Below are positions 1 through 45,496 of a DNA stretch of 45,496 nucleotides, one piece after another. The DNA comes from a virus: IMG/VR virus record IMGVR_UViG_3300046454_000784, positions 1-45,496 of that record. One strand, written 5' to 3'. Position 1 is the stretch's first letter. The number at the start of each line of letters is the position of its first letter. A model generated the notes under the pieces. That model was not told the origin of the DNA, searched no databases, and saw only the letters and a program-made list of their open reading frames with translations. A program made the position numbers and the translations under genes.

Positions 1-723
1 CGAGGGCAGCACGCCGCGCGTGGGCGATGTCGTGATCCACACGAAGGCGGCCGGGACATAGTCGCCGGTCGCGGTGAAGTGGTAGTTGCCGACGCCCTGG
101 GCGCGCTTGTTCAGCAGCCGCGGCGTCGAGAGTGAGTTGGCGACGACGCCCTCGATCCAGACGGTGTGCTGCGTCGCATCGGCCAGCCAGGCAGTGATCG
201 CGGCTGCGTCGTCGGTGACGCCGTTCTCCACCGCGCCGTAGAAGGTCAGGGGATGGAACGGCGGCGCTGCGCCACCCCCGCCGCCGGGCTGCCACGACAC
301 GCCCACCGCCGCGACGCTGTCGGCCGTCAGGACGTAGCCGTTCGGGCCCACGGGTACGCGCGTGTTGGCGCCGGCGAAGCCCCAGAGGTCGCCCTTGACG
401 AAGAGGGGCGAGATGAGCGCCAGCAGATCGCCGGCCGAGTTGGCGGCGACCACGTCGCGGCCAAAGGAGGTGAAATCCGTCACCGCCATCGTGCCGCCGA
501 AGATGAAGTAGGGCAGCTTGTCGATGCCGCCTACCAGGCCCGCGAGCGCGGTGACGTTGGCCGGGATACCGATGATGCTCGACCAGAGGACGGCGCCGCT
601 GCCGCCGCCCGTGCTGAGCAGCTGCAGGAACTCGAGCGCCGTGGGCGTCAGCGTGACGGGCCGGCCCTCCGGCGTCGTGCCCCAAGGAAGCTGTAGGGCC
701 GGAGGAACGGCGGCCGCCGCCAT
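1..723 (-). CDS. Tailspike/tail fibre N-terminal part with pectate-lyase-type start of a beta-helix (partial)
   Basis: The reading frame is open for 241 codons from an ATG and runs off the left edge, so only the N-terminus is present. Its ATG overlaps the TGA of the upstream stabilisation-protein gene (ATGA). Residues 1-150 look like a virion-anchoring region ending in a Gly-rich linker (five Gly, then Ala-Ala-Pro-Pro). At residues 162-172 is YGAVENGVTDD, followed by AAAITAWLADA. This is the signature that opens pectate-lyase-like right-handed beta-helices in phage tailspikes (usual form YGAvgDGvtDDTaAIqaA). The protein probably binds or degrades a host surface glycan. The family assignment rests on this one motif; the catalytic part lies outside the window. 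Confidence 0.8.
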   Translation of the reverse strand, partial: MAAAAVPPALQLPWGTTPEGRPVTLTPTALEFLQLLSTGGGSGAVLWSSIIGIPANVTALAGLVGGIDKLPYFIFGGTMAVTDFTSFGRDVVAANSAGDLLALISPLFVKGDLWGFAGANTRVPVGPNGYVLTADSVAAVGVSWQPGGGGGAAPPFHPLTFYGAVENGVTDDAAAITAWLADATQHTVWIEGVVANSLSTPRLLNKRAQGVGNYHFTATGDYVPAAFVWITTSPTRGVLPS

Positions 724-2141
724 CAGGAGAACCCGGGCTCGATGTCTGCGTGCGCGGCGATGATTGCGCGGCGCACCGGGTCGGTGATCTCGAGGCGCCA
801 ACCCATCTGGCGGCCGCGGCCCTGGCGCAGCCAGCGCAGCCGCTTGGCGAACTCACCCTGCTTGCCCATCGAGCGCCAGGGCTGCTGGGCGCTGAAGGTC
901 TTGCCCCCGTCGGTGGTGCGGCGAAGCATGATCTTGGGATCCGAGCCGTCGCCGGTGGTCAGGCCGACGCCGGCCTCGATGTCGAGCTCGAAGCGGTGGC
1001 AGAAGAGGTAGTTGCGGTCGGCGTGCTGCGTGACGGTGTCGATCAGGCCGCGCATCGGCAGCGAATACTCCTTGAAGAAGTCCCAATCGACCTGGCCGAT
1101 GCGTCCGTCGAAGGCGTCGCCCACGAGGGTCGTATCGTAGGCGTCCAGGGCGTTGCGCACCCGGTAGCGGCCCAGCGAGATGAAATTCGCATCGACGCTG
1201 TCGCGCTCATGCCAGCGGCCGGTCGAGATGTCGTAGCAGAGCGTGACCGCCTGGTGCGGCAGCGTCAGGAAGATGAGCTTGTGGCCCTCGATCGTGAGCG
1301 TGAAGCACTCGGCCAGCGCGATGTCAGGCTCCGCGGCGATGAAGCGCTCGATGGGGTGGGTAGAGATGCGGATGGGGACGTTCGCCTGCAGCCGGTAGAA
1401 GACATGGTCGACGCCCAGGAAGAAAAGCGCGCCGTCCGTCTTGACGATGCTGAAGGGCGAGATGGTCCCGTAGTTGATGATCCCGCCCGTGTAGCGCGCG
1501 AAGGGGAAGGAGGCCGCGCCGGAGTCGTACCAAATCTCGATGTGGTCGGTGCAGAAGATGAAGACCAGCTGCAGGTTCTGCTGCACCGCGATGACGTTGC
1601 CGGGCGCGCCCTCGGCGCTGGCGAAGTCCAGGCCGGAATAGGTGCGCCCATCGAAGAGCGCGGAGATGAACCACTGGTTCGTGTTCAGGTGGTCGAACAG
1701 GAAGTAGCCGTCCATGTAGGTGACGGTCGCGGCCGGCGAGAACGCGGGCGAGGTGATCTGCTCGAACCCGTTGACGAAGTCGAAAGTCCACCCCTTGTTT
1801 CCGTTGACGATGATCGCCTGCAGGCCGTTCGAGGCCATGCCGACGGGCCCGGTGCCGGCGATCCCCTCGCCCAGGACGAAGGCGTTGCCATCGGCGCGCA
1901 CCTCGAAGAGTTGGTCCCCCTGCACGAAGAGCGCGCTCGTCTGGAAGAGAAGCGATCCGCGGCTCGGGCTGCCCGGCTGGCCGGTGCTCGAGAAGAACGT
2001 CAGGCCGGCGCAGCCGAAGAGCGGCGCCTGGCCCTTGGCCTCGGCGGGCTGGCGCTCGGTCATCCAATTCAGCAGATGCTCGTTGTTGAGCTGCGGCGCG
2101 CGGCTGCGGCTCGTTTCGATGGCGAGGAGGATCTCGGCCAT
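723..2141 (-). CDS. P22 gp10-like packaged DNA stabilisation protein
   Basis: This 472-residue protein is close to the usual length of the P22 gp10 (Phage_stabilise) family, the hub factor that closes the portal channel after packaging. The body is rich in short beta-strands of the kind seen in these beta-propeller-like tail proteins, for example TYMDGYFLFDHLNTNQW, HIEIWYDSGAASFPF and DGALFFLGVDHVFYRL. It lies directly after the gp4-like connector and before the tailspike, which is the order expected for a P22-type tail. The start codon is 3 bases from the stop of the upstream gene and the stop overlaps the next start, so translation is coupled. Identification is by motif and context. Confidence 0.85.
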   Translation of the reverse strand: MAEILLAIETSRSRAPQLNNEHLLNWMTERQPAEAKGQAPLFGCAGLTFFSSTGQPGSPSRGSLLFQTSALFVQGDQLFEVRADGNAFVLGEGIAGTGPVGMASNGLQAIIVNGNKGWTFDFVNGFEQITSPAFSPAATVTYMDGYFLFDHLNTNQWFISALFDGRTYSGLDFASAEGAPGNVIAVQQNLQLVFIFCTDHIEIWYDSGAASFPFARYTGGIINYGTISPFSIVKTDGALFFLGVDHVFYRLQANVPIRISTHPIERFIAAEPDIALAECFTLTIEGHKLIFLTLPHQAVTLCYDISTGRWHERDSVDANFISLGRYRVRNALDAYDTTLVGDAFDGRIGQVDWDFFKEYSLPMRGLIDTVTQHADRNYLFCHRFELDIEAGVGLTTGDGSDPKIMLRRTTDGGKTFSAQQPWRSMGKQGEFAKRLRWLRQGRGRQMGWRLEITDPVRRAIIAAHADIEPGFS

Positions 2142-2144
2142 GGA

Positions 2145-3113
2145 TCACCCCGCGCCGGTGGAATTGTCGATGCCGAACTGCACCGGCTCGCTCTCGCGGT
2201 CGTAGCTCACGACAACCATGGCGTAGGTGTCGGCCATCTCCTTGATGCGGTCCCAGGTGGGCGCAGGGACGCCGAAGCCGGGCGCGAGCTCCTTCGAGAG
2301 GTTCCACTGCAACGGCAGCACCCACTCCTGCGGGAAGTCAGCCGTGTTCGTCGGCACGAGGAAGTCCTGCAGCGGCCTGTACCAGGTGAAGCGCATCGCC
2401 CAGCTTGAGAACTGCGGGACCGGCCAGGGGTAGAGGAGGCCCTCGTCACGCCGCGGCGAATAGAACCATTGCGTCGGCGTGCCCGGCGCGTCCTTGTCTG
2501 GCAGGTCCATGTAGCCCTGGCGCGAGAGGATCGTCATGGGCGTCTCGTTCAGGCCGTTCAGGGTGAGCAGCCGCGCGGCGGGGATCTTGAGCGGGCGCGA
2601 AATCTTGGTGGTGTAGGCCAGCGCATAGTTGCCGGCGTCGGCGCCGACCAGCAGCGCGGCGCCCAGCGCCACGACGTTGCCCACCGGCGGCGTCGGGACC
2701 GTGAACCACTCTGTCAGGCCGCTGTTGTCGACCACGCCCAGACGCATGCCGACGGCCACCAGCGCACCCTGGCCGGTCTGCAGCGTGACGTGGGTAGCGC
2801 CCAACGCGGCCGGCGCCGCCAGCGTGAGCTCGAGCCAGTCGGCCTCGTCGGAGGTCTCGGCAGTCGGCGCCGAGCCGCCGATGACGTAGCGCTTCACGCG
2901 GGGTTGCAGGAAGAGGATGGCCTCTTCTTCGGCCCAGACGTGCGAACCGGTCGCCTCGATCGTCTTGACCATGCCGTTCAGCTTGCGCAGGCCGCTCTGA
3001 TAGTCTTCCGCGGTGGGGTTCTCGTCCTCGGCGATGGAGCCGATGTTGAGGTGGGCGTCCCTGATGATGCCGAGCAGATCGGGGTTCCAATCCGCGACGC
3101 CTGAGGTACTCAT
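2145..3113 (-). CDS. Head-to-tail connector / tail accessory factor (P22 gp4-like)
   Basis: The 322-residue product has an N-terminal helical part (DYQSGLRKLNGMVKTIEA, then WAEEEAILFLQP) typical of head-completion adaptors that dock on the portal. A beta-rich insert follows (residues about 70-180). The C-terminal part (YSPRRDEGLLYPWPVP, then FTWYRPLQDF, then LQWNLSKELAPGFG) is found in podovirus tail adaptor proteins. It is about twice the length of P22 gp4, so the central beta domain is an addition. It overlaps the upstream gene by an ATGA junction and is followed at once by the gp10-like gene. The exact family is inferred. Confidence 0.65.
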   Translation of the reverse strand: MSTSGVADWNPDLLGIIRDAHLNIGSIAEDENPTAEDYQSGLRKLNGMVKTIEATGSHVWAEEEAILFLQPRVKRYVIGGSAPTAETSDEADWLELTLAAPAALGATHVTLQTGQGALVAVGMRLGVVDNSGLTEWFTVPTPPVGNVVALGAALLVGADAGNYALAYTTKISRPLKIPAARLLTLNGLNETPMTILSRQGYMDLPDKDAPGTPTQWFYSPRRDEGLLYPWPVPQFSSWAMRFTWYRPLQDFLVPTNTADFPQEWVLPLQWNLSKELAPGFGVPAPTWDRIKEMADTYAMVVVSYDRESEPVQFGIDNSTGAG

Positions 3114-3583
3114 ACCGGCTCCTGTCCCGCCGGGACGTGCGGCGTGTTGTTCGTCACCAAGTTGCCTGCGGCCGCCCGGTTGGGCAGCCCCGCCGCCAGG
3201 GTGAGCGTGCCGGCGCCAGGGGGCGCGGCCAGGTGGGTCGTGAAGTTGACGCCGGTGTCCAGCATGACGCTGACCGAGTCGCCGTTCGCGAAGCCGGCCG
3301 TCGAGGCCACGTCGAGCACAGTCTGGTGCACGGCCGCGGCGTCGGCCAACTGCACGAAAGTGGGGCCGACGAAGAAGTTGGGGGGCAGCGGGCGCGCCTT
3401 GGGCACGCTCTGGTCATCCCTGACGCCCTTGACCAGATCCTGCGGCTGGCGCGCCTCCCACACGTCGGTGCCGACGATCAGGCCGTTCCACTCCTCGCGC
3501 GTCTCCTCGGCGCGCCTGGGGAACCCGGTGCGATCGTCCTTCCGATAGAAGCTGCCGGGGACGTAGTGCAGATTGCGCCCCAA
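3110..3583 (-). CDS. Virion structural protein of the tail-adaptor cluster
   Basis: The 157-residue protein begins with a TTG codon 5 bases after a strong AGGAGG. The N-terminal half (RNLHYVPGSFYRKDDRTG, REEWNGLIVG, WEARQPQD) is an extended, polar segment recurring in podovirus head-completion regions. The C-terminal half is a small beta domain with Ala/Gly/Thr-rich strands, similar in style to the beta insert of the next gene. I do not recognise a named family. It heads the adaptor, stabilisation and tailspike gene run, so a role in head closure is likely. Upstream lies a divergent intergenic region shared with a rightward islet. Confidence 0.6.
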   Translation of the reverse strand: MGRNLHYVPGSFYRKDDRTGFPRRAEETREEWNGLIVGTDVWEARQPQDLVKGVRDDQSVPKARPLPPNFFVGPTFVQLADAAAVHQTVLDVASTAGFANGDSVSVMLDTGVNFTTHLAAPPGAGTLTLAAGLPNRAAAGNLVTNNTPHVPAGQEPV

Positions 3584-3620
3584 CTCGCCCTCCTACGCTT
3601 CGTGCCTGGCGCGAATCGAA

Positions 3621-3662
3621 TTGACCGCGCGCTCGAGCTCTGGACTTATAGCGCTACACCAC
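3621..3662 (+). promoter_or_regulatory. Sigma70-type promoter with ACACCAC initiation element (islet)
   Basis: TTGACC, a 17-base spacer and ACTTAT are followed after 6 bases by ACACCAC, where transcription would be expected to start. AGGAG and the ATG of the first islet gene follow directly, giving a leader of about 18 bases. Five other operon heads in this window have the same layout (17-base spacer, then ACACCAC touching the Shine-Dalgarno sequence). Confidence 0.6.
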
Positions 3663-3673
3663 AGGAGATCATC

Positions 3674-3781
3674 ATGCTCAACTTCATCCGCCATCTCTGG
3701 GCCGAGCTGTTCGGCCTGGAGCATTGGCATCCCGACAGTTACGGCGAGCGAGTGCGGCGCCGCGCTCTGGGCGACCTGTGA
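3674..3781 (+). CDS. Small amphipathic protein, first gene of rightward islet
   Basis: The 35-residue product starts MLNFIRHLWAELFGLEHW and ends in a basic stretch (RVRRRALGDL). The N-terminal half could form an amphipathic, membrane-associating helix. It has a good Shine-Dalgarno sequence (AGGAG, 6 bases before ATG) and a promoter of its own. It faces the opposite way to the surrounding virion genes. The stop overlaps the next start (TGATG). No family is recognised; an accessory (moron-type) function is inferred from orientation only. Confidence 0.55.
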   Translation: MLNFIRHLWAELFGLEHWHPDSYGERVRRRALGDL

Positions 3782-3867
3782 TGGGCTGGATCATCCGCGC
3801 CCTCAGGGCCTACTGGCGGGCCGTCTGCGAGCCATGCTCTTGGTCGCAGGAGGACCAATCATGGTGA
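3781..3867 (+). CDS. 28-residue Trp-rich small protein
   Basis: The short frame MGWIIRALRAYWRAVCEPCS continues for eight more residues and ends in Trp. It is coupled to the gene before it by TGATG and overlaps the start of the next gene. It has four Trp, two Cys and a basic, hydrophobic first half, consistent with a membrane-surface peptide. It may only be a coupling device for the next gene. No family is recognised. Confidence 0.4.
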   Translation: MGWIIRALRAYWRAVCEPCSWSQEDQSW

Positions 3868-4064
3868 CAACCCAAGAGCCAGCCCCGATGATCGACCTAC
3901 AGCTATGGATCAGGCTGATCGTCATCGTGACCGTCCTCGCGGCATTCGGAGCCTTGTGCTTCTACATGTGGACGTCGGAAGACGCCGCTAAGGCCGCCCG
4001 CGAAAAGGTTTGTGTCGAAGCCCACCTGTTCTTTGATCCTCATACCCTGCTGTGCGAGCCCTAA
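3861..4064 (+). CDS. Small single-pass membrane protein
   Basis: The 67-residue protein starts at an ATG preceded by GCAGGAGG with a 6-base gap. One transmembrane helix is clear (LWIRLIVIVTVLAAFGALCF, about residues 15-34), followed by a charged segment and a tail with two Cys about 12 residues apart (CVEAH to LLCEP). If the tail is periplasmic, those two Cys could form a disulphide. Its TAA overlaps the TAG of the convergent beta-helix gene by two bases. A role at the membrane (superinfection exclusion, lysis) is possible but not shown. Confidence 0.6.
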   Translation: MVTTQEPAPMIDLQLWIRLIVIVTVLAAFGALCFYMWTSEDAAKAAREKVCVEAHLFFDPHTLLCEP

Positions 4065-4939
4065 AGGCACGTCCCGTCCGCCCATGCCGCCTTCCCGGCG
4101 CCTGCGCTGGCCGTGTTGCCGCAAGCCGCCGTATTGCCCCCCACGACGTTGACGGACACGCGGTTGGGCGCGCCGGGCAGCGTGTGGACGTGGTTGTTCT
4201 TCACCGCGCAGTCCTGCCCGTCGTAGAGCGCGATACCCTGCGGCTGAGAACCGACTACCGTGTTGTCGTGGATCGAGATGCGCAGATGACCCGGATTGGG
4301 CCGGAAAGACGTGACGCCCTGGGTGTCGCCATGGATCAGGTTGTAGGCCACCTCGATGTCGGATGATGGAGCCGTGCCGGCCACGGTGTCGGCCAGTTGG
4401 ATGCCGTCTCGGTGCCCATCGTCTACCGCATGCGAGCCGCAGATGACGTTGTGCGTGACCCGGCCGCGCCAGCACGAATAGATGTCCACCCCGTCGAGAC
4501 TCATGCAGGTGAGCGTGTTGCCGACGATGCTGAAGCCGTCGACGTTCTGGAGCGCGACGCTGACGCGGGCGTTGCCGATACGAGAACTCTCCAGGCTGCA
4601 GTCCATGCTGTCCCGGAAAGTGACACCGGGCCCACCCGAGGCGTCGATGGTCACGCCACTGACCTTCACATGGGCGCTATGCCCGCCGACGTAGAGCGCG
4701 CCCAGCCAGTCCCCGGCCAGAGCCTTGAACATCCCGCCGATGATCGTGACGCCTTGCGCGGCGTCGAGGTGCAGGTTGACGAGCGTGGCTTTCGACAGGT
4801 CCAGCGTCAGCGGTGGCGAGAAAGTACGGCCTTTCAACGCCACATGATCGAACGCGCCCACCAGCTGCACGGTGTCGCCTGGCTGGGCTGCTTTCAACTG
4901 CACGATGACGTCGGCAGCCGTGGCGATGAGGATGGTCAT
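4061..4939 (-). CDS. Right-handed parallel beta-helix protein (PbH1 repeats)
   Basis: The 292-residue protein is built from repeated rungs of the PbH1 type, for example GVTIIGGMF, HVKVSGVTIDASGG, CSLESSRIGNARVSV, GFSIVGNTLTC, DIEVAYNLIHGDTQGV, RISIHDNTVVGSQPQGI and CAVKNNHVHTL. The spacing and Asn-ladder positions match the Beta_helix (alginate epimerase/tailspike-like) superfamily. There is no signal peptide, unlike the upstream gene. It lies 8 bases after that gene and its stop overlaps the stop of the rightward islet. It is probably a tail-associated glycan-binding or glycan-modifying protein; catalytic residues cannot be assigned. Confidence 0.75.
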   Translation of the reverse strand: MTILIATAADVIVQLKAAQPGDTVQLVGAFDHVALKGRTFSPPLTLDLSKATLVNLHLDAAQGVTIIGGMFKALAGDWLGALYVGGHSAHVKVSGVTIDASGGPGVTFRDSMDCSLESSRIGNARVSVALQNVDGFSIVGNTLTCMSLDGVDIYSCWRGRVTHNVICGSHAVDDGHRDGIQLADTVAGTAPSSDIEVAYNLIHGDTQGVTSFRPNPGHLRISIHDNTVVGSQPQGIALYDGQDCAVKNNHVHTLPGAPNRVSVNVVGGNTAACGNTASAGAGKAAWADGTCL

Positions 4940-4947
4940 GAGTCCTC

Positions 4948-7404
4948 CTAGAAGGGCGCCGTGCTGACCCGGTTGACGTAGTCGAAGTAGCCACCGGTCC
5001 CGGCGTTGTAGAGGGCGGCGCCCCCGGCATTGCAGGTCGTCTGTACGGTTGGCGTGAGGTCCCCGGCCGCCTTCGGCTGGAATGCCGTCTGCACCGCCAG
5101 CACAGTCGTCAGCGTCGTGAAATCGAGAGACGTGGCCGCGTACTTGTTGGTTCCTAGGCCAACACCGATGGACTTCACGTTGCAGAGGTCAGTCGGGCTG
5201 CCACCCGTCCAGACGGAGAAGTTGCCTGCGACGGCGTTATAAGCCGACAGGCCATTGAAATTGGCGCTGCCGGAATACTTGCTGATGATTGAGGCCGAAC
5301 TGGATGCCGCGACCCCTTGCTGGTTCAGGTTCTTAATCCCGGAGACCGGGTCCTGAACTAGGGTGTTGAAGGCCACCACGGCTGTGCTATCGCAACTCGC
5401 CAAGGTGATCCCGTTGGCGAATGTGCCGACGTAGATGTTGCCCTCGAAAAGACAGCCGGTCATGATATTCGGATTGCCGACTGTCAGCGCGATAGGGCCG
5501 ATCACCTGGGAATGGTTCACTGTGGCCGAGGCGTTCGTACCGTTCCACTGACTGATGCCGCCCGTTATCACGGTCCCGGCCGTCACCCCCAAACCCGTGA
5601 TTGTATTGTTGACGGCCAAGACGCCGGGGTTCGCGGTAAAGGTAACAGTGGTGGCGCTTATCGAGCCATTGGCCACGCCTCCGTTCACCGGATTCGACAT
5701 GAACCAGCCCTGTGAGTCTGCCCAAGCCCCGTCAGGTGTCGTCGTCGTCAAGCCAGTGGCCCGAACGCAGATATTTCCGATGCGCTCGCCAAACTGGTAG
5801 GTCACGCCAGCGCCAAGAGTCGAATAGAGATCAATCTCGCAGTCGGGATGCCAATACCCCGAGGCGTATTTGATATTCTTGGTGAAATTCCAGTCCGCAT
5901 AGACCGGGCCAGCTGCGGTCGTCTGGATTCCTGCGATCCAAGGGCGCTCGAAAGTATTGCCGATGATCCAGAAATCTGTCGCGCTGTTGTCGGAGGCGGT
6001 CAGGTTGCCGGTCAGGTTCACCCCATCGAACATATCGGTGAAGATGTTGTCGTGGATGTAGAGTTCCTTGTTCGGCCCCAGGGCGCTGATGCCGGAAACC
6101 AGATCCATGCCATTCAGGTGCGGCGTCGCCGTGGGAGTGCTGCCTGTGCAATCGCTGGTGACGGTCGCGGTCGTAGCTGGTGTGCCCTGAAGACTGTAGC
6201 CGCTGCCATTCGTGCTCTGCCCCCAGCCGGTGATGACTCCGGGATTGCCGGCCCCGACGTGCTGGTCAATCGTTGCGGTTGCGGTCGCGCCAAAGCCGTT
6301 GTTCGGTCCCGCGCCGTTGTCATGGTAGGCGACAGTCGCCGTCGTGCAGCCCGTGGACCCGACCCCCACGCTGGTCGTGTAGATGCCCTGCTGACCCCGC
6401 TGACCGACGACGCCGGAATTGCTCTGGAAGGTTGAGGACGCAACCTCGACAAAGCTCTGCGCAACCGATCCACCAGGCCCGATGGTCAGGATCGAATCGC
6501 TGGTGGCGAAGCCATTGGTCCCGTTGAAGTCGCGCTGGTGGTTCAAATTCAGGAACTTGAAGCCCTGAACGGTCTGCGTCGCGCCGCTGAGCCGGATATG
6601 TCGAATGGTGGCGCAGCCCGGAGACTCGTCGGTGATGGTGATCTTGTCGGCGTCAGGGAGCGTGAAAATCGTATAGCCGCCATTGGCGTAGGCGTTCGTC
6701 ATGGCCGAATCCAGGGGCCGCGTGACCCGGAGGTCCCCCGGCGTGACAACACCTGTTGCTGCGTTGGCGCTTGTGACTCGATCCCAGACCGGAGGGTCGA
6801 TGATGGCCCCGCAGCGCAGGTAAACACTATCGCCCATGACCGGGCCGCCGCTCGCTGGGGTCTTTTCAAGAACTAGTCTGAATTGCGTCACCATAGTTCC
6901 GCAGGCGCTGCCCGCGGTGCAACTCGCTGTATCCACGTTGGAGCCGTCACCTGGATCGATGTTCGTCACGTCGAAGCGGTTGGGCACCGCCACCACGTTG
7001 AGGTTGCCGGTGGCGCCGAAGGTGTCAGTGATGACGTAGGTAGCGGTGGTGACGGCCAGGGTCGGCGTTCCGCCGTAAGTCCCGTTCGGGACCACGCAGT
7101 TATGGCTGTCGATCTTCAGGCGCGTGTCGGTGCTGATCTTCCCGGGAACGGCCTGGGAGAACACCAAGGAAGAGGCGTGCGTGCCTGTGTAGGTGATGTT
7201 GAGGAAGGGAACCGAGCCGCCGGAATTGCTGCTGTTACAACCGCCATAGCCTGCGAAGGTCTTCGTGCCGATGTTCAGCGTCTGGTTGGCTGGCAACGCG
7301 GATGCCGGCGGAATGAAGCCCAGCCGCAATCGGCCGGCGCCTGTCGCGTAAGCCTCCGTGCTGAGCGCGAAGACCGCGAACAAGGCCAGCAGAAGGCGCT
7401 TCAT
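4948..7404 (-). CDS. Large secreted-type beta-helix protein with Sec signal peptide
   Basis: I place the start at the ATG whose product begins MKRLLLALFAVFALSTEAYA, a clear Sec signal peptide with an AxA-type cleavage site. This gives 818 residues, and the ATG overlaps the stop of the upstream gene (ATGA). The rest is Gly/Thr/Asn-rich and repetitive, with beta-helix-like stretches (ATIRHIRLSG, TVQGFKFLNLNHQRDFNG, NKELYIHDNIFTDMFDGV, DFWIIGNTFERPW) and many Cys pairs. Base composition is visibly poorer in GC than the capsid genes, which suggests recent acquisition. Virion proteins rarely carry signal peptides, so this may be an exported surface or glycan-active protein rather than a particle component. 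Confidence 0.7.
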   Translation of the reverse strand: MKRLLLALFAVFALSTEAYATGAGRLRLGFIPPASALPANQTLNIGTKTFAGYGGCNSSNSGGSVPFLNITYTGTHASSLVFSQAVPGKISTDTRLKIDSHNCVVPNGTYGGTPTLAVTTATYVITDTFGATGNLNVVAVPNRFDVTNIDPGDGSNVDTASCTAGSACGTMVTQFRLVLEKTPASGGPVMGDSVYLRCGAIIDPPVWDRVTSANAATGVVTPGDLRVTRPLDSAMTNAYANGGYTIFTLPDADKITITDESPGCATIRHIRLSGATQTVQGFKFLNLNHQRDFNGTNGFATSDSILTIGPGGSVAQSFVEVASSTFQSNSGVVGQRGQQGIYTTSVGVGSTGCTTATVAYHDNGAGPNNGFGATATATIDQHVGAGNPGVITGWGQSTNGSGYSLQGTPATTATVTSDCTGSTPTATPHLNGMDLVSGISALGPNKELYIHDNIFTDMFDGVNLTGNLTASDNSATDFWIIGNTFERPWIAGIQTTAAGPVYADWNFTKNIKYASGYWHPDCEIDLYSTLGAGVTYQFGERIGNICVRATGLTTTTPDGAWADSQGWFMSNPVNGGVANGSISATTVTFTANPGVLAVNNTITGLGVTAGTVITGGISQWNGTNASATVNHSQVIGPIALTVGNPNIMTGCLFEGNIYVGTFANGITLASCDSTAVVAFNTLVQDPVSGIKNLNQQGVAASSSASIISKYSGSANFNGLSAYNAVAGNFSVWTGGSPTDLCNVKSIGVGLGTNKYAATSLDFTTLTTVLAVQTAFQPKAAGDLTPTVQTTCNAGGAALYNAGTGGYFDYVNRVSTAPF

Positions 7405-8171
7405 GGGCCCACTCCGAGCAAGGTTCCCTTGGGAGCGGCAGAGGAAGCCGCGGCAGGTTTGAACGACCACACCTGAGCGCCGACAATGCGGTTCGTGGCC
7501 CAGGTCGGCGCGTAGCCCACGGAGGTCGTCGCCGAGCAGTTCGTCACGCAATGGGCGATGCGGACGTTGTGGTTGGCGCCTGGGGTCGGGAAGTTGTCGG
7601 AGGTGAAATTGGCGTCCTCTACCCAGGTTCCATAGGTGGCGGTGGTGTTCCAGACGCCGATGACGATCTCGTTGGTGACGCTGAGCGGGCCCGTCGTCAG
7701 GGGGGAGCCGGTCCCGGTAATGCTGGTCTGCGTGGTCACGCTGTCATAGCCGCCGCCGGTCTTATCGAGCGGCGTGGTGGCAAGCAGCCCGGTCACGCAG
7801 ATGGCGGCGGCGGCAGGCGTGCTGTTGGTCGTCCAGTTGATCTGCAAGCTGGAGCTGGGGCTGACGTCGGTCGTCACCTTGGCCGAGATAAGGACGAGCT
7901 TCTGGTTGGTGGTGTACGTCGTATTCAGGGCGGCATAGGTGTTGCTATGCCCGTCGCTGACGGTCCAGGCCGAGCTGTTGCCGACCGCCAGCGCCACGAA
8001 GACGTAGCTTCCGACCGGGCAATCGTTTGCTCCGGTGGTGATCGTGATCGTGGCGACGGAGGAAGCGCTGATAGCTACGCCGAGGTCAGCGACAGTGATC
8101 GCCGCTGCGACCGGCGCGACGGTCAGCGCCCAGGCCGCCAGCCCGATGAGAAGGGATCGCAAGAACTTCAT
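7401..8171 (-). CDS. Secreted protein of unknown function (Sec signal peptide)
   Basis: The 256-residue product begins MKFLRSLLIGLAAWALTVAP, then VAAA, a standard Sec signal peptide. The mature part is a Thr/Ser/Val-rich beta protein (VGSYVFVALAVG, QKLVLISAKVTT, EIVIGVWNTTATYGTW) resembling the jelly-roll-like domains found with phage tail or lectin proteins. Two Cys lie close together (HCVTNCS). It is coupled to the genes on both sides (3-base gap upstream, ATGA downstream). No named family is recognised. It belongs to a run of three consecutive genes with signal peptides. Confidence 0.6.
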   Translation of the reverse strand: MKFLRSLLIGLAAWALTVAPVAAAITVADLGVAISASSVATITITTGANDCPVGSYVFVALAVGNSSAWTVSDGHSNTYAALNTTYTTNQKLVLISAKVTTDVSPSSSLQINWTTNSTPAAAAICVTGLLATTPLDKTGGGYDSVTTQTSITGTGSPLTTGPLSVTNEIVIGVWNTTATYGTWVEDANFTSDNFPTPGANHNVRIAHCVTNCSATTSVGYAPTWATNRIVGAQVWSFKPAAASSAAPKGTLLGVGP

Positions 8172-8174
8172 GGA

Positions 8175-8951
8175 CTAGAACTGCGCGTAGGAGAGCGAGC
8201 CCGCTGTGTCCACCGCGCCCGTGGTGATGATGCACACGGCCTCGCTGGCGGCGGTGACGAGGATAGGGCCCAGGCCGCTGCCGGCGCTGATGCCGCCATT
8301 GGCGGCGAAAGACGCCGTGTGGCCCGATGCGCCGGTCAGGTAGTGCGTGCCGCCGCCGCAGGTTGCACCCGTGCCGGCGATCAGGGCCACCGTTCCGGCG
8401 CCGGACAAAACCCAATCGTAGTGTGTGACGTAAACCTTCGTAGAGCCGGAGGCCGCGACGACGAGGGTGGTCGTGGCGCTGGTGGAGGTGATCGGCGCCG
8501 AGGCCGTCGTTTGAATAAGCCGGGTTGCGCCGGTGTTGGTGGAGAGGCCCACGACACCGGTTCCGTCGGTCGGCAACTCGACTCGCAGCGCCCCGGCCGC
8601 TGTGCCCGCGCCCGTCGCGGTATTGACACCCGCGATCTGCTTCAGGTTGACGTCGGCCTGCGTGGCCATCGCCGCTTCGATGGCGGCTAGGTGCGCTGCG
8701 TTGACAACTTGGGTCGTCTCGAGCGCAAAGGCGTTGGTGACGGTGATCGAACCCGTGAACGTAGCGCCGGTGCACAGCAGCCCGGTGGTGTCCTGGGTGA
8801 TCGCGCGCGTGTTGTTGACGCCGTAGGCGGTGTTCGGCGTGCCGCAGGACGAGACCACGTTGCCGTTCGACAGCTGCGCATGGGCCACCGCCGGCGCAAG
8901 CGCCACCAGCAGGAGGAGGGATGCCGCGAGGCGGGCCAGAATCCGGCTCAT
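8175..8951 (-). CDS. Secreted beta-rich protein (Sec signal peptide)
   Basis: The chosen ATG overlaps the stop of the upstream gene and starts MSRILARLAASLLLLVALAP, then AVAHA, a Sec signal peptide. A longer in-frame extension upstream has no coding appearance. The 258-residue product has a mid-part with two VNxAHLAAIEAAMATQADVN-like helical segments and a C-terminal beta domain (TKVYVTHYDWVLSGAGTVAL, GTHYLTGASGHTASFAANGG). That C-terminal pattern is common in small phage structural domains. A single Cys pair may form a disulphide. The signal peptide is at odds with a simple virion role. Confidence 0.65.
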   Translation of the reverse strand: MSRILARLAASLLLLVALAPAVAHAQLSNGNVVSSCGTPNTAYGVNNTRAITQDTTGLLCTGATFTGSITVTNAFALETTQVVNAAHLAAIEAAMATQADVNLKQIAGVNTATGAGTAAGALRVELPTDGTGVVGLSTNTGATRLIQTTASAPITSTSATTTLVVAASGSTKVYVTHYDWVLSGAGTVALIAGTGATCGGGTHYLTGASGHTASFAANGGISAGSGLGPILVTAASEAVCIITTGAVDTAGSLSYAQF

Positions 8952-9376
8952 GACTGCTTGATGTCCTTCCGAAGCCGAAGAATGAAGCTCAGCGTGGCGT
9001 CCGGCATGGGGCTGATCGTGCTGAGCAGGATCGAGCCCGTCGCGCCGGCCAGGCCGGTCGGGACCGGGATGCCGCCCATCTTGTGCCACGCGAAGTCGGT
9101 GGGCGACGCGCCGTAGGCCAAGATCAGCGAGTTGGCCGACGCCTCCCAATCCAGTCGGAACTTCTGGTCCTGCACGTCGAAGTCGATGCCGATGATCTTC
9201 GTGTGCAGCCCGGGATAGAACACCTGGCCGCCGATCGTGACGCCGTAGACCCCGGTTGAGGTGGCGTCGAAGATCTTCTGGTTCGTGATCCCGGAGCCGT
9301 CGGAGACGAGCCCCACATTGAGCACGACGTTGCGGAAGCCGTTCTCGATGATCTGGACTGAGGCGACGTCGGCCAT
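8948..9376 (-). CDS. Conserved small virion protein
   Basis: The 142-residue protein has the pattern ENGFRNVVLNVGLVSDGSG, then ATSTGVYGVTIGGQ, then KIIGIDFDVQDQKFRLDWEA. This pattern recurs in small structural proteins encoded near the capsid genes of many uncultured tailed phages. I know of no assigned function for them; a decoration or tail-associated role is possible. It contains no signal peptide or membrane segment. The stop overlaps the start of the secreted protein that follows. The family is recognised by pattern only. Confidence 0.6.
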   Translation of the reverse strand: MADVASVQIIENGFRNVVLNVGLVSDGSGITNQKIFDATSTGVYGVTIGGQVFYPGLHTKIIGIDFDVQDQKFRLDWEASANSLILAYGASPTDFAWHKMGGIPVPTGLAGATGSILLSTISPMPDATLSFILRLRKDIKQS

Positions 9377-9421
9377 GGTGTCCTCTCCGGCCCGCCAGGG
9401 CCATCCAAGGGTGAAGCGGAA

Positions 9422-10345
9422 CTAGACCTGGGCGACCCCGAAGAGCCCGATGGTGGGATCGGCTTGCACGGCGGTCAGGGACGGCCAGCAGCGGATCACC
9501 AGCCGCTTCGTGCCATCCGCGGCGTCCTGCACTGCGTAGGTGCCGCGAACGTCACCGGTGGTGTTCGTGGCGGGCGTAGTGGCGTCGGGGACGACGAAGC
9601 CGGTGTTGGCGGTGATGAGCGCGTCGTTCCAGTGGATCAGGCTGTCACTGAAGAGCAGCGTCTTGATCGGCAGGCCGAAGATGTCGAGCGTTCCGACGCT
9701 GTAGTTGTGGGCGTCGCTGAACTGCGGCACGACGGAGGTGACGAACTTCCACGCCTTCTTGCCCGCGGTCGTCGCGATGCCAGCCGCGGCGGTGATCTTC
9801 TCCGTCATCGGGTAGCCGAAGGTGTCGTAGCCCGAGATGATGAAGTCGCCGCCAGCGCCGCCCGACACGCCCGTGATGGACAGCGCTCGCGCTCCGAGGC
9901 TCGCGCGATCGTAGAAGGTGGTGAAGCCCTTGTTGCCGAACTTCTTGAGCGCCGGGTTGCCGTCGATCACGAGCGCGGCGGCGGGGACGACATTCAGGCT
10001 GGGCATGACGAGCAGGCCGCCGGTCGGGACAACGGTGATCCCGGTCGAGGCGGCCGCCAGCGTCATCGCCACACCGCTCGAGGCGTTGGCCAGCGCCACG
10101 ATCTTCGCGGTGCCTTTGGTGGCGGGAATGAAGCTGAGCGCCAAGCTGTCGGCCCCGTAGAAGCCCACGACGCCCGCGCCGGTGTCGGACTGTGCGGTGT
10201 TGTAGGGCAGGCGGTGGTCCTGGATGCCGGCGCCGAGGTAGTCGACGCTGGGCCCGGCCAGGGCCGGGAGACCAAGCGAGCCGGGCGGCATGCGGGCGAG
10301 GACGCGATGGACAGGCGCCCAGAATGCTGAAGGTGTACCGGCCAT
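9422..10345 (-). CDS. Virion structural protein downstream of the capsid gene
   Basis: The 307-residue protein is Ala/Gly/Thr/Val-rich with alternating hydrophobic strands (GTAKIVALANASSGVAMTLA, FIISGYDTFGYPMTEKIT, TLDIFGLPIKTLLFSD). It has no signal peptide, helix-rich region or catalytic motif that I can see. The sequence has the look of the beta-sandwich proteins that follow capsid genes in podoviruses. It is the first gene after the major capsid protein, separated by about 90 bases that include a short GC-rich hairpin. No named family is recognised. Confidence 0.55.
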   Translation of the reverse strand: MAGTPSAFWAPVHRVLARMPPGSLGLPALAGPSVDYLGAGIQDHRLPYNTAQSDTGAGVVGFYGADSLALSFIPATKGTAKIVALANASSGVAMTLAAASTGITVVPTGGLLVMPSLNVVPAAALVIDGNPALKKFGNKGFTTFYDRASLGARALSITGVSGGAGGDFIISGYDTFGYPMTEKITAAAGIATTAGKKAWKFVTSVVPQFSDAHNYSVGTLDIFGLPIKTLLFSDSLIHWNDALITANTGFVVPDATTPATNTTGDVRGTYAVQDAADGTKRLVIRCWPSLTAVQADPTIGLFGVAQV

Positions 10346-10396
10346 CGTCGTTCTCCTGAGCCTGCGGTCTTCGCGGGCTGCGGTTAGAGGTTAGGA

Positions 10397-10413
10397 GCGG
10401 CCGTAGGGGCCGC
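10397..10413 (-). terminator. Short GC-rich hairpin after the major capsid gene
   Basis: GCGGCC and GGCCGC flank a 5-base loop in the gap that follows the capsid gene. No T-run follows on either strand, so this is at best a partial terminator, RNA-processing site or attenuator between the highly expressed capsid gene and the next gene. Confidence 0.25.
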
Positions 10414-10434
10414 CCCGTCGTCCCTGCTAGGCGC

Positions 10435-11355
10435 CTAGACGCCTGGCGTGCCGAACCAGCCGCGCCAGTCCGTCCAACCGGCGCTGAAGCGCATGTATTG
10501 GGCGGCCTTGGCGTTCTTGGTGTCGAACTCGTTGTCGGTGTCGAACATCGGCTTGTCGCGCCACAGGAAGCGCGTGCCGTAGGGCGCGTTGGTCCGAATG
10601 AACCAGGCGGTGGCCGAGGTGAAGTAGTGGTTCACCACGATGCCCTTGGGGAACATGCCCGACGCCTTGATGACGTTGATGGCGTTGTTCGCCGTGTCGT
10701 TCTGCAGCACCGAGTTGATGATGCGGTTGGCGTCGAAATACTGCGAGGGCGAGATGGCCAGGCACTGCGGCGTCAGGCTGATCTTGTTGCCGCGGTAGTC
10801 GGTGGCCTGCATGATCTGGATGCCGAGGTCCTCGATCGAGGTCTCCGACAGGTCCGCCGAGGTCGCCAGCAGGTTCGACTGGTTGCCCACCAGCGAGGGG
10901 TGGGTCGAGGCGATCATGCACTGGCCGTCGCCGCCGGTGAAGGTGCCGTTGTACGCCTGGTTGAACACCCCGGCCGACACGATCTCTTCCGTCTGCCGGC
11001 CCGCGAAGGCCAGCATGGCGGAGCGGCGCTTGGAGACCACCTCATAGAGGTCGTCGCGCAGCTCCTCGAAGGTGACGATGTAGCCGCCCGCGTACGCCAC
11101 GTGAGTGTAGCGGGTGACGGAGCCTTGCACCTCGGCGTCGTAGTTGAGTGCGCCGCCCTGGTCCTTCTCGCGAAGGATGCCGAACCCGGAGATTTCGACG
11201 TCTTCCTCATACGCCTTGTCGGACGTCTCGACGTCGAACAGCATCGGGTACTCTTGGTCGTGCTCGGCGTACTGCCGGCCCCACCAGGTCTTGATCCCGG
11301 GCCAAAGGGCTTTCGGGTGTGCACCGGTGGTGATAACGCCGCCAACCGTGGCCAT
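10435..11355 (-). CDS. Major capsid protein (HK97-fold type)
   Basis: The 306-residue protein has the order of elements seen in HK97-fold capsid proteins: an N-arm (IKTWWGRQYAEHDQEYPMLF) followed by an E-loop region (EEDVEISGFGILREKDQGGA). After these come the spine-helix region (VTFEELRDDLYEVVSKRRSA, then MLAFAGRQTEEIVSAGVFNQ) and the A-domain (QCLAISPSQYFDANRIINSV). It lies after the scaffold and before the tail genes, as expected. GGAG lies 9 bases before the ATG. The mature shell should consist mainly of this protein, and the GroES-like protein upstream may help fold it. Confidence 0.85.
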   Translation of the reverse strand: MATVGGVITTGAHPKALWPGIKTWWGRQYAEHDQEYPMLFDVETSDKAYEEDVEISGFGILREKDQGGALNYDAEVQGSVTRYTHVAYAGGYIVTFEELRDDLYEVVSKRRSAMLAFAGRQTEEIVSAGVFNQAYNGTFTGGDGQCMIASTHPSLVGNQSNLLATSADLSETSIEDLGIQIMQATDYRGNKISLTPQCLAISPSQYFDANRIINSVLQNDTANNAINVIKASGMFPKGIVVNHYFTSATAWFIRTNAPYGTRFLWRDKPMFDTDNEFDTKNAKAAQYMRFSAGWTDWRGWFGTPGV

Positions 11356-11427
11356 CGATGTTCTCCGCCGCCGCTGCTGTAATCCGAGCCCCTGGGCGAC
11401 ACACAGGGGGCCGGGTCGAGGGTGAAC

Positions 11428-12048
11428 TTAGTAGCCGGAGGCGCCCCACAGGGCCGGCAGGTTGATCCGGCAAAGCCACTTGGCGTAGTTGCCGATGGCG
11501 TTGTCCGGCGCCCGCAGGAGCCCGATGATGCGGATCTGGAAAGTGGGGTTGGCGTTGCCGTCGTCGCTCGAGCTATCCAGCAGCCAGCCGGAGAAGCCCG
11601 TCACGGTCGAGCCCGCGCCCGCGATGAGATTGACGTTGGTGAAGCCGCCGTTCGCCGCGGCGATGAAGCCGGCCGACAGGGGCAGCGAGTCCTCCTGCGC
11701 GACGTAAAGCTGGTTGGGGTCGTCCAGGCAGAAGCCGTAGTTGAGGATCGACGCCTGGCGGTAGACCGGTAGGTCCCGCGTGATCGTCGAGGCGGCGTTC
11801 CCGGCTTTCGCGGGGCCGTTGGCGATGCCGTTGAAGGCGCCCAGGATCGTGTTCGCCGCGCCAGCGGTGGCGATAGTGACGATCGGGACCCCGAAGGCGT
11901 CGGCGACGCCGGTGGGCACCAGCGGATCGCCCAGGAAGATGTTGTTGGAATCGTTCGCTGCGAATGAGACCAGACGCCCGCGTCCGGTGGTCACGCCGGC
12001 GTTGTTCGTGATGGGACGCAGCCCCATCGGAGAGTTGTTGTTGGCCAT
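11428..12048 (-). CDS. Capsid-associated structural protein
   Basis: The 206-residue protein starts MANNNSPMGLRPITNNAG, an opening seen in small structural proteins encoded next to podovirus capsid genes. It continues with beta-rich segments (GRGRLVSFAANDSNNIFLGD, ITRDLPVYRQ, PTFQIRIIGLL). There is no signal peptide. Its position between scaffold-associated protein and major capsid protein suggests a capsid decoration or head-completion role. This is inference from order; no family name is assigned. Confidence 0.6.
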   Translation of the reverse strand: MANNNSPMGLRPITNNAGVTTGRGRLVSFAANDSNNIFLGDPLVPTGVADAFGVPIVTIATAGAANTILGAFNGIANGPAKAGNAASTITRDLPVYRQASILNYGFCLDDPNQLYVAQEDSLPLSAGFIAAANGGFTNVNLIAGAGSTVTGFSGWLLDSSSDDGNANPTFQIRIIGLLRAPDNAIGNYAKWLCRINLPALWGASGY

Positions 12049-12152
12049 AGCGGTGAAGCCCTCAAGGTTGCCGAACGATGACGATGACCGCCCTACTTGG
12101 CGAAGACCGTCTTGCCGTGCGTGCCTGAGTGCGTGGGCGCCTGGCCCGAGAG

Positions 12153-12881
12153 CTAGTTGCTCTTTTCGATGGTGAGGGGGCCTGAGCCTGTCTCAACCGG
12201 GTCGTAGAACTTGCCTGCGTCTGACTTCTGGGCCGAGCCGGCGGGGGCGCGGAAGGGAGAGCCTTTCAAGGCGTCCAGCTGGTCGCTGGCCATCTTGTGC
12301 TTCGCCGCCTGGTCTTCCTCGAAGAAGACCTTGGGGATCTCCATGGCGTAGGCGTAGAGGACACCCTTGTCTCGGCCGGACCCTACGGCTCTGCAGATCG
12401 GCTTGCCGTCGGCGTCGACGACATGGGCATATCCGCTCGCCTTGGCTTCATCGATGCGTCCTGCGACATCGTTGAACCAGTGCCGGTGATAACCTTGTCT
12501 TTGGGCGAGCGCAAGCTTCTGGCTGTAAGCGCCCAGCGGCTTACGCGTCGCGCGGATCCTGGCGATGGTCTCCGCGAGGCTCTCGTCGGTGTCGTTGTGC
12601 TCCATCGCGACGCGCCCGGCGACCTCGACATCGGCGGTGCCGCCGCGCTCGGAAACCACGATCGATTCGCGCTGGACCTGCTCGCGGAAGGCCGCGGCCG
12701 CCCCGGGCTGCAGCGCGCGCTCATCGGCGCTCGGGCCATCCGGCTCGGGGCTGTAGAACCCGCTGCCGGGCGCGCCGCCCTTGGCGCCGGCCATCGGTTC
12801 GGTGGCGGCCGCGGAAGCGGCGACGGGCGCACCAGGCAGGCGCGCGGCGGGGGCGGCGGCGGGAACGCGGCGAGGGGCCAT
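12153..12881 (-). CDS. Scaffold-adjacent structural protein, possible amber readthrough
   Basis: The 242-residue protein has an Ala/Pro-rich N-terminus. A conserved-looking core follows (KLALAQRQGYHRHWFNDVAG, then RIDEAKASGYAHVVDADG) of the kind seen in phage proteins encoded next to the capsid gene. The frame ends at TAG, but beyond it the same frame stays open for 19 codons (product starting LSGQAPTHSG and ending GKTVFAK) to a second TAG. Eighteen of those 19 codons end in G or C, like the real coding regions here. Either the stop is leaky (UAG followed by C) or a sense codon such as CAG has mutated. Confidence 0.6.
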   Translation of the reverse strand: MAPRRVPAAAPAARLPGAPVAASAAATEPMAGAKGGAPGSGFYSPEPDGPSADERALQPGAAAAFREQVQRESIVVSERGGTADVEVAGRVAMEHNDTDESLAETIARIRATRKPLGAYSQKLALAQRQGYHRHWFNDVAGRIDEAKASGYAHVVDADGKPICRAVGSGRDKGVLYAYAMEIPKVFFEEDQAAKHKMASDQLDALKGSPFRAPAGSAQKSDAGKFYDPVETGSGPLTIEKSN

Positions 12882-12884
12882 GGC

Positions 12885-13871
12885 CTATTTCTTCCTGTGC
12901 TGCTTCATCACGTCGAGCACGTCGGCGTGGGGGTCGTCGTAGACCGCCATGTACTCCGCCTCGGTGTACTCGGGCATGCCGCGCTTGATGCTGTTGAACG
13001 CCGCGCGCGCCTGGCGCCGCTCTTCCTGGTCGGCGATGGCGTCGATCGGCGAGGCGCCCTGGCGCGGCCGGCGCAGCGGCACGGTGGACGGCTCCATCGA
13101 AGGGGCCGCACGGCGGCGGAAGGGGTCGCGTCGCTGCGGCATCTCGTCGCCCTCGGAGAAGTCTTCGGGGAAGGCTGCGCGCATGCGGTTGAGCACGATC
13201 GCGAAGCGCTCGGTTAGGGTGGCATCGGGGTCGCGCAGGGACTCGCCCTTCTCGAACTCGATGGCGGCGTTGTGCAGGTAGGGACGCGTCGTGTCATTGA
13301 ACCACGGGTTCGCGGCGATGAACGCGCGGGTCTCGGGCGGCATGGTGGGCGCGGGCGCCGGAGGTGGCTCGGCACGCGGCGGCGGCTCTTCGCGCTGATC
13401 CTCGCGGGCGCTGTCGAGCGCGTTGAGCTCGGCGGTGATCTGGTCGAACGCCACCTCGTCGCCGGCCGAGACCGCTTCCTTCTGGCGCGCAAGGATGTCG
13501 TCGCGGGCGCGCTTGTAGCCGCGCTCATCGGCGCGCTGGGCCAGGGCTGTCGCGGCGCGGATGGCTTCGGCTTGATCGCCGACGGTGCGCTTCAGCCCCT
13601 CGAGCTCCTCGCCCTGCCGCACCAGGCGCTCGCTCATGCGCCGGTTGTTGTCGCGCATGATCGGCCACTCGCGCTCGCCCTTCTCGAGGAACTCCTCGGC
13701 GGTCGTCCAATTTCGCGGGTCGCCGCGGTACTCGTCGCGCGTGGGGTTCTGCGGATCGGCCGGCATTGGCCGCCAGCCCTGGGCCCTGGCGCGCTCCTCG
13801 ACAGAGACCGGGTCGAGCTCCTCATCCTCGAAGTCGCCGTCCAGGTCGTCGTCGGAGTCGGTCATGGACAT
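12885..13871 (-). CDS. Capsid scaffolding protein
   Basis: The 328-residue protein is strongly acidic at the start (SDDDLDGDFEDEELDP). It has a long central coiled coil (LVRQGEELEGLKRTVGDQAE onwards, residues about 85-165), a Pro-rich linker, then a helical and basic C-terminus ending MKQHRKK. This layout (acidic N-terminus, long helices, basic capsid-binding tail) and its position just before the capsid gene fit podovirus scaffolding proteins. The motif AANPWFNDT in the middle is also typical of that group. It would line the inside of the procapsid and leave on packaging. Confidence 0.8.
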   Translation of the reverse strand: MSMTDSDDDLDGDFEDEELDPVSVEERARAQGWRPMPADPQNPTRDEYRGDPRNWTTAEEFLEKGEREWPIMRDNNRRMSERLVRQGEELEGLKRTVGDQAEAIRAATALAQRADERGYKRARDDILARQKEAVSAGDEVAFDQITAELNALDSAREDQREEPPPRAEPPPAPAPTMPPETRAFIAANPWFNDTTRPYLHNAAIEFEKGESLRDPDATLTERFAIVLNRMRAAFPEDFSEGDEMPQRRDPFRRRAAPSMEPSTVPLRRPRQGASPIDAIADQEERRQARAAFNSIKRGMPEYTEAEYMAVYDDPHADVLDVMKQHRKK

Positions 13872-13881
13872 CGGGGGCTCC

Positions 13882-14361
13882 CTATTCGACGCGGTGAACG
13901 ATGGCGGCGCTGGCCGCGGCCTCGGCGTCGAGGTAGCCGCCGGCCAGGCAGTTGTAATCCATGAACCGGTAGAAGCCGCCGTCCATGCCCATCGCCACGA
14001 CGCCGCTGTACTGCGCCACGTAGACGCGCTCGCCGGCCAGGGGCTTGTCGCCCTGCCAGGGACGGCCGTTGTCGAAGTAGTGGAACGCCTCGGGGCCCAC
14101 CGCGTAGATGCAGCCGGTGACGCTCATGGCGTCCATGCGCTCCTTGCGGTCGTCGGTAATCATCACGCTGCCCACGGTCTGCGAGCACTCGTCCATGCGC
14201 ACGAGGATGTTGCGCCCATAGGGGCGAAGGCCGGAGGTGTTCTCGCCCGACCAGGGGGCCGGGATGTAGTCGGCCTGGGCGCCTCGGATCGTGCTGACGA
14301 TCTCGGCCGCCGCTGAGCCTGTGACGACGGCTGCCTTAGCGCCGCCAACCGCACTTCCCAT
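13882..14361 (-). CDS. GroES-like co-chaperonin
   Basis: The 159-residue protein contains a Cpn10/GroES fold at about residues 46-140. NILVRMDE matches the first strand of GroES. QTVGSVMITDDRKERMDAMS occupies the mobile-loop position and is followed by VTGCIYAVGP, then GERVYVAQYSG and FYRFMDYNCLAG. These correspond to the GroES strands GxVxAVGPG, GDxVLFxxYxG and YLIxxExDILA. It sits between portal and scaffold genes. By analogy with T4 gp31, it may replace host GroES so that the capsid protein folds in the host GroEL chamber. The N-terminal 45 residues are an extension. Assignment is by motif order. Confidence 0.7.
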   Translation of the reverse strand: MGSAVGGAKAAVVTGSAAAEIVSTIRGAQADYIPAPWSGENTSGLRPYGRNILVRMDECSQTVGSVMITDDRKERMDAMSVTGCIYAVGPEAFHYFDNGRPWQGDKPLAGERVYVAQYSGVVAMGMDGGFYRFMDYNCLAGGYLDAEAAASAAIVHRVE

Positions 14362-14363
14362 GC

Positions 14364-14672
14364 CTACGTCTCTTCCTCAGCTTCGGCCGGTTCCTTGCCG
14401 TAGAAGCCTTGTATGGCCTCAAGAGTGATTCCCCGCAAATTCCGCATCGCGATCAGCTTGCCGCGCACGACGTCGGGGTTGCGGTCCTCGTGGGTCTCGC
14501 CGCTGTGGAATGCGCCCGCCTCGAGAAGATCGGCGGCGAGCTCGCGCCACACCGCGATCTGGTCGTCCTGGAACTGCAGGAAGGCCGCGGTGATGGGCCC
14601 ATGCTGCCAGAGCATCCACTCCTGGGGATTGATCTCGAGCAGGACGGTGTCGGGGCGGTCGAAGCCGGCCAT
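14364..14672 (-). CDS. Small conserved protein between portal and co-chaperonin
   Basis: The 102-residue protein is mostly helical and acidic at both ends (NPQEWMLWQHGPITAAFLQF, then DDQIAVWRELAADLLEAGAF). Similar small proteins with a W-x-W/H-P-I/V-T-x-AF pattern are often encoded just after the portal in podoviruses; their role is unknown to me. The gap to each neighbour is 2-3 bases, so it is co-translated with the portal and GroES-like genes. No catalytic motif is seen. Confidence 0.6.
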   Translation of the reverse strand: MAGFDRPDTVLLEINPQEWMLWQHGPITAAFLQFQDDQIAVWRELAADLLEAGAFHSGETHEDRNPDVVRGKLIAMRNLRGITLEAIQGFYGKEPAEAEEET

Positions 14673-14675
14673 GGG

Positions 14676-17180
14676 CTATTCCTGAGGGGTTTGCAGGGTG
14701 GCGGGGAGCGCGGCGGCCGGCGGCGCAGGCGGCGCGGCGCCAGGCTCACCACCGGGCGTGGGCTTGTTGACGGCCGGCCCCGGTTCGGAGGGCGCCGTCG
14801 CCTGCGGGAAGTCCGCTGCCTCGGCCATCGAGCGCTCGTGCGCCCGCTGTAGGTCGTCGGACGCCGCGCGCACGGCGGTGTCGTGGTACTTGTGGTCGAC
14901 ACCCGCCGCCTTGGTCTGGGCGTTCAGCGCTTCGATGCGCAGGCGCATGAACGTCAGTTGCGCGTCGATCTGCGCCTCCTGGGCCGCGCCGGCGTTCTTG
15001 CGCGCCAGGGCCATGTTCAGGAAGGCGTGCGTCTGGTGCTCGAGCTCCTGGGCGCGCGTCAGGCCGAGCTGCGCCTGCTGCTGCTGCATCGCCATCTGCA
15101 TCGCCGTCGTGTCGGGCTGGACGAAGAGCGTGTCGATGCGGTCCATGTTCGCCGCCTGGAAGAGGCGCTTGCGGATCTCGACCTGGTTCACGAGCGGGTC
15201 GCCCTTGAACATCATCAGGATCTCGGAGCGCGCCAGCTTCTGCATATCGGTGGTCATGGTCGGGTCGGCGATCGGGGTCACGCCGCCGCCTAGGCGGTAG
15301 TCTTCCTTCGTCACTTCGCGCGCCACGTCGCCGGCCAGGTAGCGCTCGGTGTCCTTCATGTTGAGGCGATTGAGGCGATAGAGCTTGGCGAGCTCGGCTT
15401 TCTCGGCGCGCCACACGCGCTTGTAGATGGCGGTGTAGACCTTCAGGCCCTGCTCGATCAGCGCCAGGATCGTCGTCGGCGGCGCGTTGGCGATCTGGGC
15501 GTCGCCCTGCAGCACGGAGTTGAGCGAGGCGAGCTCCTTGCACTCGCCGATCAGCAGCCCCAGCAGCTGGAAGAGCACCGTCGAGGGGCCCTTGAAGTCG
15601 GGCGAGTAGATCGCGTCGCGGATCGAGCCGCCCTTGGCGTTCACGCGGACGAACTTGCCCACCTGGAACAGCGTTTGGCCGGAGGGCATGCCCAGCTGGT
15701 CGCTGATGAAGCCGCCGCCCGCGTTCTGCAGCGTCCCGGCGTCGAACATCTGGTTCAGCGTCGTGTTGATCGCGTGGTTCAGCGGCTTGATGAGGTGGCC
15801 GAAGCCCATCGGGTGCGAGCCGCCGTCGATGTTCGGCAGGAACGGGTAGAGCGTATACTGGTCGGCCGGCTGGATAGCCTTGATCGTGTTGCCGTCCTCC
15901 GAGGCGTCGATCCCCTCGCGGTCGTAGCGCGCCACGATGCGCACGACTTTGGCCAAGCGGTGGTGGACGGTGACGATGTAGGGCTCGGGGTAGCCGTCCT
16001 CGTCGAGGTCGAGGCGTCGGTGCTGCTCGATGAAGAAGTGCGGCGCATCGGGGTCGGCCTGGTCGCCACTCTGCACCGCGTCGTCGTAGTTGAACCGCAT
16101 CCCCTCGCCGGCGCCGCCGGGGCCGTAATCGTAGTGGATCCACATGCCGTCGTCGGCGTCTTCGTCGTCGTCAGGCTCGTCGGCGCCGTAGCGCTCGTTC
16201 TCGGTGATCTGGTGCGGGTAGACCAGCAGCTTCTCGCTGTGGCGCGGGGCGAGCTCGAAGCTGGGAGCGTGGTAGTTCCAGACCAAATTCATCAATGAAA
16301 CCAGCAGGCTGCGGTTTCGGCCCAGCAGCGGGTCATGGAAGCTCTTGCGCGCGAAACCACCGCACACCGGCATCTGGTGCAAGCCCAGGTCGGTCTGCGG
16401 TTCCCACTCCGGCATCTCCTCGAGAAGCTGCCAGCTCATGTGCTCGCCGATGCGGTCGGCGCGCCTCTGCTTCTCGCCGGGCGCGACCAGCCAGAGCGGC
16501 TCGACCGGCTCGGAAGGCTGCGGTCCGGGAGGTGCGCCTTGGCCTGGCGCTGCGCCAATCGGCGGGGCAGGCGCCGGCGGCGGGGGTATGGCGGCTGCGG
16601 CCATCGGCGCGGGCGCCGCGCCGCCCATTAGCGCGCCCGTGCTCAGCCGGGGCTGGCCGTCGGGGTGGCTGTCCTTGGTGGCGGGCGTGCCATCGTCATC
16701 GCCCCAGACGACGCCCTTCACCACGTTGCGTCCCTGGACGATCGCCGGATAGGTGCGGCTGCCGAAGTCGATCGCGGCGCGCGCGATCATCGGATAGATC
16801 ACGTTCGACGCGCCCGGCCAGGGCGAAGTCTTGGGCACGGCGTCCTGCGTGGCGAACTTCATCGCCGCGATGGCGCGCTCTTCCCAGCCGGCGCGCGAGG
16901 TGCTGTCGAGATCGAACTCGCGGATGCACTGCTGGCCGATGGTGTCGAGCTCGGCGTCCTCGAGGTAGCGGGCGAGGTTGATGTCCTCGATGTTGTCGAT
17001 CAGCTGCTCGAGGAGCGATCCCGCCGGTGCGTCGCGCTCCTTGGGCGTGCGCTGCTGAGTCTCGTCTTCCTCGAGCTCGTCGTCATTGGGGCCGGCGGCC
17101 TGGTTGAGGTCATCGTCGTCGGGGGCTGGGCCGGCCGCGGCCAGGGCGGAAGAGCCGATACTCGAGTCCACGTAGGCCAT
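14676..17180 (-). CDS. Portal protein
   Basis: The 834-residue protein has the podovirus portal signature near residues 60-130: REFDLDSTSRAGWEERAIAA, then TSPWPGASNVIYPMIARAAI, then FGSRTYPAIVQG. An unusually long Pro/Ala/Gly-rich insert follows (about residues 170-220). The stem and wing regions then have the usual MGFGHLIKPLNHAINTTLNQ and LLGLLIGECKELASLNSVLQ segments, and the C-terminal helical barrel is Gln-rich (AMQMAMQQQQAQLGLTRAQE). It would form the dodecameric DNA channel at one vertex. It follows the homing endonuclease gene with no gap and shares a leftward transcript with the scaffold and capsid genes. Confidence 0.9.
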   Translation of the reverse strand: MAYVDSSIGSSALAAAGPAPDDDDLNQAAGPNDDELEEDETQQRTPKERDAPAGSLLEQLIDNIEDINLARYLEDAELDTIGQQCIREFDLDSTSRAGWEERAIAAMKFATQDAVPKTSPWPGASNVIYPMIARAAIDFGSRTYPAIVQGRNVVKGVVWGDDDGTPATKDSHPDGQPRLSTGALMGGAAPAPMAAAAIPPPPAPAPPIGAAPGQGAPPGPQPSEPVEPLWLVAPGEKQRRADRIGEHMSWQLLEEMPEWEPQTDLGLHQMPVCGGFARKSFHDPLLGRNRSLLVSLMNLVWNYHAPSFELAPRHSEKLLVYPHQITENERYGADEPDDDEDADDGMWIHYDYGPGGAGEGMRFNYDDAVQSGDQADPDAPHFFIEQHRRLDLDEDGYPEPYIVTVHHRLAKVVRIVARYDREGIDASEDGNTIKAIQPADQYTLYPFLPNIDGGSHPMGFGHLIKPLNHAINTTLNQMFDAGTLQNAGGGFISDQLGMPSGQTLFQVGKFVRVNAKGGSIRDAIYSPDFKGPSTVLFQLLGLLIGECKELASLNSVLQGDAQIANAPPTTILALIEQGLKVYTAIYKRVWRAEKAELAKLYRLNRLNMKDTERYLAGDVAREVTKEDYRLGGGVTPIADPTMTTDMQKLARSEILMMFKGDPLVNQVEIRKRLFQAANMDRIDTLFVQPDTTAMQMAMQQQQAQLGLTRAQELEHQTHAFLNMALARKNAGAAQEAQIDAQLTFMRLRIEALNAQTKAAGVDHKYHDTAVRAASDDLQRAHERSMAEAADFPQATAPSEPGPAVNKPTPGGEPGAAPPAPPAAALPATLQTPQE

Positions 17181-17684
17181 TTAGGCTGCCCTCACAAATA
17201 GAGGATCCCGAAGTAGTCGGGCTGACTTCAGATAGGCCGCGTGCGCCTCCTCGGGCGTGTCGAAGCGCCCCAGATAGATGCTCCGCTTCTTGTACCAGAT
17301 ATTCGCTTGCCACCTACCGGACCTTACGCGAGAGACGCCTTTGAAGCCGCTAGTATTGGTCTTCTTCAATCTGGCGTTAGCCTGATTTTGTTCGTCGGTG
17401 GCTAAGCGTAGATTGATCCACCAGTTGTGGTCTCCCACTCCGTCCTCATGGTCAATATCCATCGCCGGCCATGCCCCGGTCTTTAGAGCCCACGCCGCGC
17501 GGTGCGCCGCCACGGACACGCCGTCAACATTGATGCGGCGATAGCCCCTGGTGTTCACCGTGCCCGCGACCTGACCGGCTCGGCGATTGTTCCAGGAGAT
17601 GCGCCACCGTAACACTCCTGTCGCTGCATCATATGACAACAGCTCTCGCAGGCGTTCCACGGGGACGGTCGTTGGCGCAATCAT
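17181..17684 (-). CDS. HNH homing endonuclease with AP2 DNA-binding domain
   Basis: The 167-residue protein has an HNH_3-type nuclease core at about residues 50-110 (VAAHRAAWALKTGAWPAMDI, then DHEDGVGDHNWWINLRLAT). An AP2/ERF-like DNA-binding domain follows (SGFKGVSRVRSGRWQANIWY, then YLGRFDTPEEAHAAYLKSAR). This two-domain form is the usual free-standing phage homing endonuclease. It sits directly before the portal gene, and its base composition is less GC-rich than the portal's. It is a selfish element in the packaging block; the portal is not interrupted. Confidence 0.9.
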   Translation of the reverse strand: MIAPTTVPVERLRELLSYDAATGVLRWRISWNNRRAGQVAGTVNTRGYRRINVDGVSVAAHRAAWALKTGAWPAMDIDHEDGVGDHNWWINLRLATDEQNQANARLKKTNTSGFKGVSRVRSGRWQANIWYKKRSIYLGRFDTPEEAHAAYLKSARLLRDPLFVRAA

Positions 17685-17723
17685 GCGCTTTCAGTAGCGC
17701 GCGCCGCGGGGGTGTGGCAAACA

Positions 17724-17790
17724 GGGCGTGCGCCACGCCCTTAGTCCTTCCTGGACTGCACCGTCCCCCCGTGATGCCCGGGCGTGGCGC
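17724..17790. repeat. Nested inverted repeats upstream of the homing endonuclease
   Basis: An 11-base inverted repeat (GCGCCACGCCC at the left, GGGCGTGGCGC at the right) flanks about 39 bases. The left arm is also part of a local hairpin (GGGCGT, 5-base loop, ACGCCC). Between the arms is a small hairpin (AGTCC, TTCCT, GGACT). Read leftward, the local hairpin is followed by TGTTTG, so it could act as a weak terminator before the endonuclease gene. It could instead be a trace of the element's insertion. Confidence 0.4.
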
Positions 17791-17796
17791 AATCTC

Positions 17797-18012
17797 TCAC
17801 CCAGCGTCGTCGACCCACTCGTAGAGCGCGGGCTCGTGGTAGCTGTAGCCGCGCGATGGATTGTCCGGCTCGACGGGGTTGAGCCACTCGCTGTCGGTGC
17901 GCTGATGGTGGCGCACGATCCAGCGCGGCTCGCGGGCCAGGTAGGCGATGTTGATGGTGCGGCGCTGGCGGCGGCCGTCGCGCATGGCGACCTGGTGGGG
18001 CTCGGGCGTCAC
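17797..18012 (-). CDS. Small protein of unknown function
   Basis: I choose the GTG that overlaps the stop of the upstream gene (GTGA), giving 71 residues. The middle (RRTINIAYLAREPRWIVRHH) is basic and the end (SYHEPALYEWVDDAG) is aromatic and acidic. No domain is recognised. It is the last member of a run of sixteen short coupled genes between the large terminase and the portal. Confidence 0.55.
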   Translation of the reverse strand: MTPEPHQVAMRDGRRQRRTINIAYLAREPRWIVRHHQRTDSEWLNPVEPDNPSRGYSYHEPALYEWVDDAG

Positions 18013-18257
18013 GGCGTCTCGCCGTAGTGATTGACCGCGCGCCGTCGCGACCACAGCGACAGCCTGGGGTGCGCCCGGCGTTGGCGGCGAGGCAGATCGG
18101 CGGTGGCCACAAGCGCCGCCTTGCTCTCGCGGGCCCAGATGCGGGTGATCGTGGTGACGCCGACGTCGTAACGCTGCGCGAGCACCGGCGCGGACTCGCG
18201 GGAGAGGTAGATCGCCCGGTAGTCGTCATCGGAGAGCTTGCGCAGGTCGGGCCTCAT
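18009..18257 (-). CDS. Small helix-turn-helix-like protein
   Basis: The 82-residue protein begins MRPDLRKLSDDDYRAIY. The segment SAPVLAQRYDVGVTTITRIW has the spacing of a helix-turn-helix (A-x3-Y-x-V-x4-I-x-I-W), so it may bind DNA. The C-terminal third is Arg-rich (DLPRRQRRAHPRLSLWSRRR). Its ATG overlaps the stop of the preceding gene. The HTH call is pattern-based; regulation or DNA packing within the packaging operon are both possible. Confidence 0.55.
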   Translation of the reverse strand: MRPDLRKLSDDDYRAIYLSRESAPVLAQRYDVGVTTITRIWARESKAALVATADLPRRQRRAHPRLSLWSRRRAVNHYGETP

Positions 18258-18484
18258 CGGGCATGCCAGGGGTAGGCTTCCCACCAGTAGCGGTGCCAGT
18301 CGATGCCTGGGCCCACGCACGCGAACACGAGGCGCGGATGGGCGCTGTCACGGTAGCGCATGCCGGCGACCGCCGCCGTGACGGCCTGGCGGTCGGGCAG
18401 CGCAGCGTATTCATCGACCGTCATGGCCAGGGAGAACGCCTTGGTCATGTGCTGGACCGCGTCGATGTGGCTGCGCTCGCTCAC
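18254..18484 (-). CDS. Small protein of unknown function
   Basis: I choose a GTG that overlaps the stop of the upstream gene (GTGA), giving 76 residues. The first half is helical (MTKAFSLAMTVDEYAALPDR), and the C-terminus is rich in Trp and Tyr (GIDWHRYWWEAYPWHAR). The downstream gene begins inside its stop codon (ATGA). No domain is recognised. Confidence 0.55.
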   Translation of the reverse strand: MSERSHIDAVQHMTKAFSLAMTVDEYAALPDRQAVTAAVAGMRYRDSAHPRLVFACVGPGIDWHRYWWEAYPWHAR

Positions 18485-18660
18485 CGCTTCCTCGGAAATG
18501 CCGTCTTGCCGCGCACCACCGCATTCGCCTCGCGAATCGCGCGGCCCTCGTCCCCGGTCTTGGCCAGGACACCGTTGGCCACGTCGCGCCACTGCCGGCG
18601 CTTCTTCGGGGTGTTGGCCTTCTTGGTCTTCTGGCTGGCTTGGGCTGGGGTCCAGGGCAT
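18481..18660 (-). CDS. Small basic phage protein
   Basis: The 59-residue frame begins MPWTPAQASQKTKKANTPKK and ends KTAFPRKR. The MPWTP opening and the KKANTPKxxRQWxDVAN pattern are common in very small phage proteins of unknown function. It is strongly basic, so nucleic-acid binding is plausible. Both ends overlap neighbours (ATGA at the start, GTGA at the end), which supports it as a real gene despite its size. Confidence 0.6.
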   Translation of the reverse strand: MPWTPAQASQKTKKANTPKKRRQWRDVANGVLAKTGDEGRAIREANAVVRGKTAFPRKR

Positions 18661-18920
18661 CAGGCGGGCCCTCCGCTACCCGCGCCGCCAGGTCGTTCAT
18701 AGACGATGGTCGACACGCCTTCCTTCTGGGCGGCCAGTCGCTCCTGCGCATTAGCGATGCGCCGCAGGCTCGCGGCGACGGACATCATGTCCATGAGCGT
18801 CCGAACCACCACTCGCGCCGCCGCGTCCTTCTGGCCAGCCGTGGGCTCGCCGTCCGCGCGGAACATGGCGGCAACGATCTCAATGTCTTCGCCGATGTTG
18901 TCGGTCTGGCTGTCGATCAT
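18660..18920 (-). CDS. Small helical protein of unknown function
   Basis: The 86-residue protein is predicted mainly helical (DIEIVAAMFRADGEPTAGQK, then VVVRTLMDMMSVAASLRRIA), with a short flexible Gly/Pro tail. There is no membrane segment. The start follows the KTSC gene after 8 bases, and the stop overlaps the next ATG. No family is recognised. Confidence 0.55.
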   Translation of the reverse strand: MIDSQTDNIGEDIEIVAAMFRADGEPTAGQKDAAARVVVRTLMDMMSVAASLRRIANAQERLAAQKEGVSTIVYERPGGAGSGGPA

Positions 18921-18928
18921 GGCGTCTC

Positions 18929-19153
18929 CTAGAGCTTCACGCTCGCATGGTGGTCGCGGATCTTCTGCATGAAGAACCCGCCGATCGACTTGTTGCCGGC
19001 CATCGCTTCGACCTTCTCGGCCGGCACGTCGGCGTACCTGTAGGCCGCGCCGGACGTGAACTGGACGGTCAGGTCGCGGGTGTTCGGGTCGTAGGCGTAG
19101 CCCGTCATCATCGAGGACTTCACCGGCGTGAGGTCAGGGAGTTTGGCCATCAT
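18929..19153 (-). CDS. KTSC-domain protein
   Basis: The 74-residue protein fits the KTSC domain. VKSSMMTGYAYDPNTRDLTV gives the S-S-x-I/M-x-x-x-G-Y-D opening, then QFTSGAAYRYADVPAEKVEA gives F-x-x-G-x-x-Y-x-Y-x-x-V-P, and SIGGFFMQKIR gives S-x-G-x-(F/Y)-F-x-x-x-I-R. KTSC proteins are small beta proteins, sometimes fused to RNA-binding or lysyl-tRNA synthetase domains; their exact role is unsettled. Two adjacent ATG codons are possible starts; the first overlaps the stop of the upstream gene. Confidence 0.85.
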   Translation of the reverse strand: MMAKLPDLTPVKSSMMTGYAYDPNTRDLTVQFTSGAAYRYADVPAEKVEAMAGNKSIGGFFMQKIRDHHASVKL

Positions 19154-19440
19154 TCCGTCTCCTTGTGTTTCGCCAGGGCCGCCTCGAGGGCCGCCTCGAG
19201 GGTCTTGCCGCGCGCCGTGGCATCACCGACGCGGGCCCACGGCCCGCGGTGGTCGATGCCGTAGCCGAACGTGCCGGCGGGCGCCACGCGGCGCGCCTCG
19301 GCGTAGAGCGGGTGAATGGGCCGCTGCAAGTCCAGGCGCCGGAAGTGCTTGCGCAGCGCAGCGTTCGCCCGGGCGATGTCGACCACGCGGCGAGGGCGCG
19401 GGCCGTCGACGGGCAGGCGGTGGTTGAACTGCTCGGTCAT
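19150..19440 (-). CDS. Small basic protein of unknown function
   Basis: The 96-residue protein is Arg-rich at first (VDGPRPRRVVDIARANAALR), has a central FGYGIDHRGPWARVGD segment, and ends in an Ala/Glu/Lys helix (KTLEAALEAALAKHKETE). It overlaps both neighbours by ATGA junctions. No domain is recognised. The charge distribution suggests nucleic-acid or protein binding, which is inference only. Confidence 0.55.
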   Translation of the reverse strand: MTEQFNHRLPVDGPRPRRVVDIARANAALRKHFRRLDLQRPIHPLYAEARRVAPAGTFGYGIDHRGPWARVGDATARGKTLEAALEAALAKHKETE

Positions 19441-19667
19441 CGGAAGCTCTTGTAGTTGGCCTCGAGGATCACGCGCGTCGAGACGCGGGCGCGCTTGCGG
19501 AGGGGATCGCTGGGGCGGGGCTTCCTGTCGGCGAACAGCCGCTGGCGGGCTCGCGTGCGCTGGCGGGACATCGAGTCGGTGGGGCCGCGCATGTTCCGGG
19601 TCCGATCCAACTCCCCTTGGCGCTTTGCGCCGTCACCCGTGCCGGGTCGGTAGCGTCGAAACTTCAT
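19437..19667 (-). CDS. Small strongly basic protein
   Basis: I choose the internal ATG that overlaps the stop of the upstream gene and has GGGAGA 7 bases before it. The 76-residue product starts MKFRRYRPGTGDGAKR. It is dominated by Arg and Lys (SRQRTRARQRLFADRKPRP), so it probably binds DNA or RNA. A longer in-frame extension upstream overlaps the neighbouring gene heavily and is unlikely. No family is recognised. Confidence 0.55.
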   Translation of the reverse strand: MKFRRYRPGTGDGAKRQGELDRTRNMRGPTDSMSRQRTRARQRLFADRKPRPSDPLRKRARVSTRVILEANYKSFR

Positions 19668-19987
19668 CGTCTGTCTCCCGTGGTGTTCAGCAGATACTGC
19701 ACTGCTTTGATGAGCTCGTCTTCCTGGTAGCCGCTCTCGTGCAGGTTCCAGGCCCACCACGTCGAGGACAGCGGCGTCTCGCACTCACGGATGAACGCGC
19801 GGCTGGCCGGGGGCAGCATATCGAACCAGCGGATGTCCTGGCGCTCGTCGGGCGAGGGCTTGAGGATCAGCGCCACCATATCGCGCTTGAGGTCGGGCTG
19901 GGCCAGGCGCGCGGCTTTCGCCAGCGCCTCGGCGGTGTTCTGGCCGCGCATGGCCGCGACGCGGGCTATGTCCTCATCTAGGGCCAT
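19664..19987 (-). CDS. Small helical protein of unknown function
   Basis: The 107-residue product is helical throughout (DEDIARVAAMRGQNTAEALA, then QPDLKRDMVALILKPSPDER, then DIRWFDMLPPASRAFIRECE) and has a Trp-rich stretch (STWWAWNLHESGYQEDEL). It overlaps the upstream gene by 14 bases and the downstream gene by ATGA. Near its end an ACACCACGGGAGA sequence serves as the Shine-Dalgarno region of the next gene. No family is recognised. Confidence 0.55.
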   Translation of the reverse strand: MALDEDIARVAAMRGQNTAEALAKAARLAQPDLKRDMVALILKPSPDERQDIRWFDMLPPASRAFIRECETPLSSTWWAWNLHESGYQEDELIKAVQYLLNTTGDRR

Positions 19988-20222
19988 CGGCTTCCGAGGG
20001 GTCGTAGAGGCGCGTGGGTGGCGCGTCGGCCTGGGCGATCATTCGCGCGAAGTGCTCGCGGGCGTCGGCGATCTGGACGAGCCAATAGGCACGCATCGCC
20101 ACGTCCATCGTGCCGAAGAAGGTCCAGCGCAGGCCGCGCTGCAGGCCGCCGCGCTCGGCCAGGTGGATCTCGACCCAGCCGGGGAACTTGCCGCGGCGCA
20201 GATACCAGCGGGTGTCAGTCAT
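19974..20222 (-). CDS. Small protein of unknown function
   Basis: I choose the ATG that overlaps the preceding stop, giving 82 residues. It begins with a compact beta-like part (MTDTRWYLRRGKFPGWVEIH), followed by a hydrophobic helix (GTMDVAMRAYWLVQIADARE). The end overlaps the next gene by 14 bases, the longest overlap in this cluster. No domain is recognised. Confidence 0.55.
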   Translation of the reverse strand: MTDTRWYLRRGKFPGWVEIHLAERGGLQRGLRWTFFGTMDVAMRAYWLVQIADAREHFARMIAQADAPPTRLYDPSEADGPR

Positions 20223-20542
20223 CGGCCAATCACCGAGCGGAGCTCTTCGGCCGACACGCGGAAGAACTCGCCCGGCCTGATTTGCGCCTCGTGTCCCATG
20301 CCGCCGGGGATCACGGTGAAGGCGACCCAGGGCCTGTCGCGCCAGATCATCCAGAGCCAGAGCTCGAGGGGTGTCCGCGCCGAGTTCATGCCCCAGCCAG
20401 CGTCCTCGAACCCCTGCTGCGTCATCGGCGTCATGGTCGCAGCCTCGCCGGCAGCGACGGCTTGGGCCTCGCTGAGATAGCCGCCGATGACGGCCGGCCA
20501 ACGGGCCGCTGCGCTGGGCGCGAGGATCAGGACGTAGCTCAC
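20219..20542 (-). CDS. Small protein of unknown function
   Basis: The 107-residue product has an alternating alpha/beta appearance (MSYVLILAPSAAARWPAVIG, then GGYLSEAQAVAAGEAATMTP) and a Trp-rich middle (PLELWLWMIWRDRPWVAFTV). The short WxAVxGGYLSEAQA pattern may bind another phage protein; nothing catalytic is seen. It is coupled at both ends by ATGA overlaps. Confidence 0.55.
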   Translation of the reverse strand: MSYVLILAPSAAARWPAVIGGYLSEAQAVAAGEAATMTPMTQQGFEDAGWGMNSARTPLELWLWMIWRDRPWVAFTVIPGGMGHEAQIRPGEFFRVSAEELRSVIGR

Positions 20543-20928
20543 CGGCGCGGCTCGATCGGCTTGATGTTGGGGTGCTCTCGCCGCCGCGTCAGCTTGCCGA
20601 TCATCTCGGGCGTGATGTGTTGCGCCTCGTCAATCCAGGGTCCGCCGGTGATCTCGCCGGGCTTCGTGCGTCGTAGCCCCGTCAGCGCGTTGTCGATCTG
20701 GCTGAGCGCACCCATCAGGTCGGGCAGCGGCCGCCAGCCGCGCGGGAGGCCGTACTTCTCGGCGGCGGCGCGCGCCAGGCTCTGCGCGTACTCGAGCTCT
20801 GTGCGCCGCTTGCCCGAGACGATCTCTCCGATGTGGAACGCGCCGAGCACCGCCAGGCCCAGGATGGTGACGAGCGCGGCCAGGAGCAGCGCGCCCTCAG
20901 CGAGATGGAAAGCTTGGTCGGTGGTCAT
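20539..20928 (-). CDS. Single-pass membrane protein
   Basis: The 129-residue protein starts at the ATG overlapping the upstream stop. Residues about 11-37 form one transmembrane helix (LLLAALVTILGLAVLGAFHI), followed by a soluble helical domain (LARAAAEKYGLPRGWRPLPD) and a basic end (LTRRREHPNIKPIEPRR). The topology resembles small phage inner-membrane proteins such as spanin components, but there is no partner lipoprotein next to it. Function is unknown. Confidence 0.55.
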   Translation of the reverse strand: MTTDQAFHLAEGALLLAALVTILGLAVLGAFHIGEIVSGKRRTELEYAQSLARAAAEKYGLPRGWRPLPDLMGALSQIDNALTGLRRTKPGEITGGPWIDEAQHITPEMIGKLTRRREHPNIKPIEPRR

Positions 20929-21119
20929 GCGGTGATGTCCTTCAGGTCCCATACGCGCACCTTGGCGACGGCGCGCTCCCATACCTCGAACGCCTCGACG
21001 TTGCCCTGGGTGCAGAGCTTCTCGCCCTCCTGGGCGGCCTCGGTGATCGTCTCGTACTCGCCGTTGTGCGGCACGAACTCGCGCTCGCCCACCTCGCGGA
21101 TGAAGAGCTTGGCGGTCAT
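20925..21119 (-). CDS. Small protein of unknown function
   Basis: The 64-residue product begins MTAKLFIREVGEREFVPHNG and looks like a compact alpha/beta fold. It ends VWERAVAKVRVWDLKDITA. Both ends have ATGA overlaps. No family is recognised. Confidence 0.5.
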   Translation of the reverse strand: MTAKLFIREVGEREFVPHNGEYETITEAAQEGEKLCTQGNVEAFEVWERAVAKVRVWDLKDITA

Positions 21120-21493
21120 TGGGGGTTGCTCCGCATGCTCTCGATCGGCGTGGAATAGGCCATCGCCATGCCGCGCAGGAAGCCGGGGAAAGCGGCGGCG
21201 ATGCCCTCGGCCATCTCCACGGTGGAGTCGCGCATGACGGCGCCTAGGGCGGCGCCGACCACTATGGCCGCGCTCTCGGCTTCGCCCTCGTCCATCGGGC
21301 CAAACTCGCAGAGCATGACCTGCACCGCCGAGGAGATGGCGTTCATGAGCCGCTCTTTTCGCGTGGCGTTGGGTTGCGGATGCACGAGCTCGGCATGCTC
21401 CATGAAGGCGTCGAGCAGTCCGACGACGCCTGCGACCAGGAGCGGCACGTCTTCGCCCTCGACCATGATGCCGGGTCCGGAGATGGTGCTCAC
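21116..21493 (-). CDS. Small protein of unknown function
   Basis: The gene starts with GTG overlapping the upstream stop (GTGA). The 125-residue product is helix-rich and acidic (MVEGEDVPLLVAGVVGLLDA, then RKERLMNAISSAVQVMLCEF, then EGEAESAAIVVGAALGAVMR). Its hydrophobic stretches contain small residues, but none is long and uniform enough to be a confident membrane segment. No family is recognised. Confidence 0.5.
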   Translation of the reverse strand: MSTISGPGIMVEGEDVPLLVAGVVGLLDAFMEHAELVHPQPNATRKERLMNAISSAVQVMLCEFGPMDEGEAESAAIVVGAALGAVMRDSTVEMAEGIAAAFPGFLRGMAMAYSTPIESMRSNPQ

Positions 21494-21630
21494 GGCTGCA
21501 CCGGCGCGAAGCTGATCGCCAGGCCGCCAACGAAGCCCAGCAGGAACGCTATGGCGATCAGCGGCCAGTAGGCGCGCAGCCAGTCGGCAAAGAGCGCGGT
21601 CGACACGCTGATGCGCTGAAGAGGGGTCAT
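21490..21630 (-). CDS. 46-residue membrane protein
   Basis: The short frame starts MTPLQRISVSTALFADWLRA and has one obvious transmembrane helix (WPLIAIAFLLGFVGGLAISF). The start is 6 bases from the end of the upstream coiled-coil membrane protein gene, and the stop overlaps the next GTG. Size and layout would suit a holin-like or antiholin-like protein, but no lysozyme gene is nearby. Confidence 0.5.
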   Translation of the reverse strand: MTPLQRISVSTALFADWLRAYWPLIAIAFLLGFVGGLAISFAPVQP

Positions 21631-21636
21631 GGTCGC

Positions 21637-22071
21637 TTACCCCTTCGCCGGAGTGACGCCGCGACCGGCCTCAAGGATGGGCAGGTTCGCCTCCGTCGGC
21701 ACGTAGATGGTCTGGCCATCGCGCTCTTCCATCATCTTCACCCACTGCCACGTCAGATAGAGCGGGTGGTCCTTGACGTTCTGGCCGATGATTTCGATCT
21801 GCTTGGCGACAGCTTCCGCCTCCACGATGGCGGCCTGCTTGTTCGCCTCGGCCGCCGCTAGACGCCCAGCGGCCTCAGCCACTTGCACCTTGGAATCGTT
21901 CTGCGCCCGGGCGAGATCGGCCTGCCCTTCCTTGTGCGCCTGCCAGACCGAATAGACGGGTCCGAACCAGGCGTTGAACGCCCAGAGCAGCACGATCGCG
22001 AGCACCGCCTGCCACCAATGGGCGCCCACGAAGTGGCCCAGCACGTCGAAGAAATTCGGTTGATTGTCCAT
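21637..22071 (-). CDS. Membrane-anchored coiled-coil protein with SPFH-like C-terminus
   Basis: The 144-residue protein has a transmembrane helix at about residues 20-38 (QAVLAIVLLWAFNAWFGPVY). A long Ala/Glu/Gln coiled coil follows (EGQADLARAQNDSKVQVAEA to about residue 100), then a tail with HPLYLTWQWVKMMEE and TIYVPTEANLPILEAG. The tail resembles the end of SPFH/prohibitin-type proteins (AEAEA coil, then NPxYLxLxxIE, then K-x-I-Y-V/L-P). The SPFH beta domain itself is absent. It heads its own leftward transcript (promoter at 22083-22124). Alternatives are an inner-membrane spanin or a membrane scaffold. Confidence 0.6.
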   Translation of the reverse strand: MDNQPNFFDVLGHFVGAHWWQAVLAIVLLWAFNAWFGPVYSVWQAHKEGQADLARAQNDSKVQVAEAAGRLAAAEANKQAAIVEAEAVAKQIEIIGQNVKDHPLYLTWQWVKMMEERDGQTIYVPTEANLPILEAGRGVTPAKG

Positions 22072-22082
22072 CGTCGTCTCCT

Positions 22083-22124
22083 GTGGTGTTGCGGGAGAAG
22101 ACGCGCGCCCAGCGTCGCTGTCAA
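22083..22124 (-). promoter_or_regulatory. Sigma70-type promoter with ACACCAC initiation element (leftward)
   Basis: Read leftward, TTGACA and a 17-base spacer are followed by TCTTCT, 6 bases and ACACCAC, then AGGAGA and the ATG of the coiled-coil membrane protein gene, with a leader of about 18 bases. The -35 box matches the consensus perfectly; the -10 box is weak. It would transcribe the small-gene cluster and the virion genes independently of the terminase genes. Confidence 0.6.
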
Positions 22125-22136
22125 GACGCGGGCGAC

Positions 22137-22227
22137 CGGCGGGCCTAAAATGGACCCTTTATGGCCCTTTTTTGGATCATTCCTGTTTGCTTTCAGCAGC
22201 CTAACGGCGGGCGGGCGGCGGGCCTAA
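22137..22227. repeat. Direct repeat CGGCGGGCCTAA around the end of the large terminase gene
   Basis: The 12-base word CGGCGGGCCTAA occurs at 22137-22148 and again at 22216-22227. The right copy contains the stop codon of the large terminase gene; the left copy lies in the gap and forms part of the hairpin stem. This may be the trace of a short duplication or recombination at the end of the terminase gene. Confidence 0.5.
22141..22173 (+). terminator. Rho-independent-like hairpin facing rightward
   Basis: GGGCC-TAAA pairs with TTTA-(T)-GGCCC across an 8-base loop, with one bulged base, and is followed by six T. On the + strand this is a textbook intrinsic terminator, yet the genes on both sides run leftward. 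It could stop antisense transcription into the terminase genes. Confidence 0.5.
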
Positions 22228-23765
22228 TACCCGGTGCTCGGATCCCGAGTGGGATCGTCGCCGTAGGCCGAGCGGTCGACGAAGAAGTCATCCATCTCGT
22301 CGCGCGGCTTGCTGACCAGCGCCGGCGCGAAGTGTTCGAGCGCGCGATACTGGATGCAGTCGTGGGGGTGCGTGTACATATTGTCCTGCGGCGTGGCGCT
22401 GTAGCGCTCGGGCCCAGGCACCTGCAGGCGCCGCCGGTGGTAGCCACCCATGAAGCCCTTGCGCGTCACCCGGCAGCGCGGATGCAGGATGAACTGCGGC
22501 TCGCCGTTCACCAGGGTGCGCAGCGGCTTGCGCACGCTCTCCTGGCGCAGCTGCGGGTCCTGGGTCATGGCGCCGCGGATCATGATGTCCTTCGCCTGCA
22601 GGATGTCGAAGCACGTCTTCTTGTCGGTCTGCACGCGGATCTCCCCGGCCGGGTCGCCCACGTCATCGAACGACGCGCGGCCGCGGAACGCGCTGGCGCA
22701 ATGCTCAAGCACCTCGTCGCTGAACTCGTCGGCGCTCATGTTGTCGCTGGTGAGCTCGTCGAACACCAGCCAGCGCCCATCGGGCAGCTTCTGGCTGAAG
22801 ATGCAGGCGGGCGTGAGCCCGAAGTCCCAGGTGCGCTCGATCGTGATGCCCTCGATCGGATCGGCCTTCTGGCAGTGGATCTGGTCGCTGTACTCGGGAT
22901 AGACCAGCTTGCCCTCGACGACGAAGCCGTACTCGCCGTCGACGTAGACCTTGATCCACTCGCGCGCCTTGCCGACGGAGAGGTTGGCGTAGTAGCTGCG
23001 CCCGCCCGGCAGGTTGACCAGGTTCTCGGCGCGGGGGCTGAGGCCGCCCGGCTGCTTGAAGATGCGGGCGAACTTCTCCGGCGGCATATCGCGCGGGATG
23101 TCGCCGCTCTCCTGCAGCTTGCGGAAGCTCTTGAGCCAGTTGCGCTCCTCGAAGTAGCCGTACCACTTCGAGTCCGTGTCGGGCGGGTTGGTGTCCATCC
23201 AGACGCCCGACCAACTGACGCCGCCGTCCTTCACCGCCGGGTAGCGCCCGACGCGCCCCTGCAGCGCCTCGATGACGCTCCATGGCACTTCGCGCGCTTC
23301 GTTCACCCAGCCGCCGGTGAGCTCGAGGGATAGAAGCTTCTTGATGTCGTCGGGGCGGTCCAGGGCCAGGAAGAGGATCTCGATGTCGCAGCCCTCTATC
23401 GCCTTGATCTGGTAGCTGTGCTTGTTCTCGATGTAGCGGCCGAAATGATGCGGCGGCAGCCAGCTGAAGACGGTCCTGATCGTGGTGTCGGCGAGCTCGC
23501 GGTAGGTGTTGCGGATCACCGCCCATCGGCTGTGACGAATGCCGTCGCGCCCGATGCGCTGGCGCCTGGCGCGCGCGGTGATCTCCACCACGCAGGCGGT
23601 CGACTTGCCGGAGCCGAACGGCCCCATAAGCCCGCGCATGGGCGCGTTGGAGCACGCGAACTCCTGGCACGTGGGCACGGGGCTGTAGTCGTAGGGGATG
23701 TCGTTGTAGCGGGCGGGGCTGAGCGGTTCCTGGGGCAGCCAGCCACCGTCGGCGGGGGGCGTCAT
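22224..23765 (-). CDS. terL: Terminase large subunit
   Basis: I choose the ATG overlapping the stop of the HNH gene; the 513-residue product starts MTPPADGGWLPQEPLS. Walker A is GPFGSGKST at residues 48-56. A Walker B-like element is LTGGWVNEAREV, preceded by the usual IEILFLALDRPDDIKKLLSL. The nuclease domain shows WDFGLTPAC, FDDVGDPAG and the C-terminal MYTHPHDCIQYRAL, matching the metal-binding acidic and His residues of phage terminases. It translocates DNA into the procapsid through the portal and cuts it. The small subunit lies about 2 kb upstream in the same transcript. Confidence 0.92.
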   Translation of the reverse strand: MTPPADGGWLPQEPLSPARYNDIPYDYSPVPTCQEFACSNAPMRGLMGPFGSGKSTACVVEITARARRQRIGRDGIRHSRWAVIRNTYRELADTTIRTVFSWLPPHHFGRYIENKHSYQIKAIEGCDIEILFLALDRPDDIKKLLSLELTGGWVNEAREVPWSVIEALQGRVGRYPAVKDGGVSWSGVWMDTNPPDTDSKWYGYFEERNWLKSFRKLQESGDIPRDMPPEKFARIFKQPGGLSPRAENLVNLPGGRSYYANLSVGKAREWIKVYVDGEYGFVVEGKLVYPEYSDQIHCQKADPIEGITIERTWDFGLTPACIFSQKLPDGRWLVFDELTSDNMSADEFSDEVLEHCASAFRGRASFDDVGDPAGEIRVQTDKKTCFDILQAKDIMIRGAMTQDPQLRQESVRKPLRTLVNGEPQFILHPRCRVTRKGFMGGYHRRRLQVPGPERYSATPQDNMYTHPHDCIQYRALEHFAPALVSKPRDEMDDFFVDRSAYGDDPTRDPSTGY

Positions 23766-24190
23766 GCGACGCGACGCTCGGCGCGGATGCGCGCGACGCG
23801 CATGGCGTGCACCATCTGGCGGTTGAGCGGGGCGGCGTACATGGCGGCCAGGTAGATCACCTCGCACGGCCTGGGCCAGCGGTCGCCCTTGGCTTGGTTG
23901 CAGCCGTCGTGCGCTAGCAGGATGTTCGCGTCGCCCTTCCCGCCGGCCGATCGGGGAAAGACGTGGTCGCGCGTGCGCAGGCGCTGCGTGGTCTTGGAAG
24001 GCCGCGCGAACCACTCGAGGCCGCAGAGATAGCAGCGGCCGCGCTGGCGGGTGCTGATAGCGGGCGCCTGGCGTAGCATCTCGAGCCCGCGAGTGACGAC
24101 GGCCCACGACGCCAGGGCGCGGCCGCGCTCGATAGCGGCGATGACGGCAAGGCGATTGTTTCGCCGCCGGGTTCGATCGGCCCCGCTCAC
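23762..24190 (-). CDS. HNH endonuclease next to the large terminase
   Basis: I choose the GTG overlapping the upstream stop, giving 142 residues. The core shows the HNH zinc-finger form: CYLCGLEWF, then RTRDHVFPRSAGGKGDANIL, then LAHDGCNQAKGDRWP. HNH proteins encoded directly beside terminase genes in HK97-like phages act with the terminase in DNA end cutting. The adjacency and ATGA coupling here favour that role over a free-standing homing nuclease, but this is inference. Confidence 0.8.
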   Translation of the reverse strand: MSGADRTRRRNNRLAVIAAIERGRALASWAVVTRGLEMLRQAPAISTRQRGRCYLCGLEWFARPSKTTQRLRTRDHVFPRSAGGKGDANILLAHDGCNQAKGDRWPRPCEVIYLAAMYAAPLNRQMVHAMRVARIRAERRVA

Positions 24191-24471
24191 GGCGTCACGT
24201 CCTTCCCGCTCACGCCCGACCAGACCTGCCAACCCTCCGCCGGCCACGGCCACACGCGGATGACGCCCTCGACGTAGTCGTAGGTGCTGGGAACGCCGCG
24301 CGCGGTCTCAGGATCGCAGGCGTGCAGCTGGCGGTCCATCGTCTCATGATCGACGAGCATCAGGTCGTACTGCGCGCCCTCGGGCTGGTCGACGTGGCTG
24401 GCATAGTGGCGGCCGCTCTGCGCCTGGGCCAGCGTGGCGTAGGCTGGGCGACGGTTCGGCGCGCGGCGCAT
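24187..24471 (-). CDS. Small protein of unknown function
   Basis: The chosen ATG overlaps the upstream stop, giving 94 residues. It starts MRRAPNRRPAYATLAQAQSG, has a DxMLVDHETMDRQLHACDPE segment and ends with Trp-rich VIRVWPWPAEGWQVWSG. No domain is recognised. Coupling to the HNH and terminase genes suggests co-expression with packaging proteins. Confidence 0.5.
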   Translation of the reverse strand: MRRAPNRRPAYATLAQAQSGRHYASHVDQPEGAQYDLMLVDHETMDRQLHACDPETARGVPSTYDYVEGVIRVWPWPAEGWQVWSGVSGKDVTP

Positions 24472-24728
24472 CAGCTCGCCAGCACCAGCTTGCCCCGGTG
24501 CAGAGCGCACCCCGCTTCACTACGCGGCAGCCTGGCCCGCATCATCAGAATGGACGGCCCATTCGGCGTCATCCCGAAGATTGCTGGGGTGGGCGGAACT
24601 CCATGACAGGTCACCAGGCTCAGGTCCTCGGGGATCGCCACGCCGAACAGGCAGTTGCCGCACACCTCGGCGCGGATCAGGCCCGGGCTGGGCTTGTGGT
24701 GCAGCGGGGGTTTGACCTCTTCGCTCAT
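24471..24728 (-). CDS. Small Cys-containing protein
   Basis: The 85-residue product begins MSEEVKPPLHHKPSPGLIRA and contains CGNCLFGVAI, then TCHGVPPTP, then GCALHRGK. The four Cys and nearby His could hold one metal ion (zinc ribbon or ferredoxin-like layout), with the CxxC at residues about 23-26. Similar CxxC proteins with a CHGxPP motif are encoded in other phages. Function is unknown. Both ends overlap neighbours by ATGA. Confidence 0.6.
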   Translation of the reverse strand: MSEEVKPPLHHKPSPGLIRAEVCGNCLFGVAIPEDLSLVTCHGVPPTPAIFGMTPNGPSILMMRARLPRSEAGCALHRGKLVLAS

Positions 24729-25030
24729 GATTTCTCCTCGAAGTGCCGCGGCGGCCATGCGTGGTTGAGCAGGTCCGCCGCCCACTCTTCTCGCGTTTGA
24801 GGGCGCATTAGGTCCGCTGGCGGTCCCTCGTCGTTCCACCTGTCGAACCAGCCCGGCGCCTTCCACGCGCTCCTCACCGGCCGCACCGCATCCTGCACGA
24901 TTCGCTCGATCGCCAGCAGGGTGCACACGACGCCCAGGAACACCAGGATGCCCACGGCCAGGTGGTCGAGCACGTCGCCGCGGCCGCCGGCTATGGCGAG
25001 GGCGTAGAAGAGGGCGGCGAGGAACTTCAC
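24725..25030 (-). CDS. Small membrane protein
   Basis: The 101-residue product starts with GTG overlapping the upstream stop. The first residues (KFLAALFYALAIAGG) and a second segment (HLAVGILVFLGVVCTLLAIE) are hydrophobic enough for two membrane passes. A soluble tail with several Trp follows (WKAPGWFDRWNDEGPP, then EEWAADLLNHAWPPRHF). The location near the terminase does not suggest a function; a holin-like role cannot be excluded. Confidence 0.5.
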   Translation of the reverse strand: MKFLAALFYALAIAGGRGDVLDHLAVGILVFLGVVCTLLAIERIVQDAVRPVRSAWKAPGWFDRWNDEGPPADLMRPQTREEWAADLLNHAWPPRHFEEKS

Positions 25031-25239
25031 TCCGCCTTCACCACTTTGAACCCCGCCTCGCGCAGCGCGATGAACACGCAGGCGGTGGTGTCGCGAGGGC
25101 TCGGGATGCCGCGCCCTTCCCACTGCGACCCCATGGCGAGCTCCACCGCTTTCCAGGCGCGCGGGTCCTCGTTGTACTCGGCGGCGTCGCGCACCGGCGC
25201 CCAGGTGTTCTCGTGGTTGAAGTGGGGACGCTTGGTCAC
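25027..25239 (-). CDS. Small protein of unknown function
   Basis: The 70-residue product starts at a GTG overlapping the upstream stop (KRPHFNHENTWAPVRDAAEY). It is helical with a basic start and an ending of CVFIALREAGFKVVKAE. No domain is recognised. GTGA junctions at both ends support it as a real gene. Confidence 0.5.
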   Translation of the reverse strand: MTKRPHFNHENTWAPVRDAAEYNEDPRAWKAVELAMGSQWEGRGIPSPRDTTACVFIALREAGFKVVKAE

Positions 25240-25511
25240 GCTGCTTCCTCCTGCGGACAGCTGGACGCCAGGCCGGCGATCGCCTGGCCGAGAGCGATCT
25301 TGGCGTGGTGACGCGCCAGTGCGCGGCCGGCGATGCCGAAGTCCACGCCGACGCTGAATGTGATCGACGCCTCGAGCACGCCATCCTTCTCGGAGAACGT
25401 GACGGGCAGGTTCATGAGGCCGCGCTCGACCGCGCGCAGGTAGGCGATCTCTGCGTCGAGCAGCGCGTGCGTCTGGCTCGGGGTGAGCTTGTCCACCTTG
25501 CGATACGTCAT
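25236..25511 (-). CDS. Small protein of unknown function
   Basis: The 91-residue product (MTYRKVDKLTPSQTHALLDA) has an N-terminal helix, a beta-hairpin (DGVLEASITFSVGVDFG) and a C-terminal helix. It overlaps the end of the small terminase gene by ATGA. Such position-conserved small proteins often assist packaging, but I recognise no family. Confidence 0.5.
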   Translation of the reverse strand: MTYRKVDKLTPSQTHALLDAEIAYLRAVERGLMNLPVTFSEKDGVLEASITFSVGVDFGIAGRALARHHAKIALGQAIAGLASSCPQEEAA

Positions 25512-26170
25512 GCCGCTTCCTCCTCATCCGGGTAGGGCTCCGGCGTCGGTCCGCCGGCGCCGTAGATGGTGATGAACCGGACTGGCACGACCACGTCGCC
25601 GCCGTCCTTGAGCATGCCCCTGATCTTGGCGAGCTCGGTCAGGGCCTCGCGCTTGGGGGCCAGGCGCAACTCGGTGGTGACGTCCTCTTCCCGATCCTCG
25701 CCGCGGTAGCGCACGGTGCGCTTGGTCTTCACGGACTGGATGGCGGCGAAGTGGTCGCGGGTGCTCTCGGAGAAGTCGATCAGGAACTGGCCGTCGTCGT
25801 CCACGGCGCCGTAGTCGGCCATGTTCGACATGCCGAGGAGGGCGAGCTCGTGCAGGATCTGCGGGGCCTCCGCGGCGTAGCGGTCGAGCACTGGCTGCAG
25901 CACGCGCTGTTGATGGGCGGCGAGCGCGGCGCGGATGTCATCTCTCTTCAACAGTCGGTGAGCCTGGGCGTGCGCGCTCCTGGGGCTGTAGCCGGCACGG
26001 ATCGCTGCCTGCGTGGCGTTGCGGTCTACGAGGTACTCGATGACGAAGCGTTCGCGCATCTGCGCCTGGGCAAGAGCGCCATTGGCGGGGCCCTTGCGTG
26101 CGCCCTTCTCCCGCGCAGGGAGCGGCTGAACCTTGGGACGTCGTGACTTCTTCATGCCTGGGCGCGCCAT
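25508..26170 (-). CDS. terS: Terminase small subunit (Terminase_2-like)
   Basis: The 220-residue product carries the Terminase_2 DNA-binding segment at about residues 38-85: RFVIEYLVDRNATQAAIRAG, then YSPRSAHAQAHRLLKRDDIR. This helix-turn-helix pattern (NATQAAIRAGYS) is diagnostic. A helical middle (LHELALLGMSNMADYGAVDD) and a beta C-terminus (FITIYGAGGPTPEPYPDEEE) follow, the latter probably contacting the large subunit. Start choice is uncertain between two in-frame ATG codons 15 bases apart; I take the first. It recognises the packaging site for the large terminase. Confidence 0.88.
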   Translation of the reverse strand: MARPGMKKSRRPKVQPLPAREKGARKGPANGALAQAQMRERFVIEYLVDRNATQAAIRAGYSPRSAHAQAHRLLKRDDIRAALAAHQQRVLQPVLDRYAAEAPQILHELALLGMSNMADYGAVDDDGQFLIDFSESTRDHFAAIQSVKTKRTVRYRGEDREEDVTTELRLAPKREALTELAKIRGMLKDGGDVVVPVRFITIYGAGGPTPEPYPDEEEAA

Positions 26171-26214
26171 TCCTGGGTGCGTGGCGCAGTGGTAGCGAGG
26201 TTCGCGTGGTCGCG

Positions 26215-26394
26215 CTAGTCGAGTCGCTTCACGCGGTACTCGGCGACGGGCGCGCTCATCCACTGGCCGTTGGGGAGCGGGCCCGCCACGAACATCGTGG
26301 CTTCCTCCCAGGTCTCGACGGGATCGCCGTCATCGTCGAACAGGTTGGTGACGGGGATCGCCTCGCCGTCGAGGAGGAGCGTGATGCCGGTCAT
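26215..26394 (-). CDS. Small protein of unknown function
   Basis: This short 59-residue frame starts MTGITLLLDGEAIPVTNLFD and ends APVAEYRVKRLD. It is acidic and beta-rich, with a WEEATMFVAGPLPNGQWM segment. It starts 3 bases from the end of the upstream gene, which supports it. No family is recognised. A 44-base gap separates it from the small terminase gene; nothing more is visible there. Confidence 0.5.
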   Translation of the reverse strand: MTGITLLLDGEAIPVTNLFDDDGDPVETWEEATMFVAGPLPNGQWMSAPVAEYRVKRLD

Positions 26395-26397
26395 GGC

Positions 26398-26829
26398 TTA
26401 GTCGGTGCGCGCGGCTGTTTCCGCTACGATCTGGTCAAGGGCGCGCTGGCCACGCTCGGTGCGCGCCAGGTGCGCCGCCTGGACGTCCGCCAGCATCTTG
26501 TGCGCGTCGTCGGTGAGGGGCCGGCCGCGGGCGGGGCGCTTGCTGTGGCGATCGACGCGGGCGAAGTCGACGAGGCGCATCTGATGCAGCCGCACGAGCT
26601 CCATGATCTGCCAGGCGCTATGGCGCAGGGCTTCAGTCAGCTGCGCCATCTCGCCGGCCGAGCCGGAGCGGATGGGCAGGCCGTATTCGAGCTCGAGGGG
26701 TCCGTTGGGGGTCTGCACGGTCATGGCCCAGCGCAGCGCTAGGCCGGTGTTGTTGAGGTGTGGGTGGATCGTGAACCACTTGGGCGGCGGCAGCACCTGG
26801 GCGGCGATGTCGGCGGGGAGGTCGCGCAC
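26398..26829 (-). CDS. Protein of unknown function, upstream of small terminase
   Basis: The 143-residue product starts with GTG overlapping the last base region of the upstream gene. The N-terminal half looks beta-rich (PKWFTIHPHLNNTGLALRWA) and the C-terminal half is helical and basic (RVDRHSKRPARGRPLTDDAH, then QRALDQIVAETAARTD). A central segment (AGEMAQLTEALRHSAWQIME) is amphipathic. No catalytic motif is seen and no family is recognised. Confidence 0.5.
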   Translation of the reverse strand: MRDLPADIAAQVLPPPKWFTIHPHLNNTGLALRWAMTVQTPNGPLELEYGLPIRSGSAGEMAQLTEALRHSAWQIMELVRLHQMRLVDFARVDRHSKRPARGRPLTDDAHKMLADVQAAHLARTERGQRALDQIVAETAARTD

Positions 26830-27032
26830 TACTTCTTGCCGAGTTTGCGCCGGGCGCGGGCCTTGATCTTCGCGGCGGTCGCGGCCGAGATGTTCCCGGC
26901 GCGCTCTGAGCGCGTAGCGCCGGAGATGGCCAGGCGCGCGTGGGTCTTGTCGTTGACGGGGAAGGACTTGCCGGGGCCGGCGAACTCGCTCTTCGGCATG
27001 GATTTGCGCTTCTTGGTGCTGAGCTTGGCCAT
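26829..27032 (-). CDS. Small basic protein with 'FAxPGK-PVND' motif
   Basis: I choose the ATG overlapping the upstream stop, giving 67 residues. The centre, SEFAGPGKSFPVNDKTHARL, matches a motif common in phage and plasmid proteins (P-K-S-x-F-A-x-P-x-x-x-x-Y/F-P-V/I-N/D-D-x-x-H-A-R). In those proteins it lies N-terminal to a helical basic region, as here (SAATAAKIKARARRKLGKK). The function of that motif is unknown to me. Confidence 0.6.
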   Translation of the reverse strand: MAKLSTKKRKSMPKSEFAGPGKSFPVNDKTHARLAISGATRSERAGNISAATAAKIKARARRKLGKK

Positions 27033-27307
27033 CAGGTCCATCCTCCGCGGTCGATCATGTCGGCAGCGCCCGGGTCGTGAAGAATGCGCTCGCGAACCCT
27101 GCGGCCAGCCGCGTCTCGGCCAGTGATCACATAACCCAGGGCGTAGGCGGTGTGGGGGTAGCGGCCGCGGATCGCGATGTCGGTGAGCGCCGCCTCGAGG
27201 TTCGCTTCATTCAGGTCAGCGACCGTGGCTTTCGCCGTGCGCGGGAGCATCGGCGCGGCCGCGACCGCCCCCAGGAGCCCGAACAGCGCGCGGCGCGAGA
27301 CGCCCAT
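27032..27307 (-). CDS. Small exported protein with Tat-type signal peptide
   Basis: The 91-residue product begins MGVSRRALFGLLGAVAAAPM. SRRALFGLL fits the twin-arginine consensus (S/T-R-R-x-F-L-K, here with A-L-F), followed by a hydrophobic region and an AxA site (RTAKA). The mature part is short and basic (GYVITGRDAAGRRVRERILH). Tat substrates are rare among phage proteins. It could instead be a membrane-anchored protein with an Arg-rich start. It overlaps the next gene by ATGA. Confidence 0.6.
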   Translation of the reverse strand: MGVSRRALFGLLGAVAAAPMLPRTAKATVADLNEANLEAALTDIAIRGRYPHTAYALGYVITGRDAAGRRVRERILHDPGAADMIDRGGWT

Positions 27308-27310
27308 GGC

Positions 27311-27565
27311 CTAGTAGCCGCCGCCCCGGGTGAAGTGATCCTTGCCCGCGTCGCCGTGGTCGGGCGCCGCTTGGCGGCCGCCGACGTTCTGGCCGGCGCC
27401 GCGAGCGCCGTCGTTCATCTCGGCGAAGGACTGCACGCCCTTCTGCGTCTGATTGCCTCCGGTGAAGGCGCTCTTCACGCCGAAGTTGCCGCCCTTGTCC
27501 GCGCCAGCCATGACCTTGTGCGCGTTCATTTCCGAGCCGCCGACGCTGCCCTGCCCGTAACCCAT
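27311..27565 (-). CDS. Gly-rich small protein, first gene of the leftward block
   Basis: I choose the ATG preceded by GGGAGA at 7 bases, giving 84 residues (MGYGQGSVGGSEMNAHKVMA). It is Gly/Gln/Asn-rich, low in hydrophobic residues and likely disordered, with a repeated-looking GAxKGGNFG / GAGKxHFTRGGG style. It starts at the divergent region shared with the rightward accessory operon and has a 3-base gap to the Tat-type gene. No family is recognised. Confidence 0.5.
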   Translation of the reverse strand: MGYGQGSVGGSEMNAHKVMAGADKGGNFGVKSAFTGGNQTQKGVQSFAEMNDGARGAGQNVGGRQAAPDHGDAGKDHFTRGGGY

Positions 27566-27625
27566 GATCGTTCTCCCGCTGATGCACAGCCGTGCCGACG
27601 ACTCGCGTACCACGATTTCGGCCTG

Positions 27626-27667
27626 TGGACTATTCGTCGCGCGGGCGGTAGCGTCGCCGCACACCAC
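27626..27667 (+). promoter_or_regulatory. Sigma70-type promoter with ACACCAC initiation element (accessory operon)
   Basis: TGGACT, a 17-base spacer, TAGCGT and 6 bases are followed by ACACCAC, then AAGGAGA and the ATG of the first accessory gene (leader about 20 bases). The -35 box is a poorer match than in the other copies. It drives the rightward operon that ends at the hairpin near 32.64 kb. Confidence 0.55.
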
Positions 27668-27680
27668 CAAGGAGACGACA

Positions 27681-27905
27681 ATGCCCAACACCGATCTATC
27701 CCCGCTCGAGGATCAGGCGCTGCAGCAGCGCGGCATGCTCGCCGATCTCGCGCGGCGCATGGCGGACCAGGCCATCGCGATCGCAGAACTGGCGAAGCTG
27801 TTGGCCGAGCGCGGCGACGAGCCGGGCGCGCGCCGGGAACTCGGGCGCAGCCTGGGCTACAGCGACTGCGCCAAGCAGGTGCTGCTGATCGCGAAGAGCG
27901 TCTGA
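27681..27905 (+). CDS. Small helical protein, first gene of the rightward accessory operon
   Basis: The 74-residue protein (MPNTDLSPLEDQALQQRGML) is helical and charged throughout, with a likely coiled coil (ALQQRGMLADLARRMADQAI). It has no membrane segment. AAGGAG is 7 bases before the ATG, and the stop overlaps the next start (TGATG). No family is recognised. Confidence 0.55.
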   Translation: MPNTDLSPLEDQALQQRGMLADLARRMADQAIAIAELAKLLAERGDEPGARRELGRSLGYSDCAKQVLLIAKSV

Positions 27906-28261
27906 TGGGCCAGATCATTCCCGCCGAGATGCTCGAGCGCATGCGCCCCATGGTCGAAGCGCTGGCCCAGGTGGCGCTGGCCGAGGCGCGGCCGATGACC
28001 CTGATCGCCGACGGCGCCGACGAGGAAGCGACCGCCGCCGCCATCTCGGTCAACGCCGTCAACCTCGCCATTACCGCGCTGGTGCAAGTCATCCCGCTGT
28101 CGGACCTGGGCATGGCGGTGGCGCTGGCCAGCGTCTACGGCACGTTGCTGGGCTGCGCCGACGAGCACCGGGGCAAGCTGCACGAAGCGTTCCAGGCGCA
28201 GACCAACGCCACGATGGCCGAGATCCGCGCGGCGCGGATGATCCCGATGGGGAACGCCTGA
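27905..28261 (+). CDS. Small helical protein of unknown function
   Basis: The 118-residue protein (MGQIIPAEMLERMRPMVEAL) is strongly helical, with hydrophobic helices (AAAISVNAVNLAITALVQVI, then LGMAVALASVYGTLLGCADE) that are more likely a helical bundle than membrane segments because polar residues interrupt them. It is coupled to both neighbours by TGATG. No family is recognised. Confidence 0.55.
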   Translation: MGQIIPAEMLERMRPMVEALAQVALAEARPMTLIADGADEEATAAAISVNAVNLAITALVQVIPLSDLGMAVALASVYGTLLGCADEHRGKLHEAFQAQTNATMAEIRAARMIPMGNA

Positions 28262-28494
28262 TGGGCGCGCCGGGCTCTGCGCGGCCACTCTCTCCTGACG
28301 AGCTCGAGCTACTGCAGGCCGTCAGCGCCAGGCCGTTCCCGGGGCCGCTGCGCCGCTCGGCCGAGAAGGACCGGCTGCGCAAGCTGGGGCTGATCGAGGC
28401 GGACCGGCGCGACTTCCGCGAGGGCCAGGACTTCTCGTGGATCGTCACTGAGGCCGGTCGCAGGCGTCTCGAGGCCCATCGCGCCGCGGCTTGA
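28261..28494 (+). CDS. Small winged-helix-like protein
   Basis: The 77-residue protein has LSPDELELLQAVSARPFPGP, then EKDRLRKLGLIEADRRDF, then WIVTEAGRRRLEAH. The order (helix, helix ending L-x-x-L-G-L-I, beta-wing, T-x-x-G-x-x-x-L) is that of small winged-helix domains of MarR/ArsR style. It could bind DNA as an early regulator. Its TGA stop forms part of the -35 box of the next promoter. Confidence 0.6.
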   Translation: MGAPGSARPLSPDELELLQAVSARPFPGPLRRSAEKDRLRKLGLIEADRRDFREGQDFSWIVTEAGRRRLEAHRAAA

Positions 28495-28539
28495 ACTACG
28501 GCCACGTTTCAGGCATTGTCGCTGGGCCTCGCACACCAC
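28491..28539 (+). promoter_or_regulatory. Internal promoter TTGAAC-N17-CATTGT
   Basis: TTGAAC overlaps the TGA of the preceding gene; a 17-base spacer and CATTGT follow. ACACCAC lies 13 bases further on instead of the usual 6, so the start point or the leader differs from the other copies. The leader contains two SD-like GGAG stretches before the ATG at 28560. Confidence 0.5.
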
Positions 28540-28559
28540 GGAGGTTCGGAGACAAGATC

Positions 28560-28781
28560 ATGATCGACCCCCAAGACATCGACCCCGACACCGGGCGGCC
28601 CTATCCCGGCTACTCGAGCCCAGCGCTGGACACCTCGTTCCATGACCACGAGATGGACGTGGACGACGACGACGAGTGCGCCGACCCGCGCGGCCACAGC
28701 TGGGTCGTGCAGGACACCGACGAGATCGAAGGCGAGGGCCGCTGCTACTGCGAGCACTGCGGCGCGGACGGGGACGCCTGA
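28560..28781 (+). CDS. Acidic protein with zinc-ribbon-like C-terminus
   Basis: The 73-residue protein is acidic (DVDDDDECADPRGHSW). It ends with GRCYCEHCGADG, where C-x-C-x-x-C and the upstream Cys-x-x-x-x-x-His could form one metal site. Many phages encode small acidic proteins with a C...PRGHxW...YCxxCGA pattern, of unknown role. It follows the internal promoter and precedes the XRE gene by one base. Confidence 0.6.
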   Translation: MIDPQDIDPDTGRPYPGYSSPALDTSFHDHEMDVDDDDECADPRGHSWVVQDTDEIEGEGRCYCEHCGADGDA

Positions 28782-28782
28782 G

Positions 28783-29073
28783 ATGGACACCCTGGCTCAC
28801 CACATCGACAACGAACCCCTGGATCAACCGCTCGGCCTGGTCCCCGCGGCCGCGGAGCACGACTTTGCCCTGTTGATCGGCCGGCGCATCCGCAGGCGCC
28901 GGCGCATGCTGGGTTTCACCCAGGCCCAACTGGCGGCCGTGGCCGGCGTGACCTTCCAGCAGATCCAGAAATACGAGTGCGGCATCCACCGCATCTCGGC
29001 CGTGCGGCTTTGGCAGCTTGCGCAGGCGCTCAGCGCGCCGGTCGGCTATTTCTTCGAGGGGATCGCGGCATGA
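28783..29073 (+). CDS. XRE-family helix-turn-helix regulator
   Basis: The 96-residue protein has a complete XRE domain at about residues 30-90: LIGRRIRRRRRMLGFTQAQL, then AAVAGVTFQQIQKYECGIHR, then ISAVRLWQLAQALSAPVGYF. The TFQQIQKYE-x-G-x-x-R-I-S form is that seen in alphaproteobacterial XRE proteins, so the gene may come from the host lineage. It probably represses one or more of the nearby promoters. There is no peptidase domain, so it is not a LexA- or cI-type cleavable repressor. Confidence 0.85.
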   Translation: MDTLAHHIDNEPLDQPLGLVPAAAEHDFALLIGRRIRRRRRMLGFTQAQLAAVAGVTFQQIQKYECGIHRISAVRLWQLAQALSAPVGYFFEGIAA

Positions 29074-29183
29074 TGCTGGTCAAGCTCGTCGCGGTGTTCA
29101 CAGCCCCCTGGTTCCTCTACGCCGGCTGGCTGTTCCTGTGGGCGCACTTCACCGACTGGCTGTCCGGGGAGCACGCGCTGTGA
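29070..29183 (+). CDS. 37-residue membrane protein
   Basis: The frame MMLVKLVAVFTAPWFLYAGW continues LFLWAHFTDWLSGEHAL. It is a single hydrophobic, Trp/Phe-rich helix with a short charged end. It overlaps the XRE stop by ATGA and the next frame by GTGA. It is probably a small inner-membrane protein; the function is unknown. Confidence 0.5.
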   Translation: MMLVKLVAVFTAPWFLYAGWLFLWAHFTDWLSGEHAL

Positions 29184-29242
29184 GCCGCCTACGGGAAGTC
29201 GCTGAGAGGGCCCTGATCACGGAGGCTAAACCCCATGAGTGA
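29180..29242 (+). CDS. 20-codon coupling frame
   Basis: A GTG-started 20-codon frame (SRLREVAERALITEAKPHE after the first residue) bridges the small membrane protein and the next gene, overlapping both. It may only keep ribosomes moving into the next gene; I would not claim a functional peptide. Confidence 0.25.
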   Translation: MSRLREVAERALITEAKPHE

Positions 29243-29456
29243 ACGAGGTAGGGAAATATTCGCCACGTACATGGTCGCGGCGGGGGCCGGTGTATTCGGA
29301 GCCCTGACGGTACTTGTGGCGGCTCACTACACGGATACGCTATTCAATGCCTTCCATTTGCTGGGGTCCGGAGCCTGCACCGGGGTCTTTTCACTGGCCG
29401 CGATCAGACTGTCTCTCACCCCCTCACCCGCAAGCCATGTGAAGGAGGGGTCATGA
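29235..29456 (+). CDS. Small membrane protein with two hydrophobic segments
   Basis: The 73-residue protein (MSERGREIFATYMVAAGAGV) has two hydrophobic segments (MVAAGAGVFGALTVLVAAHY and FHLLGSGACTGVFSLAAIRL) and a short polar tail. ACGGAGG lies 9 bases before the ATG. From this gene onward the DNA is less GC-rich than in the capsid and recombination genes. Function is unknown. Confidence 0.55.
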   Translation: MSERGREIFATYMVAAGAGVFGALTVLVAAHYTDTLFNAFHLLGSGACTGVFSLAAIRLSLTPSPASHVKEGS

Positions 29457-30118
29457 GTACCGTCTATGATCTTGACGCTCTAGAGGAGCACATTCGCCAC
29501 CTGCCGCCATTCGAGGACGCAGTTCTCGATCCGAGCTTGGCCCTCCGACTGATCCAGGCGGCCCGCAGAGCCGAAGCCGCGAGCCCCGCTGAACGCCAGC
29601 CAGAGCCCCGGGAATCCATACCCATTCCCCCAGCTCTGAGGGAAGAGGGATGGGTGCTGGTTCCGCGAGAGCCGACCAAAGAGATGGACCAGGCTGCGAA
29701 AGCCGCGATTGACGACTATTACGACGGCGACAGCCTTCGCTACGACGAGATCGGCCGTATCTACCGAGCCATGCTCTCAGCCGTACCCCCAGTCCAGCCG
29801 GAAGAGGGATGGAGACCCATCGAGACGGCTCCTAGGGATGGGACGGAGATCGACCTGTGGGGGTACTGGCCGGAGAATGATCGCTGGAAGCGGACGGCTG
29901 ACGCGTGGTGGGACTCTGCCGAGAACTGCTGGCGGCTCGATCAATACCGCCACGAGGGGATGTATGTGCATCGCCCGAGGTTCACCCACTGGCAACCTCT
30001 CCCCGTACCCCCAGTCCTCGCTGATGGTGGGGGTTCCTCATACGCCAGTCCAAGCCAACCGGACGCTGCGCGTCACGGATCGCAGGCTGACGCCGAGCCT
30101 TCTGGAAAGGAAGACTGA
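29453..30118 (+). CDS. DUF551-like protein
   Basis: The 221-residue protein has an acidic helical N-terminus. Two similar segments (PPALREEGWVLVP and PPVQPEEGWRPIE) suggest an internal duplication. The C-terminal half fits the DUF551 pattern: GWRPIETAPRDGTEIDLWGY, then RTADAWWDSAENCWRL, then YVHRPRFTHWQPLPVPP. DUF551 proteins are common in phages and prophages, with no known biochemical role. The start overlaps the preceding stop by ATGA. Confidence 0.75.
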   Translation: MSTVYDLDALEEHIRHLPPFEDAVLDPSLALRLIQAARRAEAASPAERQPEPRESIPIPPALREEGWVLVPREPTKEMDQAAKAAIDDYYDGDSLRYDEIGRIYRAMLSAVPPVQPEEGWRPIETAPRDGTEIDLWGYWPENDRWKRTADAWWDSAENCWRLDQYRHEGMYVHRPRFTHWQPLPVPPVLADGGGSSYASPSQPDAARHGSQADAEPSGKED

Positions 30119-30327
30119 TGGCGAAGTTGCCCATCGAAGAAGCTGCCGCAGCCCACACCGATCTCAATATCTTCGCCGCAGTTCTGGTGCTGATGGAGAG
30201 CAGCCTGATAAGCCCGCACGGCTTCGCCGGGGCGCGACGGATCATCGGCTCGTGCAAGGCAGAGCAGGCCCGCGCGCTAAGGCGCTACGACGCCGCCGTG
30301 GCTCGCTCGCAAAGGCCGAAGTCATGA
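30118..30327 (+). CDS. Small helical protein of unknown function
   Basis: The 69-residue protein (MAKLPIEEAAAAHTDLNIFA) has two helices separated by SSLISPHGFAG and a basic end. Its ATG overlaps the DUF551-like stop, and its own stop overlaps the next start. No domain is recognised. Confidence 0.5.
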   Translation: MAKLPIEEAAAAHTDLNIFAAVLVLMESSLISPHGFAGARRIIGSCKAEQARALRRYDAAVARSQRPKS

Positions 30328-30410
30328 CCCTCCGCGATGAGGCCCCGGCCCCAGAAGCTTCGGTGTGTCTCAAGATGAACCAAAACCCTTCTGAACAGGT
30401 AAAGCCATGA
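30324..30410 (+). CDS. 28-residue frame
   Basis: The short frame starts MTLRDEAPAPEASVC and ends NPSEQVKP. ATGA junctions at both ends give it the same coupling as its neighbours. The sequence has no recognisable features. It may be a coupling frame for the lipoprotein gene that follows. Confidence 0.35.
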   Translation: MTLRDEAPAPEASVCLKMNQNPSEQVKP

Positions 30411-30778
30411 CCCCCTCACCGCGCATTGCCCTCTTGGCCCTGGCGTTCGCACTCTCGGCCTGCGAACGCACCTTCACCTATACGACCGTTCAGGCCCCTG
30501 TGCCGAATGGCGTGTTCGAGATGCCACCCGGCGTCACGATCACCAATGTCCGGGTGAGCGATGACGGGTATGCCACAAGAATATCTGGGCTCCTGACGGC
30601 GGAAACGGACGGCACGTTCCATGTCCAATGCGGGGCTTACAAGGACGGGCAGCAGGTGGCCGCTCCGTCTGGCTGGGCGTCTGACACGGCGAGCGGCATT
30701 CCCGCGAAGTTCGACACGATTGATCTTTCGAGCCACGGCACGCCGGACCATTTCCGATGCAAGGTGACGGACCAATGA
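30407..30778 (+). CDS. Predicted lipoprotein
   Basis: The 123-residue protein begins MTPSPRIALLALAFALSACE, with a lipobox LSAC at about residues 16-19. The mature protein would be anchored by Cys19 to the outer or inner membrane. The rest is a beta-rich domain of about 100 residues (GVTITNVRVSDDGYATRISG, then TFHVQCGAYKDGQQV) with two further Cys. Phage lipoproteins of this size often block superinfection at the cell surface. An outer-membrane spanin is less likely because the protein is large and not Pro-rich. Confidence 0.65.
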   Translation: MTPSPRIALLALAFALSACERTFTYTTVQAPVPNGVFEMPPGVTITNVRVSDDGYATRISGLLTAETDGTFHVQCGAYKDGQQVAAPSGWASDTASGIPAKFDTIDLSSHGTPDHFRCKVTDQ

Positions 30779-31275
30779 CCCCGCCCACAAAGACAGAAGA
30801 TGAGGGACTGGTGGAGAGGGGCGCTCGGGCTATCTGCGCCTGCGATGAGCAGGATGGCGCGGGTCCGTGGGACTACCATACCCCCAAGTACCAAGAGGGC
30901 TACCGAGAACGCGCCCGTGCGGCCCAGGCTGAACTCGCCGCCCGCATCACCTCCCTTGAGGGGGAGTTGGAAGAAGCGAGGAAGCTCGCCGAGACGCAAC
31001 GCGATGCCTTCCGAGCCGAGGACCGAAAGCTTTGGTTCGCGCTTGGTGATGATGTCCGTGGAAACGCGGCTTACGTCCTCGATGGCGTGCGCTGGATGGT
31101 CAACGACCGCGCCGAGCAGCGCCAACGCGCCCAAGCCGCCGAGTCCACCCTCTCCACCTTCAAACAGCGGGCGAGCGCGGAGGAGATGGCGAGGGTGATC
31201 AACGGTGGCCGGTGGTCAACCACTAGAGACCTTGCATCCGCCCTCCACGCCAAGCTCTTTCCTTCGGAGAAGTGA
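30775..31275 (+). CDS. Coiled-coil protein of unknown function
   Basis: The 166-residue protein starts at the ATG overlapping the lipoprotein stop. The centre is a long coiled coil ([20 protein letters not shown], then [20 protein letters not shown]), and a second helical part follows ([20 protein letters not shown]). The beginning has an [14 protein letters not shown] segment. No membrane segment is seen. Many phages carry such proteins in accessory operons; the role is unknown. Confidence 0.55.
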
Positions 31276-31581
31276 AATGACGGATATCAGCAAGGCTCTC
31301 GCGCTCGAACTCGCTGAGACCTGGGAAACTCAGGCCGAAATGGAGCCAGACGGCACCTTCGAGCGGCGCGCAGCACTCAGGGAGTGCGCCGACACCCTCC
31401 GCATGCTGGCTAACCGGGATGAGCGCCCCGACTGCCCCCACAACCCGCCGATGCGGTTCTGCGAGTACCGGCCGGACCATGTGAAGGTCTGTCCTGTCGG
31501 CCTGCCCTGCATGACGTTCGCGGAAGCGCAGGCCCACCGCGCGAATAGGAACCGCTCGTGACCCGCTTTCCTTCGGAGAAG
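31257..31581 (+). repeat. Two copies of CTTTCCTTCGGAGAAG at gene starts
   Basis: The 16-base sequence CTTTCCTTCGGAGAAG occurs exactly at 31257-31272 and 31566-31581, each directly before an ATG. It contains GGAGA as Shine-Dalgarno and a C(TTCG)G tetraloop that could fold with one mismatch, covering part of the SD. This suggests that a start cassette was duplicated with its gene. Confidence 0.55.
31277..31561 (+). CDS. Small Cys-containing protein
   Basis: The 94-residue protein starts [20 protein letters not shown]. It has a helical N-terminal half ([20 protein letters not shown]) and a Cys-rich half ([20 protein letters not shown], then CPVGLPC). Four of the Cys with His could bind a metal. 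GGAGAAG precedes the ATG. No family is recognised. Confidence 0.55.
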
Positions 31582-31585
31582 AACA

Positions 31586-31792
31586 ATGGATAGCCCATCC
31601 CGGGACCTGAAGCAGGCGGTCGGAGGTGTCGCGCTAACCCAGGTCACATGCGATGCCTGCGGTGGTGACGGCGGCTTCGATGAAGAGGTCCGCGATCCCG
31701 GCGCGCTCTATGGCTGCTCAAGCCGCCACTACGAATGCAGCGCCTGCAACGGCGACGGCTGGATCGTGGTGGAACAAGAGTCGCTGGGATGA
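31586..31792 (+). CDS. Small protein with two DnaJ-type zinc-finger motifs
   Basis: The 68-residue protein contains CDACGGDGGF near residue 22 and CSACNGDGWI near residue 51, each of the CxxCxGxG form found in the DnaJ zinc-finger domain. Together they can hold one zinc. There is no J-domain here; a separate J-domain protein is encoded at 44.7-45.4 kb. Proteins of this form may bind unfolded substrates or nucleic acids. It may have arisen by duplication of a start cassette shared with the previous gene. Confidence 0.65.
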   Translation: MDSPSRDLKQAVGGVALTQVTCDACGGDGGFDEEVRDPGALYGCSSRHYECSACNGDGWIVVEQESLG

Positions 31793-32052
31793 CCGACCGC
31801 GCTTACCTCAAGGGCCTGCGGCCAGACGGAACATACAAGCGTTGCGCCTTTCCATGCCAGCGCCGAGCGGGCGTGGAGTGTTCTGTGCCCATCGCACCGG
31901 GGCCGGGCATTGATTTCGTCTGGACCCTCGCTGGCGGAACACCCGATGCGCCGACCATCACGCCGTCGATCAACTGTGAGAACGATACCTGCTGGCACGG
32001 CCACGTCACCAACGGCGAAGTTCTGAACCCCGCGCCAAGAGCCCGAACATGA
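31789..32052 (+). CDS. DUF6527-like protein (short form)
   Basis: The 87-residue protein contains IDFVWTLAGGTPDAPTITPS, then INCENDTCWHGHVTNGEV. This matches the W-x-x-x-G-x-x-x-x-P-T-x-x-P-S-I and C-H-x-x-V-x-x-G pattern of the small DUF6527 family of phage proteins. The usual C-terminal part with further Cys/His (D-C-x-H) is absent, so this is a shortened version. Function is unknown. ATGA coupling at both ends. Confidence 0.6.
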   Translation: MTDRAYLKGLRPDGTYKRCAFPCQRRAGVECSVPIAPGPGIDFVWTLAGGTPDAPTITPSINCENDTCWHGHVTNGEVLNPAPRART

Positions 32053-32306
32053 ACCCGGAAAGCGAGATGGCGTGCGTTGATTGCCCCGGCCATGGCGGTT
32101 CGAGAGCCGAATGCTGCGAACTCGTGCCGCCCCCGAAAGCCTATCGCTCCCCATCCGGAGCCAACCCATCTGGACATTGGGTCACCACCAAGTTCGAGGA
32201 AGTGGTCTGCCAGAAGAAGCGCTGCACTTGGTGCAATCCGTGGTGCGACTGCCCGCGAAAAGAGGACACCTCTGATGGCAAAGAAATCCCGGGAGAAACC
32301 AAATGA
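32049..32306 (+). CDS. Cys-rich small protein
   Basis: The 85-residue protein (MNPESEMACVDCPGHGGSRA) holds nine Cys in several CxxC-like pairs: CVDCPGHGGSRAECCE near the start, then CQKKRCTWCNPWCDCPRKE in the second half. These could bind two metal ions. No family is recognised; the pattern is like small zinc-binding phage proteins. ATGA couplings on both sides support expression. Confidence 0.55.
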   Translation: MNPESEMACVDCPGHGGSRAECCELVPPPKAYRSPSGANPSGHWVTTKFEEVVCQKKRCTWCNPWCDCPRKEDTSDGKEIPGETK

Positions 32307-32644
32307 CTGAACCCACCAACACAACCCCGGAAGGACTGACCGAGAGACTGGAGAAGTTGGCAGACAAGCTGATCTATCTCGCATGGCCATGCCCCCTTCT
32401 CAGAGAAGCCGCCCAAGCCCTCCGCACCTCCGAGGAACAGCGGGACAGGATGCGGGGGGCGTTGATTGAGATGCTGGCGCTCTACGATACAGCCCTGATG
32501 GCGACCGAGTTCACGAAGCCTAGAACGGGCCAGATCGTCATGAACATCGAGAAGCTGAAGGTCGCAATCGAAGCCGCCCGCCAAGCCCTCTCCCAACATC
32601 AGGAGAGGCAGGACGCCGCGCACGAAAAGGGCCCAGCCGGATAG
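32303..32644 (+). CDS. Helical protein, last gene of the accessory operon
   Basis: The 113-residue protein (MTEPTNTTPEGLTERLEKLA) is helical, with likely coiled-coil segments (LREAAQALRTSEEQRDRMRG, then EKLKVAIEAARQALSQHQER). No membrane segment is evident. Its stop codon TAG lies inside the operon-end hairpin. No family is recognised. Confidence 0.5.
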   Translation: MTEPTNTTPEGLTERLEKLADKLIYLAWPCPLLREAAQALRTSEEQRDRMRGALIEMLALYDTALMATEFTKPRTGQIVMNIEKLKVAIEAARQALSQHQERQDAAHEKGPAG

Positions 32645-32652
32645 CTGGGCCC
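32629..32652. terminator. Strong hairpin between convergent operons
   Basis: GGGCCCAGC and GCTGGGCCC form a perfect 9-bp stem with a 6-base loop. Read leftward, it is followed by TTTTCG, so it terminates the leftward replication block (last gene ends at 32680). Read rightward, it has no T-run but directly ends the accessory operon, so it may serve both directions. Confidence 0.7.
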
Positions 32653-32679
32653 TCGATCATCGCCCTCTTCCGTATCTCG

Positions 32680-33432
32680 TCAGGCGTCGGGCGCTGCTGC
32701 TTCCGCGGGTGCCTGGTCTACGCCGGCGCCTTCGGTCGGAGCGGGATCTTCCGTCGGCGCGGCCTCGGGCTCGATCACAGCGGCGGCCGCCACGGAGATC
32801 GTCACAGTCGCGTTGGCCGTCAGCGGCGGTGAGGACGAGTCCGTCGCCGTCAGGCTGAACGAGGTGTCGCGCGCTTCGCCAGGCGTGCCGCTGAACGAGC
32901 CGTCCGAATTGAAGGTGATCCCGTTGTCATCCGGCGGCGAGCTCGCGTAGGTGATCGGGCTGGCGCCGCCGCTGGCGTGCACCTGGCCCGTGTAGCCCTG
33001 ACCCACCGTGGCGGCCGCCAGGTCGGGCGCATCGAACACCAGCGGATCGGGACCGACCGGAACCGGGGGCACCGGGATCGGCTGCGGCACGCCGACCTTC
33101 TGGAACACCGAGTCGACGTGCTCCTGCACCGACACGCGCGCCGAGTTGATCGCATCGGCGGCGGCGTCTTCGTCGATCCCCACGCGGGCCATAGCGGCGG
33201 CGACCGCGGCGGCGGCGACGTCGGGCGAGCCGACCAGGGCGGCGGCGATCGCCTCGAGCTCGTTGTTGGCCTGGGCGACACCGGCGTTGGCGGCGTCGAC
33301 GGCGGCTTGGAGTTTGGCGGTAAGGGCCATGATGGCTTCCTCTCGTTGCAGGATGGGCCGGAGCAGCTCGGCGAAGAGGGCGCGGATCCTGAAGTCGTCG
33401 TAGTGGTGGTGGACGTGCAGGTCCAGGCGCAT
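32680..33432 (-). CDS. Ig-like (He_PIG-type) protein
   Basis: The 250-residue protein starts MRLDLHVHHHYDDFRIRALF. It then has a helical, Ala-rich part (about residues 30-110), a Pro-rich hinge (GVPQPIPVPPVPVGPDP) and an Ig-like domain at about residues 144-214: GQGYTGQVHASGGASPITYA, then GITFNSDGSFSGTPGEARDT. The latter fits the He_PIG type (Y-x-x-x-L/x-x-x-G-x-x-x-G-T-P). The tail is Ala/Pro/Glu-rich. Such domains usually decorate virions and bind cell-surface glycans, which is unusual inside a replication block. Confidence 0.7.
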   Translation of the reverse strand: MRLDLHVHHHYDDFRIRALFAELLRPILQREEAIMALTAKLQAAVDAANAGVAQANNELEAIAAALVGSPDVAAAAVAAAMARVGIDEDAAADAINSARVSVQEHVDSVFQKVGVPQPIPVPPVPVGPDPLVFDAPDLAAATVGQGYTGQVHASGGASPITYASSPPDDNGITFNSDGSFSGTPGEARDTSFSLTATDSSSPPLTANATVTISVAAAAVIEPEAAPTEDPAPTEGAGVDQAPAEAAAPDA

Positions 33433-33512
33433 CGTCGTCTCATGGCTCGCGGTGGTGCAGTGCGTCGGGGTGGCGCGAGCGGCAAGGTGCGGCGGGTCGG
33501 CCCGGGCGTCAA
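33433..33512 (-). promoter_or_regulatory. Possible promoter of the Ig-like gene
   Basis: Read leftward, TTGACG, a 17-base spacer and a poor -10 (CACCTT) are followed by a leader containing GCACCACCGCGAG near the ATG, which resembles the ACACCAC leaders elsewhere. The match is weaker than at the six better sites. Confidence 0.3.
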
Positions 33513-33527
33513 GCCACGGTTGGATGA

Positions 33528-33818
33528 CTAGGCGGCCACCTCATCGAACGGCAGTTGCTGCTGGTCGTACTCGAACACCGCCTCGATGCAGGCGATCGCA
33601 TCGCGCAGCTCGGCGCTCTCGCGGTCGACCTGGTCGAGCAGCAAAGCTGCCGACGCCTGGCGAGCCTGGATGCGCAGGGTCGCCATGTAGTTCACCTCGC
33701 GGTGCTCGAGGCGGCGGCGATCGGCGTTGGCATCCTCGACCAGGCTGATGCGCGCTTCGCCGAGGCGCTCGAGCTCGTTGCGCAGCACGCGAATCGCAGC
33801 GTTCGGATGCAGCATCAT
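33528..33818 (-). CDS. Small helical protein of unknown function
   Basis: The 96-residue protein starts MMLHPNAAIRVLRNELERLG and consists almost wholly of a predicted coiled coil (EARISLVEDANADRRRLEHR, then ESAELRDAIACIEAVFEYDQ). It ends QQLPFDEVAA, a tail like the beta-clamp-binding motif Q-x-(L/M)-x-F (here QLPF). This is suggestive of contact with the replication clamp, but is inference. It overlaps the upstream gene by a short junction. Confidence 0.55.
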   Translation of the reverse strand: MMLHPNAAIRVLRNELERLGEARISLVEDANADRRRLEHREVNYMATLRIQARQASAALLLDQVDRESAELRDAIACIEAVFEYDQQQLPFDEVAA

Positions 33819-34588
33819 CCGCCGGCCTCCTCGCTGAACTCGAAGTCGTCGGCCGGCGGGGGTGCCTGGGGCACTGGCCGTCCGAGCAAGCGCAGCATCT
33901 GCGGCGTCAGCGCTGAGCCGGGCGCCAGCGTGCCGCCGCTGTACGGAAGTTCGGCATCTGGGATCTCGGCGCCCTTGGCGCCGCGCTGCAGGACGCGTTG
34001 GGAGCGCTCGACCGCCGGGAGGCTCTTGGACTTGAAGTCGCTCAGCAGCCCGGCGATGTCCGCGCGCCGCTGGCGGCGCCGCTCTTCATCGGCCGCGCTC
34101 GTGTCTTCGCGCGGTGGCTGCAGCATGTCGCGGCACGCGCTCAGCACCTGCCAGGCGTGGGTTGCGTCCCGCATCGCCGCGGTAGGCGTCTCCTGGGCGA
34201 TCGCGGCCAGTTGGCCCGGCTTCGGTAGGAACTCCGACTCTGGGCGCCTCGCCCAGGCCAGCATGGCACCGTGTAGCGCTGCGGCGCTGATATTCTCGCA
34301 GATCAGGGCGTAGGCGCGCCACCACGCTTCCCACTCCTGCTCGGAGCGCTGCGGCTGCGGGTAGGTCGCGAACCACGGGGTCAGGACGCCTACGATTCCC
34401 TCCACCCCGGCTGGGCGCCTTGCATCTTCGCGCAGCCTGGGCACCGCAGCGCCCAGCTGCTCCACGAGGCCGCGTTCAATCACCGCTCGGGCCGCCCCCC
34501 ATGTCGTCGCGTTCTCGCGCAACAGCGCCGCGAGCTCCAACGAGAGCACGGGCAAGGTTGTCGTGCTTGCGGGCAAATTTGTCGTCAC
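33815..34588 (-). CDS. Putative replication accessory (helicase-loader-like) protein
   Basis: The 257-residue protein starts with GTG 7 bases after AGGAGG. The middle, FATYPQPQRSEQEWEAWWRA, then YALICENISAAALHGAMLAW and RRPESEFLPKPGQLAAIAQE, has the shape of helicase-loader/replisome organiser proteins in which a helical domain precedes a short L-P-x-P-G-x-L motif. It directly follows the DUF1376 replication gene, which supports a replication role. The first 113 bases overlap the end of that gene in another frame, an unusual extent. Confidence in the function is low. Confidence 0.6.
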   Translation of the reverse strand: MTTNLPASTTTLPVLSLELAALLRENATTWGAARAVIERGLVEQLGAAVPRLREDARRPAGVEGIVGVLTPWFATYPQPQRSEQEWEAWWRAYALICENISAAALHGAMLAWARRPESEFLPKPGQLAAIAQETPTAAMRDATHAWQVLSACRDMLQPPREDTSAADEERRRQRRADIAGLLSDFKSKSLPAVERSQRVLQRGAKGAEIPDAELPYSGGTLAPGSALTPQMLRLLGRPVPQAPPPADDFEFSEEAGG

Positions 34589-35363
34589 GTCCGTGCCTCC
34601 TGGGTGTTAGGGCGCCGCTCTCGCGGCGGTTGTCCAGCGCGTCTCGAACCGCGCCGTCGAAGTAGGTCCACGACGCGATGTTGCGCTTCTGGCGCTGGCA
34701 GAGCCCCACGACCACCGGCACCACGTCCAGGCTGAACGAGGCGCCGGCGAGCTTCCACTCTGCTACGACGCGGCCGCCGGTGATGAGGCTGAGGCTCTTG
34801 CTGGTGTCGAGCTTGCCGCTGCTGAGCGCGCAGAGGTGCTTGGACCAGGCATCGATCCCACCATCAGGCCAATCATCGGGCGCGCGCGGTGGCTGGGCTT
34901 CCGAAGGAAGACCAGACACTGGTTCTAGCTCTGGCTGTAGCTGTGGCTGGCGCGCGCGCGCGAGAGGCGAAACCGGGTCTAAGGATTCCAATGGCTTATC
35001 GGAGCGGTTGGACTCCCCGGGGATTCCAAAAGTTCCCGTGCCAGGAGCCACTTTGGGACTCCTGCGGGAATCCACTGGCGGCGCGAGCACCCCCAGCGCG
35101 GCAAGGTCCTCGGTGATCCTCGAGTGGGTGATCCAGACCCCGTCGACCACGAAGTAGCGGACGATCCTGGGCCATCGCTTCGGCCAATTTTTCGGCGACG
35201 TCCCGGCGATCTTGCGCAGGTCGTCGTCCAGCGGAAGCACGCCCTTGTGACGCCAGAGCGCCATGCAGATGCGGAAGTAGGCGCCGAACTCCGCGTCGCT
35301 GAGCGTGATCGTGTCCGACACGACGTCGGGCACGAAGAGTTTCATGATCGGCAGCTTCGCCAT
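34476..35363 (-). CDS. DUF1376-domain replication protein
   Basis: The 295-residue protein starts MAKLPIMKLFVPDVVSDTIT. The first 90 residues fit DUF1376: LSDAEFGAYFRICMALWRHK, then GVLPLDDDLRKIAGTSPKNW, then VVDGVWITHSRI. Proteins of this group act in phage replication initiation, usually with a DNA-binding winged-helix region at the start. The C-terminal half is basic and disordered at first (a Pro/Gln-rich section), then DAVRDALDN-like (YFDGAVRDALDNRRESGALT). The long overlap with the next gene is noted there. The ATG lacks a Shine-Dalgarno sequence and seems to rely on coupling to the small upstream frame. Confidence 0.75.
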   Translation of the reverse strand: MAKLPIMKLFVPDVVSDTITLSDAEFGAYFRICMALWRHKGVLPLDDDLRKIAGTSPKNWPKRWPRIVRYFVVDGVWITHSRITEDLAALGVLAPPVDSRRSPKVAPGTGTFGIPGESNRSDKPLESLDPVSPLARARQPQLQPELEPVSGLPSEAQPPRAPDDWPDGGIDAWSKHLCALSSGKLDTSKSLSLITGGRVVAEWKLAGASFSLDVVPVVVGLCQRQKRNIASWTYFDGAVRDALDNRRESGALTPRRHGRDDKFARKHDNLARALVGARGAVARERDDMGGGPSGD

Positions 35364-35557
35364 CAGGCGCGGCGCCTGTGGACAGGAACCACCTGGACTG
35401 TTGATCGGTTGATTCGGTGCGCTATGATGCGCATGGGCATAAGCACTCCCGCCAAGGGCTTGTGTCTCGGGCGGCGGTAGGTGTTGAACGCACCACCGCC
35501 GCCACCCCCATCCTTCCTCCGCATACGCCACGTCGTCAAGGCGCCCTCTTGCGTCAC
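35363..35557 (-). CDS. Small basic upstream frame of the DUF1376 gene
   Basis: A GTG-started 64-residue frame ends in a TGATG junction with the DUF1376 gene. It is Arg- and Gly-rich (MRRKDGGGGGGAFNTYRR, then MPMRIIAHRINRSTVQVVP). No Shine-Dalgarno sequence is found for the next gene, so this frame may provide translational coupling. A shorter version from the internal ATG (MRRK) is possible. The rest of the gap up to the methyltransferase region shows nothing else. Confidence 0.4.
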   Translation of the reverse strand: MTQEGALTTWRMRRKDGGGGGGAFNTYRRPRHKPLAGVLMPMRIIAHRINRSTVQVVPVHRRRA

Positions 35558-36318
35558 GGTGGCGCGCTGCTATCCAAATCAGTAGCGCCGGGCTGGCGCG
35601 CCGGCGCAGTCTCACGCCAGCGCAGGGTCCACCCGATCGTTAGGGCGCGCCGGGTGAGATGTGGTGTACCGGCGCGTCCGACGATCCGCGGCCGGCCCAG
35701 ATGAACTCGGTCCCCGAGAACGGCTCCGCGGGAGCGAAGACCAGCCACACGAAATTCTCCACGCCACCCTCGGCCTTGCCGCCATCCAGCAGGAACTGGC
35801 CAGGCGGGCACGATGGCCTGGGGAACACCGGATAGACGCGGTGGCGGATGGTCCCTGAACAGGCCCATGGCGCGCCCGGCGCCGAAGAGGAACTTCGAAT
35901 TGACGAAGAACGCCGCCTTCTGCACGCCCGGCAGCGTCACCGCCTTCCTGATGAAAGCCTCGGCGAGCTTCGCGCGGCCGTAGGGCGCATTGCAGACGAT
36001 GTTGGGGCGGTAGGGCCCCTCGAGCGGGTGCTGCAGGAAGTCCATCGTCCCCAGGAACCACGACGGGCACGAGCCCTGGATCGGATAGCGCGGCCCCAGG
36101 TGCGCCTGGTCGTACTTGGTGAGCCGGTCGCGCAGATCGCTGCCCACCGCGTCGTGGCCGTCCAGTAGGCATGCCTCGACGATGTTCCCCTGGCCGCATG
36201 CGGGGTCCCAGATGCCCCCGGTGAAATACTCAAACGTCAGGAGGAAGTGGGTCGCGCCCGGGGGCTCGACGAACCAGTCATCCTCAACTTTCGGCCACGC
36301 CGTCCTGCCTTCCGCCAT
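35554..36318 (-). CDS. SAM-dependent DNA methyltransferase (adenine-type), frameshifted
   Basis: The gene begins MAEGRTAWPKVEDDWF with AGGAGA 8 bases before the ATG. Motif I is DPACGQGN at residues 38-45, and motif IV is NAPYG at residues 110-114. This matches N6-adenine or N4-cytosine class methyltransferases (D/N-P-P-Y, here N-A-P-Y). The frame continues to 254 residues, but from about residue 158 the sequence no longer looks like a methyltransferase; the family's usual continuation lies in another frame. As written the enzyme is probably truncated. It would modify phage DNA against host restriction. Confidence 0.75.
   Translation of the reverse strand: MAEGRTAWPKVEDDWFVEPPGATHFLLTFEYFTGGIWDPACGQGNIVEACLLDGHDAVGSDLRDRLTKYDQAHLGPRYPIQGSCPSWFLGTMDFLQHPLEGPYRPNIVCNAPYGRAKLAEAFIRKAVTLPGVQKAAFFVNSKFLFGAGRAMGLFRDHPPPRLSGVPQAIVPAWPVPAGWRQGRGWRGEFRVAGLRSRGAVLGDRVHLGRPRIVGRAGTPHLTRRALTIGWTLRWRETAPARQPGATDLDSSAPP
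35640..35846 (-). pseudogene. Displaced 3' part of the methyltransferase gene
   Basis: In a different leftward frame the product runs HRVYPVFPRPSCPPGQFLLD, then GGVENFVWLVFAPAEPF, and ends HHISPGAP. RV-Y-x-x-x-x-R-P-S-x-P-P-G and the WxVF end are the normal C-terminal features of this methyltransferase family. A change of one base near 35840-35850 would join the two parts into one gene of about 225 codons. Assembly error, a real mutation and programmed frameshifting are all possible. Confidence 0.6.
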
Positions 36319-36544
36319 CGCGCTTCTCCTGCGGCCAAAACCATTGCTTCTCAGGGTTCCACCGCTTCTGCACCACGTCGAACGTCTTGCAGCCGTGCAC
36401 GAGCTCGTTCGTCGCGCGCCAGGGGATCGGACCGGCCCAGCAGTAGCCCACGCGGTAGCCGCCGGCCCGGTGGCTCTCGTTCTCCGGGATCAGGGCCAGG
36501 TTGCAGCAACGGCCGCACGGCTTGGTTTTCTTGGATCTCAACAC
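36284..36544 (-). CDS. Small Cys-containing protein of unknown function
   Basis: The 86-residue protein starts with GTG (LRSKKTKPCGRCCNL after the first residue). The CGRCC motif, with a later Cys pair (GYCWAGPIP, then GCKTF), could bind a metal. It ends with a Trp-rich section (KRWNPEKQWFWPQEKRDG) and overlaps the methyltransferase start by 35 bases. No family is recognised. Confidence 0.5.
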   Translation of the reverse strand: MLRSKKTKPCGRCCNLALIPENESHRAGGYRVGYCWAGPIPWRATNELVHGCKTFDVVQKRWNPEKQWFWPQEKRDGGRQDGVAES

Positions 36545-36560
36545 CCGGGTGGTGCTCCGG

Positions 36561-37151
36561 TCAGATCAGGGCGCCGCGGCGCGAGCCCCATAAGCGTTTA
36601 TCGAACTCCGCCGACAATACGCGGTTTCTGTAGCGCAGCAATAGGAGCCAGCCGCCCAGCGCGTCGGCGGCGTCCTTCGCGCGCGGGCCATCGGGCAGCG
36701 CCACGCCGAGCTTCTCTGCGGCGGCGACCATATCGTCCTTCGTCGCGGCGCCGAACCCGGCGAGCTCCTTCTTCACCGACTCGATGGACGTCTCGCGGCA
36801 GGGGATGCCGCGCCGGTCGCAGATCTCCTCGATGCGCACGCCGATGGGAATGGTCTTGCGCAGGGTGGCGAGGTTGTCGTTGCGTTTGTGCCAGTGGCCA
36901 TCCTTGCCCTTGTAGCGCTGGTTGAAGATCAGGACGGGCTCTTCGTAGGCAACCTCAGCGGGCCGGAAGGTATCGAGGTGCTCCCCTACCGCGTCGGCCA
37001 CCTGGCGCAGCATCTTGCCGTAATTCTCGCCGGTCTGCACGAAGCTGAACGCGCCCACCTGGGGCAGGCTCCGGCCGTCGCCGGTCGCCCATCCCAGGAA
37101 CTTCGAGCCGGGGTCGAAGAACGTGTAGCGCGGCAGCGCCTCAGTCGTCAC
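36561..37151 (-). CDS. RuvC-like Holliday junction resolvase
   Basis: The 196-residue protein starts with GTG overlapping the stop of the coiled-coil gene by 11 bases. The RNase H-like fold is suggested by FFDPGSKFLGWATGDG (Asp13), VAYEEPVLIF (Glu70/Glu71) and RAKDAADALGGWLL (Asp160/Asp163). NLATLRKTIPIGVRIEEICD and ESVKKELAGFGAATKDDMV are the usual intermediate helices of phage RuvC-like resolvases. It would cleave branched intermediates during recombination-dependent replication, before packaging. Confidence 0.8.
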   Translation of the reverse strand: MTTEALPRYTFFDPGSKFLGWATGDGRSLPQVGAFSFVQTGENYGKMLRQVADAVGEHLDTFRPAEVAYEEPVLIFNQRYKGKDGHWHKRNDNLATLRKTIPIGVRIEEICDRRGIPCRETSIESVKKELAGFGAATKDDMVAAAEKLGVALPDGPRAKDAADALGGWLLLLRYRNRVLSAEFDKRLWGSRRGALI

Positions 37152-38529
37152 TGAACCCGCCGGCCTCGGCCTGCTTGCGCTCCTGTAGCGCCTGGCGCGG
37201 CTTCTGCGCGGCGAGCTCGGCCTCCGACGCCTCGAACGGGTGCTCGTCGTAGTAGGGCAACGCGCCCGGCCGCATGGTGTCGGTCGCCGCGCCGTCGCGG
37301 TACGCCGCCTGGCGCCCGGAGGCGAACGGCTCATCGCCCGAGAGCATGTAGTGCACGCCCGCCGGGGCCGGGCCCGCGATGAACACCGACTTATCATGCG
37401 GGATCGCGTCCTCGAGCGCCTCGCCCCCGCTTCCGCCCTCCTCGGCCGCCACGCAGCGGTCGAACATGGCCGCCGCGCCAGGGTGCTCGATGTCGACCTC
37501 CTCGTCACCGAGCTCGGCGAACCAGGTCAGGAAGGCGTTCGTCTGCAGTTCGGTCCACGCGTCGGGATCGTGCGAGAAGTCGGTCCAGTCGGGCTGGGCG
37601 GCGGCGAGCTCGATCTCGACGTCCTCGATCGCCTTGGGGTTGACGTCGTCGTCGAGGGGGCCCTCGGAAGCATCATCAGGATCAACCACCTCGCCCATGC
37701 CGGGGTGCGCGATCGCCTGCAGTGCGATGCCATCATCCAGCTTTCCGAACTCGTCCTCGTATTCCCCGACCGTGATCGAGGAGTTGGGCGTTACCGGCTC
37801 AGCGCGCCGCGCCGCCTCTTCCGCCGCGACCTTCGCCGGATCCTCGCCCACGAACAGCGGCGGCGGTGGCGCGGCCGGCGCCTCCTCCTTCAGCGACTTG
37901 AGCCCGCGCGCGTTGATCTTGGTCACGTCACCGAACCCGGCCATGTACTCCTGCACGGCCTCCGGCGGCACGCCGTCGCGCTGAGGGTCGGCGAACTCGC
38001 CCAGGAGCGCCTGCTGGTAGCCCACGCCGCGCCAGTGCAGCGCTGGGCGCGCGGCCTCGGGCACGCCGGCCAGGTCGAGCTCCGCCTGCGGGCCCGCCGG
38101 CAGGCCCAGGGCCTCGCGGATCAGGCCTCTGATCTTCTCCTTGGCGATCAGGTCCGTCTTCTTCGTCTTCAGGCGCAACTCGCTATAGGCTTCGTCGTAG
38201 GTCGCCAGCGGGAACCCGGCATTCTGGATCGCCGCGCGAACCTCCTTCTTCTCGAGCGCGATGTCGCTCATCGCCGCCTTCGCCACCTCGAGGCGGTTAT
38301 CGACCGCGCGGTGGCGCGTGTGCAGCGCGATCAGGCGATCCTGCTGGCCCTGGCGGATCTCGGCGTCGGTGGGCTGGGTCTTCTTCGCCGCGGCCGGGCG
38401 GCTCTCCCCGGGCTTGGGCTTGCTCACCGCCGCGGGCTTGCGGCCGCCCGAGGACTTCGCGCCCCTGGCCTTGCGCACGGGCAGCTGATGAATGGTCGCA
38501 CCTTGGGTGTCAGCGAGTTTCCTGGCCAC
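37141..38529 (-). CDS. Coiled-coil protein with acidic C-terminal half
   Basis: The gene starts with GTG, 5 bases after AGGAGG. The 462-residue product has a basic N-terminus, then a coiled coil (DRLIALHTRHRAVDNRLEVA, then EKKEVRAAIQNAGFPLATYD). An HWRGVGYQQALLGEFADPQR segment resembles RMF-like 'GYxAGxxG' motifs of phage recombination proteins. The second half is acidic and low in complexity. Near residues 394-433 it shares the pattern Y-x-L-S-G-D-E-P-x5-Y-R/K-D-G with the RecT-like protein. Function is unknown; it heads the leftward replication block. Confidence 0.6.
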   Translation of the reverse strand: MARKLADTQGATIHQLPVRKARGAKSSGGRKPAAVSKPKPGESRPAAAKKTQPTDAEIRQGQQDRLIALHTRHRAVDNRLEVAKAAMSDIALEKKEVRAAIQNAGFPLATYDEAYSELRLKTKKTDLIAKEKIRGLIREALGLPAGPQAELDLAGVPEAARPALHWRGVGYQQALLGEFADPQRDGVPPEAVQEYMAGFGDVTKINARGLKSLKEEAPAAPPPPLFVGEDPAKVAAEEAARRAEPVTPNSSITVGEYEDEFGKLDDGIALQAIAHPGMGEVVDPDDASEGPLDDDVNPKAIEDVEIELAAAQPDWTDFSHDPDAWTELQTNAFLTWFAELGDEEVDIEHPGAAAMFDRCVAAEEGGSGGEALEDAIPHDKSVFIAGPAPAGVHYMLSGDEPFASGRQAAYRDGAATDTMRPGALPYYDEHPFEASEAELAAQKPRQALQERKQAEAGGFSDD

Positions 38530-38555
38530 GTCGGCCTCCTGGGTTTCGGCGGGAA

Positions 38556-38596
38556 TCGGTGTGTTGCCAGCCTACCTTGACGCCGCGGCGCGTCAA
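38556..38596 (-). promoter_or_regulatory. Leftward promoter interleaved with the rightward one
   Basis: Read leftward, TTGACG, a 16-base spacer and TAGGCT are followed after 6 bases by ACACCGA, then the AGGAGG and GTG of the coiled-coil gene. The rightward -35 box lies inside its spacer, so polymerase could not occupy both at once. It is the same module as elsewhere, with a slightly different initiation element. Confidence 0.5.
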
Positions 38597-38618
38597 CCTT
38601 ACGGTCACGTTACACCAC
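38577..38618 (+). promoter_or_regulatory. Sigma70-type promoter with ACACCAC initiation element (recombination operon)
   Basis: TTGACG, a 17-base spacer, TACGGT and 6 bases are followed by ACACCAC and GGGAGA, then the ATG of the gp88-like gene (leader about 18 bases). The opposite promoter's -35 box (CGTCAA on this strand) lies within the spacer. Confidence 0.6.
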
Positions 38619-38629
38619 GGGAGACAACG

Positions 38630-39442
38630 ATGGCGTTCAAGCGCCGACCCCATCATATCGACAGCGTCGCGGCGACCCTGCGCACAGGCCAGCTGCAACT
38701 GCTCTCGCCCCTCAATGAGAAGTCGCCGAAGGGCGAGGCGCAGGGCTATCTCACCGCCATGCTGTACCTGGCCCCGCACACCCTGGCTGGCGGCAAGAGC
38801 GTCTGCCCGCACTCCACCGAGGACTGCCGCGAGGGCTGCCTGTTCCACGCCGGCCGCGGCCAGACCGCGCGCGTGGCCAACGCCAGGATCCGGCGCACGC
38901 AGATGTACCTCGAGGTGCGCGAGCGCTTCATGCGCCTGCTGGTCGAAGACCTGAACATCATGCAGCACGCCGCCGACGCGAACGGCATGACGCTGGCGAT
39001 CCGGCTCAACGGGACGAGCGATATTGGGTTCGAGCGCGAGGAGCTCGACGGGCTCACCGTCTTCGACCGCTTCCCCAGGGCCCGGTTCTACGACTACACG
39101 AACTGGCCGCACCAGCACCGTCGCGTGCCCGGCAACTGGCACCTGACCTACAGCCTCGCCGACAAGACGGCCGCCGAGGGTGTGGCGCATCTGCTGGCCG
39201 GGCGCAACATCGCCGCCGTCATGCCCGACCACGACCGCGCCGAGGCGCCGGGATGGTTCATGCTGGGCGATACCGTCATCGACGTGGTCGACGGCGAGGA
39301 GCATGACCTGCGCTTCCTCGACCCGAGCCCGGCCCTGGTGATGCTCAAACCCAAGGGGCGCCTGCGCGGCGAGGGCAGCGCCATGGTGCGCCACAACCTG
39401 GTCTGGAACCTGCGCAACGCAGCGAAGGCGACGGCGGCATGA
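38630..39442 (+). CDS. Gp88-family protein (Cys-cluster protein)
   Basis: The 270-residue protein fits the phage 'gene product 88' family. KSPKGEAQGYLTAMLYLAPH is followed by CPHSTEDCREGCLFHAGRGQ with Cys59, Cys66 and Cys70, then RIRRTQMYLEVRERFMRLLV, RLNGTSDIGFE, and FPRARFYDYTNWP. The Cys cluster (CPx5CxxxCL) could hold a metal or Fe-S cluster. The biochemical role of the family is unknown. It is the first gene of the recombination operon, with GGGAGA before the ATG, and overlaps the next gene by ATGA. Confidence 0.75.
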   Translation: MAFKRRPHHIDSVAATLRTGQLQLLSPLNEKSPKGEAQGYLTAMLYLAPHTLAGGKSVCPHSTEDCREGCLFHAGRGQTARVANARIRRTQMYLEVRERFMRLLVEDLNIMQHAADANGMTLAIRLNGTSDIGFEREELDGLTVFDRFPRARFYDYTNWPHQHRRVPGNWHLTYSLADKTAAEGVAHLLAGRNIAAVMPDHDRAEAPGWFMLGDTVIDVVDGEEHDLRFLDPSPALVMLKPKGRLRGEGSAMVRHNLVWNLRNAAKATAA

Positions 39443-39762
39443 GCAGGAGGGGCTACCCGGAGACGCCCGGTTTCCAGGGCGGCCCAACGTCAGAGGCGGC
39501 GGCGGACTTCATCGAGCCCGTCGCGCCCAGCCTGCGCGAGCGGATATTGCTTGCTCTGCGCAAGCGCGACCAGACCACTTACGAACTCTCCATGACACTC
39601 GGCGCGCCCTACGAGAGCATCGGCCCGCGCACGACCGAATTGAAGCTCGCCGGCGCCATCGTCAATACCGGGCGCCGCGGGCCCTCCCGCAACCCAAGAC
39701 TGACGGCAATCGTGTGGGCGCTGACACCGGCGCCCGGAACCCAAGGAAGGCTATTTGAATGA
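39439..39762 (+). CDS. Winged-helix-like protein
   Basis: The 107-residue protein has MSRRGYPETPGFQGGPTSEA, then RERILLALRKRDQTTYELSM, then IGPRTTELKLAGAIVNTGRR. The R-G-x-P-x-x-x-G-x-Q-x-x-x-T-S-x-x-A opening followed by a winged-helix domain is common in a small phage protein family of unknown role. It may bind DNA. ATGA overlaps at both ends. Confidence 0.65.
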   Translation: MSRRGYPETPGFQGGPTSEAAADFIEPVAPSLRERILLALRKRDQTTYELSMTLGAPYESIGPRTTELKLAGAIVNTGRRGPSRNPRLTAIVWALTPAPGTQGRLFE

Positions 39763-39971
39763 CCGACACCCCCAAACCCCGCGCGTGGCGCGGCTTCGCC
39801 GCCATGGACCCCGACAAACGCCGCGAGATTGCCCGCAAGGGCGGCCAGAGCGTTCCAGCCGACCGACGCTCGTTCGCCACGCAGAAGGGCCTGGCCGCGA
39901 GCGCCGGCGCCAAGGGCGGCGCGGCGTCGCGGGGCGGCGGACGGACGAAGGGCGCCCCCGTTGCGACCTGA
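39759..39971 (+). CDS. KGG-motif (stress-type) small protein
   Basis: The 70-residue protein contains RGFAAMDPDKRREIARKGGQ, then ATQKGLAASAGAKGGAASRG. RGFAxM-D-x-x-K/R-R-x-x-I-A-x-K-G-G is the KGG motif of GsiB/YciG-type general stress proteins, which phages often carry. The protein is basic, Gly-rich and probably flexible. The next gene starts with TTG inside its last codons. Confidence 0.75.
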   Translation: MTDTPKPRAWRGFAAMDPDKRREIARKGGQSVPADRRSFATQKGLAASAGAKGGAASRGGGRTKGAPVAT

Positions 39972-41124
39972 CGGTTGCTATCTCGGCCTCCCCTTCGCCG
40001 ACTACCTGGCCGAAGGCGCGATGGGTTCGACTAAGAAGGGCACACTCTGGCTGCGCGGCGAGGGCTACTACTGGAAGTACCTCAGCCCCTTCATCCGCAA
40101 CGACGACAACCCCGAGGAGCTACTGTTCGGCGAAGCCTGCCACGCCGCGCTCCTCGAGGGCATGCACAGTTATGAGTCCCGCTACGTCGTCGAGCCGGCC
40201 AAGAAGGACTATCCCGACGCGCTCTTCACCATCCCGAAGATCAAGGCGGCGCTGAAGGACGCGGGCGTCTATCCGGCGCGCTCGAGCACGTTCACCAAGG
40301 AGGATTGGGCCGAGGCCGCCGAGCTCTACCTGCCCGACCAGCCGGTGTGGGAGAACGTGCTGGACGAGTTCAGGCGCCGGACCGGGGCTGGGCGAGACCT
40401 GAAAGCCATCGACGCCGAGGCCGACTTCGCGATCCGCGCCATGCGCGAGCTCGCCATCGGCGAATACTCCACCGACGAGATGCGCGAGCTCTTCAGCGTG
40501 GGCTCGAAGTTCCCGGTGCTGGCCGAAGTCAGCTACTTCTACACCGACGAGACCGGCATGCGGCACTGCGCCAGGTTCGACAAGCTGATCCCGCCAGCCG
40601 TCGGCGACCTGAAGACGCTGGGCGGCTGGCGCGGTAAGCCCCTGGCCAGCTACGTCGACCGCCACATCAAGGACTTCGCCTACGACGTCCAGTGCGCCGA
40701 CTACCAGATCGCGCGCCAGCACATGATGGCTGCGATCCTCGAGGACGAGAGCATCATCCACGGCGCCACCGACGAAGAGCGCGACCACCTCATCGCCATG
40801 GCCCACTACGACCAGGCCCACCACCCGAGCTTCGCCTGGGTATTTTTTCAGAAGCCGACAGCGGCCGGCATCCCGCCGGTGCTGTTCCCGGTGATCGAGC
40901 CGTGGAAGGGCCCCTACCACCTGGCCGGGTTCAGGAAGCGCGCGGCGGCGCTCGCCACCTACCGCGACTGCATGGAGCGCTTCGGTCCCGACAGGCCCTG
41001 GGGCCGCGCCGAGCCGGTGCACACGACGGTGGAGCACAAGACCGCGCCGCAGGTGCACATGAACGAGTTCGGCTGGGGACCGGAGGACGAGGCGCCGGGC
41101 GAGCGCGATCACTTCGGGGATTGA
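39961..41124 (+). CDS. PDDEXK exonuclease (RecE/exonuclease VIII-like)
   Basis: I choose a TTG start so that the typical opening RPDGCYLGLPFADYLAEGAM is retained; an ATG 60 bases later would cut it. The 387-residue product has GEACHAALLEG (conserved His in the first motif), CARFDKLIPPAVGDLKTLGG (catalytic D...D-x-K) and YDVQCADYQIARQHM (Q-Y motif), the order of the PDDEXK exonuclease VIII-like family. It probably resects double-strand ends and passes ssDNA to the RecT-like protein encoded downstream. The stop contributes to the -35 box of the next promoter. Confidence 0.82.
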   Translation: MRPDGCYLGLPFADYLAEGAMGSTKKGTLWLRGEGYYWKYLSPFIRNDDNPEELLFGEACHAALLEGMHSYESRYVVEPAKKDYPDALFTIPKIKAALKDAGVYPARSSTFTKEDWAEAAELYLPDQPVWENVLDEFRRRTGAGRDLKAIDAEADFAIRAMRELAIGEYSTDEMRELFSVGSKFPVLAEVSYFYTDETGMRHCARFDKLIPPAVGDLKTLGGWRGKPLASYVDRHIKDFAYDVQCADYQIARQHMMAAILEDESIIHGATDEERDHLIAMAHYDQAHHPSFAWVFFQKPTAAGIPPVLFPVIEPWKGPYHLAGFRKRAAALATYRDCMERFGPDRPWGRAEPVHTTVEHKTAPQVHMNEFGWGPEDEAPGERDHFGD

Positions 41125-41162
41125 ACAGCCACGCTACGGCGCGCATAGTCGCCCAACACCAC
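41121..41162 (+). promoter_or_regulatory. Internal promoter TTGAAC-N17-CATAGT with ACACCAC
   Basis: TTGAAC includes the TGA of the exonuclease gene. A 17-base spacer, CATAGT, 6 bases and ACACCAC follow, then GCGAGAGA and the ATG of the coiled-coil gene (leader about 22 bases). The geometry is the same as in four other copies. It gives extra expression of the RecT-like gene and downstream genes. Confidence 0.6.
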
Positions 41163-41177
41163 GCGAGAGACGATCCG

Positions 41178-42119
41178 ATGTCAGAAGCCACCAACCCCCG
41201 CGCCACGATGGGCGCCAATGTGCCGCCACTCGATCGCGCCGACCAGCTGCACCCGCGCCTCGAGCGCGAGTACGCCGATCTCCTGGCCGAAGTCGCCCAG
41301 GTCGAGGCCGACAGCTTCGCGCTGCCCGAGGCCCCCGAAAGCGACGAGGACACCACCAAGCTCAGCGACCACGTCATCAAGGCCAAGGGCGTCCTGAAGC
41401 GCCTTGAGGAGGCCAGGACCGACGTCGGGCGCCCCTACCTCGAGGGCCAGCGTGTCATCAACGCGTGGTTCGGCGAGGCTGGCGAACTGCTGGCCGACAA
41501 GGACACGGGCGTCGTCGCGCGCCTTACCACGCGCGTCGGCATCTACAACAAGGCGAAGGCTGTCAGGCTTGAGGCCGAGCGTCTCGCCGCCGCTCGCGAG
41601 GCCGAGCGCCGGGCCCAGGAGGCGCGCGCGGAGGAACAGCGCAAGCAGGACGAGTCCGACCGGCTGGCGCGAGAGGCCGGCGAAGCTGCCGAGCGGATCC
41701 GCAAAGCCAAGAGCCAGGAGGAGATGGAGGCCGCCGAGGCTGACATGCGCCAGCTGGACGCCCAGGCCGGGATCGCGCGCGACGCCGCCGGCTATGCAGG
41801 GAAGGCCGCGGCGAAAGCCGAGCGGCAGGCCGAGCAGAACGAGCGCGCGGCATCCGGCGCGACAGGCAACCTCTCTCGCGTGAGCGCCGGCGGCTCGACG
41901 TCCAGCGTGACGAAGTTCTGGACGCACACCATCCTCGACGCCGACGCGCTGATGGCCAGCCTGGGCCCGCTGGGCCCCTTCCTGGGCAACGGCGTCATCA
42001 TGGAAGCCCTGGCGCGCGCGGTGCGCGAAGCCGCTGCCGCCGGCCGCGCCGACAAGCTGGTGCTGCCCGGCTGCCGCGTGTTCCAAGATTCCAAAACCAA
42101 CATCAGCGCCAGGCGCTAG
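41178..42119 (+). CDS. Coiled-coil recombination-associated protein
   Basis: The 313-residue protein has an N-terminal helical part (TTKLSDHVIKAKGVLKRLEE, then WFGEAGELLADKDTGVVARL). A long Arg/Glu/Ala coiled coil spans about residues 120-225 (AAREAERRAQEARAEEQRKQ). The C-terminal domain reads VTKFWTHTILDADALMASLG, then KLVLPGCRVFQDSK. The F-W-x-x-x-I-x-D-x-D pattern with a final L-P-G-x-R-V/I-F is widespread in proteins encoded between phage exonuclease and RecT/Erf genes. A structural or loading role in recombination is inferred. Confidence 0.65.
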   Translation: MSEATNPRATMGANVPPLDRADQLHPRLEREYADLLAEVAQVEADSFALPEAPESDEDTTKLSDHVIKAKGVLKRLEEARTDVGRPYLEGQRVINAWFGEAGELLADKDTGVVARLTTRVGIYNKAKAVRLEAERLAAAREAERRAQEARAEEQRKQDESDRLAREAGEAAERIRKAKSQEEMEAAEADMRQLDAQAGIARDAAGYAGKAAAKAERQAEQNERAASGATGNLSRVSAGGSTSSVTKFWTHTILDADALMASLGPLGPFLGNGVIMEALARAVREAAAAGRADKLVLPGCRVFQDSKTNISARR

Positions 42120-42128
42120 GAGAAGACC

Positions 42129-43700
42129 ATGAGTGAAGACCACCCCGAAACCACCGCCGTCGCCGTGCGGCCGCAGCGCGTGCCCGTCGCCGACCTCGTC
42201 CCTGTCTTCGACACCGCGCGGTTCGAGCACTACGGGCGCATCGCGTCTGTGATGGCGCAGTCGAACCTCGTGCCGGAAACGCTCAAGGGTGGCGACCGCG
42301 ACACCGCTATCGCCAACTGCATCCAGGTCGTCGAGCTTGCGGACCGCCTGGGCTTCTCGCCCTTCGCCGTCGCGCAGTGCGCCAGCGTCGTCTACGGCAA
42401 GCTTATGCTCGAGGGGAAGTTCGTCGACGCCGCCCTGCAGGCTAAGACCGGCATCGAGTTGCGCACCTATTACACCGGCGAGCGCGGCAAGCCGGAGCGG
42501 CGCATCTACATCACCGACGCCGAGCTCACCGAGGAGCAATACGACGCTCTCGAGCCCGGGAAGTATCCGTTCGGCGTGAAGATGATCGACGGCTCCGTGC
42601 GCGAGTGGCAGACCTTCAAGAAGGGCACGCAAAATCCGACGGCGGCCTGGGAAGGCAACGCTGACAGCCAACTCGGCTATCGCGGCAAGCGCGAGTGGGT
42701 GCGCGCCTACAAGCCAGGCGTCATCCTCGGCGTGCTCACCGACGACGAGGTGCAGGACTTCGGCGAGCGGCGCCTCGAGGCCAGCGCGCCGCTGCTGTCG
42801 GCTGACGGCTTCGAGGCTGCAAAGCCCCAGAAACGCGCCAGGAAGGCCGCTGGCGTCGCCGCCGCCAATCCGACGGCCGAACCAGAAGAGGGGCTCCACG
42901 CCTCAGCGGAGGCCCAGGATGAGGCCGAAGACGCGGAGTTCGAGGACGGCGGCCTCGACGAGCGCCCTACTACTGCGGAGGGCGCTACCGCGACGGATGG
43001 CGCCCAGGGTGCGGAGCGGCAACCGGACACGTCGGGCTCTGCGGCCGCTGCGTCCGAGCCTACGCGGGCGCCGCCCGATACGATCTATACGCTCAGCGGC
43101 GATGAGCCGGGCGATGACGGCAAGATCCCGACCTACAAGGACGGCGTCGCCTTCAGCCGCGTGAAGCCCGACGCCAAGGTGCGCCCGGCGCCCTTCGATC
43201 AGCACGCGCCGGCCAAGGAGCCGGTCGAGGACGAGCGCGCCAATGGTTATCGTGACGCAGCGGCGTCCGGTGGCCCGGGGCCGCACCCGGAAGCCGAGTT
43301 CGAGGACGAAGCCCCCGCCCCCGAGCAGGACGCCGTGGCGGCTGCGCTGACGAAGATCACCGAGGCGCCGCACTACCTGGGCGCCAAGCAGCAGATGAAG
43401 GCCCTGACCACCACCGACGACTGGAAGACGCTGCCGCCCGAGCGCCAGCGCGGCGTGCGCCTGGCGCTGTGGAAGCGCTATCGCGAGCTCTGCGAGAGCG
43501 GCGCCGAGACGATCCAGCCGTTCGAGGACTTCCTGCTCATGCGCGCGTTCCTCGAGAGCGGAGCGAAGACGCCGCTCGAGGTCGATACCGAGTGGGGCCG
43601 CTTCATCCGCCACGACGCCTACAAGGGCGTGAGCGAGGGCGACCGCGGGGCGATGACCAAGCTGATGAACGCGCGGAAAGCGGAGTTGAAGGAGGTCTAA
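42129..43700 (+). CDS. recT: RecT-like single-strand annealing protein with long acidic extension
   Basis: The 523-residue protein carries a RecT-type annealing domain in the first half. It shows RIASVMAQSNLVPETLKGG, then IQVVELADRLGFSPFAVAQC, then ASVVYGKLMLEGKFVDAALQ and GIELRTYYTGERGKPER. After about residue 235 a long acidic, low-complexity region follows, then a helical C-terminal part (KKALTTTDDW-like, LALWKRYRELCESG, then MTKLMNARKAELKEV). RecT proteins are usually near 270-330 residues, so the C-terminal half is extra. It works with the upstream exonuclease in annealing replication intermediates. It shares a short motif with the coiled-coil protein at 37.1-38.5 kb. Confidence 0.8.
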   Translation: MSEDHPETTAVAVRPQRVPVADLVPVFDTARFEHYGRIASVMAQSNLVPETLKGGDRDTAIANCIQVVELADRLGFSPFAVAQCASVVYGKLMLEGKFVDAALQAKTGIELRTYYTGERGKPERRIYITDAELTEEQYDALEPGKYPFGVKMIDGSVREWQTFKKGTQNPTAAWEGNADSQLGYRGKREWVRAYKPGVILGVLTDDEVQDFGERRLEASAPLLSADGFEAAKPQKRARKAAGVAAANPTAEPEEGLHASAEAQDEAEDAEFEDGGLDERPTTAEGATATDGAQGAERQPDTSGSAAAASEPTRAPPDTIYTLSGDEPGDDGKIPTYKDGVAFSRVKPDAKVRPAPFDQHAPAKEPVEDERANGYRDAAASGGPGPHPEAEFEDEAPAPEQDAVAAALTKITEAPHYLGAKQQMKALTTTDDWKTLPPERQRGVRLALWKRYRELCESGAETIQPFEDFLLMRAFLESGAKTPLEVDTEWGRFIRHDAYKGVSEGDRGAMTKLMNARKAELKEV

Positions 43701-43701
43701 G

Positions 43702-44097
43702 ATGGGCGAGATAGCCGAAATGATGCTCGACGGGACGATGGACCCCGAAACCGGCGAATGGAACTTCGGCGGTGATGATGGTCCCGGCTGGCCGATGACG
43801 GGCGCCGAGGCGGCCGCCTACGTCCGGGCAACCGGGCGCCGCCCCAAGCAGCGGTTCCGCCGCGACCCCGACGCGCCCCGCGACAAGCCCGTCTTCCGTC
43901 TGACGAAGGCGTGGCGGACGGCGCTCGAGGTGTTCGGCTCGGTGGCGAACTACGACCGCTACCACTGGCAGATCCGCAAGGACGGCAAGGTCGTCGCGGA
44001 CTGGTGGCCGCACAAGGACAAGTGGCGGATCGGCGCCGTCGTGGGGCGGGGCGGCGAGGCCGAGTTCCGCGACGCGCTGGCGAAGGCGGCTTCGTGA
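43702..44097 (+). CDS. Small protein of unknown function
   Basis: The 131-residue protein starts MGEIAEMMLDGTMDPETGEW. The E-I-A-x-M-M-L-D-G-T-x-x-x-x-x-G opening is shared by phage proteins that normally carry a zinc-binding C-x-x-C-G afterwards, which is missing here. The second half is basic and aromatic (RLTKAWRTALEVFGSVANYD, then YHWQIRKDGKVVADWWPHKD). It starts 1 base after the RecT-like stop. Function is unknown. Confidence 0.6.
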   Translation: MGEIAEMMLDGTMDPETGEWNFGGDDGPGWPMTGAEAAAYVRATGRRPKQRFRRDPDAPRDKPVFRLTKAWRTALEVFGSVANYDRYHWQIRKDGKVVADWWPHKDKWRIGAVVGRGGEAEFRDALAKAAS

Positions 44098-44309
44098 TGC
44101 AGACGATCATGATGGACGACTACGCCTTCCTGGGGCTGCCGGTGCGCCAGCACCTGACCGGCTCGCCCATCCAGGGCCAGGACTATCGCGACGGCGACAA
44201 CATGAACGCCGTCTATCGGTGGGGCTTCCTGCAGGATCCTGACGGCGTGACGGGCTTTGCCGGGCGCGCTGGCTGGATCGAGATGCGCCGCGTGAGGCCA
44301 GCGCCGTGA
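44097..44309 (+). CDS. Small protein of unknown function
   Basis: The 70-residue protein (MQTIMMDDYAFLGLPVRQHL) is beta-rich with aromatic residues (YRWGFLQDPDGVTGFAGRAG). Its ATG shares a base with the preceding TGA (TGATG) and its end overlaps the next start. No family is recognised. Confidence 0.5.
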   Translation: MQTIMMDDYAFLGLPVRQHLTGSPIQGQDYRDGDNMNAVYRWGFLQDPDGVTGFAGRAGWIEMRRVRPAP

Positions 44310-44548
44310 CCGGGGCGCAACTGCGCAGCGCGGGCTTCACCACCGAGTACCACGTCAAGCGTGCGAATGGCGGGTACGCCACGAGCTACGTCAGCTGCGC
44401 GGATCCCCGCGTGCGGATGCGCGCCGAGCGTGCCTGGGCCTGCGCACCCCGACTCACCACCATGTTCGTTGGTGAGCGGTCGTTTGCGGGCGACCAATGG
44501 AACGAAGTCGCCGCCGCACTGGCGGCATTGGAGACGACCGATGGCTGA
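44306..44548 (+). CDS. Small protein of unknown function
   Basis: The GTG-started 80-residue protein (TGAQLRSAGFTTEYHVKRA after the first residue) has a YATSYVSCADPRVRMRAERA segment with one Cys and a helical end (WNEVAAALAALETTDG). It is coupled to both neighbours. No domain is recognised. Confidence 0.5.
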   Translation: MTGAQLRSAGFTTEYHVKRANGGYATSYVSCADPRVRMRAERAWACAPRLTTMFVGERSFAGDQWNEVAAALAALETTDG

Positions 44549-44738
44549 GATCGCCACTTTCACCACCGCCGAGCTCGCGGAATGCGCCGAGCGCGAGGTG
44601 CGCATGCGCGAGAGCGCCTACGAGCGCTTCATCGCCGCGGGCAAGATGACGCGCACGAAGGCCGACAAGGAGTTGCGCATGATGCGGGCGATCGCGTCGC
44701 GGCTGCGCACCGAGGCGAACGGGGAGCGACTGCTGTGA
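44541..44738 (+). CDS. Small helical protein
   Basis: The 65-residue protein (MAEIATFTTAELAECAEREV) is helical and charged with coiled-coil character (RMRESAYERFIAAGKMTRTK, then DKELRMMRAIASRLRTEANG). It overlaps the preceding gene by 8 bases and the next by GTGA. No family is recognised. Confidence 0.5.
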   Translation: MAEIATFTTAELAECAEREVRMRESAYERFIAAGKMTRTKADKELRMMRAIASRLRTEANGERLL

Positions 44739-45364
44739 GCGAACCCACTCGCTATCCGCTGGCGTGGCCGCCGGGCCGTCCGCGGCGGCGCCAGCACGAG
44801 CGCAAGGCTGGCAACTTCTCGACGTCTCGCCAGGACGGCGGCAACAGTTGGCGCACGAAGCGCGACATCACCATCACCCAGGCGATGGATCGCCTCACCA
44901 CCGAAGTCGAGCGCCTGGGTGGCCGCTATCCGCTCCTGAGCGCCGACCTCGAGCTCCGGCTCGACGGCGCACCGCGCGGCGGCCAGGCGCAGCCAGCCGA
45001 CCCAGGCGTCTGCCTCTACTTCTCGCTGGGCGGCAAGCCGATGGCGATGGCCTGCGACGCCTACACGAGGGTCGAGCAGAACATCGCGGCTCTCGCCGCG
45101 CATATCGAGGCGACGCGGGCGATCGCGCGCCACGGCGTCGCCACCGCCGCCGAGACGCTGCAGGCGTTCGAGGCGCTCCCGGCGCCCTTCGATGCGGTGC
45201 GGGACTGGCGCAAGATCCTGGGCGACTGCGACACCATCACCGGGGTGCGCGACGCTTGGCGCGCTAAGGCGCAGGAGGCGCACCCTGACAGGGGCGGCCA
45301 CCACGCCGCGATGGCCGAGCTCAACGCCGCGCGCGACGCCGCGCTCAAGGAGTTATCAGCATGA
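44735..45364 (+). CDS. J-domain protein
   Basis: The gene starts with GTG overlapping the preceding stop. The 209-residue protein ends with a J-domain at about residues 155-209: [20 protein letters not shown], then [20 protein letters not shown]. The HPD tripeptide (residues 183-185), essential for activating DnaK ATPase, is intact. The N-terminal two thirds ([20 protein letters not shown], then [20 protein letters not shown]) are of a kind found in phages and alphaproteobacteria, of unknown role. It probably recruits host DnaK to a phage complex. The acyl carrier protein gene starts inside its stop codon. Confidence 0.8.
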
Positions 45365-45496
45365 ACGACAAGATCGACCTGAAGCCCACCATCGAGGACC
45401 GCGTGCGCCGCATCGTCATCGAACACCTCGACATCGAGCCGGAGAACGTGACGCTCGAGGCGAGGTTCGTCGAAGACCTGGGGGCCGACAGTCTCG
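45361..45496 (+). CDS. acpP: Acyl carrier protein (partial)
   Basis: The 45 residues before the right edge read as a bacterial-type acyl carrier protein: [20 protein letters not shown], then [23 protein letters not shown] contains the Ser (residue 44) that takes the 4'-phosphopantetheine arm. The sequence keeps the helix I and loop I pattern of E. coli AcpP ([21 protein letters not shown]). About 35 more residues should follow. It overlaps the J-domain gene by ATGA, so it belongs to this operon. A carrier protein in a phage is uncommon; its role may be lipid remodelling or a regulatory contact rather than bulk synthesis. Confidence 0.85.

Follow-up and report, generated by a model that had tools for sequence, protein, structure and literature searches.

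Sec signal peptides on candidate fibre-type modules encoded in the virion gene block of a phage

Virion proteins of tailed phages are assumed to be made and assembled wholly in the cytoplasm, where disulfides are disfavoured. The three proteins considered here, SP1, SP2, and SP3, are encoded in a virion operon, as tail fibres and tailspikes are, and begin with predicted Sec signal peptides. Relatives of this locus encode further proteins of this kind (hereafter tagged proteins), which have in common with ordinary tail fibres and tailspikes their gene position, S74 domains, a fibre N-terminal motif, and repeats. Ordinary tail fibres, however, lack a signal peptide, and tagged proteins contain more cysteine than they do, in even numbers.

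Judged by architecture only, the nearest analogue appears to be the mosaic adhesive trimer (MAT) family of Bdellovibrio, a set of secreted, phage-fibre-like proteins in which a conserved domain follows the signal peptide and S74 or other domains form the tips (PMC10769870). The tagged phage proteins likewise combine a signal peptide, a conserved N-terminal domain, and a variable fibre or tip, but MATs are encoded by chromosomal genes of a predatory bacterium while the tagged genes here belong to phage virion operons. The SAR endolysin provides an example of a phage protein that uses the host Sec system (PMC3765740). SAR endolysins, Rz1, and superinfection-exclusion lipoproteins all share with SP1-SP3 the use of host Sec, which for SP1-SP3 is a prediction, but SP1-SP3 have no lysozyme domain or lipobox, and their genes lie among virion genes instead of lysis genes; searches of Pfam and PHROG returned no lysis match or muralytic domain for them. 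A last likeness is to small jelly-roll virion or cement proteins of phages and to C1q/TNF-like tips, to which the C-terminal domain of SP1 is similar in fold searches, with PDB Z scores below 8 that indicate only a common arrangement and a model of moderate confidence. No account of Sec signals on phage fibre proteins was found among open-licence papers. Each part is of a known kind; what is new is their occurrence together in a virion operon.

A signal-peptide cassette within the late gene block

The window, by which we mean the whole 45,496-nucleotide stretch analysed here, is the IMG/VR record of a soil phage and encodes a terminase, a portal, and a capsid protein. Its right end (31083-45496) is the start of a near-identical contig of 68,884 bases (L124), and the overlap between window and contig is 126 bases. 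The genome is therefore about 68.8 kb, with both ends covered by the window and this contig together. Several other genes of this phage were recorded in passing: a 4,274-amino-acid open reading frame downstream of the ejection-protein genes (L125:3-12824), a gene resembling acyl carrier protein by sequence (L124:14281-14547, in the window from about 45363 to the end), and a 123-amino-acid lipoprotein candidate with lipobox LSAC (30407-30778, plus strand).

The late block runs leftward on the minus strand in the order portal, GroES-like gene, scaffold-region genes, major capsid protein (10435-11355; Pfam Phage_capsid_4, E = 7e-11), g307 (9422-10345), g142 (8948-9376), a cassette, g157 (3110-3583), a gp4-like gene in the head-tail adaptor position (2145-3113; PHROG 12985, of unknown function), and a gp10-like head closure protein, Hc3 (723-2141; PHROG 578, E = 8e-98). 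Comparison with relatives identified g307 and g157 as conserved genes, the latter on the far side of the cassette, and there too the conserved 142-amino-acid gene g142, directly upstream of SP1, marks one cassette edge. The GroES-like gene of the head module (13882-14361) has an NCBIfam match below cut-off, and GenBank relatives have an annotated co-chaperonin at its position.

Three signal-peptide genes and one untagged gene make up the cassette, again on the minus strand. SP1 (8175-8951, 258 amino acids) has a predicted signal peptide at residues 1-25 (MSRILARLAASLLLLVALAPAVAHA, cleaved before Q), SP2 (7401-8171, 256 amino acids) at residues 1-24 (MKFLRSLLIGLAAWALTVAPVAAA, cleaved before I), and SP3 (4948-7404, 818 amino acids) at residues 1-20 (MKRLLLALFAVFALSTEAYA, cleaved before T); the mature parts of SP2 and SP3 contain 4 and 14 cysteines, respectively. 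The ATG of SP1 at 8951 overlaps the stop of g142 (ATGA), SP2 starts at 8171, 3 bases past the SP1 stop at 8175, and the SP3 start at 7404 overlaps the SP2 stop at 7401 (ATGA). No promoter-like site was seen on the cassette strand. The first-pass annotation had described three coupled Sec signal-peptide genes lying between capsid-associated genes and tailspike genes, and the overlaps, the 3-base gap, and our rule-based scores confirm the coupled genes, just as the capsid gene upstream and the beta-helix and gp10-like head closure genes downstream confirm their neighbourhood. It had also taken SP3 for a large beta-helix protein. This did not hold, as SP3 has no sequence match in Pfam, PHROG, NCBIfam, or PDB, and its single-sequence AlphaFold model has a pLDDT of 31.5, too low to assign a fold. 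A clear beta-helix protein is encoded by the gene that follows, the last of the cassette (4939-4061, 292 amino acids, Pfam E = 8e-13), and this protein has no signal peptide.

Signal peptides were called with a home-made, rule-based n/h/c test. SP1, SP2, and SP3 scored 43.9, 36.9, and 43.7, within the range of ten known Escherichia coli signal peptides (34.2-43.8) or just above it, and all three have a positive n-region, a hydrophobic core, and an A-x-A cleavage site. None of the other genes in the virion cluster passes the test. Among the 98 genes called in the near-identical 68.9-kb genome, the only other hits of at least 30 were a lipobox Rz1-like protein, a lipobox lipoprotein, and a 101-amino-acid membrane-type protein, which leaves SP1-SP3 as the only strong signal peptides without a lipobox; no cysteine occupies the lipobox position in any of the three.

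SP1 is laid out as a signal peptide, a conserved mature N-terminal domain with a cysteine pair (VVSSCGTP..TQDTTGLLC), a variable middle, and a C-terminal domain (about residues 146-258) that models as a jelly-roll-like sandwich resembling small phage virion proteins in a fold search. The C-terminal domain is the only usable part of the AlphaFold model, at moderate confidence, and PDB fold matches (all Z below 8) were not used as homology. Against Pfam, PHROG, NCBIfam, and PADLOC nothing above chance was found for SP1-SP3, Pfam and PHROG gave no recognisable fibre domain in the three proteins themselves, and no relatives of SP1 or SP3 emerged from a tblastn search of 50,697 phage records. Any fibre identity of SP1-SP3, which have no family match of their own, would come from the relatives at the same place.

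Tagged proteins in related phages

With the capsid gene as query we collected 80 loci from phages and 25 from bacterial genomes. The bacterial sources include Gluconacetobacter, Zavarzinia, Phenylobacterium, and a Sphingomonas MAG contig, which indicates alphaproteobacterial hosts; the host of this phage is probably a Gram-negative alphaproteobacterium. The backbone capsid, g307, g142, g157, gp4-like, gp10 is conserved across relatives. In distant relatives g142 and g157 adjoin each other. Members of the closer clade have a cassette of about 0.5-7 kb, either between g142 and g157 or between g157 and the gp4-like gene. Of about 20 distinct contigs from relatives, at least 15 have signal-peptide genes between g142 and gp10, at the start of the cassette or within it. 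Such genes are missing from the cassette of four relatives (L023, L030, L031, and L198), and in L035 they lie in the tail-fibre region instead (L212). Since L023, L030, and L031 are close relatives, the tagged genes appear dispensable. Protein searches covering the Gluconacetobacter family (200 genomes) and its class (289 genomes) added few copies, and the g142 proteins, when all were aligned, varied too much for the collection to be scanned with them. Homologous HNH-type genes also occur in cassettes of relatives (L026:16492, L023:14956, and L030:5565), in L030 as the sole insert, and such genes may help cassette exchange.

Tagged proteins have two types of conserved mature N-terminus, class I (QTNYLGTVFIAD) and class II (SSCGTPP..TQD..G.LC), the latter being that of SP1. 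Both start right where cleavage is predicted and are joined to differing C-terminal parts. Identity is 80% in the mature N-terminus of class I versus 47% in its signal peptide, and 45% versus 12% in class II, and in most class I pairs the changes after the cleavage site are mostly synonymous. Class II proteins of L019 and L036 have a lipobox-like LVGC or LAAC within the signal peptide, in addition to a conserved A-x-A site followed by Q. Even within one near-clonal group, L006 has a replaced second half of SP1 (69% identity) and the otherwise near-identical contig L002 a replaced beta-helix gene (66% identity), with neighbouring genes in both cases 99-100% identical. Such N-terminal conservation with C-terminal swapping would be typical of docked adhesive appendages.

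Sequence features of the tagged proteins at the cassette position in relatives point to fibre-type proteins. A C-terminal Peptidase_S74 domain is present above the Pfam cut-off in tagged proteins of L043 (E = 3.6e-11) and L026 (E = 1.5e-7). In L092, the signal peptide is followed by the tail-fibre motif ISRLPAAAALNGSELVPCVQNGVTVKCTASQV with two added cysteines and then by a long beta-rich region, while the untagged counterpart MPALPISQLPTSAALTGVELLPAVQDG in L133 begins at the N-terminus with no signal peptide. Phage fibre repeats occur in L027, a tagged protein of L212 matches a PHROG named "pectin lyase activity", and an untagged fibre-type protein directly precedes the tagged modules in both L212 and the Gluconacetobacter locus L095. 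This genome also encodes apparently complete tail fibres of 598 and 639 amino acids without signal peptides, therefore the tagged proteins cannot be the sole fibres, and we dropped the idea that the cassette is the site of the only receptor-binding proteins.

The cysteine content of the mature proteins sets them further apart from controls. Even cysteine numbers are known to be preferred in exported proteins (PMC7678975). All 27 cysteine-containing tagged clusters have an even mature count (binomial p = 7e-9; 32 of 34 individual members), versus 51 of 110 untagged control proteins from the same loci (Fisher p = 2.3e-8). Median cysteine content is 1.72% in tagged proteins and 0.36% in fibre-like controls. 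Since this pattern was seen before it was tested, a replication plan was then written down in advance. The new loci of the capsid clade alone gave 5 of 7 even (p = 0.23, a small sample), and adding newly found tagged proteins of L206, L212, L213, and L220 gave 15 of 19 (p about 0.01), a replication in the same direction that is smaller and weaker.

A search of IMG/VR with the class II domain returned 11 loci, and in all of them (7 checked afresh together with the earlier ones) a signal peptide stands directly before the domain. In L220, a GP7-type capsid gene (Pfam E = 5e-131) is followed by four Sec-type and one Tat-like signal-peptide genes, and in L213 a Baseplate_J gene (E = 9e-37) and an endolysin precede the tagged modules. 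From these contexts, the tagged design would span at least three unrelated virion gene sets. In L220 it is the fifth consecutive tagged gene (7148-7867) whose signal is Tat-like (TRRNALLGLLAAPAIIRPAKAQ), and tagged proteins may thus leave the cytoplasm by more than one route.

Probable export, proposed docking at lysis, and competing explanations

Their recurrence, the onset of conservation at the cleavage site, and a cysteine parity absent in controls support export of the tagged proteins, and the even counts argue for real export and disulfides. We consider it very probable that the tagged proteins are exported and their signal peptides cleaved, and export with oxidative folding is the best-supported step of the mechanism proposed below, held with equally high confidence. 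An alternative is that the hydrophobic N-termini are not export signals and stay uncleaved, anchoring the proteins in the virion or the inner membrane. Fibre proteins are normally cytoplasmic and our calls come from a home-made rule, both of which would suit such anchors. The segments, however, diverge fast yet keep their n/h/c character and A-x-A site, the strong conservation begins only where cleavage is predicted, and the even number and enrichment of cysteines are hard to explain without an oxidising compartment, and we regard anchoring as unlikely. Recurrence, conservation from the cleavage site onward, and cysteine parity likewise support the export idea of the first-pass annotation. Its further step, that virion proteins should not be exported and that these genes therefore form a separate secreted system, is countered by tagged proteins of relatives with S74 domains, the fibre N-terminal motif, and fibre repeats, and by the untagged fibre-type protein found directly before tagged modules in two contexts.

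We suggest that SP1-SP3 are accessory modules of fibre or tip type whose genes are expressed late, as the virion genes are. Each protein would cross the inner membrane of the Gram-negative host by means of a cleavable Sec signal peptide, and in the periplasm signal peptidase I would cut them and oxidation would yield disulfide-bonded proteins, while particles are built in the cytoplasm. At lysis, particles and periplasmic modules would meet, and the conserved mature N-terminal domain would dock on the particle, adding swappable adhesive tips. Docking at lysis is favoured because of the position in the virion block, the fibre features, the N-terminal conservation, and the untagged-then-tagged gene order; attachment to the virion itself is inferred from gene position and N-terminal conservation. 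We hold this reading tentatively, at somewhat under an even chance, a grading that covers the whole statement including virion attachment. The more general proposition, that several unrelated phage lineages split virion maturation over two compartments, with Sec-exported, Dsb-folded fibre modules docking at lysis, is offered with slightly more reserve.

A non-virion role is nearly as likely as docking because the phage has other, complete tail fibres that are untagged. The proteins would then be exported and never join the virion, acting in the host envelope or the surrounding medium and serving to mask receptors against superinfection or loss of progeny to debris, or to bind surface polymers. 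Phage proteins located in the envelope that block receptors are known, such as Llp of T5. Signal peptides and cysteine parity fit this possibility equally well, and the lipobox-like motifs of L019 and L036 would suit it, but the window proteins have no lipobox, their genes lie inside the head-to-connector block, and the S74 and fibre N-terminal motifs, together with untagged fibre-type proteins directly before tagged modules (L212 and L095), speak for appendages; we place this role well below an even chance. The first-pass annotation had suggested that the three genes could form a secreted system, glycan-active or surface-shielding, that is delivered during infection. For a version with glycan-active enzymes, the beta-helix gene following SP3 and the "pectin lyase activity" match in L212 could be cited. 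This version appears quite improbable, as no enzyme family, including that PHROG, matches any of SP1-SP3, tagged proteins elsewhere are of fibre or jelly-roll type, and the beta-helix protein of the window lacks a signal peptide. Capture from the host as independently expressed morons (lysogenic-conversion genes) is more improbable still. Envelope and secreted proteins are common among morons, and the HNH-type genes of relatives show that the cassette accepts insertions, but SP1-SP3 are coupled within a late operon whose strand shows no promoter-like site there, and the domains of their relatives are of phage fibre type and not host enzymes.

If Sec-tagged, even-cysteine fibre-type proteins are what these features suggest, they would break the cytoplasm-only rule for tailed-phage virion proteins, either as parts that complete the particle at lysis or as fibres secreted to serve as weapons or shields. 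Secreted fibre adhesins, the MATs of Bdellovibrio among them, may also have originated from such proteins. Many "hypothetical" genes beside capsid genes would become testable, and cultured Gluconacetobacter strains with tagged prophage fibres would offer a tractable system in which to do so.
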